A stretch of DNA of 64,000 nt. Origin: Lunularia cruciata (lineage: Eukaryota > Streptophyta > Marchantiopsida > Lunulariales > Lunulariaceae). The stretch is from positions 50,775,665 to 50,839,664 of the forward strand of contig OX419757.1 of the NCBI GenBank assembly GCA_948567375.1, written 5' to 3'. Every line of letters starts with the position of its first letter. The stretch's first letter is position 1. The notes under the pieces are model-generated. The model was given only the letters and a program-made list of their open reading frames with translations. It was not told where the DNA came from and made no database searches. A program made the translations under genes and the position numbers. This document shows positions 1 through 64,000 of this stretch, one piece after another.

Positions 1-2249
1 GCCTTAGTCACCTCCTTGTCTAATGAAAGAATGATTCAAGTGAATGACTACTTGTTGTGGATGTATGTTTTGGTTGTGGTCTAACTCCACTTAGTCCTCC
101 ACAAGGGTCCTCCTTATCCTTTTCATGCCCATCATCTTTGGCCTAGGAGGCATTGTAGGTCTCTTCCTTTCCCTAACCAAGGGTTCTGTTGCCAATTCTT
201 ATTGCCTCTTCTTCAAAGCCTAGCATTTTTTAGGCCTTCTTCACCACAAGATACTTCCTTTAGTGGGTAAATTCCATATCCATCTCTACATAATTTCTCA
301 CCATCATTGCTTGTTTGTGTTGCTCTTCAAATTGTCCTAAAGGGAAGAAGTGATTTTTATACTTCTACTTCTTGGTTGGGGTTAATAGATTCATCTCCAA
401 ATAAAAATGAACAACAAATGGGAATACAAAAGTCACCCCATCTTCTTCATTCATGTTTCTAGAAAGCTTCCATGCCCTTGCCCAGAAAATCCCTGCCTAA
501 TGTACATGCCTTCCTTTGTATAGGTACTCAAAGAAGATTGTTTGGCTATTATTCAAGTAAGTTGTTTGTTTGGGTTTGAACAACTTCATCACTAACTCTA
601 CTATGGCCTTTCTGCATGATCTTTAATTCCAAAGACAAACCAACCATTTTTGGTCATGTCATCCTTGAAGCTTGCCTTGAATTTTGCTCCAAAGGTAGAT
701 CTGGGTGAGTCTAAGGGCTATCCAAGGTCATTGTTATCTAGGAGAGAATATTTGGACCCCATCAGTTTTTGCCAATGTTTGTTTGTTTAGGCAAAGAGAT
801 TCCCTCTCAAGGTCTCCATACTTGGACCTCAATCACCTTTATCTCATGTAACATTGCATGATCACTTAACTCTCAATTTCATAGCAAGAATTATACCTTC
901 TTGTTATGGACTGACTCATGTCTAAAATGCAATGCCTACTTAACCAATCCTAGGAACTTGATTATGAATTCAGGCGCCCTTCTTATGTACCTAGGTGCTC
1001 AAGGGGTTGCTACCTCTTTCCCTTTCATTCCTCTCATTCCTCTCAATCCTTCTCACACAACCACACTTGCTCCCAATTCAATTCCCAAGTTCTACAACTT
1101 CTTGCCAAGGGTAGGGAAATCCTAAAGGGTGTTACTTTTTTAACTCTACAAAAAGTGGAAAATATCTAAGCCCAATGTGGGTATTTAAGGTGATATCCCA
1201 ACCATTAAAAATGCTTGGTTGGTGTGCCCTATGGTGAGTAGTCATTCCTTACACATGTGAGTGGATAGTATGATTAAATGGTCATCAATTGTAGTTCTTG
1301 ATTTGTCAGCACCACATTTAAGTTCTTGGGATTCTTGCAAACTCATGGTTTTCAAGCCAAAGGGCTTTTAGGGAGAATGATCTTTTGGCCAAAGTTCATC
1401 CCAAGGCAAAGGTCTCATTTCAAGACAAAGGTCTACTAGGGCAAAGGGTTTCTTCCTTGAAGGTTTCCTTGAATGAAAGCCTTCTTTGTTTAAGAGCCAT
1501 ATCCTGGGCTCTTCATCTAGATCTATTGTTGTTGGTCTTCCCATTGCACATTCCTTCCATGTCATCTTTCTCTTGAAGGGTGCAATTTCTCTCAAGGTAG
1601 AAGGCAAACAAGAATAAGCCTCCCTTCTTTCCTATTGACCAGCTATTTCTTCATCTTCCTAAGTAAACTATGTAATTTGAAAGGAAAAGGTGTACTATGG
1701 AAAGAGGTGAGACATCATGCCAAACATGGTGCCTAGGGGAGTCACAACAAGCTCTCCAATTGCAAGGAGTACATCAACAAAGGGAAAGAATGACTTAGAA
1801 GTTGGACCTTTGAGGACAAAGGTAGAAGAAGAAGCATTTGTTATAGAATCAAAACTTGTCATGTTTCAGTCCAAAGGCAAAGATGTCCTTTAGGACAAAC
1901 AAGTACTAGTAGCCAAAAATTTACTCAAGGCCAAAGAGTCAAAGAAGGCCAGAGAATCTGGATGGACAAGAAAAGGAGATCAAGATGAAGGGACATCTAA
2001 GGCCAAAGACTCCCAAGACCTTGGCAGAATAGAGCAACAAGAGGACAAAACCCACCTTCATTGTCAACATAAGTAAGGACAAAGAGGAGTCTTTGACACA
2101 AGGAAGGAAGAAGGAGCGGAATCAAGCAAAAGAGGATTGCAATCTATCACATTGGTACCCCTTTCAAGACTTTTCATCCACATAATAGGACTAAGATTGG
2201 AAATGATTGAGTGGCTTTTCTCATTTTATAGAGAATTGCATGGAGAGAT
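1..2249. repeat. decayed repeat sequence, no supported gene
   Basis: I see no host gene here. The stretch is rich in short C/T-rich and A/G-rich runs like the coiled-coil frames of the element family that fills 2250-21648, and the part around 1800-2150 reads as Lys/Glu-rich broken frames on the + strand. It is probably an older relative or a diverged flank of that family. No clean ends, target duplications or conserved domains were found, so family assignment is inference. Confidence 0.4.
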
Positions 2250-2833
2250 TGCGATAACCCAACAAACACACAATTGAAGTATTTTAGTAAGTAATAGGTC
2301 AACCTCACAAGGATACAAGTCAAAAATGGTTGAATGCAAAGAAAAGTGTCACATTGGAGTCCTTGACTATTTACTATATAACCTCTTAGGTAGAGATAAC
2401 TCCCATATGAGGACAATGATACCATGAAGATGCATTGTAGAAATAACAAAGAATAATCACTCACACAAAATTATATAATTCCATTGAATTTTGAGAAAGT
2501 GATGGTTCAATATTAGAGGTGCTTCATTTCTCCAAAGGTCTCTTGAAGATCCTTGGTAGATAAATGTCCTATCCTTCCAAAGATGAGCAGTGTGGTCTTC
2601 CAAATTTGAAGACTATCCCATCTTTGGAAGGCAATTTCCTCCTCAAAGATCCTTACTCCTTCCAAAGACCTGAGTTTGCAATGATCCAAAGATAATGTGC
2701 ATCTCCTTCCAAAGGCATCATACTCCCCTAAGTAAATGTACTCCTCTCGCAAAGGCATCATCTTCACTAAAGATGATGTACTGCCCTCCCAGAGGCAGTG
2801 TCTTTAGCAAACTGCAATGTTCTACTCTTTAGA

Positions 2834-2838
2834 GTGCA
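2834..2838. repeat. target site duplication of unit A (left), GTGCA
   Basis: The five bases GTGCA directly before unit A recur at 4727-4731 directly after it. This supports 2839-4726 as one insertion. Confidence 0.8.
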
Positions 2839-4726
2839 TGTGGTACCCACATTTTTCATTTTGGACGAGTTTTGAAGAAGAAGTGCCTTGCTAAAACCAA
2901 ATTGAAACCAAATGGAGAAGAAATGAAGGGAAACTTGTGTTTTGATCAGACTCGAGGAAGTTGACTTCATGTAAGAGGAAGAAGGATTCGGACTAGATCA
3001 GACCCGAAGAAGCTTACTTCGTGTCAGAGGAGGGAAAACTCGGATCAGGCGTTGAAGGAGTGCAAACCCAAAGGAGGAATGAAGGTTACAAGTCATAAAT
3101 ACTGCGGCTGTCATATCTCCGTGACCACAAGTCCAAATCAAACGTGCTATATTTCGTTAGAAGCGTCTCGTTTAGGGGTTTCCATTGCCACCAAAATCGC
3201 AAAGTTTAGAGGTCTGTAGAAGAAGTTATAAGCATTTGAAGTTTCGGGAATAGATGTACTTCGGGTTGAGGTTCTTCGGGTCAATGTGACTTCGGACTTC
3301 GGATTTTGGGTTTACATGACTTCGGGTCATGAGACTTCGCCTCAAGAAAAATATGATTCAACTTGAGGAAGTCAGACCTTGGAGTGCAGTGAAAGTGACT
3401 TCAAGAATCTTGGCAGAGGTATTAGAGGAAGTTAGAGTAGGGAAAATAAATTAATTAGGATACCCATGACTTCAATTTTAGTCCAGATTGAAGATGGAAT
3501 AGAAATTGAAGGAGAAATAGCAATAGTGAATGAACCCGAAGTGCAGGATCAAACTATAAGTGTCTTTGGGTCAGTTATATGAGTGATTAAGGGAAAGTGG
3601 GTTACAAATTGAAGGTGTAGATAGTGTATTCATGCTTTCAATAACAATTCTTGATGATGACACAATAGAATTAGCAAAGGAATTGATAGTAGTTAAACCT
3701 GAAGTAAGAGAGATAGGAATGCAGGTGTCTTTGGATTTGACATTTGACACTTTAGAGAATAGTGGATCGGGAGATAAAGATTTAGAAGGATTACTTGTGA
3801 TAGGAATTGTAGATCAGAGTAGAGAATCAGTAGAATTGATAGAGGAATTAGAAGTTGTGAAACCTGAGGATAGAGTAATAGTAAGTAAATTTACTTCGTG
3901 TTTGGGTTTGAAAGCCGAGGAAGAAGTAGACATCGGATCAAATTAGTAACAGTTTTGAGATTTGAAGAGGTGCATTGTCATTTCGGATCTGCAGGTTAGA
4001 AAAGTTGTTGTAGAACGGTATAGTTGTTAGAATTGTCAATTGCTTCACTATTTAAGAGTGGCATTTGCAGTATCATGTTGTTCAGTGCTCATAATTTTTG
4101 AGAATAGATAAAGCGAAGTGCTATGAAGCAATGCTCGTCGCTTGAGCTTGATTCCCAGTATCAGCTTTGCAATTGTGTTTGTGAGTGTGTGAAGAAATTT
4201 GAAGTGCAAGTCAGTGTGCGTGTTGGATGTTGGATTCCATAGCCTTGATCTTCATTCTATGTGTTTGATCCAGAGTGAAGTGCAATCGAAGCAATGCCTT
4301 GATAGATCTGAGAGGAATTGTATTGTTGGTAGTATTCTGCATTTGTGAGTGCAGTGCGAAGTTGATGTGAAGCAATTTCAATCGATGAAGTTGTGCATTC
4401 AGTGGAGGGGTGGAACACAATTCTGAGGCGAAGTCGTTTTGCAATGAAGTGCCATTTTTGGGAGAGCTTGAATCATCACAATCAAGATTGTTTGGAAAGA
4501 TTTGATGGAGTTGTGATTATGAAGTGTGAATTTGTGACAAGATTGTGAATCAGTGCTTGTTACTCTCTTTTGGGTGTGGTTTCTACCTGAGAGATTAAAG
4601 ACACAACCAAGAAGAACTACATGTTACTGTTTGACTTCGTATTTGACCAATTCTGAATTGCATCTTTGCAGGAACAAACTTTACTTACCCAATTACCGCA
4701 AAAGTGATATTTATCGGGTTGTCATA
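2839..4726 (+). mobile_element. unit A: short member of the TG...CA element family (fossil)
   Basis: Unit A starts TGTGGTACCC and ends in a GGTTGTCA-type terminus, bounded by an exact 5-bp duplication (GTGCA). Its 3' third (about 4080-4726) matches, in reverse, the left parts of units B and C. A frame at 3632-3946 shares ELEVVKPED and GSGDK with a - strand frame of unit B, so the units are homologous although A is much shorter. Ends of TG...CA and a 5-bp duplication are typical of LTR retrotransposons, yet no direct terminal repeats are present inside the unit. It may therefore be a solo LTR of a long-LTR family or a non-autonomous derivative. Broken. Confidence 0.7.
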
Positions 4727-4731
4727 GTGCA
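4727..4731. repeat. target site duplication of unit A (right), GTGCA
   Basis: Exact copy of the five bases at 2834-2838. Confidence 0.8.
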
Positions 4732-5107
4732 TCATCTTCTCCCAAGACCACTGCTCTACTCCTCTAGAAGCACTATCTTCCTAAAATGATGTTCTACCCT
4801 TTACAAGGCACTATCGTCACCAGAAGATAGTGCCTTGTACCCAATGTTTTGTCCTTTGGAAGGCATAATCTTTGAGACACCATACGATCTTTGTGACAAT
4901 CTTTCAATTTGGTCTTCCCACTTTGGTTACTTTTAACACTATAGCTCAAATTTGATCAAGGCACTATATTAAGCAATTGCACTAAAGCCAATGATTACAC
5001 ACACAAGGCAACTTGTAATGTTTACTGATCTTCACTAAAGAAAATTTATGAGAGAGTTGGAGCAAAGTGACAATGACTAGTGAAGCTCTTTTGCTTTATT
5101 TACCAAT

Positions 5108-5112
5108 CCTAT
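5108..5112. repeat. target site duplication of unit B (left), CCTAT
   Basis: CCTAT directly precedes unit B and recurs exactly at 8378-8382 after it. Confidence 0.85.
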
Positions 5113-6300
5113 TGTGACAACCTGGCAAATATCACTTTTGCATTAATTGGGTAAGTAAAGTTTGTTCCCGCAGAGATACGAGTCAGAAATGTCCAAAACA
5201 AAGTCAAAGTAACAATTTCAATTCTTCTTGAGTTCTTCTTTAGTCTCTCAGGTAGAAACCACACCCAGAAGAGAGTAACAAGCACTAACTCACAGTCTTG
5301 TCACAAATTAGCACTCCATAATCACAACTCCATCAAATCTTTCCAAACAATCTTGATTGTGATGATTCAGGCTCTCCTAAAAATGGCACTTCATTGCAAA
5401 ATGACTTTGCCTCAGAATTGTGTTCCACCCCTCCACTGAAAGCACAACTTCCTTGATCAAAATTGCTTCACATCAACTTTGCACTGCACTCACCAATGCA
5501 AAATACTACCAACACTACAATTCCTTTCAGATCTATCAAGGCATTGCTTTGATTGCACTTCACTCAAGATCAAACACACAAAATGAAGATCAAGGCTGCG
5601 GAATCCAACATCCAACAAGCACACTGACTTGCACTTTGAAATTCTTCACACACTCACAAACACAATTGCAAGTTGATACTTGGAATCAAGCTCAAGCGAC
5701 GAGCATTGCTTCACAACACTTTGCTTTATCTATTCTTAGAAATAATGAGCACTAAACAACATGACATTGCAAATGCCACTCTTAAGTAGTGAAGCAATCG
5801 ACAGTTCTAACAACTCTACCGTTCTACAACAACTCTTCTAACCTATAGATCCAAAATGACAATGCACCTCTTCATATCTGCCTCTTCAAATCTCAAAACA
5901 GTCACTAGTCCGATCTGATGTCTACTTCGTCATCGGCTTTCAAACCCGAACCCAAAGTAAATTTACTTCCTACTACACTATCTTCGGGCTTCACAACTTC
6001 TAATTCTTCTACCAGATCCAACAATTCTCTTTCCTGATCTGAAATTCTACTAGTGGGTAATCTATCTAACTCCTTATCTCCCGACCCACTCTTCTTTAAT
6101 GTCTTTATTGCTAACTCCAAGGTCATCTACACTCCTACTTCATCTACTTCGGGTTTGGTTCTAACATCCTTCCGAAGCTTGTCTATCTCCAACTTTACTA
6201 AGTCTAATCTAATTGTGATACTATCTTCTACCTCTAATACCTTCCTATCTACACAAGTCCTTAGACTGATCAACAGCGCGTTCAAATCAGTGTCTTTTGC

Positions 6301-7080
6301 CTATCTTTGCCTTGTCTCTTGCACCAACAATTTCAACTCGTGCAGCCTCATTTCTTCAATCCAAACGCTGGCCTCTGTACTTAACATTGCGCTCATTTTG
6401 AGGACAATCTCCTTCAATGGCTCCAATCGCATCTTTCTTTCTCGCTCCCGATCTACAAGCCAATCCTCTCTATATATTGCCAACTCCGCTTCAAACTCAG
6501 CTTTCACCGTTTCTTTCTCCTTTTCCTTCTGTTCAATCTTCTCCTCCTGATTACAAAGTAACTCTTGTAATCTCTCTTCTTCCCTATATCTTACTGCCAA
6601 CTCCCTTTGCCAGAGTTGCTTCTTCTCTTCTACGCTCTCCATGACTCTATCGAGCTCTTGTTCCTTTGCTGCTACCCTTGCCATAGCATGGATAAGTTCT
6701 ACTCTTGAATCAGCAAACTGCTGCTTCAAAATCTCATACTCTGCTACTTGTCTCTCCCTCGCTATGTCACTCTTCTGAATAAGCTCCTCTTGATACATCA
6801 CTTCTCTCTTCACGTCTTCAATTACTTGAGTCTTCACTACTGCCTCCGCTCGCAGTACTTCACTTTCCTCCTCACCTCGGGTTATAATCTTCTTCAATTT
6901 TGAGTTCTCTTCTTCTAATCTTGATAACACCTGCAAAATAGTCTTCACTTCTGGACAAGTCAACTGCATTTCCTTCTTCTTGTGCTCCAACTTCATTAGC
7001 AATGGGCACACAATCTCCTGTAGGTACTCCACTCCATCACTCGCAACTATCTCCTCTTGCGTCGCAATCTCCCTTCTCAC
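6301..7080 (-). pseudogene. unit B second frame: coiled-coil protein
   Basis: About 259 residues dominated by E, K, R, Q and L in heptad-like spacing, for example around LSRLEEENSKLKKI and RVAAKEQELDRVMESVEE, so a long coiled coil is the clear prediction. An equivalent region is present in unit C (14203-13397, - strand) and, more decayed, in unit D (about 9600-8460). It lies between the unknown first frame and the short acidic frame. I recognise no enzymatic motif. Treated as a fossil. Confidence 0.5.
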
Positions 7081-7192
7081 TTCTTGTTTGCCCGATGCTT
7101 GCCTTCTTCGACTTTGGAGTACTCGCTTCTATCTCCACGTTCTTCCCCGTCTTCTTGTAGTACTCGTCTGTGCTTCGGATTTGAACGATATA

Positions 7193-7972
7193 CTACTGCT
7201 CCTCTACATCAACTTCTCTTCTCAAGTCGGGATGGAAATGCAACACCATTCGATTTTGCTCCACCAAGTTGAGCAAATTCAACCCGAGGTAAAAGTGTGC
7301 TGCAAACGGCACAATGTAATATGGAGGTGACTTATTGATTGGTTCTCTTGCAAATAGTTTGTGAAAGAACACCGCTTGGTGTTTCATCACATACGTTGTT
7401 CTCTCCGGCTTCAGGATGGCCATGAGAGCACTCACGATCCCTCTCTTCACGGGATCCTTGTAACTTTCAACCTTGTATCCATTCTTTGTCCGCTTTGAAG
7501 AGAATGTATCCCTCACTTCTTGGGTTTCTATGGCTACCTCTCCCTTCTCCAAGAACGTGGCATCCTGCTCTACGCCTGCCTCTCTTCCAAGTACTAATCT
7601 CCAATCCAACTCTGTCCAGCAAGCCGGATTTCCTCTCTTCCCCTCTTCCTTGGGGCCATCGAGACACTTGCTCTTGATGATCTTAGTCATGAAACCTGGA
7701 AAACTAACATTCCAATTCCATGCCAAGAATGAAATCCGAAGTCGGCTCAAGACTTTGATTCTTGCGATTATGTCTAACCTCCGAATCGCATGATTCCTCA
7801 CTGCAAATTTGGAGTTCTTCTTTCCTCCTCCCATCTCTCTTGCTTTCTCGCTGTCTCTCGGTTTCACTCTCTCGACTTCTCCCTTACACACTAGCGCATC
7901 TTCAACTCTATTTCCCTTCCCACAATCACCTGCAGGACGACTTCTCAACGGCAAAGGAAAATTGCTCGACAT
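7193..7972 (-). pseudogene. unit B first frame: unknown protein, family-conserved
   Basis: About 259 residues without a domain I can name. It begins with a Lys/Arg-rich segment and contains a hydrophobic patch (SFLAWNWNVSFPGF) that recurs in diverged form in unit D (about 10750 on the - strand). DNA resembling its second half lies at 20560-21050 in unit C. Conservation across three or more units shows it belongs to the element and not to the host flank. No signal peptide is evident. Its function is unknown. It could be a gag-like structural protein lacking a CCHC knuckle, but nothing proves that. Treated as a fossil. Confidence 0.5.
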
Positions 7973-8377
7973 TGCTTCATCATGAGCCTGATTTTTATAG
8001 AGTCGTGCTTTCTTCGTCTCTCTTCAATTCAAGTTTCTACCGAGAAATCACACCTCCTGCATGCGCCTGTCACTGTCAATCATACTTCACGCGTATGTGT
8101 TGCCTGTTTTGAACGGTCCCTTCTTGAAGTTTTTGCCCCGACGAAAGATTGACTTTGCCTCGGGTTGAGCTCCCCCCGATACAAAGACTCCTTACTTTGG
8201 GTTGTATGCTGACAGGGCATTTCTGAGTACTTTGCCTTATGACCCAAAGTCACTTTACTTTGGGTTTCATCCCAAAGACTCTTTTCTTCACCTTCTTCGG
8301 CCATACATGCACAATCCAACTTCTCTATACACTTCTTCTTCTCTATTTTGAAAAAAAAAAAAAATGTGGGCACCACA

Positions 8378-8382
8378 CCTAT
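8378..8382. repeat. target site duplication of unit B (right), CCTAT
   Basis: Exact copy of 5108-5112. Confidence 0.85.
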
Positions 8383-11229
8383 ATTGGACAATGTAGCACA
8401 ATGTATTTAGACTGTAATGGTGATGAGCTCTTGGTGCACCACTTTCAACTTGTCTAGCAAGTTCTTCATTGTTTCTTGGTACTTGGTGATATGAAGACCC
8501 ATTTCTATCTTGTAAACATTTGTTGCTTCTTCATAGTTTGCCTTTTGGATGACTGCCAATGCTTAGCCAATCATCAATTGCCTCACCTATGCTTCAAACT
8601 GCAAGATCTGCTCCTTAGATTTCACATTTATTTGGCTGCAAACTTCCAAAGATCTGCCCTCCTCTTCCAAGGAGTCTCAAAATGACTCTTCACCAAATAG
8701 TTCTCTTCTTCCATCTCCTACAAAGCCTCACATCATTATCAATTCCCTCTTCAATTCCCCAATCCGCTTGATCTTCAACCTCTCACTCTTCTCTTACTCT
8801 ACATGGGCAGTCCTCATTGTCTCCAACTCTTCCTACAAGACAATTGACTCCGCATCTTGCTTCTTTTATTCTTCACAAAGATAGAGAACTTCACTCTTCA
8901 AGGCTTCTACCTTCACCTTGTGCAGCTCTAACTATGAATAAATCTCAATCACCATTGATGAATAGCCAGATGCTTGTGAATGGTTCTTCTTGTAGGTTGG
9001 AAAATGAGTATCCAAAGCCATCATCAAAGGCAGCAAGTTGTCATGAATATACCTTACCCCATGCATTTCCCAAATAACAAAGCGCTCCTCTTCACTAATA
9101 AACCTTCTTTTTGCAGCTGCAAGTAGGTCAGTGCCTTCTTGGGAGTACTTATGATAGTACCTCTACTTTCTTTGGAATATCTTCTTCTTCATTTGTAGCA
9201 AAGTCAACTTCTTATCCCAATTTTTGAAATGGTAGCTTCCTTCAATGATTATCGTTTGAGGGTGAGCATTTTGTTGATTCCCTAGATGTCTACATTTCCA
9301 ATGGCTTCTTTTTTTGAGCTCTTGACATCTTCTTCTTCTTGTGGTTCCTCCACTACTTCTTTCTTGTACAAATCCATCTCATTCACCTTTGATTGCTTCT
9401 CCTCTTCTTCTTTTGGTTGGGTATCTTCATCTTCATCCAACTCCTTGATAGCTTGAAGTTTCTTTGCTTTCTTCCAAATAATAGACTTCTTGATGGTGGG
9501 ATTAGTGTGTAACTTGCACTTCTTCTCCTACTTCACTGGATTCACAAATTGACTCATCTTCTTATACTTCTCATTTGCTTCTCTCATGGGTTCTATTTGG
9601 TGCATGATCTTCATCAAAGTAAGAAGGTGTAACATTCCAAGAATAGGAGAACCCTCAAGAGAAACATAGGAGAAGAAATAAAAAGCTTCACACTCAATAA
9701 TCTAATGCCCCAAAGGAGCACCTTGTCTTTATTATATAGCAAAGAGGATTCCCTTAAAGGAAGTTCCACCCTTGGATTAGATATATGGATTGGTGACATA
9801 TCAGCAAGCTCACCCTTAGATTAGTTGCATCGATGGATGATATGTTGGTTCTTGTTCTATCTGGTTGGTCAAACAAGTTTGATTGGAGGGAAAGTTTAAG
9901 GAATCTTCTTGTAGAAAGCTCAGAATAGTATGGGTGAGGAACTGTTGGAAAGCTCTTGACAAGACAAACAATGAGGAAGAGATGACAAGCCTTTGTCCTT
10001 AGAGGGAAAAACTAATCCATTTTTTAGGCTTGATTCATCAATTTAGGCCTCCAAAATTGGCTCTAAATTTTTCATGGTGTTTTGGCTCCTACTCTACTAG
10101 TGGAAGTACTCTTTTGGTAAAACCTTTATCTCATCTACTTAGTCCATCATATATAGCATCTTTCCAAATGTTACCAAGCTAAATTCCACCTCTAGATAAT
10201 ATATCTAGCTAATGGTATTATAGAAGGGGACACTTTATGGTCCAAAAATTCAATCTTCTCCTCCTCAATGAGTAATCCATGGCTGATGTAAAGATACATC
10301 ACAAATAGCATTGGGTAATGAGGTTTGGGTTCATCAAACATGTTATACATCTTTTTCACATGGGTGTGAAAATCTTCCCAATCAATTGGGTAATCAGAAA
10401 ATAGGAACTCAAAGAAGTAAGTGGTGTATTGGGCTTGAAGATCTTCATCAAAGCACTAGTGATTTCCCTTTAAGCTGGGTTCATGTAATTGGCCACCAAC
10501 CACCCATTGGTGGGATGCTTATCATGCACAAAGGCCTTATCAATCATTGCTTTCATTTTGTTGTTGATATTGAACCATGAGTCAAAGGTGTACCTCTTGC
10601 TACCCTTGGCTCTCTTCCCAACGTCTTCCTCCAATGAAAGGGTATCTATTCTCTCACATCTTCTGTCAACCCACATGATACTACTTTTTTCATCCCCTAA
10701 AGTTCTAGATCCATCACAACCAAAGTATACTCCCAACTCCACGAGAGAAAGCTAACCCACAATCTTTGTAGTGTCACTTGCCTAATAGACATTTCCAAAG
10801 GATCCACCATTAGGATCTTCAAGTTCAAGGTGCTCTTAATAATGGGAGGCAAGGGAAGAAGGGAGGTAGATTTCACCATTGTGCTAGCAATCAATCTCCT
10901 CATATATTGACTTTCAATCTCCACTCTTACTCACTTGGATTACAAGAAGCAAAAATTTGTGAAGAATGGAAGGATAATAAATTTTGAAACCTCTTTAATG
11001 CAGGAATCTCAAGTTTGTAGAGTTTTTTCTCCCTTTCTCACAACAATCTTCAATCTTCCATCACACTTCACTTGTGTGAGCCATCTTGGAGGTTCTCTTT
11101 GCATGTTCTTGAAACCCATGCACTATTGATCATTCTTCATTGAATGATCAATAGTACCCTTCTTAATACCATCATTATCTTTGGAAGAGGAACACAGATT
11201 GTCTTTGAAAGATGGTTCTTCATCTTCAT

Positions 11230-12256
11230 TGAAAATTTTGGTCATTATTCATGAAGATGCCAATTAGGCAAAAATGCATATCTTCCAAAGACAAGGTCAA
11301 ATAAGATAAAGAAAATCAACATTCTTGGGTACTACAAAGATCATAGATTACACCACCTTGCTTGGCCACCTCAATCAAATAGCAAAGGGAATTCACCCAA
11401 AGTAAGCAAAGGAGATGGAGGAACTTGCCAAGATTCACACAATGTATGTAAAGAAAGGGAAATGCAACAAGAAGATGATGCAAGAGATGGCCAATTTAAA
11501 AGGAGAAGGAGAAGCTCTTGCAAGGAAGTATGCCAAGGAAGTGAAGAAGCAACAAGATAAAGAAAAGGCACTTTGCCAAGAACAAGATAACTATTAAAGG
11601 AAGTTTGATGAGAGATTGAAAGTTCATGATGAGAAGATCAATGTTTGTGAGGAGAGGTCTAGAAGACAAATGTAGCCACGGAGATGAAATATCAAGAAGA
11701 AAAATGTGTTGTTGGAGTAAAAGTCTCAAAGCTCACTATGAAGTTGGAGAAAATAAAAATAAAAATGAGAAGAGCATTACGTGGCAATTTGAGAAGAAAT
11801 GCTAGTAGAGCTGTAGAGGAGATCCAAATGCAACTAAACCTAGAGAAGACCAAGATCTTGGCAAAGATGGAATGAAGCGGGATCAAGATAGTAGAGGAGG
11901 AAATGGAGGCCTTGTTGGAAAGATTGAAGTTGAAGGATTGAAGTTACAAGTATATGCTTTGGAGGCAAAGGTGTACATGGAGGAGCAATTGTAGCAACTA
12001 CTTGATAGGCTTCATGAACATACCTCCAAGAAATTTAAGGATTTTACCAAGGTTCTCCTGGGAGCAATCACAAAATATAAAGATAGGATATATCTATTGG
12101 TTAGGATTTGTAAAGGCAAAGGTAGTTCCTTGTGATGACTTTAGGAAAAGGAGATTCCAACCCAAAGGTAACGAATAGCAATGTGTTAAGTATAGAACAA
12201 ACCTTTGGCCTAGAATTTCCTTGAGCCTTGAAAAAATGTCTTCTTTGTCCAAGAAG
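11230..12256 (+). repeat. coiled-coil-coding repeat remnant, + strand
   Basis: Between about 11415 and 11880 the + strand reads as broken Lys/Glu/Gln/Met-rich coiled-coil frames (for example MEELAKIHTMYVKKGKCNKK). The composition resembles the coiled-coil frames of units B and C but in the opposite orientation. No ends were identified. It is probably another decayed member of the same or a related family. No host gene is supported. Confidence 0.35.
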
Positions 12257-12261
12257 ACTTT
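12257..12261. repeat. target site duplication of unit C (left), ACTTT
   Basis: ACTTT precedes unit C and CCTTT follows it at 21644-21648, a 4 of 5 match, consistent with an older insertion. Confidence 0.6.
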
Positions 12262-15025
12262 TGTGACAACCCGACAAATATCACTTTTATGATAATCAAT
12301 AAATAAAGTTTTTTGCCACAGAGATACAATTCAAAAATGGTCAAACATAAAGTAAACAGTAACAATGTAGTTCTTCTTGGTTGTGTCTTTAATCTCTCAG
12401 TTTGAACTACACCTAGAAGAGTAACAAGCATTGATCCACAGTCTTGTGACAAGTTAACAACACTCATAATCACAATACCATCAAATCTTTCCAAACAATC
12501 TTGATTGTGATGATTCAAACTCTTTCAAAGAAGCTACTTCACTATGAAATCACTTTGCCTCAGAATTTTGTTCCACCCCTCCATTGAAGACACAATTTTC
12601 TTGATCAAAATTGCTTCACATCAATCCAAGTTGCACTCCCAAGTGAAGAATACTACCAACATTACAATTCCTCACAGATCTGTCAAGGCATTGCTTTGAT
12701 TGCTATCCACTTAAGATCAAACACACAAAATTAAATAAGCATTATGGTATCCAACATCCAACAAGCTTATTGACTTGCACCTCAAAATTCTCCAAACACT
12801 CATAAACACACACACAAGATTGATACTCAAAATTAAGCTAAAATGATGAGCATTGAATTGCAGCATTGCTTTATCAACTACAAAAATATGAATATTTAAC
12901 AACAACACACTACAAATGCCTCCTTTAAATACAAAAAGCACTTCAATAGTTTCTAAAAAAATACCATTCTATCAACAACTATACCAACCTACAGATCCAA
13001 ACTAACAAACCACTTCTTCATATTTTCCTCTTCATATCTTAAATCTGTTTCTAATCCAATCCCATGTCAACCTCAACTTTGGCTTCCAAACCTGAGGTTC
13101 CTTCAAGTATTTCTCCTTCTTCGGGTCTATCGAATACTACTACTTCATCAACTATTTCTACTATCTCTTCACTCTGAATTACAATTGCAGACATGGGTAA
13201 TCTATCTACTTCTTTATCAACTAACCCACTCTTTTCTAATGTCTCAAGCAACTCACCCAAAGACACTTGCACTCCTACTTCTACAACTTTGGACTTCTTA
13301 TCCATCTTTACCTCACTATGAAGTCTATCTAAATCTGATCTAACAAAATCTAATATGAGATAGAAATTGTCTCCTACCTCTAATTTTCCTATCTACTCAA
13401 TCACTTAGACAAATCAGAAGATTGTTCACATCCACATCCTTTGCCTTCCTTCTTCTCATCTCCTGCACCAACAACTTCAACTTGTGCAGCCTTGCCTCTT
13501 CTAACTTACCCTCTGTGTCAGTACTTAGCATTGCCTTCAACTTCTTCACAACTACTCCTACTCCATCCAACTCTACACTCAAAACTATCTCCTCCCTACT
13601 TCTCTCTACTTCCAATTTGTTCTGGTACATCATCAACTCGTCCTTGAATTCAGCCTCCAATGCCTCCTTCTCTTGCACACATTGGATTAGTTGACCTTCA
13701 ACGCCTTTGAGCAGCCTCCACAATTGATCTTCCTCTTGATTACAATCTACCAACTCTCATTGCTAAGCTTGATCCTTCTTTGTTGTGCTCTTCTTCAAAC
13801 TCTCCAACTCTTGCTCCATTACTACCATAATTGCCTTTGAGTGTATGACTTCTACACAAGCATCAGCAACTTCTCATTTCATCTTCTTGATCAATACGTT
13901 CTGCTTCTTTAGTTCTTCACTCCACTTCACAAAGTTCTCTTGCAAGGTGTCAAGGCTTTTACTCCAAAGAAATGCTTCAGCCTTGGCTTCCTCTCCTTGG
14001 ATTAGCTTACTCCTTAACTTCAAGGTCTCTTCATTCCATTGCTTTACTACTTCCAACTCATCTCTCACTCCTGGATGATTCTTCTTCAGCTCCGCTTTCT
14101 TTTGCTGTAGATGCACTAACAAAGGACACATGATCTTTGATAGGTACTCAACTCCACCGTATCTTCCCTCATGATCTCTTATGTCTTTGTCTTTGGTAGG
14201 CACTTCTTTGGTTGGTGCTTTACCCCAAAGATGTGACCTTTTTTTTCTTCAATTCTTGCCATCCAAGCTCTCCTCTTCATCTTCAACTTTGCTTGGTCCT
14301 GCAACTATAGCTTGAGTGCTTCTCTTTGATCTTGCTGCTCTTGGAAATACCAAGGCAGCCTCTCCTACTCAATTTGTCTTCCAACTTGACTACAAGCAAC
14401 TCCGGACACGGCTCATCTCCTCCTTCTAGGTGATCAATCGCCTCATGAAACTCCCGCTCGCTCTTCTTCTCCAACAGTCCTTTCTCTTGATTGCTGAACT
14501 TTGGGCTCTCCTTCACTTCCACTACTAGACTCTCCACTCTATAGCATGAATTCTTCTTTTGCTCTTGAGACTTCACCCTTTGACTCCATTTCTCCTTCCA
14601 ATTCTTCCTCCAAAGACTATTCCTTCACTTCTACCGGTGTGGGCTTTGGATTTAGTCTTTGTATCTTCTAAGGTTGCATTGGCATTATTTGTCCTTTGAG
14701 TCTACTTCTCTTTCTTGGCTTGGAGATCTCCACTACCACTATCCTCTCTTTACCACTCTTCAAGTAGTAGTTGTTGCCTTCATATACCCACTTGATGCAA
14801 TATTATTCATCCACATCCGCTTCTCTTCATAAGTAGGGGTGAAAGTGGTACACCATCCGTTCTCTCTCCTCCAAGCTAAGTAGGTTCAATCCAAAGTAGA
14901 AGTGGGCTACAAAGGGTAAAAAATAGTAGGTGAGTGTAACAATATGGAGTTTAGCGACAAAGTCAATCAGGCTCACGAAGTAGCACATAAGACAAATTAG
15001 CCTAGAATATTCCGGAAGTATCTAG

Positions 15026-15220
15026 GAAGCTTCTTGGGAAGCTTCCCGATTAGCTTAGCTTGCACCTTAAGTAAGTAGCTTCTAGAAGGAAGCTTCTAGA
15101 AGCTTCTAACTAGCTTAGCTTGCACGCCAAGTATGCGGCTTCTAGAAGAAAGCTTCTTGAGAAGCTTCCTAGTTAACTTGGCTTGCACTCTAAGAAAGTG
15201 ACTTGAGGAAGCTTCTTGAG
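15026..15220 (+). promoter_or_regulatory. heat-shock-element-like clusters in the 5' LTR
   Basis: Alternating GAAnnTTC units occur in four clusters (about 15026-15045, 15080-15106, 15140-15168 and 15208-15225). The best, at 15089-15106, reads GAAgcTTCtaGAAgcTTC, four perfect alternating units. This is the consensus bound by heat shock factors, and the clusters lie upstream of the TATA-like box, as expected for a U3 enhancer. Activity is inferred from sequence only. Confidence 0.6.
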
Positions 15221-15248
15221 AAGCTTCTCAAGGGCCTTGTATGCTACC

Positions 15249-15255
15249 TATAAAT
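15249..15255 (+). promoter_or_regulatory. TATA-like box of the chromovirus 5' LTR
   Basis: TATAAAT lies about 105 bp before the LTR end, downstream of the GAA/TTC clusters. It is conserved in the 3' LTR at 20448-20454. Confidence 0.55.
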
Positions 15256-15360
15256 ACCAAAGCCAAAGCTCATGCTAGGCATTTGGAGTTTTCCCTCATT
15301 CAAGTGTCCCAATGTGAGTTTCCATCTCCTCTTTCTCTCCTCGGTTTTGGTCTTTTACAT

Positions 15361-15371
15361 TGGTATCAGAG
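15361..15371 (+). other. primer-binding site (tRNA-iMet type)
   Basis: TGGTATCAGAG follows the 5' LTR by one base. It is complementary to the 3' end of plant initiator tRNA-Met, the usual primer of many plant LTR elements. Confidence 0.85.
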
Positions 15372-16996
15372 TAGGAATGGGATGGATGGAATTTATGGAC
15401 CACCAAATCTACTTCCGCCAAACCATTGGGACTTTCATGTCCACATATTACCAAAGCATCGTTTCACACAATTCATCACCTCACGCTTTGGGTAGGATTT
15501 TCTATATATGATCACCGTGTCAGAGGAACCCTTGATACTTCCAGTTGTAACTTATGGAGAATGGTGGACGTGTTGTATCTATGTGTTAATCAACTAAATA
15601 AATTGAGGGTAGTGGAGTAGAGTAGTAGTAGCAATGGCGGCAATACCGGATGTTATCCTTGCAATGCAACAACAAATCGAGCATCTTACTCGATTGTTGG
15701 ATGAACAAGACCAGCAACGACAAGGACAGATAGACAGAGCGCCAGTTCAAGATGGAGAAGATTGCATTCGATTTCCAAAACCCAAGGTGTTTGAAGGCAA
15801 GAATCTTCCAAGCACAATGGAGAATTTTGTGTTTGACTGTGAATGTTACTTTGAAGCCACCAATCTTCAAGACAAGCGGAAACAAATTCTCTTGGCTTCT
15901 AGCCAGTTGGATGGCATGGCAAAACTTTGGTGGCGATTTTGAGTAGAAAGAGCTTAACGACAAATTGTTACACCAATTTTGACATGGGCAGAATTCAAGG
16001 ATGCAATACTTGGTCAATTTTAGACTATAAATGCCACCCGAGCTGCATGAGATAAATTGGCAGAGTTGAGGCAGATTGGCTCAGTGAGAAGCTACATCAC
16101 ACAATTTCAGTATATCATCATGCAAATACCAGATATCCAAGAAGGTGAAGTTCTGGATCGATTTGTGCGAGGATTGAGTCACAAACCAAATTGGAGGTGA
16201 CCGTGCGAGAGCCACAAAATGTAGAAGAAGCCATGCAATTGGTTGAGCGTTTTGATTCCTTAGTTGCGACAACTTAGTCTTGACCTCGACCTACACAAAA
16301 CCTACCAGTACCACGAGTGGAAGAACCGGTACCAATGGAGATTGATGCTATCCAACGAAGATCACTTGGCACAGCAGATAAAGAAAGATTACGACAAAAT
16401 GGAGGTTGCTTTTATTGTCGCCAAGTTGGACATTGCATTGCTGAATGTCCACTTAGGAATGGGCGACCTCAACAAGTTGCCCAGATGGAGTTTGTGGAAC
16501 AGAATGATCATGGAAACAAAGAATCCCAGTAGGAGATTTTGAGCCACCTACTGGGAGCTTGATTAGTTCCAATGGGATTGAAGGCTCGACCTATGCAAGT
16601 TTGCTTCACTTGCAAGGTACGATATCTAATCGAGGTTGTAGGATTTTGGTTGATTCTAGAAGTTCAGAGAATTGCATATCTATGCAAGTAGCAAAGGAAT
16701 TGGGTATTCCTATCAAGCCAGTGATTGGAAGTAGTTTGATGATGGTGGATGGTAGAAAAGGTTCTGCATCCCGCACCTCGCATCTTGTTACCTTCAAGAT
16801 TGGGAAGGAGTATTTGGAGTGTATGAGGTTTGTAGTGGCACCTCTACACTATGATATCATTCTGGGTCTACCTTGGCTTGAACGTCATAAGGTTCAATTT
16901 GATTGGACCCTACGTCAAATTCAAGTACAACACCAAGGTAGGAATTTCCGATTAGGTTGTCTGGCACCTCTGAGTAAGACACCTAAGAATAGTCAG

Positions 16997-17176
16997 TCCC
17001 AAGATGGGAAGTTTGTTGAGAAGGTAGCCATAGAGAAAATCTGGAAGGGAGATGAGTCCCAAGATGGGAAGTTTGCCAAGAAGGCAACCATGGAGCAAGC
17101 TTGGAAGAGAGATGAGTCCCTGGAAGGGAAGTTTATTAATGAAGCAGCCATAGAGCAAGCTTTGGAGGAAGATAAG
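16997..17176 (+). repeat. three 60-bp tandem repeats in the chromovirus
   Basis: Three in-register 20-residue repeats start at 16997, 17057 and 17117, each beginning S(Q/L)(D/E)GKF and rich in charged residues. They lie between the protease and reverse transcriptase regions, where gypsy polyproteins often have a variable linker. Probably slippage or unequal-crossover expansion. Confidence 0.8.
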
Positions 17177-20133
17177 TCTGTATTTGCGATGTGGATCAAG
17201 CCGATTGCACAAGAACAATCTGAGGAGGGCCAGCTGCCGCATCAAGCAACGGTTGATCGGATAGTTTAGGAGTTTGCAGATGTGTTTCTGGATGATCTGC
17301 CAAAGGGATTACCCTCTGATTGAGGTATGCCCTTCAAGATCAAGTTATTGCTAGGGAGTACTCCAGTGAGTATACCAATCAATCGGCTCTCACCAAAGGA
17401 GTTGGAGGAGTTGCGAACAACACTTACAGAGTTGTTGGAGAAGGATTTCATACGACATAGTACCTCTCCGTGGGGAGCATCGGTACTATTTGTTCCAAAG
17501 AAGGATGGAGGACTTCGTTTCTATATTGATTACCGTGGGCTCAGTAAGCAAACCGTGAAGAATGCATATCCCTTGCCTTGGATTGATGACCTGCTTGATC
17601 AATTAAGTGGAGCACGCTACTTTTCCAAGCTAGATCTTCGTAGCGGCTATTGGCAAATTCCTATTGAAGGAGAGGACGTGCAAAAGACTACCTTTCGTAC
17701 AAGGTATGGACATTTTGAATGGAGAGTTCTACCTTTTGGACTCACTAATGCTCCAGCAGTCTTCATGGATCAGATGCATCGGGTGTTGGAGGGACTATTG
17801 GATCAGTCCGTGGTAGTGTTCTTAGATGATATCTTAATCTATAGTAGGACAGAGGCAGAACACAGGAATCATGTGCAAGAAGTCCTAAGATGACTACGAC
17901 AGTGGAAATTTTACTACAAGAAGTCAAAGTGTGCTTTTTGGCAAAAGGAGGTTACCTTCTTGGGTCATAAGATCTCATCAGAGGGGATCAAGATGGAAGA
18001 AGAGAAGATCAAGGCCATTACTAATTGGCCTACCCCGAAGGATGCTACCGAAGTACAAGCATTCAATGGATTGGCCAGTTTTTACCGATGATTCATCCAC
18101 TATTATGCTCACATGGCTGCACCATTGACTGGCCTCTTGGGAAAGAACTTGAGCTTCCAATGGACCACCAAGCATGAAGAAGCATTCCAGAAGTTAAAGC
18201 ATATGGTGTCTTCAAGATCCATTCTTCAACCATATGATCCTCAACTACCTTGTGTGGTTGATTTTGATGCTTCTAACTTTGCAATTGGAGTTGTGTTGCA
18301 ACAAGAATTTCCAGATGGACTACATCCTATTGCCTTTGTGTCTCGCCGACTAAATACAGTTGAAAGAAATTACTCTGCTTGAGATCGGGAACAACTTGCA
18401 ATGGTATATGCCACCAAGGTATGGAGGCATTATCTCTTGGGGAAACAAGTGATCATGCGAACTGATCACAAGCCATTGTTGCAGACCTTACACCTAGAGC
18501 ACATGAAGAGTCGACATCATCGATGGGAAGAGCAACTCCAATTGTTCGACATCAAACTTGAGTACAAACCAGGTTGGTTCCATGTCATCCCTAATGCTCT
18601 ATCACAACGACCTAATTTGAAGTCTCTTCCTCTCATCGCGGCAGCAATTACGACGGTGTCAATTGATCCCAAGATTCATAACAAGTTTTGGTTAGCTCTA
18701 CAATAAGATCCCTTCTTCCAAATGGGTACATGGTCGGCTAACAACAGGTGACAAGGAGTACAACACCTTCTCCTTCAAGGAAGGACTTTTATTCCATGTA
18801 GACCGGATCTATGTTCCAACCAAAGGTGATCTTTGACTTGTGCGCCTTCAAGAAGCCCATGATTTACCCATCACTGGTCACATGGGTGTGGACAAGACCT
18901 TGGGTACCCTCCAACGTCAATGGTGGTGGCCCAACATGACACGGGATGTTCGAGAATTTGTCCGATCATGTGAGAGCTGCCAACGTAACAAGGCCAGCAA
19001 CCAAAAGCCGAGTGGACTCCTTCAACCGCTTGCCATTCCATCAGCTTGTTGGGAGCATGTGAGCTTGGATCTCATCATATCCTTGCCTCGTGGTGTTTGT
19101 GGATAAGCTTAGTAAGCAAATCCACTTGGCACCAACCTGTGATACTATGGATGCTCCAACCTTAGCGCAAATCTACTTCGACAATGTCTTCAAGCATCAT
19201 GGAATGCCACGTGTACTCATCTCCAACCATGATCCTTGCTTTACCGAGAAGTTTTGGCAAGCACTCTTTCAGATACTTGGCACCAAGCTTGCTTTGTCCA
19301 CGGCCTATCATCCTCAAACTGATGGACAATCCGAACGTGCAAATCATACATTGGAGGATATGTTGCGTGCCTTTGTCAATGTCCACCATACCAATTGGGA
19401 TGAATGTCTTGCCGCTGCTGAATTTTCCTACAACAATTCCAAACAGGCAAGCACCGGATTCTCTCCTTTCTTTCTCAATTTTGGCCAAGATCCGCTTGTT
19501 CCAAATTCTCTTCTTGCTTCCCCTCCATCTCAGGTTCCTCATACTTCCACATTCCTGACCACTATATCCCAATCTCTCCAACAAGCCAAGTCTCACCTCC
19601 TTGTTGCTCAAAATTGCCAAAAACAATATGCGGACCACCATCGTCGAGATCTCACCTTCGAAGTCGGTGATAAAGTCATGCTATCCTTTAGTAACCTCCC
19701 TCTCCTACTTGATACCCAAGTTCATAAACTTGCTCCTAATTGGATAGGACCCTTTGATATCACCCAAATTGTCTCTCCTGTTGCTTATCGTCTTGCCTTG
19801 CCTTGTCACATGCGTATCCATCCTGTCTTTCATGTTTCCAAGTTGAAATCCTTTGTTCCTAACCCCTCTTCCTTTTCCTCTTGAGTCTAACCTCCCCCTC
19901 TTCCTATCCCTATCAATGATCAAGAGGAGTACAAAGTTGATCGTATCCTTGCGTGTCGCCACATTCAATGAGGCTGTCGCCAACATATGGAGTACAAGGT
20001 CCTTTGGAAAGGGTATCCCCTTCATTATGCCACCTGGGAACCTCTTTCTCACCTTTACAATGCACATACGGCCATCCAAGAATTCAAAGCTTCACTGGCG
20101 ACGAGGACGTCGCCAACTAGCGGCGGGGGAATA

Positions 20134-20558
20134 TGTAACAATATGGAGTTTAGCAACGAAGTTAGTCAGGCTCACGAAGTAGCACATACAACAAATTAGC
20201 CTAGAATATTCCGGAAGTATCTAGGAAGCTTCTTGGGAAGCTTCCCGATTAGCTTAGCTTGCACCTTAAGTAAGTAGCTTCTAGAAGGAAGCTTCTAAAA
20301 GCTTCCAACTAGCTTAGCTTGCACGCCAAGTAGGCAACTTCTAGAAGGAAGCTTCTTAAGAAGCTTCCTAGTTAACTTGGCTTGCACTCTAAAAAAGTGG
20401 CTTGAGGAAGCTTCTTGAGAAGCTTCTCAAGGGCCTTGTATGCTACCTATAAATACCAAAGCCAAAGCTCATGCTAGGCATTTGGAGTTTTCCCTCATTC
20501 AAGTGTCCCAATGTGAGTTTCCATCTCCTATTTCTCTCCTTGGTTTTGGTCTTTTACA
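20134..20558 (+). repeat. 3' LTR of the chromovirus
   Basis: Partner of the LTR at 14935-15359, preceded by a purine-rich tract. The GAA/TTC clusters are kept but some units are changed. Confidence 0.92.
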
Positions 20559-21643
20559 TGCAGCATATCCATTCTCCAACTAGTAATCATCTACTCGACT
20601 CGTTGGTGCAAACACTTTGCCCAGTCTATTGCCTCTCTTGCAAATATTTGGTGGAAGAATACTACTTGCTGCATCATTACATGGGTGGTTTTCTCTGGCT
20701 TAAACATAGTCACCATTGTGTTGACAACATTATAGCTATCCACCTTGTATTTGATCTTGGTACGGGGTCTATTGAAAGAACTCCTCACCTTGGTAGTTTC
20801 TTCAAAAGACTCACACTTCCGATAAAAGGTGACACCTCCTACTTCCCCTACTTCTCTCCTTAAGACTAATCTCCAATCCAACTCAGTCCTTCAAGCTGGA
20901 TTTTCTCTCTTCCCATGCTTAGGCTCATCTATGCAATTGTTGGCACTGATTTCTGCCATGAACCCTAAAAAGCTCAAATTCCAATTCCATGCCAAAAATG
21001 TGATGCAAAGTCTGGTTAAGACTTTGATCCTTGTCACTACATCTAATTGACAGATTTCCAGACCCCTCATTGCATTCTATTATTTCCCTTCAAGGCCCAC
21101 CATCATGTGCTTCCTCACTCTCTATTTATGAAAGATCAAACCCAAGACTTAAACCCACTCCTCTTGCGTGCTCACAGTTTGCATTCCTTTGGGAGGACTC
21201 TAAATAGGAACAAGATATCGTCTAGACATTGCAGTGCTTCCTCATAAAAATCTTAGTTTTATAGTCCTTTGCTGATTGGGCATTCTTCAATTGATTCTTT
21301 GTTTACCCACCAATTCTACGGGTTGGTTTCTTGTCACTCTCAAGGTCACCTTGATCCCAAGGTAGGCACTTTCTTCCCAAGTACTTTCTTGATTGGCTGA
21401 ACCTGAGGAAAGTTGTTACAGGTTCTTTAGATCAGGTTGCGCATCCCGATATGAAGTCTTCTATCTTTGGCTTCCTACTTTTGCCTGCTTGACCCAAGTC
21501 CTTTTGACTCTGACCTGAGGTCAACTTTGGGTGTACACCAGATACCCAATTCTTCAGGTTTCTTCCCTGTTTAGCCTTCCTTTGGCTTTACCAATGCACT
21601 TCTTCTTAAAAAAAAAATTTAAATGAAAAATATGGGTACCACA

Positions 21644-21648
21644 CCTTT
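21644..21648. repeat. target site duplication of unit C (right), CCTTT
   Basis: Matches ACTTT at 12257-12261 in four of five bases. Confidence 0.6.
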
Positions 21649-24600
21649 GGCCTAGAAACCTTTTAGAGTTATTATAGTTTTGCAACCAAAGATCTTTGAA
21701 TATAACTTTACCAAGGTAAATGAAAAATTGGGTAGTTGAGTTGACCAAGAATGTGTAGGCAGTTCTTAATTACATATTAGGATACAATAAGGTAGGATTA
21801 GTGATGAATGATAAAGGTATAAGGAGAATATTTTTAACATCCCTCAACCATTGATTATCTTTATTGAGAAGTAGGAATACATATATATGGGTTGCAACCC
21901 AATGTAAGTTTATTCTCTTTCTCATAATTGAACTTTTAGTGCAAGGACCTCCATGATCCTTAGTTTGATTTTCTATACTTTGTGTTCTTTATTTGCATGC
22001 TTGGTAGAGTAGAGGTGAGGAACAACATAGTAGGAATGTGTGCTTGAGTACCTATCAAGGAATTCACATTATCCCAATGCAAGATATCCCTAGAGTTCCA
22101 AAGATAAAAAACAATGTAGAGAATGGTTCTAGGAGTATTGGAGCATTGGAAGTACCACTGACGAGAAAGCCAGTAGATAGAAATTTTCATGATTTTGTTA
22201 GGATTGCTCTTGTTCAGAAGGGTAGCACACAGTCAACAACATCATTAGAGTGATAAGACTTTGTGATTGTATTGACCTTTGGGGTGGAACCTATCTTTGG
22301 GGTGAAATGGCTCTTTAGGAGGAAGTGCACTTTTGCATGAAGTGACCCATCACCTTTAGGAGTCTATTTGGACTAGATCTTTCATGAGAGTGATTGTAAT
22401 TTCTTTTTTGTATTGCACCATAGTGGGTGACACTACTCTCTTTTAGGAGTGGTTCTTGCTCTAGAGGTTAAACATGCAACAACACACAAATTATGACATT
22501 GTGGCACTTTTTCTTCAATTCTAGTTATTTTTGACATGTTCTTATCATTTATATTATTAGTATTTCAACACTAGGATGTTACACAAATACTTTCTGAGTT
22601 ATGCAAAATGGGAGAGTTGAAACTTCTTCAACTATTTTGGACTGCATTGATAAGCAACACTCTTGCATCATAGGGAAATTGTTCAAAGTTGTGAATCCTC
22701 AAGCTCTCCACAAACAAGTTGGCAGGTATCATACAAGCTGAGGTGTGGAATTGTGGGATTTTTAGACCACCTTTTCCTTGTTTGAATATAATTTAGGTTT
22801 GATCCTTTTGCAATCTAAGCTAACAATCATTTTAGAAAACACATAAAAATAACATATCAATAATTGATTTGTCTACTTGTTAAACAATACTCAGTTTAGT
22901 ATTGAACTTGGGCTTGTATTTGGATGGCCTTTGAGTACCAAATAACAACTCTATACTCTCCCCAAATATAATATCTATATCTTTTATATAGTAATTATTA
23001 TATATATTGTATAAAATAATTATTTACTTACACATATCAATTTTCTCATTATAATTAAGATACATCTGTTGAGAAATAGTGAATAAAATAAAATAGAAAA
23101 CAATATTTGATTTCTTTTCAAAATATTACACTCTTTAGTTATTAAATATAAAGAAATTATATAACATGAGATTTCCTTACCATCCAAATACCTAAAAAAT
23201 GTACACAATATGGTTTTTTTAAATCTCTCACAAAATACAAAGTATCTATCAACCTTCATTCTTTATTTAGTGCTTAATTCAAAGGTGGATTTTTTGACAA
23301 ACAAACCAAGAGCTTGTCATCCTTTCTTTACCAAATCCTTGAAAGAGTTGCATTACTCCATCTGGAAAATACCAAAATTCATTTAAAAAATTCCTTACTT
23401 TTGAAATACCTAAAACAAATATATGATATACTTTCTTAAAAATCTCTCACAACTTATAAGGTGTTTATCAACTTTCACTATTTTTTGATTGCTTAATCTT
23501 TGAAATAGTTGCTTTATTCCATATAGTAGAAACCAAAGTTCATTAAAAAAAATTTCTTGCTCTATATATTTATACCTCTCCATCTTTTACTCAAAATTTG
23601 GATTATTTGGTAAATATAATATATTCAATATTCTAAAGCAAAAACTGGATATTCAAACCAAGAATCCACTTTCCATATCTCATCTAGTATAGAAATTTTT
23701 GCTTTTCAAGTAATATAATAATTTTATCAGAAATATCAAAGTAAGAAAGATTAAATATTTATGTTGTTTTGCATGCTACAATAACATTGAGCATTTGATC
23801 TTGGGGGTATCCTAAAATATCGACAAAACAAATTTATACCGAAGCTGATTTCCATGAACTAAAATATTCCTGAATATCAACGGTCAAATTTTATCTTTTA
23901 ATAATTTAATAAACATCCTTGGATTCGTTTAACCATGTAGGTTGAATTTATCTTCAATTGAGAGAGATTATCGCATTTCCATGAATACGCTATCAGAGAA
24001 TTCCAAAAGTACTAATATGTTTCATCCTTGCAACATGTATCAAGTCCCAAGTCATACTCATTCAACCCCATTAAGAGTGGTTCTTTCCACTGAAAATATC
24101 CGCAAAATCCAATCTCACAAGATATTCATTAGATTGAGAGAACAGATGGTTAGTCTGAGGAAAAAGTGACAGTTAGAAACAGTTAATAATATTAAATATA
24201 CTTTAAAATTTTACGTGAAATTTTTTTTAAGAAATAACTGAATAACTGGAATGGAGTACTTGCTCTTATAATTTACTTTACGTGTATGTTTGAAAAGCCA
24301 ATATATTTTGGTATTTTGTTCCTTTCTATTTAATTTTCCAATTTAAACCGTTTATCTTAGAAACACTTTTTGGATGGAATGTGGATGAGGTTAAATTGAA
24401 ATTTCATTTCCCTGCATTGCACATCCATTTCTTCGTAGTCTCCGCTTATCTGTGTGTTTTTATTGTTTGGCGGTCGTACAAGAGAATAAGTATCCGGTGT
24501 TTATTATGAACAAACGGCAAGAGTAAAAAAATAAATTGTACGTTTCACATATGAAATTTAGATATTCATGTCTAGTTATAGCTGAATATTACCTGCAAGC

Positions 24601-26045
24601 TCCTTTCACAAACTGGAAACACCTTGATTGGTAGTCATGGTCCTTGTTAATTATAGCTGAGGACCTTGAAAGAATTTGAAAAGTGCAGTTGCATTAAATG
24701 AATTGAATCAGAATTAGATCAGTTTACAAATTAATCATTGTAATTTATTTAAGCAAATCCTAGCAAACTGATTAACTGATGTGTGTCGAAATTATGACCT
24801 GATCTCCAGAAAAGAAGGAGTTAGCGAGGTAAGAAACTCAGAAAATGATGATGATTGGAGGTAACTTGTTCCAACTAGGGACTAAAGCCTTGTATACGGT
24901 AATTTGAAGTTTTAAAATTTGAAATTTGAAATTTTAATGTTCATAACAACATGAACATCCCATGAAATAAGGTCATTGTGCTTGTGGTCTGCGATAGCAA
25001 GTTCACACCCTTTTTTTCCTCCCTTTTTCACTCTCTTAATATGTTGCTATTTCTGATCACTTCTTTCATTTCAGTTTTTATGTTTTTTTATCGTTTTAAC
25101 CATTTCATTAAATCGAGCCATTATTCAGGATAGACATTCTGGATGGAATGTTGCTGGCTTAAAACGGAGAATATCCCAAGGGGTCCGAGCTTGAGATGAT
25201 GCGACAGCTCTATCGTGTGCCTTTCGCAAGGCAACATCGCTCTGATCAACTATGATCTGCTGTATATACAAGCGGTATCTTCACAAGTCTTGATTATTAC
25301 TTAGAAACCTTTAACGGTTTAATATGGACCGAGCATGCGAAGTATGTGTTCGAAGTCGGAGGCTATTCACTATTTGCTAATTCAGCACATCTTATCTTTT
25401 GTGGGACCCACTGCTATTTTCTAGTTCAACTTACTTGACCTTCAGTTTGTGGAAAACCTGTTCAAATATCCTATTCACGAGACAACTGTCAACACATGAA
25501 TCTGCATGTCATACTATTTCAGGATTAGCAGAACTGAGGTCTCTAGACGCGATGAATTGAGAAGTGGGACACATTGACGATTATAATTGCAACTTGAGTT
25601 TTTGGGACCACACTAACCGCAAGTCAAACATGTACTTTGAGTGTAAAACTATCATTAAGTCTCAACTTTAATATCGTCTAAGTTTCTTGGATTAAGATTG
25701 TATATCCTTTTCTTGCAATGAAAAAGAAGTAAGGAACATAACAACCTTTTCTTTTATATTTTATTATGGTTTAAATTTTATTATAGTTCTAATTGTACTT
25801 AAAAAGATTATTTCATTACTAGTAGCATTTTAGTTATATCAATTTGAAATGTATTTATCATCTCTAGAAGTTATGAGATTATATTTTTAACACTAGAATA
25901 TTTATAAATATTCGCCCAGAATCGATTATCTTATAACTAGTTATTAAAATATTCTCATAATAATATTGAAAATGCTACATACAAGGGAGATAAATTTTCA
26001 TTACTCATTTGTGAATACAATATTATCTTCTTAGATGATAAAAAG

Positions 26046-26047
<2 letters not shown>
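21649..26047. other. AT-rich intergenic DNA, no supported gene
   Basis: The first kilobase may be diverged repeat flank: it carries phrases such as GGATGTTACAC and TAACATCCC seen in LTR ends, without a partner. From about 22.6 kb the sequence is AT-rich with homopolymer stretches and no frame with recognisable conservation. A 75-codon open frame at 23942-24169 has no features I trust. Confidence 0.5.

Positions 26048-26083
<36 letters not shown>
26048..26083 (+). repeat. 36-base G homopolymer
   Basis: An uninterrupted run of 36 G lies in an otherwise AT-rich region. It could be a true G tract able to form quadruplex structures or an assembly or sequencing artefact. The proline-rich open frame on the other strand is a by-product. 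Confidence 0.9.
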
Positions 26084-26085
<2 letters not shown>

Positions 26086-27777
26086 CATATGATTCGTCGC
26101 ACATTTGGAAGACAAAGAGAAACTACCCATAATACCAAAAAAATATAATATTTGTGATCGTACAAGATAGTAAATACCTTTACAAACTACTTCAAGAGGG
26201 AATATTGCCATATGTATAGACAACACTTAAACTGAGGTCATACTCAAGGTTGTGTTGTGCATGTTTAAGGGAATATGACTATACTTGATGGCAGATTTTA
26301 AAGTGCGGACGGTGACGATAAGTCTGATCTGGATGAGAAGTTTGCTCTAGCTACGAGAAGTTTGCTGCGTAAACTCGTTGCAAACTCCGAGGAAGCTAGT
26401 TTTCAATGTATTTGTGAATTTGGCGATACTCGCAAAATAATGTCCACACACATGTAATAAACTACCTCCAATTGCTAGTATAATGTTTGTTTTCATACTT
26501 TCCGGACAGTGACATATAAATCACATTTTTCATTCCATTGCTATTGGAACTTAACTTCAATTTTACCTCTGAAGTTTGATGGATCCTTCCTGTTTTCTTA
26601 TGTTTGTCCTCTTGCTTTCAGTCATTTACTTTTGGCTCCGAGATAACGATTTTAATGGATCGGCACCAAAACGTTGCTGAGGTCTCAAGCTCGTCAAACC
26701 TTTGTCGAGTCGCATGGCCTCGACAACACGTCAATACAGACTGGACTTGGAAATCTGGCGATCTAAACAAGAAGTTCCATTTCTCGTCAAAGAGCAGTAA
26801 AATCAGCTCTCACATTGCTGTTTGCCAATGCTGAGTAGTTTAAACCGCCAAAAAGTCTTTCTCATTAGACCATACCCTGTGATAACGACTGGAGTAAGAA
26901 AGGACCAATTACTTACATAAGAAAAACATCGCATATTCTAAAACTGAAGATATTTCTTGCTTGAGGGTTTCGTTCAGGCAATCTTGATTTCTCATGAACA
27001 GCGACTTAGTAAGTGCCATTCATGTTGCATTGTAGGAATGAGACTTTGGCATTGGATGTGTTGGACACTATAGGAGTGGACGCTTGGAAACTCTGGCAGA
27101 AGAATGAGAAGGATCTCGTAGACATGTTGGGGCGAAGAATCCTTTCGTCCAGCTCGTGTCGCTAGTTTGAAATGGACCAGGCCAGTGACACGTAAGGAAT
27201 TCCTTACCGGAGTCCAGTCCTTTATGACAAAACTCGAATGTTCCTGAGACAAGTTTACTGTCATCTGAGTCCAGTTTTGACTCATTCTTCAGTTTCTCTA
27301 GTCTCTTTCACCTAGTAGCCTGTACATTTTCCCTAATCTTGTCAAATTGATAGTAGAAACATCTGAAAGGAATAGTACCCTAAGGAAAAAGAAGAGGGAA
27401 TACAAGGCGCGGACAAGTAAGTAAGAAGGGGCACAGCGCCGTGGGAGGAGGCCATGTTATAGACAGTTGTTGACATACACTTCAGAGGGTTCTTCAAAGT
27501 ACTGTACTGAATCGGATATAATAAGCTCGACAAATGATCTGAGAAGTTTCCAAAAGCGATAAAAGGGAGGTGAAGCGCTTCACAATAATTAACTCCGCTA
27601 TCGATGAATGCTTTAGTGAATCAGCAGGGAAAGCCTTCGTGTAAAGCTCCAACTGGTACTTCCTTGCTTTAGTTGCTCCTCACAGAAGAAGAATGACATA
27701 CTTCCTCATTAAATTCATGGATGCGACAATCGTGTGAGCAGATGAGGTGACGTTAGTGTCCACAATTAGCACCCCAA
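26084..27777. other. intergenic DNA, no supported gene
   Basis: Mixed-composition sequence with short unrelated open frames on both strands. A 97-codon frame at 27285-26992 has no motif I recognise. No repeats with identifiable ends were found. Confidence 0.45.
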
Positions 27778-27784
27778 GTGTTCA

Positions 27785-28178
27785 CCCCGTTTTACCTTTT
27801 TCGCTCTCCCTTGTACGGCTTGATGGGGTCTTCCAATCCTTCGTGTTTTCTACGCGGGTCGCCCCTTTTTAAGTGTTCACAGCTCGTGTTTAGTCCAATG
27901 CTCACCGGTGGTCATCACTTGGAGGACTGGAAGTGCGGAATTTTTCTCGGGATGAAGAGATGCTTTGCAGTCATTGACTTTCATCATTATTGTACTCCGT
28001 GAAATAGATGACAGCTTACTGTAGCAATTCAGACAACAAAGCTTAGAACATTGGCTTTCAAGTTGCCAACAGTGCAGCTCCAAACATACAAGCAAGAGAA
28101 TCAACACTAGGAACAAGAGAAAAAGGCGACCGCGGAGGAAAAACGAAGGATGGGAAGACCCCATCAAGCACTAGGAAC
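27785..28178. repeat. convergent pair of LINE-tail-like repeats
   Basis: The left arm (about 27785-27865, + strand) carries GCTTGATGGGGTCTTCC and continues through TCGCCCC. The right arm (about 28178-28112) carries the same motif on the - strand. The arms converge on about 250 bp of unrelated sequence. The same motif recurs at 56960, 57540 and 60530, and at 57540 it lies just downstream of a LINE-like reading frame. I therefore read it as a LINE 3' tail. A foldback element is the alternative. Confidence 0.55.
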
Positions 28179-28556
28179 ATATACAAAACACTTCGTTTAA
28201 TTAGCTAAACATGCAGAAGCAATTCAGAATTTTATATTTACAGTGTATTTGAGATGAGTTAACTTGTCCTTTCAATGTTAAGAAAACGGATGATCATTGC
28301 GGATGCGTTTGTGAGATTATTCTAAATGTAGCCTAGTACAGGTCAAATGATCGAGCAAGGTACACATGAAATCTCCTCGCATGATTACCAGAATCGAGAA
28401 TGTCACCTACAATGCGTGATTGGCACGCCGCCTCCCCAGGGGGCAAGCCCCTTCCTGAACCACCAAGTTTGACCGAGCTTCTGCGGTTCTAACCTAGCAA
28501 GAGAAATGGGGAAGGAGAAAGCGGTAAGGCGTTAACTACTAACGCTGCCGATTTGA

Positions 28557-28741
28557 TCGACCGCTCCCAGACATGCAATGTCGCCACCTAAGTGGCACGG
28601 GGTAATGTGCAGTTACGTCTGGGACCGGTCGATCTCATTAGCGAGCAACATTTGACGTTGACTACTGCCAAATCGACCGCTCCCAGACATGAGTGCACAT
28701 TACCCCCTGCCACTTAGGTAGCGACATCGCATTAGTCGGAG
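28557..28741. repeat. compound inverted repeat (about 62-bp arms)
   Basis: The segment at about 28563-28624 recurs as its reverse complement at about 28678-28739 with few mismatches. In addition, the first arm is itself bounded by CGACCGCTCCCAGAC and its near reverse complement. The result is a nested palindrome of about 185 bp upstream of the glycosyltransferase gene. It may be a small MITE-like insertion. No target duplication was identified. Confidence 0.7.
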
Positions 28742-29263
28742 GGTGGAAGACGTTAACGGAATTCTCTCCCATCACGTCTCCCGTTTTGCAGGGAAACTTA
28801 ATTTGTGAAGCTTGGATAGCGGCACCCCCAGGCTTAACCTTGTCTCTAAAGTTTGCACCGAACTGATCTGATCCAATACAAGCTATGCACGTAAAATTCC
28901 TGACGTGCCTCCGGTTTGCTTGGATGGTATCCTCACGAACCCTCTAGTTTGATCTGATGCGGTGCCAGAGTACAGCACACATGACCCGGTGAGGGAGCAA
29001 GCAAGTCTTTTCTTATACAGCGGTAGCCGAGTTACTAGCTTTATTCGATAGTCATTGACAAGACCATCCTACCAACTTGGAGACCTCCAATATCCCACTA
29101 AATTTGGCCACAGACGTTCAGCCGTGCACTCGGGTCTGTAGGAGATCCGCCAGCGGTTTATTTCTGATTGAAAACCACCACCATTGAGCCCAGCATGCTC
29201 TTCTTCTGGGCAGTCTGTCCCCTCGTCTTTCTCTGTGTGGTGTTGTGTCGGGGGAGGAACTTG

Positions 29264-29291
29264 ACTTGACGATAAAACCTTATCGTCAAGT
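29264..29291. promoter_or_regulatory. perfect 12-bp stem, 4-base loop
   Basis: ACTTGACGATAA and its exact reverse complement are separated by AACC, about 610 bp upstream of the predicted start codon at 29899. Such a palindrome could be a regulatory hairpin or protein-binding site, or a trace of a small excised element. Confidence 0.5.
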
Positions 29292-29898
29292 CCTGGAGAG
29301 AAGGTCGTGTAATAAGGTTAAAAGGTCGGGATTTCGTGCTCCATTTGTCGAATCACGTCGTACTTGAGGCGTGAATGGGAAGGAACCGAAAAGAGTTCGA
29401 GATCGAGGTCGGCAACAAATGTTGTGATGGTGAGATGAATTTTGCATTCTGAGAATCGTTAAACAGCACAGGGCCGATCAATCTTTGTAGTTGGTAATTT
29501 ATTGTGAAATTTCTTAGAAATCAGGGGCAGAAAACGACTGGACCTGCCGGCCTGTGTGAGGCTGGGGAGGAATCTGATTGAGATGTGGAGGCAGGGAATC
29601 ATGAGCGCTCGTTCCCAGCTTCCGTGTCAAGAGGGAGTTGTTTACGAGCAGCAGCAGGTGTTTAATTGTAGTGAACGCCTGGCAGGCGAGGATAACCGCT
29701 GTCTCCTCCTCCCTCCTGTACCACCACTACGCAGCTAATGCATAGGAAAAAAACTCCTGTACGATTCTCTGGGAATTCTTTGGCGTCTCCTCAAAGGAGA
29801 GATAACGTTTGAAGCCTCGCCTTTTCATTCTTCTTCTTCAGACCATATGTGAGCTGGAATTACCTTTGAAAGATCATTTTTCCTGAAAGATCTGCGAC

Positions 29899-30097
29899 AT
29901 GATTCGTAAGTTAAAAGAGTTGAGAGAAGGATCGGTCGGAGGTGGTGGCGAGGATGCTGAGGAGGATCGGTCGGAGAATCGCTGGAAGAGCAGGAAAAGC
30001 AAATCGGCTCCTGCGGTGATGATCATGATGTTCACCCTGGCAGTTGCAGTGACTATTTTGCTCAATATCCACAGCCCTTTCGCCTCTATACGGCCTT
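29899..30097 (+). CDS. GT61 glycosyltransferase, exon 1 (signal anchor)
   Basis: This exon encodes 66 full codons plus one base: an acidic/basic cytosolic tail ending in a run of Arg and Lys (RWKSRKSKS), then one hydrophobic segment (about residues 39-57) typical of a Golgi type II signal anchor. It ends at a strong donor, GTAAGT at 30098, in phase 1. I chose the ATG at 29899 because it is the only start giving the tail-plus-anchor layout. The exon joins in phase to an acceptor at 31862, giving a predicted protein of about 526 residues. Linking it to the downstream catalytic exon rests on the anchor, the donor and phase. A different or additional small exon in the intron cannot be excluded. 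Confidence 0.65.
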
Positions 30098-31861
30098 GTA
30101 AGTCCTTAGATTGTACTTTTCGTTTGGATATTCAGAATATCTTTTGTAGGTCTTAAGGCTTTCTCTTCGCAAAGGTGGAATAGATAGTGATGAACCAGAT
30201 CATGGGGAATAGAAGTTTCACCTTGGAAGAAGCAGAGTATCATGTGGTGTTATGATGTTGTTTAAGAAGGGGAAATTGTTCTAGAGATGGAGTTGGCACC
30301 TTTCCTGGTGGTGGGAAGCAGTGAAGTAAGGATTGAGGTGTGGAAGGCTTGTTTTTAAGTGGAGAGGAAGTGGATAACGATGTAGGGCTGATGGAGTGGA
30401 GTCTGGTTGGGTTGAACTAAAAGCAGACACGGAGAAGGAACGATATCATGTGGAGAAAGTTTTGGAGGTTCAGGAATTCGATCAACCGATGCAAGATTCC
30501 GTTCCCCACAATAATCCTTACGACTCGAATGGTAGAGGTCAGTATTGTCAGCCTAGTGAAATTTTTACAAGTTTTCTGAAGTTGGCTGTGGGATGATCGG
30601 GTGGAATGCTGAGGAGGGAATCCGATCGAAGTATTTGGACTGCTTTAGGTGCAAGAGATCACGTTTAATATAGTTCATTGCAAGTAGTGTAGAAGTAAGT
30701 CAATTTGAACCATTTACTGTCCAAAATCTTTGAGAGCCACTTGGAATGCAGAAAATGGATAGAGCAGAACTGACAGTAAAACGAAAGAGGAGACATCCTT
30801 GGTGTCGGCATTTGAATTTGCAAGTGATTGTTAGTTGTTAAACACATTGAAAACTTTTTTCTTTTCTCTTCCATACCAGCCCACCCTCTTTCCTCTCCCA
30901 CACAAACCTCCCTGTCATTCAGGCTGCATGGTGAGGAGACTTAGTTTGGGCCCTCTCTTGGGAAAATTCAATGATACCTGTCTTTCCTCGAGGGCTGCAA
31001 GATTTGTCGTGAAACGTTTTCCTGAAGCAGGAAGCTCTTGGAGCAACACACACTTGAACCAACGTCTTCCGTAATATTCCCGAACACATCCGTGTGGTTA
31101 GATTATCGAAATTTGTCACAGATGTACATGGTAGAATGACCTTACATACCCATGTGAGTAGTTGTTACTCATGAAGCCCGCAAGGAATTTAGCAGCTACT
31201 ACTATTTAGCTAATGTGATACAAGATTTAAGTAAGACTGCTTACTTGTCTACGTTGGGAACTTTGAACTTTGAGCCAATCAAAGCATGTGCTACTCTTTT
31301 CTAAAGGTAGTCCTCCTCGCAAACGGAAGCAAGATAAGGGCAACCAGAAGCACTTTGTGCTTGCTGATGTCTGGTAAACATCTTGAAATTAAGAAATAAA
31401 GTTCTGATTCAGGGTAAAATTCGTTAAGCTATCCCCGGTATGAGGAACTGAAAGCCGGGAGCAAAGATACAAAGCTACTGCATCAAAGTGCTTTTGGATC
31501 TGTCCGTTTCCTCTGTGACTGCACTAAGTTCTTTTTCACTGAAGATTGCAAGTTTTCCATTAGCTTTTTGTAACGTAAGCAGGGATGCCCCCTGGAAGCA
31601 GCGTCCTTCTTCTGATGGATCTTTGTACCTCTTAAACGCAAAGAATTTGGAACGCCTTAGAAAGTTGGCAGGCTGTTCTCTAAGAATATTCTTGTGTGTT
31701 GTCTGCTTTGTTATTGATCTTTTCATCATACCATGCGGCCCTCAAGTAGCGAGCTCTTCTGTACAGTCTCCTCTTTTATATGATGGAAAGGTTAGACTGC
31801 TGCGGTTGCAAGTAGCGAGCTCTTCTGTACAGTCTCCTCTTTTATATGATGGGAAGGTTAG
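30098..31861 (+). other. intron of the GT61 gene (about 1.76 kb)
   Basis: It starts with a consensus GTAAGT. Two acceptors are plausible. The AG ending at 31861 keeps the reading phase with exon 1 but has a weak pyrimidine tract. The AG ending at 31936 has a strong tract (CCTTCTGTCTAACAG) but joins out of phase with exon 1 and would create a stop. An open frame at 31488-31880 with a hydrophobic segment lies in the intron and could mark an alternative first exon. A 66-bp tandem duplication overlaps the intron end. Confidence 0.5.
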
Positions 31862-31876
31862 ACTGCTGCGGTTGCA
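31745..31876 (+). repeat. 66-bp tandem duplication at the exon 2 boundary
   Basis: Two adjacent 66-bp copies (31745-31810 and 31811-31876) differ at one position. Each contains CTTCTGTACAG, an acceptor-like site, and GGTTAG, the acceptor used in the in-phase gene model. The near identity indicates a recent duplication. Its length is a multiple of three. Confidence 0.95.
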
Positions 31877-33243
31877 ATAGTTTATCCTGTTTGTCGCCTA
31901 GCTCGAAGATGCTCATCCCTTCCTTCTGTCTAACAGAATTTTCAACCTGGCCAAGCGACTGGCAGAGAATGTTGCCGCGGGTTCTTCAGGCGGGAGTTCT
32001 TCAAGAGGACTTCTATTGTGAACGGTCTCATATTCGCACTGATGTATGCCGCATGCAGGGGAATATACTTGTCGAACAGGATGGTACATTTGCTCTTCAC
32101 TCTGTGTATGATACCACTCCACTGAAAACGGAGACCATCAAACCTTACACGAGAAAATGGGAGAAACCATGCATGGACAAGGTTACAGAGGTGAAAATGA
32201 AGAGTATTGCCCATTATTCTCTCGCTATTGGTAATCGAAGCCTACTTTGCGACAAGACGAATTCGCTTCCAGCTGTGGTCTTTTCAACTAGTGGATACAC
32301 TGGCAATCTGTATCATGAATTTCACGACGGGCTAATTCCACTCTACATCACGACGCAGCATCTCAAGGGAGAAGTGCTATTCGTCATCGTCGACTATCAT
32401 TACTGGTGGGTGCAGAAGTATGGGGAAATCATACAGCAGTTAACAAATTATGAGATCATAAACATGGACAACCTTACCGAGTCACAATGCTTCTATGATG
32501 TAACAGCTGGCCTATTTATTCATGAAGAGTTGAGCATCATACCTTCTATCATGCCCAAACAAAGATCTATGCGGGACTTCAGAGCTCTTATTGGTAGAGC
32601 ATACCATGCAAGCATTAGCTGGTCCGCCGAGGACATTGCAACATTCAGACCAGTGCGAAGCAAGCTAAGGGGGCCAGTACCGGAACTAGTAATTATCGTT
32701 CGAGAAGGGAATCGGGTTCTTCTCAACTTAGAAAGCATACTGCAACTAGCTGTGCAGGTTGGATTTAATGTAGTGATACTAAAACCTGATCCTACGACTG
32801 AGTTGAGAAAGATATACTGGGTGTTGAACAGAGCTGATGTGCTGGTGGGTGTACACGGGGCAGCAATGACTCACTTTCTTTTCATGAGACCAGGGACCGT
32901 ATTCATCCAGATTGTTCCGCTTGGTACCGACTGGGCATCATACACCTATTATGGGAAGCCTGCAGAAAAGATGGGTTTGCAGTATCTGGAGTACAAGATA
33001 ACACCTGAGGAGAGCACTTTGAGTAGAAAGTATGAAAAGACTGATCCTGTGCTGACCAGTCCAAATGATGTTGGTAAACATGGTTGGGGCACTATCAAGC
33101 AGATATACCTCACAGAACAGGATGTTGAAATTTCTTTACCACGTTTCCAGGAGACGCTTGAAGATGCTAAGCGAAGGTCAAAGCCCCGGCGAGCTCGTAG
33201 AGATAAATTATCAAACGGTTTTGGCTCGCCCCCGAATTTCTGA
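31862..33243 (+). CDS. GT61 glycosyltransferase, exon 2 (catalytic domain)
   Basis: This is the large open frame with the GT61 (DUF563) fold. Seen in sequence: a Cys-rich lead region, an NLYHEFHDGLIPLY block (about 32305) typical of the family's N-terminal half, REGNRVLLN and LESILQLAVQVGFNVV in the second half, and the signature VGVHGAAMTH (32845-32874) followed by FMRPGTVFIQIVPLG, which matches the C-terminal GT61 hallmark. Plant GT61 enzymes are Golgi xylosyl- or arabinosyltransferases acting on xylan and related glycans, and the same family holds O-mannose/O-GlcNAc enzymes in animals. The exact donor and acceptor cannot be told from sequence. It ends with a basic tail and a TGA at 33241-33243. 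The frame is intact over about 460 codons. The exact 5' edge is uncertain. Confidence 0.85.
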
Positions 33244-34738
33244 GCTAAAGTAAGTTTGGAGCACGTCACCTGCCTCAACGGGGCATCCAATGACCGGATA
33301 CAGCTTGATGATTGCATGGTTGTTGCACCTTCTGCAGCTCTTTACTTCCTCCAGTCCCCATTCTCGTACGGCAGGCCAAGCAGAAGCCGTCTGGTTGGAG
33401 TCATAACATGCTTACATACTTCGCCGCTACGATAGGAACGCATTTTACTTGCCCGTCAAATGAGATCACTTTAAGGTACCTTTCAAACAGTTGGACGGAC
33501 TTAAAAATCATTTCACTGTTGTAATATACTCTCTAGATCCAGGACAAGCCGCCTACGAAATTAACTATGGCACAGATACATTCCCTTTTGAGGATATTTG
33601 CTAGCGGGAATACCATTGCATTCGAAAGAGAAATAGGTCGAAAGGGAAGGTAACTAAGCTGAGGTAAGACCCTTTGTCCTCGATGGTCGGAGGTCAAGCG
33701 AGGACTCAGTTCCAGTCAGAGAAGAGCGCAGGATGGTTAATTCACCTCCATAGAAGCGAAGTAATTATCCGGACCCAACGTAGAGGGTTATAAGCAATAA
33801 ATTCAGCCTCCATCAAAAGGCTGGAGGCTGTCCAAATTACACTAAACATCTGTTTCTCTGCTGCATATACCTCCAGACTCTGTACTGGTGTATTCGTTTG
33901 ATGGAGCCCAAGTCTTGACCTTCGTCGTGGCATTTGACTTATCTAGTGGAGATCATGGACTTTTCCCTCTACCTCTAGTAGATATTTTCATTCATTACCA
34001 ATTGTGCCATGCTCAAACGCATCCGCCGCTACTCCGGGCCACTCGAAGTACATTAAAATCAGACTTGATCAGGGTCTTGGAACAGCTAGCTTCAGTAGCT
34101 TGGAATCTTTGAACAATGAAGCTTCTCGAATCCCTCAGTGGCCTGTTTTTCCCAACTTCCAACCACAAGCCCTACCCTGACTCCTGGATTCAATGGTTCT
34201 GGCCAAGTCATGTCTTTTGAAGAAGCAAGTTGGAAAAGGGCACACCCACTGCATAAAAACTATCTTGGACAATCAAAATTTCAATCTTCAAGTGATTTGT
34301 TGGGCAGATCACTTGGCATCTGCTGTTTGAACTGACATATCACAAAAGTCATCGTCAAAAGTGATATATGTCTTCAAAGTTCATGAAAAAGTGTACACAC
34401 TATGGAGGAATTGACGCTTAAAAGCCTCACATTTATATAAATCTTCGTGCGTGAAATATGGCATAACCTGCCATCCTCCACTAATTCATACATTTCATTC
34501 ATTGTGCCCAATTCTGCAATCGCTTATCGATTTGTACCCTACGTGCCGTGAAGAACGTATGTTTTGAGGCAGAACAAATCGGCAACCACCGCATGCCAGG
34601 AGAGGGAGGGGGGGGCGCGTTTGTACAGTCCTGGTTGCTTAAATGGACTCAAAATTCAGTGGAGCTGCGGTTGTTGCTTCCCTTCAAGGAAATGCAGAAA
34701 AGAAATAATAAGGCATGGCAACAGGATAAAAGTGTGTG
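33244..34738. other. intergenic between convergent host genes
   Basis: It holds the 3' ends of both the GT61 gene and the uS17 gene. Short open frames here have no conserved motif. No repeats were recognised. Confidence 0.5.
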
Positions 34739-34903
34739 TCATGATCTTTCTTGGGCAGCCTCCGGCTGTTTACTTGATTCAGCGGCATCGGCAGCGGCAG
34801 GTTGTGCCGTTGGAGGAGCTTGAAATATGTGCTCTTTCCTGATAATCTCCGTAACAATCCAGACCTTCCTCCTGCTCAGAGGTCGAGATGGGCTGATTCT
34901 AAC
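34739..34903 (-). CDS. mitochondrial-type ribosomal protein uS17, exon 2
   Basis: This is the 3' coding exon on the - strand. After an acceptor AG (34905-34904) it reads VRISPSRPLSRRKVW, the conserved C-terminal strand of bacterial-type uS17 (R-PLS-K-W pattern), then IVTEIIRKE and an Ala/Pro/Glu-rich tail ending in TGA. It joins in phase 0 to exon 1 at 35198. The Ala-rich tail is usual for plant nuclear-encoded mitochondrial uS17. No single open reading frame covers both exons; I found this exon by reading past the donor of exon 1. It is convergent with the GT61 gene. Confidence 0.85.
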   Translation of the reverse strand, partial: VRISPSRPLSRRKVWIVTEIIRKEHIFQAPPTAQPAAADAAESSKQPEAAQERS

Positions 34904-35197
34904 CTGTGACATCCACAGTCTAATTCAGCTAAAATCACAGAGCACCGGTGTAACAACAACAACCATTATTGTTCATATTCATAATAAGCGTAGCTTAGAA
35001 AATGAGGACATGATCTGAGGAGATCTCTGATTTGGATCCCGAACCTTTGAGGTGTCTATCTTCATTACTTAAAGGACAAGCCAAATCAAGCCAAATCAAA
35101 TTCGTGACTTACACTGTTAAGCACTCCCACAAAATACGATGGGTCACAATTGAGCATCGCAACACAACCTTCAAATTAAAATGGCAGCAAACCGCAC
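34904..35197 (-). other. intron of uS17
   Basis: A 294-bp intron on the - strand with GT at 35197-35196 (CAG|GTGCGG context) and AG at 34905-34904. Removing it restores the conserved GDQ-VRI junction of uS17. Confidence 0.85.
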
Positions 35198-35359
35198 CTG
35201 ATCGCCAATATTGCACTCGTTCTTCTCATCATGAGCCATCAATTTGGTCGTTTTCTTCAGAAACTTCGGATATAGAGGATGCTGGGTCAGCCGCTCCACA
35301 GCAACCACCACCGACTTCTGCATTTTGTTGCTCACAACTTTGCCTATGGTGGTCTTCAT
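35198..35359 (-). CDS. uS17m: mitochondrial-type ribosomal protein uS17, exon 1
   Basis: It encodes [20 protein letters not shown] and onward to [13 protein letters not shown], the OB-fold core of uS17 with the diagnostic G-VVS-KM-K-V-V start and H-Y-K-F-KK-TK--AHDE segment. Total length with exon 2 is about 108 residues, usual for the plant mitochondrial form. The protein binds 16S-type rRNA early in small-subunit assembly and should act in the mitochondrion. As in the Arabidopsis proteins of this type, the start lacks a long presequence. I chose the ATG at 35359; an in-frame TTG 18 bases upstream extends the frame but is unlikely to be used. The frame looks intact. Confidence 0.9.
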
Positions 35360-36699
35360 TTCCCCAGCACTGCTCAATCAATTGTTCACCTCAACCTTGA
35401 AAATTCCCTCTGCGAACCTGCAATACCGTGGCGCTCCTCTAACCCTAACAATTTCCCCTGTTCCTGCGCATTCAACCTTACAGACTCCAAGTGGAAAACT
35501 CGAGGGTCTTCCGAACCCCCTGTCTTGTCTTTTAGGGGCGTTTTCTCTAAACAGACACTGTAGTGTGCAATTCTACCGAATTCCTTTCCCTCACATTGCA
35601 CAAATTTGACGGATAAACAACGTGCTCTGGTACCGCTTACTAATGTTGTAATGTAATCAGAACGGTAATGAGACAATAGAAATGCAATTTTTTGGAAGAT
35701 GGTACAATTAGTTTTTAAAATACTAATTATAGCTTTATCTACAAACACATTTTTTATATAAATTTGGGGTCTCCATAACCCATTGCATTTGTAAAGGGAA
35801 GCAACGAAAACCTAAGACAAGTAGAACTTAATTAAAAAGACGAGTAAACTCATCACTAAAATATCTGGGTCAACTTTCTAATGGAATTTTACCACAAGAC
35901 ATGCTGAAAGTATTTTTCTAGATACTTAAGCTAAATTCATAGAAGTTATTCTTTTATTATTGAAAGAATTACTTCTATTCGTCTAATTTAGGATAATTCA
36001 TCTTACATGGGTTTATATTTATTTATTTATATAGAGGAAATTAAGAATTAATTTAATGAATTATATTTAGGCTTCTTTCACTTATAAGAACTCGGGTAAC
36101 TAATTTGAACCTAAGATTGGCCTATGAAGTACAAATTAGATCACGATTTTTGATATTTTTTGACATATTTGACAATTTTGTCAAGCCTCTCATATCATAT
36201 GAATAACCTCTCAACTTCCTTTCTAATTTACGACCTTAATGCAACTTGGGTCATGAGTAATTTGAGTGAGAAGTTTAGAATTTAAGATTCAGCTCATATT
36301 AGGCCCGATGTGATTTTGTTGTTTCCTTCCCTAAAATTCTAGAAGTTGAGAATCTTTGATAAAAGAATTACTCTTTTGTATCTTTCTCGACTTACTAATT
36401 TGGAAATATTGGATCTTTTATTGAAATATGTAAAGGTGCATTTTATTTATTATATCATCTTAAAATTACCAAAATATCAGAGTGAATAAAATAGTATAAA
36501 AAAATTACCATTATAAAAGACTGCTATAAGATGTCAAATATACACCGGCTAGAAGAGATAAGATGAACTCACTTATGAAGATGTAGAAACCTTTATTGTG
36601 ATAACTAATATAACAAGAAATAAGAAATTTCTACTAATTTCAAAAAAAAACATAAATAAAGTAGTTGAGTAGTTCAACTAAATCATTGAGTAGATTAGA
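35360..36699. other. upstream of uS17, then AT-rich intergenic DNA
   Basis: The first few hundred bases are the 5' flank of uS17 on the - strand. From about 35.7 kb the sequence turns AT-rich. No gene or repeat with defined ends is supported. Confidence 0.45.
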
Positions 36700-39600
36700 G
36701 ACTATTAAAAAAAATGCTGAAGACTCCCAAACTAAGTCTTATAGTATTCAGGTGACTAAATAATTGAGCTCACTATAGGTAAGATATGATTAGAGCTAAA
36801 ATGAGCTCTCCATGATAGAAACCTTTAGCAAAAATGAAAGACCAAGTAGTATATGAGTAGGAAAAAAAGGATGACAACGCACAAAGAAATGCAAAAGTGT
36901 AAAATGTGCACTAAGTCCAAAGAAAAAGTGCTCAAACGCTATGCAAATATATGGATCCAAAGCAAAACAAAGACAAACAGGAAAGAAACAAAGTAATCTA
37001 TTGCTTAAGTACGTGATATAGGTATACATTCCATTAGTATGTCAATAAATGGTGAGGGGAGGACCTAGATGTAATAGAAGCACCTATTGTCATTGTTTGT
37101 TTGTGAAGACCTAATGGTAGAGAGCGTTGTAATATGAATGAGACTCTTTGTCTAAAGAATGAGATGAGCATGACTAGAGACATAGTCATAACTCCTCTCT
37201 TCATAAAGAACTTCATATTGTCTCTTGGATAAGATCATCAAACTAATCATGAAGATATCCAAAAATATCTAGAGCCAAAGGCATGAAGGTATCAAGGATA
37301 GCCATGGTACTTAATGGTCCTACTCTCCTTGGTGGTGATGATTGCTCCTACTTTCACTTGAATACAAGCTAGTGTCAAGGACTCTACTTGTAGGAGGTTT
37401 TTTACAATCACACAAACAAGGTATATAGACTATGTATGAAAATCATTACATCGCTCTCACATGCTAAGGGGTAGTCCAAGAAGGTATAATAACCATTCAA
37501 TTTATACTTGAGAGCATATAGATAGTAGAATCTATACTATTATATCTCAAATTACATCATGAACTCTAGTTTGCTCTTGTGTACTCCCCACCTAAACCAC
37601 ATTGTAAAAATGCATGTGCCATGTTTATGATATGGAGATCCAAATTGCACTAGTCTAGTAGCCCTATAAGTGTTTGATGGCGTAAACCCAAATGGAAAAA
37701 AGAATTTTCATAATAAATTTCTTGGATGTGAAGCAAAAGTAATCAATCAAAGTAGAAGCATGGAGCCAAGCTCTTTAGTCTTTTCTTCCACAAGAGATAA
37801 TGTTAGCTCTATTAGGTAAAGATGTATCAATGAGGATGTTGGTAAGTGTGTGAGTGTGTATATGCTCACTAAGATGCATATGTATCTTCCTAGAGTAAAG
37901 TGCTACAAAGTCAATAAAAGTAAGTAGTGTTGTGTATGTAGATCCCAAAAATAAATCACAAGCTAAATTAAGATTAGAAATTATAAGTGCCTAAATCAAT
38001 TATTATGATAGGTACCAAAAAGAAGAAGGATCATGGTGTAAGGACCTATCTACTAATAGTGGGGCCATTGGAGCCCATGCTCTTAAGAAAACTATTGGTG
38101 CAATAGCCTCTTACAATATGAAATCATATCCTCCCATAGCTATGTGAAGAGTTATGTATAGCCTACACCACTCATTTGATAATTGTAGGAGCATACATGG
38201 CCTTAATAGAGTAGAGAAAGTATAATATATGATACTATTAAATGTACCTAGACAAAGTAAGAGTACATCTATGGGTGTGATAATTCAGATTAAAAGCTCT
38301 AAGGATATAGCATCTGATCAAAATGAAATGAACCACTTATTTTTTCCCCATTTGAGTGAGTAAATGGACTATAGCCTAAATCAAAGTTTTTAAGATAAAC
38401 AAGTTAAAAAAATCATCCACTCTTAGAAGAGAGACCAAAATCCTTGAAAGTCCTAGTGGGGGCTAAAACTTTGATGGTAAGTCCAAGAAACTAAGTACCA
38501 TAGGTGTACTCTAGACCTTGAATTTACAAGTTTGGATCATAAACTCAAGTCTCTATGTAGAGTGTTAAATCAAACTCTAACTACATCCTCTAAAGGGCCT
38601 AATATGAGTATCATTCTACAAGTGATGGAAGAGATATGATAGAAAAGCAATTGTAACCTCCTTCAAACTTATAAAGTGAGCTATGGCAAATAAGCCTTCC
38701 CTAGAGGATCTCCTTGGTGTGTGTTCTTGATAAATGCAATGTGTGAACTTCTAGTATGTTGGGCTGTAAAAGAATGTATCTCTATGCAATATAAAGTATT
38801 CACAAATAGGATTAAGGAGAAGATTTAATCACTTGTTAAGCAAAGAGCACAAAATAAAGCTCAATAAGAAATAGTATCATAGGAATTTGAGACATTAACT
38901 TGTACAATAACCAATTGGGATGGATGTCCATGGAAGCTTGTTGTCTTACAACCTCCAAGAGTAACCATAATAAATTGATGTGGAGAAAAAAAGGATAGAA
39001 TGGAGTGTCAAAGCTATAAAAACAATGATACATTAGACTAAATATAAGAAAACATCCCTAATAACAATTGCCAAACACTTGATATCTTCTTTGAAAGAGC
39101 AAGAAGATGAGATGCACCAAACAAGCAAGCAACTTTACATGACACTAGATCCAAAGCAATGTATTGACAAAAAATAAAGAGAAGAGGAGAAGCCAAAATC
39201 TAACGTATTTGGTGAGAGACCATTATGTAGATGCTCAAAAACTAATCCAGATAACACATCGACAAAGAAACACAAAAAATAGAGTAAAGCATGAGAAAAC
39301 AAGGATTACATAAACTATAGCTCCTCATTTGGGTTTTAGTTATGAAAGAAAGAAGGAAGGTCATAAGTGACATGTGGATGGAGACTCCATTGGGCAAATT
39401 CTATATCAATGCAAAAAGGTGTTGGTTTAGAGGCTAATAGTGCATAAATTGCATGTATATACTCCCTTAATTGACCTAACATTAATGAACAACAAAGATT
39501 ATAATGCTCTGGAGGTTGAGCATAAGATTATGGAGATTCCATGGTACATATGGTTTAGGTAAACCACATAGAAATATCTGAATAGGATCAAGAGAATATA

Positions 39601-40323
39601 ACCATTAGTATGAATTTTAGGGAGTTGAATAGATATAACAACAAAAGCCAAGAATTTTACATAACGTTATAAGAAAAGAATAGGATTCCATAAACATCTA
39701 GATCTCCTTCTATATTGTGCTAAGGCAATTCTATTCATATACAATCTAGATGAGATTGTGTGAGTTGTTGATAAGGCAGTATGGATGTGCTAAGGATCTA
39801 GGTAGAAGAATAGGATTTTGTGGTGGTGGTCAGTCATTATAAATAGAAGGAAGGGCCATGGTAGGGAGATTAGACACACATATAACAAAGATGTAAGATC
39901 TTCCATGATGCATATAAAGTCCTCCACTAGTATGTGTAAATTAGGTGACATGGGGATTGAAGAAACTCTGTTGAGATGAACTTTATAATTATGAGAATGT
40001 GCTAGAAAAAATTTGACAATAAGAGCTAGTCCTTGATAGTATATAAGGAATACGGAGAATCACGTATGATAGTTCCTTTAACTCTCCATGCCAAAGAAAA
40101 ACTGAATGCCCATAAGATATTGAAAGTATAATAATACACAAGAATACAATGAATAATATGTAATAAAATTACAATATATTGAACAAAAACTACCAACCCA
40201 AAAAATCAAAAATCAAAAACAAAGAAGTATAAAAAGAAAAAAGAAAAATTTTGAAAATATTATTTCTACAACTAGAAGAGATCACACTTCCTCCAAACAT
40301 AGCCTTACACTTAAATTGAAACT
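36700..40323. repeat. dispersed repeat R, copy 1 (unclassified, decayed)
   Basis: Parts of this stretch align by eye with the end of the window: about 36780-37390 with 62289-62890, and about 37640-38000 with 63100-63170 and 63660-63990. Shared landmarks include ATCAAACTAAT followed by GATGAAG-like text, and TATGCTCACTAA. The family is diverged and has no long open frame or terminal repeat that I can see, so its class is unknown. A decayed LTR element is the likeliest identity. Confidence 0.5.
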
Positions 40324-40764
40324 TGTCACACCATTTGTAGTGTAGCGTCTAGATTGCTCGGACATTGGAGTTCCAATGATAGTAGTTAGAGTTATTTCAG
40401 CAATATCTCAGAGACTACTTTTTGACAGTCAGATTTTGTGTTCGGTGTACTGACTTCACGGTGGGGCCCACCGTCACTTTGCACCGTTTGCACCATCAAG
40501 TGTGCCGTCAGCGGGACCGTTAGGGTTTCAAAGCTAGCTCGAGTCCAAGGGGTATAGTTTCAAAGTGAGCTCTAGAGAGCTCACTTCTTTGATGTTGAGC
40601 CTTCGAGTTCTTGGCTACGGTGGACAGAGGCCGGCGAGCGTCACCTAGATTCTCTATGCTGGAGTGGGTGTGGCTTGACTGTAATCAGTGCCCAGTTGTT
40701 GGCACTTTATAGAGTGACAGATCAAGTATTGATCTGAGTTGAGTTGAGTTGAGAGTGGTAAGCA
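40324..40764 (+). repeat. 5' LTR of the methyltransferase-bearing element
   Basis: Matches 55886-56326 with about 10% difference. The last shared TG...CA-compatible end is at 40764, although similarity continues for about nine bases more. Most differences are transitions. Confidence 0.85.
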
Positions 40765-41586
40765 TTCTAATTACATCAGAGAAGTGAGTCAAGGGGAAAT
40801 TGGGTGCAAGAATTGTGAGTGTTGGTGGTATCTCTAAGCTCGATGGATCATGGTGTCTCGATCAAGTAGTTCAGATTTCCTTGAGAAAGTGTGTGTGCAG
40901 AAGCGCTGGCAAAATTTGGAGCCAGGGGATAAGCAATTTTCAAGCGGTAGCTATGATTTTGAGCTCAGGACCAACTTGTTATGAGTTGAGCTCAAAAACT
41001 GAAATTGAAGGTGGAGTTGGGAGCAGATTCTCATGAATTGAAGATTGTATGAAACCAATTTTTCCAATTTGGCTCGAGTGAAGAGTTAGCTGAGGATTTA
41101 GTGGTCAGTCATTTTTAGGGATTTATGTCAGATTTTATGTCAGATTTACATTCGATTTTATGTCAAATTTTGGCGAAAAGAACTTGAAACTGATCTTTGG
41201 TGATCCTTGTAGCTCAGGAAATAGATATGTACACCAATTATGTCAAATGCCAAATGTTGGCAGAGTCGGTCATGTGTTGATTTATGAGATGGAGTGTTGC
41301 TGTTTAGCATTCATGTGATTTGACCTCCTTCATTCTTTGCTTCCTATTTGTGCACTGTGTTTGTGTGAGGTGCCCTGAATTTTGAGCGTTGGTGCTCTGG
41401 TGTGCTCTCAATAGTGAGGCTAGAGTGATGACCAGTTAGACTATCTTTGTTTCTCTTCGGTGAGGTAGGAAGTGATGACCTATAGACTGTGAGAATGTGT
41501 GTTGTGATGGCAGGTTATAGGTCACCCTTGCCCTTAGTATAGTTGTCTTAGTTATAGTTACATTAGTGGATAGTGTTTTGCTAGTT

Positions 41587-41682
41587 TTGGCACTTGGTGG
41601 TGCTTGGTTGGTATTGGCACTTGGTGGTGCTCGGTTGGTGTTGGCACTTTGTGGTGCTTGGTTAGTGTTGGCACTTGGTGGG
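41587..41682 (+). repeat. 27-bp minisatellite, about 3.5 units
   Basis: Tandem units of 27 bp with the core TTGGCACTTGGTGGTGCT start at 41587, 41614, 41641 and 41668 (partial). They lie in the leader of the outer gypsy element, upstream of gag. The resulting LVLALGG-type peptide repeat is probably a by-product. Confidence 0.85.
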
Positions 41683-42399
41683 ATACTTGTTGTTGCAGTT
41701 TGCGGTTGCGGTTGCAGTTGTGGTTACTTGGTCACAATGGAGTTCTTTGGGGATTCTAGAGGAGTTAGCCCTGCAATACGTAGTGGGTTTACTTGGAGTG
41801 GTGCTTGATATCAGCCTGTATCTCAGGTCCCAGTGAGAGAGGAGATCGACTCTAAGTTGGAGTTCGACACTGGAGCTGATCTACTTGAGAGTGCATTTGG
41901 TGTGTCCGCACAGTTGTTATAGGACATGGACAAGATTATGGGGCCTCCAAAGGCCCTAGATGTTACTCTAGTATAGTGGGTACCATTGAGTTGGATGACT
42001 TCATCCAAGAGTTTGATAGTTGGTGTGATCTGCAGCAGATGTGGAACCCGACTTTTTTTACACCCTTCATGGCATGGAAGGGGTTGTTTCAGCACTTGGA
42101 GGGTCTGCCGATGGACGACTACCATGAGTTCAGGAGAGCTCATTTGGAGGAGATTGAGTTATGGAGACAATATTGGTCTCCAAACTATATCTTTATCACT
42201 TCAGGCTCGGTGGCCAAGAATAGATCGATTGTACCTACGAGTTCTAACTTGAGTAGTGTTGGTAGAGCTAGTGGAGGTGCACTAGCTGGAGATAGTGTTA
42301 CCACGAGTAGAGGTACCGCTGTAGGAGGTGGTGTGGTACCGGGGTTTAACCCCATGGTGGATTTCTTCTTGTGTTTGAGGCAAAACTACCATGGAGTAC

Positions 42400-43090
42400 T
42401 GTAACACCTATTTGTGCATGTGTGTGGTATTGTGATATTTAGCTTGGTATTACAAGTACTTAAGAGATATTATTTATATAGAGATAAAGGATGGTTCTAT
42501 ATTAGTCATGGTTAGCTAAAGTTAGTCATAGCTAAGATAGAGGGGACCTTACTTTAGAGGAAGTAGAAAAGATGAGCACCACTATTTTGGATTTTAGTGT
42601 GTTGACTTGGTATTATTCCTAGGTGTTTGGCTCTGAGGAAAGAGTTGAGAATTCTTGGGCCCGTAAGCCTTTTTGTTTTGGATTCTTCTTTAGTCCAAGA
42701 ATAGCCCATGTGAAGGAATCCTTGACTTAGTGGTTGGGTCAAGATAAGACCACATGCTTAGGGGAATATGCCCATGTGAATGGATATTCCTTTCTCCTTT
42801 TTGACTTTACTTGACTTTTAGTCTAGTAACTTGAGTGAATATGGTAATTAGTAACTTTGTACGTAACTATTTCACAAGTATATAAACAAGGGGCGAGGAG
42901 GTACTCATCATCCTTTCATTTGCAACTATCTCTCTCTCATTGAGTTCTCTAGTGAGCAATGTCTTGAGTCTTGGAGTGTTAGCCTTGGAGGAGTATGATG
43001 GAGTTGGGGTTCCTTGCCTTCTTAGTCCATGGTGCACTACCATAATAGCCATCAGAGGTTCATCCTGAGTGAGAGACAGGCCGGCTCACA
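42400..43090 (+). repeat. 5' LTR of the nested Tat/Ogre-like element
   Basis: 691 bp matching 48320-49008. A TATA-like TATATAAA starts at 42879. Confidence 0.95.
42879..42886 (+). promoter_or_regulatory. TATA-like box of the nested element's 5' LTR
   Basis: TATATAAA lies in the last third of the LTR and is conserved in the 3' LTR at 48799-48806, as expected for the U3/R promoter. Confidence 0.6.
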
Positions 43091-44415
43091 TTTTTGGTTC
43101 CCTTGCCGGGATCTCTCTAGAAGGCAAGATAATGTTCCGTGTTCAATTCTACATTAGGCAAAAGGAGGCTATGAGAGCTCACTTGGAGAGAACATTAGGA
43201 GAGAAGAGGGTTGAACTTATGTTAGAGAACCAAGATCCATTTGTATACCCTGTAGTTCATTATGATGTCTCTAAAGTGATTTATACATCTTGTACACATG
43301 AGAGGAATTGGACAGATTGTGTGAGGTGGATTGCAGATTTTGGGGATTAAGGTGATTTAGGGCAAAATCTCAAGTTTGAGATCTGGACTTGAAATTTCAA
43401 CACATGATAGCTTGGGTTATCTTTCAGTTATCACACTTAAAATTATTGTGAGAGCTACTATGCACACTGGGCTAGAATTTTTGAAAGTTGATAGGGTAAA
43501 GTGCTCCCGCATGCTCTCTGGAAAATTGTATAGAGTCTGCCATTTCTTCAATTTTTAGTGAATTGTCTTGAAAATTTCCAAGAAAATTCAGTTCATTGTA
43601 TCCTACCTGCTGCCACAAAAAATTAGAGAGAGATCGTTCTTGCATATGGAGTTATGAGTTTTTGAAGTGAGGGGGGTGGTTTTCAGACCAAATCTGAAAT
43701 ATGTGTGTTAAATAGAAATGTGTCTAGGCCAAATGGCTGAATGAAAAGATCTGAAATTTTGCAAGGAGGGATGCTCTAGAGTTGTGATCAAGTGTGAAAA
43801 ATTTCAGAGGTGTGACATATTGGTTGGGAGATTTGAGTGACATTGTGAGGAAGGGTCAATTCTACAGAGTGGAGATCTCATGCATGAGGAGTTTGAGATC
43901 AACAAAAAGCATGTTTGAGTGTTTAGATTCATCTTGGGAACATGGAGGGTCATCAAGAGTGGAAATTGAGATTATGCAAGGTTCTCCAAGGGTTTGAGGT
44001 GATTGTAGAGGTGTATTTGAGGAAAAGAGAGTTTACAATAGAATTTGAAGAGAGTGTTGAGAGAATCCAAAAACCTACACCACTTGGAGGAAAGAGTGAG
44101 TCTAAGTGCTTTCTGTGAGGAGAGAAGGGACATAAGGCAAGTTCATGTCCATTGACCTTTGAGAGCAAGAGATTGAGGGAAAAGAGAGGCTTACTTGACT
44201 TGGGTTTGCATGTTGGACCTTCTTCATCAAGATTGGGAAGGAGAAGATCTAAGACCAGGGAGTTGTGTGAGGTTTGTGGAGTTGAAGGACTTCCAAAAGG
44301 ACATGAGTGTAGTGGAGTAATATCACTTTTGGAGACTTTGGTGAAGGATCTTGGAGAGAGTCTTAGTACAGCTATAGAAATACTACCACCTTCATCAGCT
44401 AGTTCTCAAGATTAG
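43091..44415 (+). other. leader of the nested element with extra frames upstream of gag
   Basis: Before gag begins near 44651 the element has broken coding-like stretches: one at about 43069-43350 (RAHLERTLGEKRVELMLENQ) and one at 44152-44415 with a Cys/His cluster (CEVCGVEGLPKGHEC). Just before the latter is a CCHC-knuckle-like text (GEKGHKASSC). Ogre-type elements are known for an additional ORF upstream of gag, so this may be the equivalent, but homology is not shown. Confidence 0.45.
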
Positions 44416-47400
44416 TGATGGAGATAATCTTTCAACTTATGGATAAACTATCCATGAGGGTTCGATTAATATGCACTCTAGGATTTGATGTTGCTATAGA
44501 AATCTTAGAGCAACCTAAACCTTTTGTGTTCCCTAGGGTGGATTACTCTCAAATGGTGTTAGTCATGTATATACTCTATTAGTTATAGAGTGAGAGAAAA
44601 GAAAAGAGAAAAAAAAAATTTGAGAGAAGAGAAAGATAGTGAGAGGTTAAGATGGGAAAACTTCTGGTTTTCTTTGGCAAGGATGGAGAAGATGTGGAGG
44701 CCTTTGTGAGAGACTTCAAAAGAGCTTGCATAGGAAACAATGAGAGGAGGAAGAATGAGTGAGCCTCATTATTACTAGATTTCTTAGAGGATGCAGCACT
44801 TACATGGTATGAGTCGGAATACCAAAAGAGAGAGAGGAGAGATGGGGAAGAGGAGTCTTGGGAGACTTTGACTTCAGCACTCATTGAGAACTTTCTTCTT
44901 GATGAGAGTTATGAGAGATTGATGAGTGAGGTTACATTTCTCAAGCAAGGAGATGGAGAGAAAGTGAAAGTCCATGTGGAAAGAGTGGAAAAGTTAGAGT
45001 CCAGATTTTGCATAGTGTTGAGGAAGTGTAGGGATGATGTGGAGACTACAATGATTGGCATAGGGGCCATGCTCACCAATAATTTTGTGGGAGGGTTGAG
45101 ACCACAAATTAGAAGCAAGGTGAGATATGAGAAACCTTCTTCCAAGGTTGAAGCTATCAAGATCGCAATTCGTATGGAGGAGAGTTTGGAAGGGGATGAG
45201 AGTGATTTGGTGGTGAAGGAGGTTTTGCATCCTCCTCAAGGCTACAAGTATAGTGGAACTTCTGATACTTTGGTGACAAAGGTTGCACCACAAGTAGTAG
45301 TTGCTCCAATTCTTGCAACTCCACCAAAGGATCCACTTCAAACCATCACAGAACAACTTGCGGATCTCAAGATCAATGTGGTGCAACTATGTGAGAAGAG
45401 AGAGGTGGATCAGAATGTAGGGAAATGGCCTAGGAGTTATCGAAACTATCCATATAGAGGAGTTCAACCAGCCAACAATTTCAATGATAGAAATTTTTTT
45501 GGTTGTGGAGGAAGAGGCCATATCCAAAGGAATTGCCCAAATTCCACTTATCATGGAGGAAGGGGTTACGAGAGAGCCAATAGAGGGAAAGAGGGTGGTA
45601 GTGAAATCCAAGTGGCTCCTAATCCAAAAAAAGGTAAGGGGATAGCATCCATAGATGTGGTGGAGAGCAAGTTTGAGAAGGGAGAGTGCTCAAACTCCAA
45701 GAGTCTTAATTTGGAGCTTTTGGCACAAGAGAAGAAGAGAGCTCGTTTTGCAGAAGATGTTCATTCTTCTCAAGGATTTACTCCAAGCAAGGATACTCCT
45801 ATGTCTACTAGGAGCACTTGCACCTCAACACCATCAACAACAAAGACTCCAAGGAAGAAGTTGGGGATGGAGGATTTCTTGATTTCAAAGCAACAATGGA
45901 ACTACAATGTGTTGGAGGATGTTGGTAATCACAAGGCTAACATCACATTGGGCCAATTGATTGCTTTGAACCCTACCTTGAGAAAGGAGCTTAGAGGTGG
46001 TTTGAGTTTTACAAGGAGCAAGAGGAAGAAGAAGGCAAAATTTCCAATATCAATGGGGGTGGTGGATGCCAAGCCAGCACCATGGGAGGCTTGTGAATAT
46101 GCCTCCAAGATTGATGTGAGAGTGAATGGTCACAACATCAAGGATGCATTGGTTGATGGAGGATTAGCAGTGAATGCCATGTTAGAAAGGTTGATGAAGA
46201 ATTTGGGTATGATGCACTCAAGACCTTCAACATTTGTGGTGAGCATGGTAAACAAACAACAAGTTCGACCAGTAGGTGTGATGGATAAAGTGGTAGTTTC
46301 AATTATGGGAGTTCAAAATCTCATGAATTTCCACGTCTTGAAGGATTCAAGCTACGACTTACTTCTTGGAAGGCCATGGTTGAGAGCAGTACGCATAACT
46401 AATAGATGGCACAAAGGGTACTTGAGGATTGGGCCATCAAACCATAGAGTCACAGTTCCTGTGACTAACACCACCAACACTTCACATTCAGATACACCAT
46501 CGTCTAATTATTGGGAATCAGATTCTGAAGAAGGAGCTTCAAGTGTGGACACAAGCATGGAAGAGGAGACTTCCACAGAGGAGGATGAATCTGAATCTGA
46601 TTCAAATGTGTATCCTTTGTATGCTATGGATTTTGCACCTAAGCTAGAGGTTTTGAAGGACCCAAATAAATCACCATTGACACTTGAGGAGATAGAGAGA
46701 AGGTTATCTACCCTCAAGTATGGTCCAAATGTTACGAAGGAGGAGATGGTGAGATTTGAGGAGATTTTCCGCAAGTTCATCCATGTGTTTGCTTTTAGTT
46801 ACAGGGATTTAAAGGAAGTCACCTTGGAGGAGCACAAGATAGAGGTGGAGTCATATGCAAGACCAATCCGCCAAAAGCAACGTCGCATTAGCCCACCAAT
46901 ATCTTTGGTTGTGAAGGAGGAGATTGATAAGCTAAAGGAGGCTGGATTTATCTTTGAGGTAGAGAATTCAGAATGGGTGTCTCCAATTGTCATTGTGAAG
47001 AAAAAGAATGGCAAGCTTTGGGTATGTGTGGATTACAAAAAGCTCAATGTTGTTACGAAGAAGGACTACTACCCATTGCCATTCATTGATGAGATATTGG
47101 AAGAGGTATCCTCCAATGGTGGAGGATATTCTTTTTCACCAAGGAACAGATGGTCTACTTCAAAGAGCAGTGGGTAAGGAAGAGTCTATCCTACTAATAA
47201 AGGAGTTTCATGAAGGTTTAGTTTGTGGAGGACACTTTGCAGGAAAGGTGACCACTTTCAAGATTCTAGATGCAGGTTTACATTGGAGAGGGATTTTCTT
47301 GATTATTGCAAAACTTGTCATGTTTGTCAAGCTTTTACTAGGAAGTCTACATCCACTCCACCACTTAGATCAATTCCATTGCTAGGACCTTTTGAGAAGT

Positions 47401-48319
47401 GGGGGATTGATTTTGTAGGTCCTCTCAATAGAACCCCAAGGAACAATCGGTTCATTGTGGTAGTTATTGATTACCTTACCAAGTGGGTTGAGGCTAGACC
47501 ATTGAGGGACAAGAATGAAGATGAAGTGGGTAGATTTCTTTATGAACGCATTATCACTAGGTTTGGATGCCCTTTGGAGTTGGTTTCTGATAGAGGAAGA
47601 GAGTTTACAGGAAGCATTACTACAATCATGCTATGACATTTCTCTATCACACATAGAGTAACTACATCCTATAAGCCAAATTCCAATGGCTTGGCAGAGA
47701 GAACCAATCAGACCTTGTGCATGATGTTGGCCAAAGTTGCAGAAATGGAGGAGGCTAAACATCATTGGGACAAGAGGATTCATGCAATTTTGTGGGAGTA
47801 TAGGACAACCATGAAGACTTCCATCGGATATTCTCCATTTCAATTGGTGTATGGTATTGAGTCTACCTTACCTATTCACTTTGATCTTCCTACCTTCCAA
47901 AGCATTCATAGGAGATTGAAGAAAGCACAAGGAGGTGATGCAGAGAAGTCAAGGAAGGATCAACTCATGGAGTTGGAAGAGGCAAGAGCAGTTGCTATGG
48001 TTCAAGTGGAGCAACCCAAAGGAAACAAAAGGAGAGCTATGACAAGAGGCAAGGCAAGAAGAAGGTGGAGACTTTCAAAGAAGGTGATTGGGTAATGTTG
48101 TTTGATTCCATTCGATTCAAGAGAGTGCAAAAGAAGTTTTTGCCTAAGTACTTTGGACCTTTCATAGTGGAGAAGGTGTGAGGCAATTACACCTATGATC
48201 TCAAGGAGTTGAGAAGAAGACACTTTGATAGGATTAACCATGATAAGTTGAAGATGTACCATAGAAGGTAGAGAGACTTTCACTTTGAGGACAAAGTGAA
48301 AACTTAGTCCGGGGGTAAA

Positions 48320-49008
48320 TGTAACACATATTTGTGCATGTGTGTGGTATTGTGATATTTAGCTTGGTATTACAAGTACTTAAGAGATATTATTTATATA
48401 GAGATAAAGGATGGTTCTATATTAGTCATGGTTAGCTAAAGTTAGTCATAGCTAAGATAGAGGGGACCTAACTTTAGAGGAAGTAGAAAAGATGAGCACC
48501 ACTATTTTGGATTTTAGTGTGTTGACTTGGTATTATTCCTAGGTGTTTAGCTTTGAGGAAAGAGTTGAGAACTCTTGGGGCCGTAAGCCTTTTTGTTTTG
48601 GATTCTTCTTTAGTCCAAGGATAGCCCATGTGAAGGAATCCTTGACTTAGTAGTTGGGTCAAGATAAGACTACATGCTTAGGGGAATATGCCCATGTGAA
48701 TGGATATTCCTTTCTACTTTTTGACTTTTCTTGAATTTTAGTCTAGTAACTTGAGTGAATATGGTAATTAGTAACTTTGTATGTAACTATTTCACAAGTA
48801 TATAAACAAGGGGTGAGGAGGTACTCATCATCCTTTCATTTGCAACTATCTCTCTCATCAAGTTCTCTAGTGAGCAATGTCTTGAGTCTTGGAGTGTTAG
48901 CCTTGGAGGAGTATGATGGAGTTGGGGTTCCTTGCCTTCTTAGTCCATGGTGCGCTACCATAATAGCCATCAGAGGTTCATCCTAAGTGAGAGACACGCC
49001 GGCTCACA
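48320..49008 (+). repeat. 3' LTR of the nested Tat/Ogre-like element
   Basis: Partner of 42400-43090. The outer element's gag resumes immediately after it, beginning with GTAC. Confidence 0.95.
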
Positions 49009-49620
49009 GTACAGACTGACAAGCTGAGGAGCTTGCAGGAGTTCCAACGGAAGCCTGGAGAGAGCCTATGCGAGGCATACACTCGCGTAGGCTTGATTAG
49101 TTTCACTCAAGGAGTTACTGAGGCCTAGGCAGTCCAATTTTGGTATGGGATACTGGACAGGAAGTTGCAATGTAGAGTTTGTGATGCTATGTTGTTACAG
49201 GCTACTTTGCCTACTTTGGCAGTGGTCTTTGGTTTGGCTGAGCATATTGAGCTTAACATGGTGGAGGAGAGGGTAGTGACATCTGGATTTGGTAGGGAGA
49301 TCTCATCCACGGTTGTGACTTCTTCTAGAGTGCAGCAGAGTGCACCATGCCCGGTTGGTTTTCGAGGATAGGGTGGACAGCCCACATCCTATGGAGCGAG
49401 TGGAGGGCCTAGTGGAGTTAGACCCTTACCTTCATTTGCGGGCAACAGCAGCTAGTGAGTGGTGGTGTTGCTTGTTGGAGTGGTGGACTTGTGGTGGACC
49501 TCACTGTCAAAGAGAGTTTACTCAAGGCAGTGGACCTGATACCTCGGGTGCATCACACCCAGCACAAAGGCAGTGTGAGCATTGCCACAAATTGGGTCAC
49601 ACTAGTGACCGGTGTTTTGA
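49009..49620 (+). pseudogene. gag (second part) and CCHC knuckle of the outer element
   Basis: The text after the nested element reads as a retrotransposon gag region (LRSLQEFQRKPGESLCEAY and QFWYGILDRKLQ), followed by a zinc knuckle of the CX2CX4HX4C form, CEHCHKLGHTSDRC at 49574-49615. Gag packages the element RNA, and the knuckle binds nucleic acid. The first part of this gag lies before 42400. Fossil. Confidence 0.8.
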
Positions 49621-50357
49621 CCTACACCCAGAGTTACGGAGTGGTAGGGCTGCTATGGCAGGTAGTAGAGGAGCTTCAGTTCATGGAAGAGGTGGTGGTA
49701 GAGGATCAACACCTAGTAGGGGTGCAATACTTGCCCTTACTTTTGACACAACTATGGCTACTTGGATTGAGCAGTTGGAGCAAAGATTGACTAGTATGGC
49801 TATTGCTCAGAGGAGATCAGATTTGGGTGTTGAGGCTTCCACCTCATATGCTCGTGATAGAGATGCTTTGGATTTCATGTGCAAAGCAGCACAGGTGGAT
49901 AGCATCTGCAGCATTGACTAGGATTGCAGTACGTGCTTCAGATCCTAGAGGAGCATCAGTGATGTTGGACTTACAGAGAGGAGAGGTTGGGAGATAGGTC
50001 AAACTTCCCCAGTCTTTCACGCTATCTGAGGCATTGCAGACAACATTCATGGTTCCTAGACAACCTAGTGCAGGTGTGGTAGGTGGTGATGGAGTACATG
50101 ATGGACTACCTGCTAGTCAACCACCTACTACTACATAAACTGAGTCTAGCATGATTTTGGGGGCAGCTTAGCTGATTATGTGGCGTCCTTTGTTTTTGGC
50201 CAGTGATATGTTTACATTGGGAGTTGACCCAACCCTAGTGTTCCGGTTGGCTGCCATGCTTTGTGAGAGTATGCGGTTCCTACTACTAGAGCAAAGGTGG
50301 TTGGTAGTGGAGCTGACTTGGTGAGGAGCATGGGATCCGTTTAGTGACCAATGGTTT

Positions 50358-50621
50358 GTGGCAGCAGCAACGGCTAGACTAGAGGAGTTGCCAGCTAGAC
50401 CGACCTTTGAGAGAGCGCGGTTTACACCTGGTGTTGTCCTATTGGATAACCAGAGGGGGATTTTCCATTTGGTGGGACCTTCAAGGAAGGTTTATACACC
50501 ACAGAGAGTCTTGTTAGACTCTGGTGCGCAGCCCCTTATGTTGGGGAAGGCTGTAGTAGTCGGTCTAGAGTTACGGAAGACCGATGTGGAGAGGTGTCTA
50601 TTCAAATCCAGACATCTCTAG
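50358..50621 (+). pseudogene. aspartic protease region of the outer element
   Basis: The stretch includes RVLLDSGAQPLMLGK, with the DSGA active-site triad of retropepsin-like proteases. It lies between gag and the methyltransferase domain, the expected place for the protease. Fossil. Confidence 0.75.
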
Positions 50622-51229
50622 GTGGTGGTTTGACACAGTACATCACACGTGGAGAGCTTGTTTTCCAGGTTCAGCTTGGTCATCCAACTAATAGCTCGGT
50701 GGTGAGAGCTCTGGCTATTGCGACAATAGTTGTGTCATATGATGTGCTAGTTGGGGGAGCAGTGTTATGCCCCATGGGTTTTAGCATCGACTATTGGGAG
50801 GAGACAACCTCTTATAGACATGGTTGGCAGTCTAGCAAGGGACGGATATGTTGCCTACTAGTACGCTTTAGTAGTGGTAGTCTTGGCTCACTATAGTCTT
50901 GGGCTATAGCAGCATCAGTTTTAGCTTTCAATGGTGCAATTACTTGGCCTAGTGACTTGTTGGAGAGGAACGCACATGTAGAGGATAGTCTAGTACCAAA
51001 GGAGATCACTCGGCTTTGGAGTACAAGTGAGATTGTTCCATCCACCTTGGATGTTCCATTGTGGAGTTTAGAGGAGGCATTGCAGCAGCATGCAGATTAG
51101 TTGGTGCAGCAGGCTTGGAGTGGAGCCTTCGTACCATCAAGAGATGAGTGTGAGGATGAGCCTCTAGAGGCGATTTCTTTGACACCTTTGGATACCACAC
51201 TCATTGCTTGGTAGTATCCAGTAGAGGAG

Positions 51230-52155
51230 ATATGTCTATTGGAGTTGTTTGGTGGGATCAGCACCGGACTAGTTGCGGTGTTACAAGCGGATATCCAAGT
51301 ATATGGGTACTTGTATGTAGAGAGAGATGAGACTACTAGGCAAGTCTCTCTACATCATGTGACACACTTGGCCTATTGGTATCCGGAGTTATTACCGATG
51401 TTAGCAGTCAGAGGTTACGAGAAGGCCCTACCAGCAGACATTTCCTTACTTGGGGTGCATGACCTAGAGAGACATGGGCCTATTCATTTGGTGATTTCTG
51501 GATGGCCATGTCAAGGACATACACGTGCGAGTCGTAGTTTGGGTCTTCAAGATCCTTGTTCTGGTGTGTTTTGGGAGATGCTACGGATACTACGACATCT
51601 CCAGGTTCATCAGTCCATTTCTCCAGCTTACCTTTTGGAGAACGTGCCTTTGATGGGTGATTCTCGCATCAAAGTGGTGGCGGGTACACATCAAGTCCAT
51701 GCTTGGATGGGACCTGCTGTATTGTTAGATGCAGCTAGAGTGGGATCACGGGCTCATCATCTTTGTCTTTGGTGGACGAACCTCTTACCCAGAGAGGTTC
51801 TACAACGCACTTATGATGGGATTCAGCGACTTGACCACATCCTTGTAGATGACTTCTTGGATGTTGGACGTCAGTCTCAGACAGTGGTAGTGGTTGATAG
51901 GTCACCTATGGCAGTGATGAACCTAGTTGGACAGCCTAGAACCGCATTTCCCACACTCATGAGTTTCCCAAGCTCTCATGCTTTTTGAGAGGGAGGACCT
52001 GGACTTGTTTGGACCTCACAGTTACAACAATTGGTGGAGCCCAACATTGATGAGAGCAAGCGGGCGATGGGTTTTTGCACCAGTATTACCGTTATTCTAG
52101 CAGTGTTAGAGGCATACAGGTGTTAGGTCAGGCTATGGACCTAAACTGTTTGACC
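51230..52155 (+). pseudogene. cytosine-C5 DNA methyltransferase domain inside the outer gypsy element
   Basis: The frame around 51239-51988 carries the ordered motifs of C5 DNA methyltransferases: motif I LELFGGISTGL (51239-51271, AdoMet binding), motif IV GWPCQGHTRAS with the catalytic Cys at 51509-51511, motif VI LLENVP (about 51632-51649), motif VIII ARVGSRAHHL (about 51734-51763), a motif-IX-like RTAFPTLMSFP (about 51935), and, further on, a motif-X-like LGQAMDLNCLTW (about 52118-52153). Such enzymes methylate cytosine in DNA with AdoMet as donor. It sits between protease and reverse transcriptase. I cannot assign it to MET1, CMT or DRM, and motif spacing suggests a distinct group. The surrounding element is broken, so the domain is treated as a fossil. 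Confidence 0.85.
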
Positions 52156-52689
52156 TGGATCGTGAGCATTGGCTTGGCAGAGCAACATAGGATGCACTTG
52201 ATAGGCATCACCACTTGGATACTTGTGAGCCCTGTGCCTATTGAGACGATTCAGGCACATGTTGGGAGCGATGGACCGAGTGGACATGGTATTCTTGGGA
52301 CACATCCAGTAGCTACTAGGGAGAGTGGTCTACTTGGAGTCCATCCAGGTGAGCGTGAGCTACTTGGATTACACCCTTGGTCCACATGGGATGCAGCTAG
52401 AGGACGTGTGGAGCTTGTAGCCAAAGTGGAGGGAGTTTTTCACACAGAGGTTGGGACCTCTAGTGGTCGGGTGCATGACACTATTGCTCCCAAGGGCCTA
52501 GTGTAGCAGCCAATTAGTACGTATTCCACTCCTATGACAGTTACAAAGGATACTTGGGAGCCAGATCTTGGACCCAAGCTTATTGGAGAGGAAAGACGGA
52601 GGGTTTGGAGGTTCTTGAGGAGTCACACAAGTTGTTTTGCCTTCAATATGAAGGATTTGGATGTTTAGAAGGGACCTAGTATACAGCTT

Positions 52690-53990
52690 GAGATGACTAG
52701 CGATACACCAGTTTTCCGACGTCCTTATCGATATAGTGAGATGGAGAGAACATTGATTCAGAGCCGGAGTAGTGACCTTTTTGAGGCTGGTTTGGTGGAG
52801 ATTTCACATGGAGAGTATGCATCAGCAACAGTGATGCCAACCAAGAAGGATGTGCATGGCAACTACACAGATAGGTGGATGTATGGAGATTACCGTCCTA
52901 TCAACCGACAGACCATGGCTGATAGGTATGTCATGCCTACACTAGAGGAGATTTTTGATGCAATTGGGCATGCAAAAGTCTTCAGTACTTTGGATCTTTG
53001 AGCGGGATATCATCAGTTGCCGATCAGGGAGGAGGATAAGTCCAAGATAACATTCTAGGCCATTGATCCTCACGGCAAGGATGTGTTATATCAGTGGAGG
53101 TTCTTACCATTTGGGTTGAAGAACACTCCTGCTGAGTTCTAGAGGGTCATGGATAGGATCCTAGCTGGATTGGATTTTGCTCGGTGCTATATTGATGACA
53201 TTTTGGTCTATAGTGCTACTGTGGAGGAGCATGAGAGACAATTGTTGGAGGTGTTTGAGAGGTTGAGATCTCATGGACTCAAATTACATCATGGGAAGTG
53301 TAGGTTCTTCCATGAGCAGGTTGAGTATTTGGGTCACACTATCTACCCCGGAGGACTTTGTGTTCAGCAGACCAAGGTGGAGGCTATTGCACATTTCTCG
53401 GCCTACGGATGTGAGCAGAGTGCAAGCATTCCTTGGGTTGGCAAACTTCTATCGCCGCTATGTTAGAGGATTTAGTGCCATTGCCAAGGCCTTGACAAAG
53501 CTGACCAAGCTTACACATGAGTGGTGTTGGAGAGATGAGCAAGAGAGAGCTTTTGTAGAGTTCAAGGAGAGGTTGACATGTGCTCCTATTTTGAGGAGAC
53601 CGATCAGAGGATGACCATTTCAGGTTCATACTGATTGGAGTATGTTGGGGCTTGGAGCGGTGCTCACCCAGCATGATGATGAGGGGAAGGAGTCTGTGGT
53701 GGCCTATGCTAGTCGCTCCAACAATTCAGCGGAGGTGAAGTATAGTTCATATGAGGGAGAGTGCTTGGTAGTAGTTTGGGCAATAGCACATTTCCGATGT
53801 TACCTATTTGGTAACCCCTTCACTCTCATCATTGATCATCAGCCACTGAAGTGGTTGATGGAGTCTGACAAACTTTCACGGAAGCTTGCACGATGGGCTT
53901 TGATTTTATAGGAGTATGATTTCACGGTTGTTCATAGACCTAGAGTGATGAACCGTGAGGCAGATGGGTTGAGTAGAAACCTATGTCCCA
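52690..53990 (+). pseudogene. reverse transcriptase and RNase H of the outer element
   Basis: Reverse transcriptase blocks include a YGDYRPINRQT block, FSTLDL, and CYIDDILVYS with the catalytic DD. RNase H follows with LGLGAVLTQHD, VAYASRSNN and FTLIIDHQPLKWL. The blocks match Ty3/gypsy pol in order and spacing. Fossil, broken. Confidence 0.88.
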
Positions 53991-54359
53991 GCCAGTAGGA
54001 TCAGACCGGAGCACGTTGGCATGGTGAGACAGATGAGGAGATGGTGCCAAGTTGGCATGCATCGGCCTTTTTGTGTATATTTTCAGAGGCTTTGGTGGTA
54101 TCTCTCTCAACGCATATAGGAGGAGTTATTGAGATCACAGATCCAGAGAATGAAGATATTGGTACTTTTCAGTGAGACATTCATGATGATATCTTAGTGA
54201 TGGACTATCTTTGCACTGGTGTTGTAGGTGGCACAGTTGGGACCAAGGAGAGAGACCGTTTTCTTCAACAAGCCAGACGGTTTAGATTGGAGGGCAAACA
54301 CCTTTTGCGTGTATGGGAGGATGGTAGAGTGCGAGTAGTACCACTTCCAGCACAGAGAC

Positions 54360-55130
54360 CACAATTGGTCCGTCACGGTCATGAGGAGCTAGGACATTTT
54401 GGAGTAAAGCATACATATAGCTTACTCCATAGTCATTATTGGTGGCGTGGTATGCAGACCGAGGTACAGTAGTTGTTGCCAGATGTGTGGTTTGTGACCA
54501 AGTTAGAGCATTATTCAATGCTCCTACACCACAGTTACACCCATTACCTATCATGGGATTGGGTTATCATTGGAGTTTGGACTTTGCTAGACCTTTACCA
54601 TTGACTTTGAGACATCATCGGCATGTTTTGGTGGAGCACTTCTCCAAGTGGATTGAGTTGGTGGCACTTCTTGACAAGTCTAGTGAAGGGACAGCTTACT
54701 CATTCCTGGTCGAGTTCTTAGTCATTTTGGTGCACCAGCTGAGGTTTTGACTGATCAAGGTACAGAGCTCTTGGGAGAGTTTCAGGTCTTGTGTGACAAG
54801 GCTTTGATTGATCATCATTCTACATCCCGAGATCACCATGAGGCAGATGGCTTAGCAGAGAGAGTGGTTAAGACGGTGAAGAGAGGATTGCAAAAGTATG
54901 GTTTGTAGAGAGGCCACTTGGGAGATTGGGAACTCCAGTTACCTTGGTTGGCCATGGGCTATCGGTTCAGCCGGCAAGCCTCCTTAGCATCCTTCTCTCC
55001 GTACTTTCTACTCTATGGACAAGATCCAGATTTACCTGCAGCCATTTGTCAAGATGTTATTATAGTTTTGGACTTGGATGACCTCGATGTATGGATGAGC
55101 GCATGTTCTCAACGGGCAGAGATCTTTTGG
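54360..55130 (+). pseudogene. integrase of the outer element
   Basis: The zinc-binding region shows HGHEELGHFGVKHTY and HYWWRGM. The core shows LGYHWSLDFARPL and EHFSKWIEL. A later stretch, FSPYFLLYGQDPDLP, is typical of the end of gypsy integrases. Fossil, broken. Confidence 0.82.
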
Positions 55131-55468
55131 AGAGCGATGCCGATGGCCTTTGAGAACTTGGCGATTGCTCATCATAGAGATACTTTACGCTATGCTACCA
55201 TTCGAGGAGGAGGTTATAAATCCTCAATCGTTGATTTCATCCAGGCGACTATGTATATCTATAGCAGACAACACCAACGACACTTGATGTTTTGACAGGC
55301 CGTACTATCTTGAGAGTGCGTGAGGTTTTGCCATCTGGAGTCCTTGTGTAAGAAGGACGTGATGGTGTTGTTTGGAAGGATCATGTGCACAATTGTGCAC
55401 CATGCCACCTCCCAAACATTGATGGTACTATGGACTCAAGCTTGGCACTTGTACGTGCAGGCTTGAGA

Positions 55469-55603
55469 TGTATGTTATGTGGCTCTTCTGGTGGAGCTGC
55501 TACTATGTTAGTGTGTGAAAGTTGTTCGAGAGGATGGCATATGGCATGTATGACTCCTCTCCTCACGGTGGTTCCTCAGGGACAGTGGTTATGTCCTAGA
55601 TGT
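55469..55603 (+). pseudogene. PHD finger at the 3' end of the outer element
   Basis: A Cys4-His-Cys3 pattern is complete in one frame: CMLC, then CESC, GWHMAC and CPRC, with the conserved Trp two residues before the last pair (QWLCPRC). PHD fingers bind histone H3 tails, often reading Lys4 methylation state. It follows integrase and precedes the 3' LTR, the place occupied by a chromodomain in chromoviruses. A role in choosing integration sites is inference. Confidence 0.85.
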
Positions 55604-55777
55604 ACTTGACCTATAGCTAGTTCATTCTTTGTATACTATAGATTGAAGATAGGCGACTAACGATGGGGCTCCATAGCACCCGGCCTCCTGATCTTTGCCC
55701 ATTATAAGATATACCATATACTTAGAGTATATGGCTATCTAGAGTTAGAGGGACCTAACCGCCAGCTAGGGAGGCAA

Positions 55778-55885
55778 TTGTGGCACTTTAGAGTCTATGT
55801 ATGACTTATGTGCGAGTTGTGCTTCTATAGTGTATGATGTTGACAGCAATGTAAGTTGTGTAGCAATATATATACGCACAACAAC
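55778..55885 (+). repeat. 108-bp segment repeated after the 3' LTR
   Basis: The sequence from TTGTGGCACTTTAGAG up to the 3' LTR start recurs directly after that LTR (about 56336-56445) with roughly 90% identity. The 3' LTR is therefore bracketed by direct repeats far longer than a target duplication. Confidence 0.85.
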
Positions 55886-56326
55886 TGTCACGCCATTTGT
55901 AGTGTCGCGTCTAGATTGCTCAAACACTAGAGTTCCAGTGATAGTAGTTAGAGTTATTTCAGCAGTATCTCAGAGACTACTTTCCTACGGTCAGATTTTG
56001 TGTTCGGGGTACTAACTTCACGGTGGGGCCCACCGTCACTTTACACCATTTGCACCGTTGAGTGTGCCGTCAGCGGGACCATTAGGGTTTCAGAGCTAGC
56101 TTAAGTCCATGGGGTATAGTTTTGAAGTGAGCTCCAGAGAGCTCACTTCTCTGATGTTGAGCCTTCGAGTTCCTGGCTATGGTAGACAGAGGCCGGCAAG
56201 TGTCACCTGGATTCTCTATGCTAGAGTGGGTATGGCTTGACTATAATCAGTGCCTAGTTGTTGGCAGTTTATAGAGTGACAGATCAAGTACTGATCTGAG
56301 TTGAGTTGAGTTGAGAGTGGAAAGCA
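55886..56326 (+). repeat. 3' LTR of the methyltransferase-bearing element
   Basis: Partner of 40324-40764. Similarity continues to about 56335, where the second copy of the 108-bp segment begins. Confidence 0.85.
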
Positions 56327-56335
56327 ATCTGATTA

Positions 56336-56445
56336 TTGTGGCACTTTAGAGTATATATATGACTTTTGTGTGAGTTGTGCTTCTATAGTGTATGATGTTG
56401 ACAGTGATGTATGTTTTGTAGCAATGTATATATGCATGACAAACT
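56336..56445 (+). repeat. second copy of the 108-bp segment
   Basis: Repeats 55778-55885 and runs directly into the left arm of the inverted repeat at 56407-56574. Confidence 0.8.
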
Positions 56446-56574
56446 CAACTTCACATAATGTATATCTCTCAAGACCCCTATCGCCTAATGGGAGTGGCAA
56501 TAGGGGTCTTGAGAGATATACATTATGTGAAGTTGAGTTTGTCGTGCGTATATACATTGCTACACAACATACAT
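56407..56574. repeat. near-perfect inverted repeat, 75-bp arms, 18-base loop
   Basis: The left arm 56407-56481 and right arm 56500-56574 are reverse complements at about 72 of 75 positions. The loop is 18 bases. The outer part of the left arm belongs to the 108-bp segment associated with the gypsy element. A transcript would form a long hairpin resembling a young miRNA or siRNA precursor. Similar open frames read on both strands because of the palindrome. Confidence 0.95.
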
Positions 56575-56828
56575 AAATCATAAATCCATAAATCAAAGGC
56601 CTACTCTTTACCTTTAACTCAACTCCAAGAATCACTAGCCCCTTGAATCTTCTTGCAATGACCACCTAGTCTACACCTTCAGATTGCGTCTTGAGTGAAT
56701 AGCAAGATAGCAAGTTTATAAATGCTTTCCTTCCCTTGAGTTAAGGCAAGTGCTTGCACCTACAATAAGCCAAGCTGTCTATCATCCCCCTTGTCTTGTT
56801 ACTTGTGGCACCCTAAACCCTTTATCTC

Positions 56829-57727
56829 ACAATCTATAGGAGAGCAATCACACTAGGTGATGTTTCTTTTGCTTGTGGACCGTACAACTTGCATAGCTCG
56901 GATATCTTAGGCATGGTAGAGCAGATTTCTCATGTCGATACTCTTGGGGCCTAGCCCCATTTTACCTCTTTTGTCTCTCCCTTGTATAGTTTGATGGGTC
57001 TTCCCATCCTTCTTGTGTTCCACGTGGTCTCCTTTCTCTCTCAATCCTCACAACCACACTGATTGCTTTCCAATTGTTTGCAAATGCACCCATTGGCTAA
57101 TAGCTTGCTAAATCCACCCTTTGAATCCACACATACTAATATTAGCATCTAATTCTTCACATGCTTTGGGCACTATGGATTCTTGTCTTGCACATTACAG
57201 CATTTCATCCCAATCAGATTATCTACATATGTCTAGACATTTGATCAAACTGCTCTATTAAATTGTAGTTTATGATTTTCTATAAGGATAATATGTAAGA
57301 CTTGAGACTTTTCCATTTTGTACATGCTTTTTCTCAAATTTAAGGTCCAAATCCTTATCTGCAAGTGAAGTACACTTACAAATACTTTTGGAAAGCAACC
57401 CATGTTTCAAATTGTTCTTCCTCCCCTCTCCTCTATATGATGTCAATTGCCAACTCAAGCATCATAAGTTTTGTATAATCCGTGCCTCAATAATATTTGA
57501 AGAAGGCGACCACATAGAAAAAATGAAGGATGGGAAGACCGCATCAAGCCGTACAAGGGAGAGACAAAAAAGGTAAACTATGGCTAAGCCACAATAGAGT
57601 CTATATGAGAAATCTGCCCTACCGCACCTAAGATATCCTAGCTATGCAAGTTGTATGCAGTCTACACACAACTGGAGCATCCAAAGAAACATCACCTAAT
57701 GTGATTGCTCTCCTATGGATTGCACCA
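56829..57727. repeat. large inverted repeat of LINE-tail-like sequence (about 210-235-bp arms)
   Basis: The left arm (about 56829-57035, + strand) and right arm (about 57727-57495, - strand) are diverged inverted copies, sharing ATAGGAGAGCAATCAC, TCTCTCCCTTGTA and GGTCTTCCCATCCTTC. About 450 bp of unrelated sequence lies between. The right arm follows directly after the LINE-like frame at 58616-57696 on the - strand, so it looks like that element's 3' untranslated tail. Confidence 0.7.
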
Positions 57728-58616
57728 ACCACTGCCCTTTGTAGAGCAATGAACACACATTGTCTAAAATATGCTGCAAAGTATGAGTGTGAGAGTGGTA
57801 CCCCTTGATGCCTAACATGATAAGCTCTCGTGCACTCCTTGACAAATGTGTCAATGCCGTGTCCATTGCTCCATAAAACTCCAAGGCTAGAGGAACAAAG
57901 AGGTGACCTCGTTGCATACCCCTATACATGGAGACCTTGTGACCTACTCCTTCACTCGCCGCCCATCCAGGGGGATGGGTAATCACTCCCTCCAAAATTG
58001 TATCCCGCATAGGGTCTATAACTACAACATCTGCTACTATCACCTAATCATCTCAGACCAAGTATAAGTCTGCCTTGACACGTGTTGTTTGCAAAGCATA
58101 CGAACGCTCCCTCCAAGCCAAGTATCCACTCTCTTGTGCCATAGCAAACACTATGTCCCTAATAGAATCATGTGTAGCTATCCTGTGTCCTCCAAAAAGA
58201 CATTGTGTCATGTGGACCACTGTTGCATCTAGTGTTGAACCACAGTCACAAGTGAGTAATGAAGATGCAGATGGGTGGACCAAACCTATGCAAAACTTCA
58301 TCGTTGTAGAGAAAGTAATTGGTGCAAGTCGGAATACCCTAATGCACGGTCGAGCTAGGATCCAATAGCTTGCACCCTTGCCGGAGCAAGAGCAAAGATG
58401 TGCTCTAGTAGCCTGAGGAATGGACGAGTTGACTAAGAGAGAATGTAGCGTATGCTCAAACTGTTGCTCCATCAAGGAAGACTGTAAACCTCTAGTCCAA
58501 TCTGACGATAGTGAAGCAAAAGGTGGAAAATCCTCTCGTGCCAATGAGGATAGACTATCTCTCATCTGTCTCAATAACATTTGGAGAGAAAAGGATCCTC
58601 CCTCCACCTCTATCAC
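57696..58616 (-). pseudogene. LINE-like polyprotein, C-terminal part
   Basis: Two - strand frames, 58616-58053 and 58043-57696, read as the end of a non-LTR retrotransposon protein. Seen: CDCGSTLD, then HMTQCLFGGHR and THDSIRD, a Cys/His zinc-binding pattern found after the reverse transcriptase in a group of plant and other LINE-like elements, then WRERSYAL and ADVVVIDPMRD, then HLFVPLALEFYGAMD near the end. The last part resembles a restriction-like (PD-(D/E)XK) nuclease region, but I cannot fix its catalytic residues. The two frames are separated by stop codons around 58044-58052, so the copy is degenerate, and no reverse transcriptase core is visible upstream. The 3' tail forms the right arm of the inverted repeat at 56829-57727. 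Confidence 0.65.
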
Positions 58617-58639
58617 ATCAATCTGTCACATAAATCCTT

Positions 58640-60430
58640 GATAATTGCTGGAGAAGCTCTATTTGTCTCACCATCACCGTTGTTGCCGGCCTGAAGCATA
58701 TTGACTTGATTCACTGATTCTTGTGGTGCATATCACACTCGAAACATATCAATTTGTCTTTCATTTTGTGAAATCATCAAAGAATCACGAGAAGACCCGA
58801 ATCTTGAGAGCTAAAAAATCTTCAACAGGTTAGCTAAACCTGCACACCCTTTCTGTGGTAGTCTTAGAAAACCTTTATGTAGTAGTCCGGAAAAGTCATT
58901 GACCTATTCAACAACTTTAATGGAGATCTCTTAACATTATTTAAAAAAAAACTTCTTATATGTTGTTATATTACTTATACCCTGTCAGATGCAACCATGA
59001 AAAGGTCTCTTTACAATTCAAACGCAACTCTTGTAAAAGATGTTTTTCTCTTTATATCTGACATATTATTATTTCTCAACTTAAATTTTATATATATATG
59101 AATTAAGATATAATGTGATTTAACGTGTGATACTTTATAATAGTCTTTGGTGTGGAAAATGATTCTCAAAGGAATTTATCAAATCTTTCTTTACATTGGT
59201 ATTCATCTATGTATTTAAAATATTAAATCTAGTAAGGGAAAATTATTTTCAAAAAATTCCAAAATATAAATTGGAACAAATTTAGAACTTTATCGGTAGA
59301 GAAGAGGTTCATTCAACCCTAACACCTATTCAAAAACTTCAATATATCTTTACCTACTTCAAATTAAAGTGAAACTGAAATTAAATCAATCATCTAAGCA
59401 TTTAAGTTATCAGCCAAGATATTTGGAAAACTTATATGTGTAAAATGCTTAAATAATATGTCCTATTTATTACTACATCATTAGTGAGAATGTGGATGGT
59501 GCTTCTTCTTACACAACCCTAACAGCCAAAGCTCAAAAGAAGAGAAAATGATACCCAAGTGTTGAATATATTACTGTAATTCTTTATACTAATCATTAAT
59601 TTATTTATTTATTTAGAAGGGCATATTGTGTTTCGCATACTCTCGTTACTCTCGTAATAGTTAACAGGTGATGACACCCTTTGTTATGAAAACACATGCA
59701 AAAGCCCACCCCTATGCAGCTTGTTAGTGTCCATTCAGCTCCCTTATATCACTATACCTTGTTACAATATCATTCGCACGTTCTCGAGTAAACATGAATA
59801 TCAAGTACGTGAATGCCAGTATGTTAGATTTCATAACAAAAAAACCGTTCGAAATTACTTTCTGTTGTTATCATTCAACTTCCGGTGGAACTTACTTCAA
59901 CTCCTCGGAAGGACGACATAAGAGAAATCCATACGAAAATGCGGAAATCCACACGAAAATGTGTTAGTGTTATATATATATTGATGAGACCGGTAGGAAT
60001 CATAAGAAAACGTTCACGTGACAAATCTGATGACAAACCGAAACGTCTGTAGAGATAAAATAGTACACAAGGTTCAAAGAACATTGACATCAGATCAGAT
60101 CAATCTGAATGAAATGATGATAGATTCAGTTGGAATGAATGTTGGGAAGTTGGGGACAGCAGCAGAATCGTTCGAGTTGCGAATTGTGGTGATAGATAGA
60201 AAAGGCAAAGCCCTCAGGCTACAGACCTGGTCCACGTAGTAGCAATGGTAACCATGACGTCGTTCATCGACACGCCATTGCGTTCCGACCAACCAGGTTG
60301 CGCAACTCCTGGCGATGAGTTGCGAGTCCGTGTCAGAAACCACAAGTCGCCAGGAGGAAGACAATCCCATGCTCGTCAAACCCCATCATCATCTTTAAGG
60401 AACGCAATATCCTCAGATGACGTGGACGTA
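58640..60430. other. AT-rich intergenic DNA, no supported gene
   Basis: Short unrelated frames only. Composition becomes less AT-rich from about 60.0 kb, where the flank of the LINE-tail-like repeat at 60472 begins. Confidence 0.45.
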
Positions 60431-60471
60431 TATTAGGTGCGGTGGGGTAGATTTTTCATGTAAACTCTATT

Positions 60472-60562
60472 GGGGCTTAACACTATTTTATCTTTTTCGT
60501 CTCTCCCTTGTACGGCTCAAAGGGTTCTTCCAATCCTTCGGTTTTTCTATCCTGCGGTCGCC
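60472..60562 (+). repeat. single LINE-tail-like repeat
   Basis: Carries CTCTCCCTTGTACGGCT, GGTTCTTCCAATCCTTCGG and GCGGTCGCCC in the same order as the arms at 27785 and 56960. No inverted partner was found nearby. Confidence 0.6.
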
Positions 60563-62279
60563 CTTGTCGTTTTGCCCCAGCAGTTCGATACCGTATAGGA
60601 TCTTTATTGAAGTTATCCTCGAAAGTTGACTTGACATAGATATACCGTTGAATATCATGGCTCAAGAAATAGGAGAATAAGTTTGTAATCTTCGAAGAAT
60701 TATGAAGATGAAGATAAAGCAGAGGTATTCCCACACGATAATACTGACAAGAAAAAGCTTCTTCCTCATTGGCAGTTCTCTAAGGCAATAACAACGTTTT
60801 CTTAATAAGTATTTCGAGTATTCTTTTCATTGGACCCTTCAGTGTTCAAGGACTTTTAAATACATGAATATGATTCACACTTCTCGAAAACAGCTTGCCG
60901 TTTATTATGTTGCAAGAGCCAATTGAAGCATGAAGACGTCTTTCTATTCATCTCATTTTTAAGAAGGTATATTACAAATAATCTGAAATAGCCCAAGGTA
61001 GTTCCTTATCTTCCTGGCCCGTTTGTTACCCATTGTCTTTATTTCCTCTCTTTCTTATGGTCCTTTCCTCTTCCTAATCAATTTTCAAGTTCAAGCCAAT
61101 GGATAAATCCAGTAATGCAGCATTGATACTCCATAGGTCACATTCATAATGTTCAGGTGTGAACTAACTTATCTGCAAATCAAGGGAGAACAAGAACAAG
61201 TACTCGTCCTGCTCAATTCCGCAAGTCATGATTTGTTTCATGACTTGCGGAATTAGCCTTTTCTTTCTCTCTTCCAGTGTAGATTTTAGATTATCGCTCT
61301 ATGTGTCATGCTTGTTGAAATAGAGTGTTAAATCTCTCAATCTGAAGGTTTGACTAATGACAGCGAGTGAATTGACTTGTTGGTACCGTACTGTATATGG
61401 AGTCTCCCTTTTGTCTGTACAGTACATTGCAATCATTCCATTCTCTATTAAATTCCCCAGTGTACCGTGCTCATGTCCTGTCTGGATTGATATTATGCTA
61501 GACAGGACACAGAAAAGACACTCCATCTCGTTTCACAATCCTTTCAATTCTGACGTCATAAATGTGTGGCAGTTTAGACACCTTGTGGAGTTTCCTTGCC
61601 CACACAAGGAGCTCCGCTTATGAGGCGAAATTCAACGAAAGTCAAGCTCTATCGCCTTTAGATATCCACACCTTCTTTTCGGCTACTGCACTTCCTAAAG
61701 TCTTGCGGTTGAGAGTTATGAGTCGCGCTCATGTCAGAGCAGAGCGAAGACTTAACGGTGCTAAACAAGCTCGGCACTTCAACCTTTAGTGTATCACAAG
61801 TTGGCCGAAAGACTGACAGTTCCTTTGATATTACTTGGATTGCCGTGATACAGTTTATTGCAGCGGACGGGTGGTGTTGACAAATAATATTCATATTTCT
61901 CATTATCGCAATTCATCGTGAAATGTGCAGCTGATTTAAATTTAAAACAATATTTCATATGTGAACACTCTTTACGTCTGTTACTCGGGAAATCGGCTGA
62001 GTCCGGAATAAGGCCAAACCTCAAAAATATGAGAATCAACTAAGTCGGAAGTGGGACGGAGTTACTGAGTTGGGCTGGAAGTCGAGCAGAGTCCACCTCG
62101 GTGAAACTCAACTCATGGATTCTTCCATTCGGGTTGGATTGGGTTGGGAGAAAGTGGACATGGGTGAAGCTTGAGAAGTTATGAATTGAGGTTGGGAACA
62201 GGTTGAGTTGAGCGGATCAAAGGATTTGAGCGGAACTTTGGTTTTAACGACGTTCTAATGAAGATCATATTGGGAGAGT
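60563..62279. other. intergenic DNA with hairpins, no supported gene
   Basis: No frame with conserved motifs. It contains the perfect hairpin at 61215-61254 and a 9-bp inverted pair GTCCTGTCT/AGACAGGAC at about 61474-61508. Confidence 0.45.
61215..61254. repeat. perfect 17-bp hairpin, 6-base loop
   Basis: AATTCCGCAAGTCATGA (61215-61231) and its exact reverse complement (61238-61254) are separated by TTTGTT. A stem this long and exact is unlikely by chance. There is no U-run after it and no neighbouring gene to terminate. Confidence 0.8.
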
Positions 62280-64000
62280 GAGAGAGTCAAAATCAGTCTA
62301 AAGGCCCAAATAAATACTCAAAGGAAGGAAAAAGAGAAATGGAATACAAGTGCACCTAAAGGTGCGAAAAGAAAAAAAGAGGCCAAGAGCACATAAGCCT
62401 TGAGAAAGCACAGGCACAGAGAAACCAAAGCATAAGCCTTGAGGCAACAAGAACAAAGCACTAAGAAGAGAAACCAATACAATGAAAAAGAAAACCAAGC
62501 CAAATGGGAATCTATAACTGCACAAGTGTGATGATCCTCCAGAGGTATGTTTGGCAATAGTGATGGGGAGGCTGTAGAGGGAACCGGCACCTCCCACTAC
62601 AGATGCCCATCAATGAAGACTCAGAGCCTGTGATCAGAGAGTGACAGAGACCCTCTATAAAAAATAAGAGGTAAGCATGGCGGGTGACATAGACAAAGTG
62701 CCTCTCTTCTGTAGCAAGCCAAGTGCAGCCTCTCAAAGGAGACCATCAAACTAATGATGAAGGTGGCCAAACATCTCCACTGATAGAGGGACAAAGGTGT
62801 CTAAGGCAAGCCATAGAGCATAGTGGCAATGATCATTGCTACTCTTGCTTGGATGTTAGCTCATGCTAAGGACTCAGTTTGAAGTGGGTTTGCCACCACC
62901 ACATCATATAATATATGTTGGCCATCCCTGAAGGTGACAATATCTGTCTGCACGCTTGTGGTGATCCTAATAGGACCATCCATCACTCAATCTGGACTTG
63001 TGAGCGTGTAGAACATAGGATCTAGGCCACTGCATTTCTAATGCATCATGGATTCTAGTAGGCTCTCCTCCTATGGCAAATAAAAAAATGTGTACACCCA
63101 TAATATCAAATGAAGAACCAGAAGTGCATTGGTTTGGTAGGTCCAAGAGTGCTAGATGTGTAGGCCTAGCCAAAGTTGAAAGGCAGTTTTGAAACTCTAT
63201 ACAATATTTTATTGTTTCTATATTGATAAGAAGCTCCCAACCATGCGGTGATGCAGATTTTGTAGGGAAAGGAATTTTTCTCCAAAATGAAACCCAATTT
63301 TCAAAACCATCATTAGAATAGACAGACTGATTTTTTGAACTGATGCATTGTATGAGGCAAGACTGCGGGACTGCGACCAAGATGTTGAATCATTTGATCA
63401 TAGTACTTTGACGAGTAATTGTAACCAAAAAAAATAGATTTTTTTGCCTGTAGGGCGTACTACTGAGGGATGTACGTTGGCTTCTCAACTACAATGTGAG
63501 GGAAGCTTTTGATAATGTTAACCACCACGTACTATGTGCTGCGCTGGAAGAGCAGATAGTGGACCATAGGGTTATCAAAGAGATTTGCAAGATGCTTAAT
63601 GTGAAAGGGATAAACTTTGACATCCAGGCCAACATTCAATCTGAGTAGGAACTAATTTGAATCAATTCTAAAACCATCTAAAAGAATTACTCAACTATAA
63701 TTGAAAGTCCTCAATCAAAGGGGAAGCATGAAGCTCCAACACCCTTCTTTCTGCAAGAGAGGATCCTAGCTCTATCAAGTAAAAGCTCATTTGTGAGGAT
63801 GCTAGAAATGGTGTAAGTGTGCATATGCTCACTAACCTTTGCTTGAAATTTCCTAAAGTCCAAGGACACAAAGTCTGCAAATGGGGATAATGCTATACAT
63901 GCCAGGCTTGGCAATAAATCCCAAGCCAAACAAAGAGATATTTGGAAATCATAGGTAAATGAATCAACATCCACAATAGGTGGCAACAAATGTGCACCCC
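62280..64000. repeat. dispersed repeat R, copy 2 (partial, runs off the window)
   Basis: Aligns by eye in pieces with 36.7-38.0 kb. The alignment is interrupted at about 63180-63655, where other sequence including a LINE reverse-transcriptase fragment is present. The class of repeat is unknown. Confidence 0.5.
63487..63647 (+). pseudogene. LINE reverse transcriptase fragment
   Basis: A short + strand frame reads NVREAFDNVNHHVLCAALEE and continues to VIKEICKMLN. AFDNV-H--L is the conserved block around the first catalytic Asp of non-LTR reverse transcriptases. The fragment is about 50 codons and ends in a TAG stop at 63645-63647. It lies inside dispersed repeat copy 2. It may come from the same LINE group as the fragment at 57.7-58.6 kb, but no overlap allows a test here. 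Confidence 0.55.

Follow-up and report, generated by a model that had tools for sequence, protein, structure and literature searches.

DNA methylation silences plant mobile elements, and a retrotransposon that encodes a DNA methyltransferase bears on the question of why an element should carry the tool of its own silencer. In the closest described system, KnitGypsy-Dnmt3 of Klebsormidium nitens, an element of Gypsy type has an unrearranged Dnmt3 within its Pol ORF; the published account describes its terminal repeats as "the same as that of a DIRS retrotransposon" and reports purifying selection on the domain, with Ka/Ks below 0.2 (de Mendoza et al., 2018, PMC5890265). The same account covers the dinoflagellate Symbiodinium, thereby substantiating both precedents named in the initial annotation of the locus described here. 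Streptophyte and dinoflagellate retrotransposon DNMT3 domains are mentioned again, with reference to the 2018 work, in a 2025 paper (PMC12344493). As for host genes, DNMT3 is described as persisting in non-flowering streptophytes, including gymnosperms, and as undetected in flowering plants (PMC6453930). In a screen for extra domains in the LTR elements of 121 angiosperm genomes, 15 passed the filter, and a DNA methyltransferase and a PHD finger are both missing from the nine named in the text (PMC9289625). A land-plant element bearing a DNMT did not appear among the matches listed in the open-licence literature, a scope outside which most subscription journals fall. Comparable Pol proteins probably stand in public protein databases without having drawn comment.

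The locus analysed here lies in a stretch of 64,000 nucleotides from Lunularia cruciata (contig OX419757.1), referred to as the window. It is very probably a decayed Ty3/gypsy retrotransposon of about 9.5 kb with split repeats and a resident methyltransferase of DNMT3 type in Pol. The element spans 40324-56441 and measures 9505 bases net, once a nested element is subtracted. Its order is A - gag - protease - methyltransferase - reverse transcriptase - RNase H - integrase - PHD - B - A - B, an anatomy in which we have high confidence. The gypsy element recognised in the initial annotation was recovered, and it proved to be larger, extending around the nested insertion and ending Pol with a PHD finger. 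Its features are as follows:

40320-40323, no strand: 5' target-site duplication AACT, equal to 56442-56445
40324-40773, plus strand: terminal repeat A1, 450 nt, beginning with TG, 90.4% identical without gaps to 55886-56335
41889-42399, plus strand: 5' part of gag, open for 170 codons, assigned to gag from its position and from inspection by eye
42400-49008, plus strand: nested younger Ty3/gypsy element inside gag, separate from the methyltransferase element, identified by its LTRs and duplication
49013-49918, plus strand: remainder of gag, with a CCHC zinc knuckle at 49574-49615, translation read by eye
50325-50896, plus strand: protease region in two frames, with DSG at 50517-50525, motif by eye
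about 51227-52191, plus strand: C5-methyltransferase domain, probably DNMT3-type (PF00145, DNMT3A in PDB, PHROG 116 and frame analysis; motifs IX and X by eye)
52669-53463, plus strand: reverse transcriptase, with YIDD at 53188-53199 (RVT_1, E 3.6e-14 on 53143-53463)
53615-53908, plus strand: RNase H (RT_RNaseH, E 2.6e-34)
54176-55295, plus strand: DDE-type integrase (Integrase_H2C2, E 1.4e-10 at 54350-54469; core by eye)
55469-55603, plus strand: C-terminal PHD finger of Pol (PF00628, E 7.5e-11; eight zinc ligands by eye)
55778-55885, plus strand: repeat B1, 108 nt; a purine-rich stretch lies before it, and the B2 region matches it at 89% identity
55886-56335, plus strand: repeat A2, 450 nt, adjoining B1 at the junction CA-AC-TG
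56336-56441, plus strand: repeat B2, ending with CA, found by self-comparison
56442-56445, no strand: 3' target-site duplication AACT, equal to 40320-40323

The split direct repeats (A - coding - B - A - B) emerged from self-comparison of the window. At the junction of B1 and A2, two extra bases separate the end dinucleotides, suggesting a joined-ends form that would be trimmed by the integrase. Two random 4-mers drawn from the window agree by chance with a frequency of 0.005. The right border is arguable, since AACT occurs again at 56447, five bases on; only the copy at 56442 directly follows CA. An inverted duplication at 56407-56574 (arms of 79 nt, 95% identical, 10 nt apart) overlaps the 3' end of the element and copies the last part of B2 together with the flank immediately beyond. 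Because it includes this flank, it is probably later than the insertion. The overlap, and the fact that a single copy is at hand, would suit an accidental origin of the split repeat, namely an ordinary LTR element whose 5' LTR was truncated and whose 3' LTR was partly duplicated. Nevertheless, A1 has exactly the starting point, at TG, that A2 has behind B1, the unit closes with CA and has AACT at both sides, and DIRS-like repeats are likewise described for KnitGypsy-Dnmt3 (PMC5890265), all of which makes such an accident very unlikely.

The nested element carries LTRs at 42400-43090 and 48320-49008 that are 97% identical, and it is flanked by the duplication GTAC or AGTAC. With this element removed and its flanks brought together, the gag frame runs across the seam and meets a TAG 38 codons further on. 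Since the gag frame reads across the empty site, the outer element must begin further upstream.

Among the domains of the outer element, the order reverse transcriptase - RNase H - integrase recognised by Pfam is the one that defines Ty3/gypsy elements. No match to a tyrosine recombinase, the mark of DIRS elements, was found in the pieces searched against Pfam, from which some broken stretches were left out, and an H2C2 integrase is present. Frame changes disrupt the integrase core, for which the rve model reaches only E 0.13 on a fragment. Pfam returned no match for the 5' part of gag (41889-42399), for the gag piece 49319-49918, for the protease in the pieces run, or for the piece 52669-52998 of the reverse transcriptase. 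In the best 60 of 103 PDB matches, the PHD finger is related to those of chromatin proteins, with a top E of 2.6e-14. An ADD-like reading of this finger was considered and dropped, as it matches ordinary PHD fingers in both PF00628 and PDB. No report of a gypsy Pol-terminal PHD finger like this one was found among the matches listed in the open-licence literature.

The C5-methyltransferase stretch proposed in the initial annotation was confirmed by three kinds of match to the ORF at 51215-51985 on the plus strand. PF00145, the profile recommended there for checking, matched residues 90-149 with E 2.5e-5 and 24.3 bits, exceeding the gathering score of 22. PHROG 116 (DNA methyltransferase) matched residues 3-145 with E 9.9e-10, and DNMT3A was the best solved-structure match in PDB, with E 3.7e-6. 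PADLOC type II models matched as well (best E 7.9e-7), as did NCBIfam dcm (E 1.7e-5), the latter with only 24.7 bits where the cut-off is 100.65. No other methyltransferase was found in the window by tblastn, the next-best match having E 1.5. A single-sequence AlphaFold2 model of the 257-aa ORF had a mean pLDDT of 30.7 and was set aside. The domain had been placed at 51230-52155; its presence there was upheld and its extent corrected to about 51227-52191. The motifs read by eye along it, named as is usual for C5-methyltransferases, are these:

51245-51271, plus strand: motif I, LFGGISTGL
51506-51514, plus strand: PCQ of motif IV, GWPCQG
51638-51646, plus strand: motif VI, ENV
51743-51790, plus strand: VIII-like motif GSRAHHLCLWWTNLLP
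52052-52075, plus strand: IX-like motif ESKRAMGF, in an unchanged frame but beyond the TGA at 51986
52120-52191, plus strand: X-like motif VLGQAMDLNCLTW.., with one frame change before it

The order I, IV, VI, VIII, followed by the IX-like and X-like motifs, is unrearranged, and the catalytic PC and ENV are present. Of the ordered motifs claimed in the initial annotation, I, IV, VI and VIII were found; IX and X are candidates read by eye across one stop and one frame change, without profile support, the piece 52054-52503 giving no Pfam match.

As to the class of this methyltransferase, DNMT3A, DNMT3B and DNMT3C account for 29 of the 37 distinct PDB sequences that match the ORF at E up to 1, divided into 16 DNMT3A (best 3.7e-6) and 13 DNMT3B or 3C. 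The remainder comprises four DRM2 sequences (0.14), 4onj, named 'DNA methyltransferase' (0.2), HaeIII (0.23), and two other proteins. The alignment with DNMT3A spans motif I to motif VIII (residues 7-191) and includes the W-x-N-L stretch; the arginines of the DNMT3A AHRAR stretch face other residues in the element copy, and the catalytic motif reads PCQ in the element against PCN in DNMT3A. No companion ADD, PWWP or DUF3444 domain was matched in the pieces run against Pfam. A DRM origin was dropped, since DRM has a circularly permuted motif order and the order here is not permuted. A derivation from a C5-methyltransferase of bacteria, phages or viruses instead of a eukaryotic DNMT3 would account for the PCQ, for the matches to PADLOC type II models, and for the PHROG 116 phage methyltransferase profile outscoring every solved DNMT3 sequence. 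We consider such a source improbable: DNMT3 dominates the PDB matches, whereas HaeIII, the sole match named as a modification methylase, appears at only E 0.23, and the PHROG 116 and Pfam matches stop at residues 145-149, whereas that to DNMT3A continues through motif VIII to 191. This last argument is not a clean one, as two PADLOC 'orphan methyltransferase' models likewise run past motif VIII, to residues 191 and 197 (1.8e-6 and 4.2e-4, respectively). Short of proof, a DNMT3-type enzyme is the best reading of the sequence matches.

That the methyltransferase belongs to the gypsy element, as initially annotated, is indicated both by the profile match and by the reading frames that it has in common with its flanks. 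From 50625 to 51985, a span of 453 codons, the frame of the protease tail (identified by eye) and of the methyltransferase contains three stops, whereas the two remaining frames contain 27 and 28. Downstream, between 52054 and 53000, two stops interrupt the frame shared by motif X and the beginning of the reverse transcriptase, against 23 and 17 in the others; counted up to 53460, the shared frame has five. Altogether, nine in-frame stops occur between 50625 and 53143, including the TGA at 51986; seven are TAG and two TGA. Because the frames are common on both sides, the methyltransferase is continuous with the protease upstream and the reverse transcriptase downstream. Its predicted position between the two also held, with DSG, methyltransferase, RVT_1, RNase H and H2C2 following one another in order.

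Thus, the sequence supports a methyltransferase that is a resident Pol domain. The evidence comes from one copy alone, and the DNMT3 genes of non-flowering plants (PMC6453930) are possible donors, so the domain could in principle be a fragment of a host DNMT3 gene captured by this single copy and never part of a family. Such a capture is most unlikely, given that the domain is in frame with Pol at both sides, that stops are spread alike over the methyltransferase and its neighbours, and that a closely similar plan has been published for Klebsormidium (PMC5890265). Searches for relatives of the methyltransferase gave 45 pattern matches in viral contigs and 20 in prokaryotic or viral genome contigs, with none confirmed in either; for the reverse transcriptase piece 52669-52998, the corresponding figures were nine and 36, again with none confirmed. 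These collections are viral or prokaryotic and therefore say little about plants.

The copy is a fossil, as had been stated initially, with stops and frame changes in Pol. Repeats A1 and A2 differ at 43 of 450 positions, without gaps, and 36 of these differences are transitions. When both strands and both copies are taken in, the transitions fall at 11 of 54 CG, 14 of 82 CHG and 11 of 283 CHH sites. Plants methylate both CG and CHG, and the decay of methylated cytosine concentrates change there; the concentration of A1/A2 change at CG and CHG looks like this kind of decay. The observed/expected CpG ratio is 0.37-0.43 in the methyltransferase element, 0.40 in the whole window, and 0.14 in the nested element, where the CWG ratio of 0.40 is strongly depleted like its CpG. 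Compared with the window, the methyltransferase element has no extra CpG or CWG depletion, and hence no composition footprint of self-methylation. Self-methylation therefore loses composition as a support, which speaks neither for nor against it.

Concerning the role of the domain, Pol of an active element would carry the methyltransferase together with the reverse transcriptase into the particle. Its own new cDNA, or a freshly integrated copy, would then most likely be methylated at CG sites, and this methylation might damp or disguise the copy, sparing the host some harm during the spread of new copies. The PHD finger that ends Pol might read histone H3 tails and so steer integration, in place of the chromodomain of chromoviruses. 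Because the methyltransferase is fused to the reverse transcriptase, methylation of cDNA or new insertions would be its likeliest task. We put the self-methylation step forward tentatively, as something that may or may not have happened, with its chances somewhat short of even. In the yeast assays published for the two known systems, CG is methylated by the Dnmt3 domains of Symbiodinium retrotransposons, and the Klebsormidium domain produced no methylation, a result that its authors deem inconclusive (PMC5890265). This inactivity, inconclusive as it is, and the missing composition footprint agree with the domain having been kept for a task other than DNA methylation, such as cDNA binding or RNA methylation; the presence of both PCQ and ENV and the activity of the Symbiodinium domains argue against it, and we regard such a task as unlikely, though deserving some weight.

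Several further features of the window were recorded. A chromovirus-like gypsy element at 14935-20559 has terminal repeats that are 96% identical, an integrase tail matching Tf2-1 SH3 (1.3e-19), and a chromodomain-like stretch near 19972, read by eye. Our guess is that it is Tcn1-like, although the Tf2-1 SH3 model may match other plant clades. A published survey confines the Tcn1 clade, related to Tf1/Sushi, to mosses and club-mosses, and it reports that algae yielded no gypsy elements other than chromoviruses (PMC6317226). An ORF of 475 codons at 31816-33243 matches glycosyltransferase 61 in Pfam (E 2.3e-10); its PDB matches at E up to 0.1 are exclusively POMGNT2 (seven) and EOGT (one) chains, a set uninformative on the host lineage. 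We take this gene to be plant-like. The gene, the decay in CHG context and the chromovirus-like element are signs of a streptophyte host; on these signs, a seed-free land plant is the best guess, at somewhat better than even chances. Close to it, the 69-base stretch 31743-31811 is directly repeated at 31809-31877. Repeats of about 1 kb occur at 3695-6156 and 12258-13492, two of them mutually inverted (85%) and a third copy at 73-74%. A small inverted-repeat family with several copies (56830-57722, 60429-60562 and 27785-27863) is perhaps a short non-autonomous DNA element. Rfam gave no match in the whole window at gathering scores.

With respect to its meaning, the published cases found are those of an alga and of dinoflagellates (PMC5890265). 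A land-plant case would show the association of methyltransferase and retrotransposon to be older or more mobile than thought, and would bring it into lineages whose methylation mutants and methylomes are open to study. The split repeats, together with the 4-bp duplication, also raise a testable question, namely how the ends for a DDE integrase are made. More speculatively, and with greater reserve than for self-methylation, the locus could stand for a land-plant gypsy family whose single polyprotein unites two epigenetic tools, a writer of DNMT3 type next to the reverse transcriptase and a PHD-finger reader on the integrase. In this family, split direct repeats and a DDE integrase would combine DIRS-like replication with gypsy-like integration, and its inheritance or exchange among streptophytes would predate land plants.

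Comparison with known systems defines what is particular to the element. As in plant chromoviruses, its gypsy Pol ends with a domain that reads chromatin, but this is a PHD finger instead of a chromodomain, and the methyltransferase and the split repeats set the element further apart. With animal and plant DNMT3, its domain has in common the motif order, DNMT3A being the best match among solved structures, whereas it differs from them in being in one frame with a reverse transcriptase and in having PCQ at the catalytic motif. SymbioDIRS-Dnmt3 of Symbiodinium carries a Dnmt3 in a retrotransposon Pol, as the present element probably does, and likewise has repeats in the order A - coding - B - A - B; however, it is described as a DIRS element with a tyrosine recombinase (PMC5890265), whereas the element presented here has a DDE-type integrase with H2C2 and a 4-bp duplication. 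The strongest resemblance is to KnitGypsy-Dnmt3, which, compared by its published description, likewise has an unrearranged methyltransferase domain in a Gypsy Pol ORF, a Dnmt3 there and probably of Dnmt3 type here, and DIRS-like terminal repeats with a Gypsy domain composition. The differences are that the present element is a decayed single copy, that it resides in a different host, and that a PHD finger ends its Pol, the term 'PHD' being absent from the main text on the Klebsormidium element (PMC5890265). Since two unusual features occur together, the likeness between both elements exceeds a common domain, and the locus is probably a decayed further representative of the published gypsy elements with Dnmt3 in Pol, extending them to land plants.
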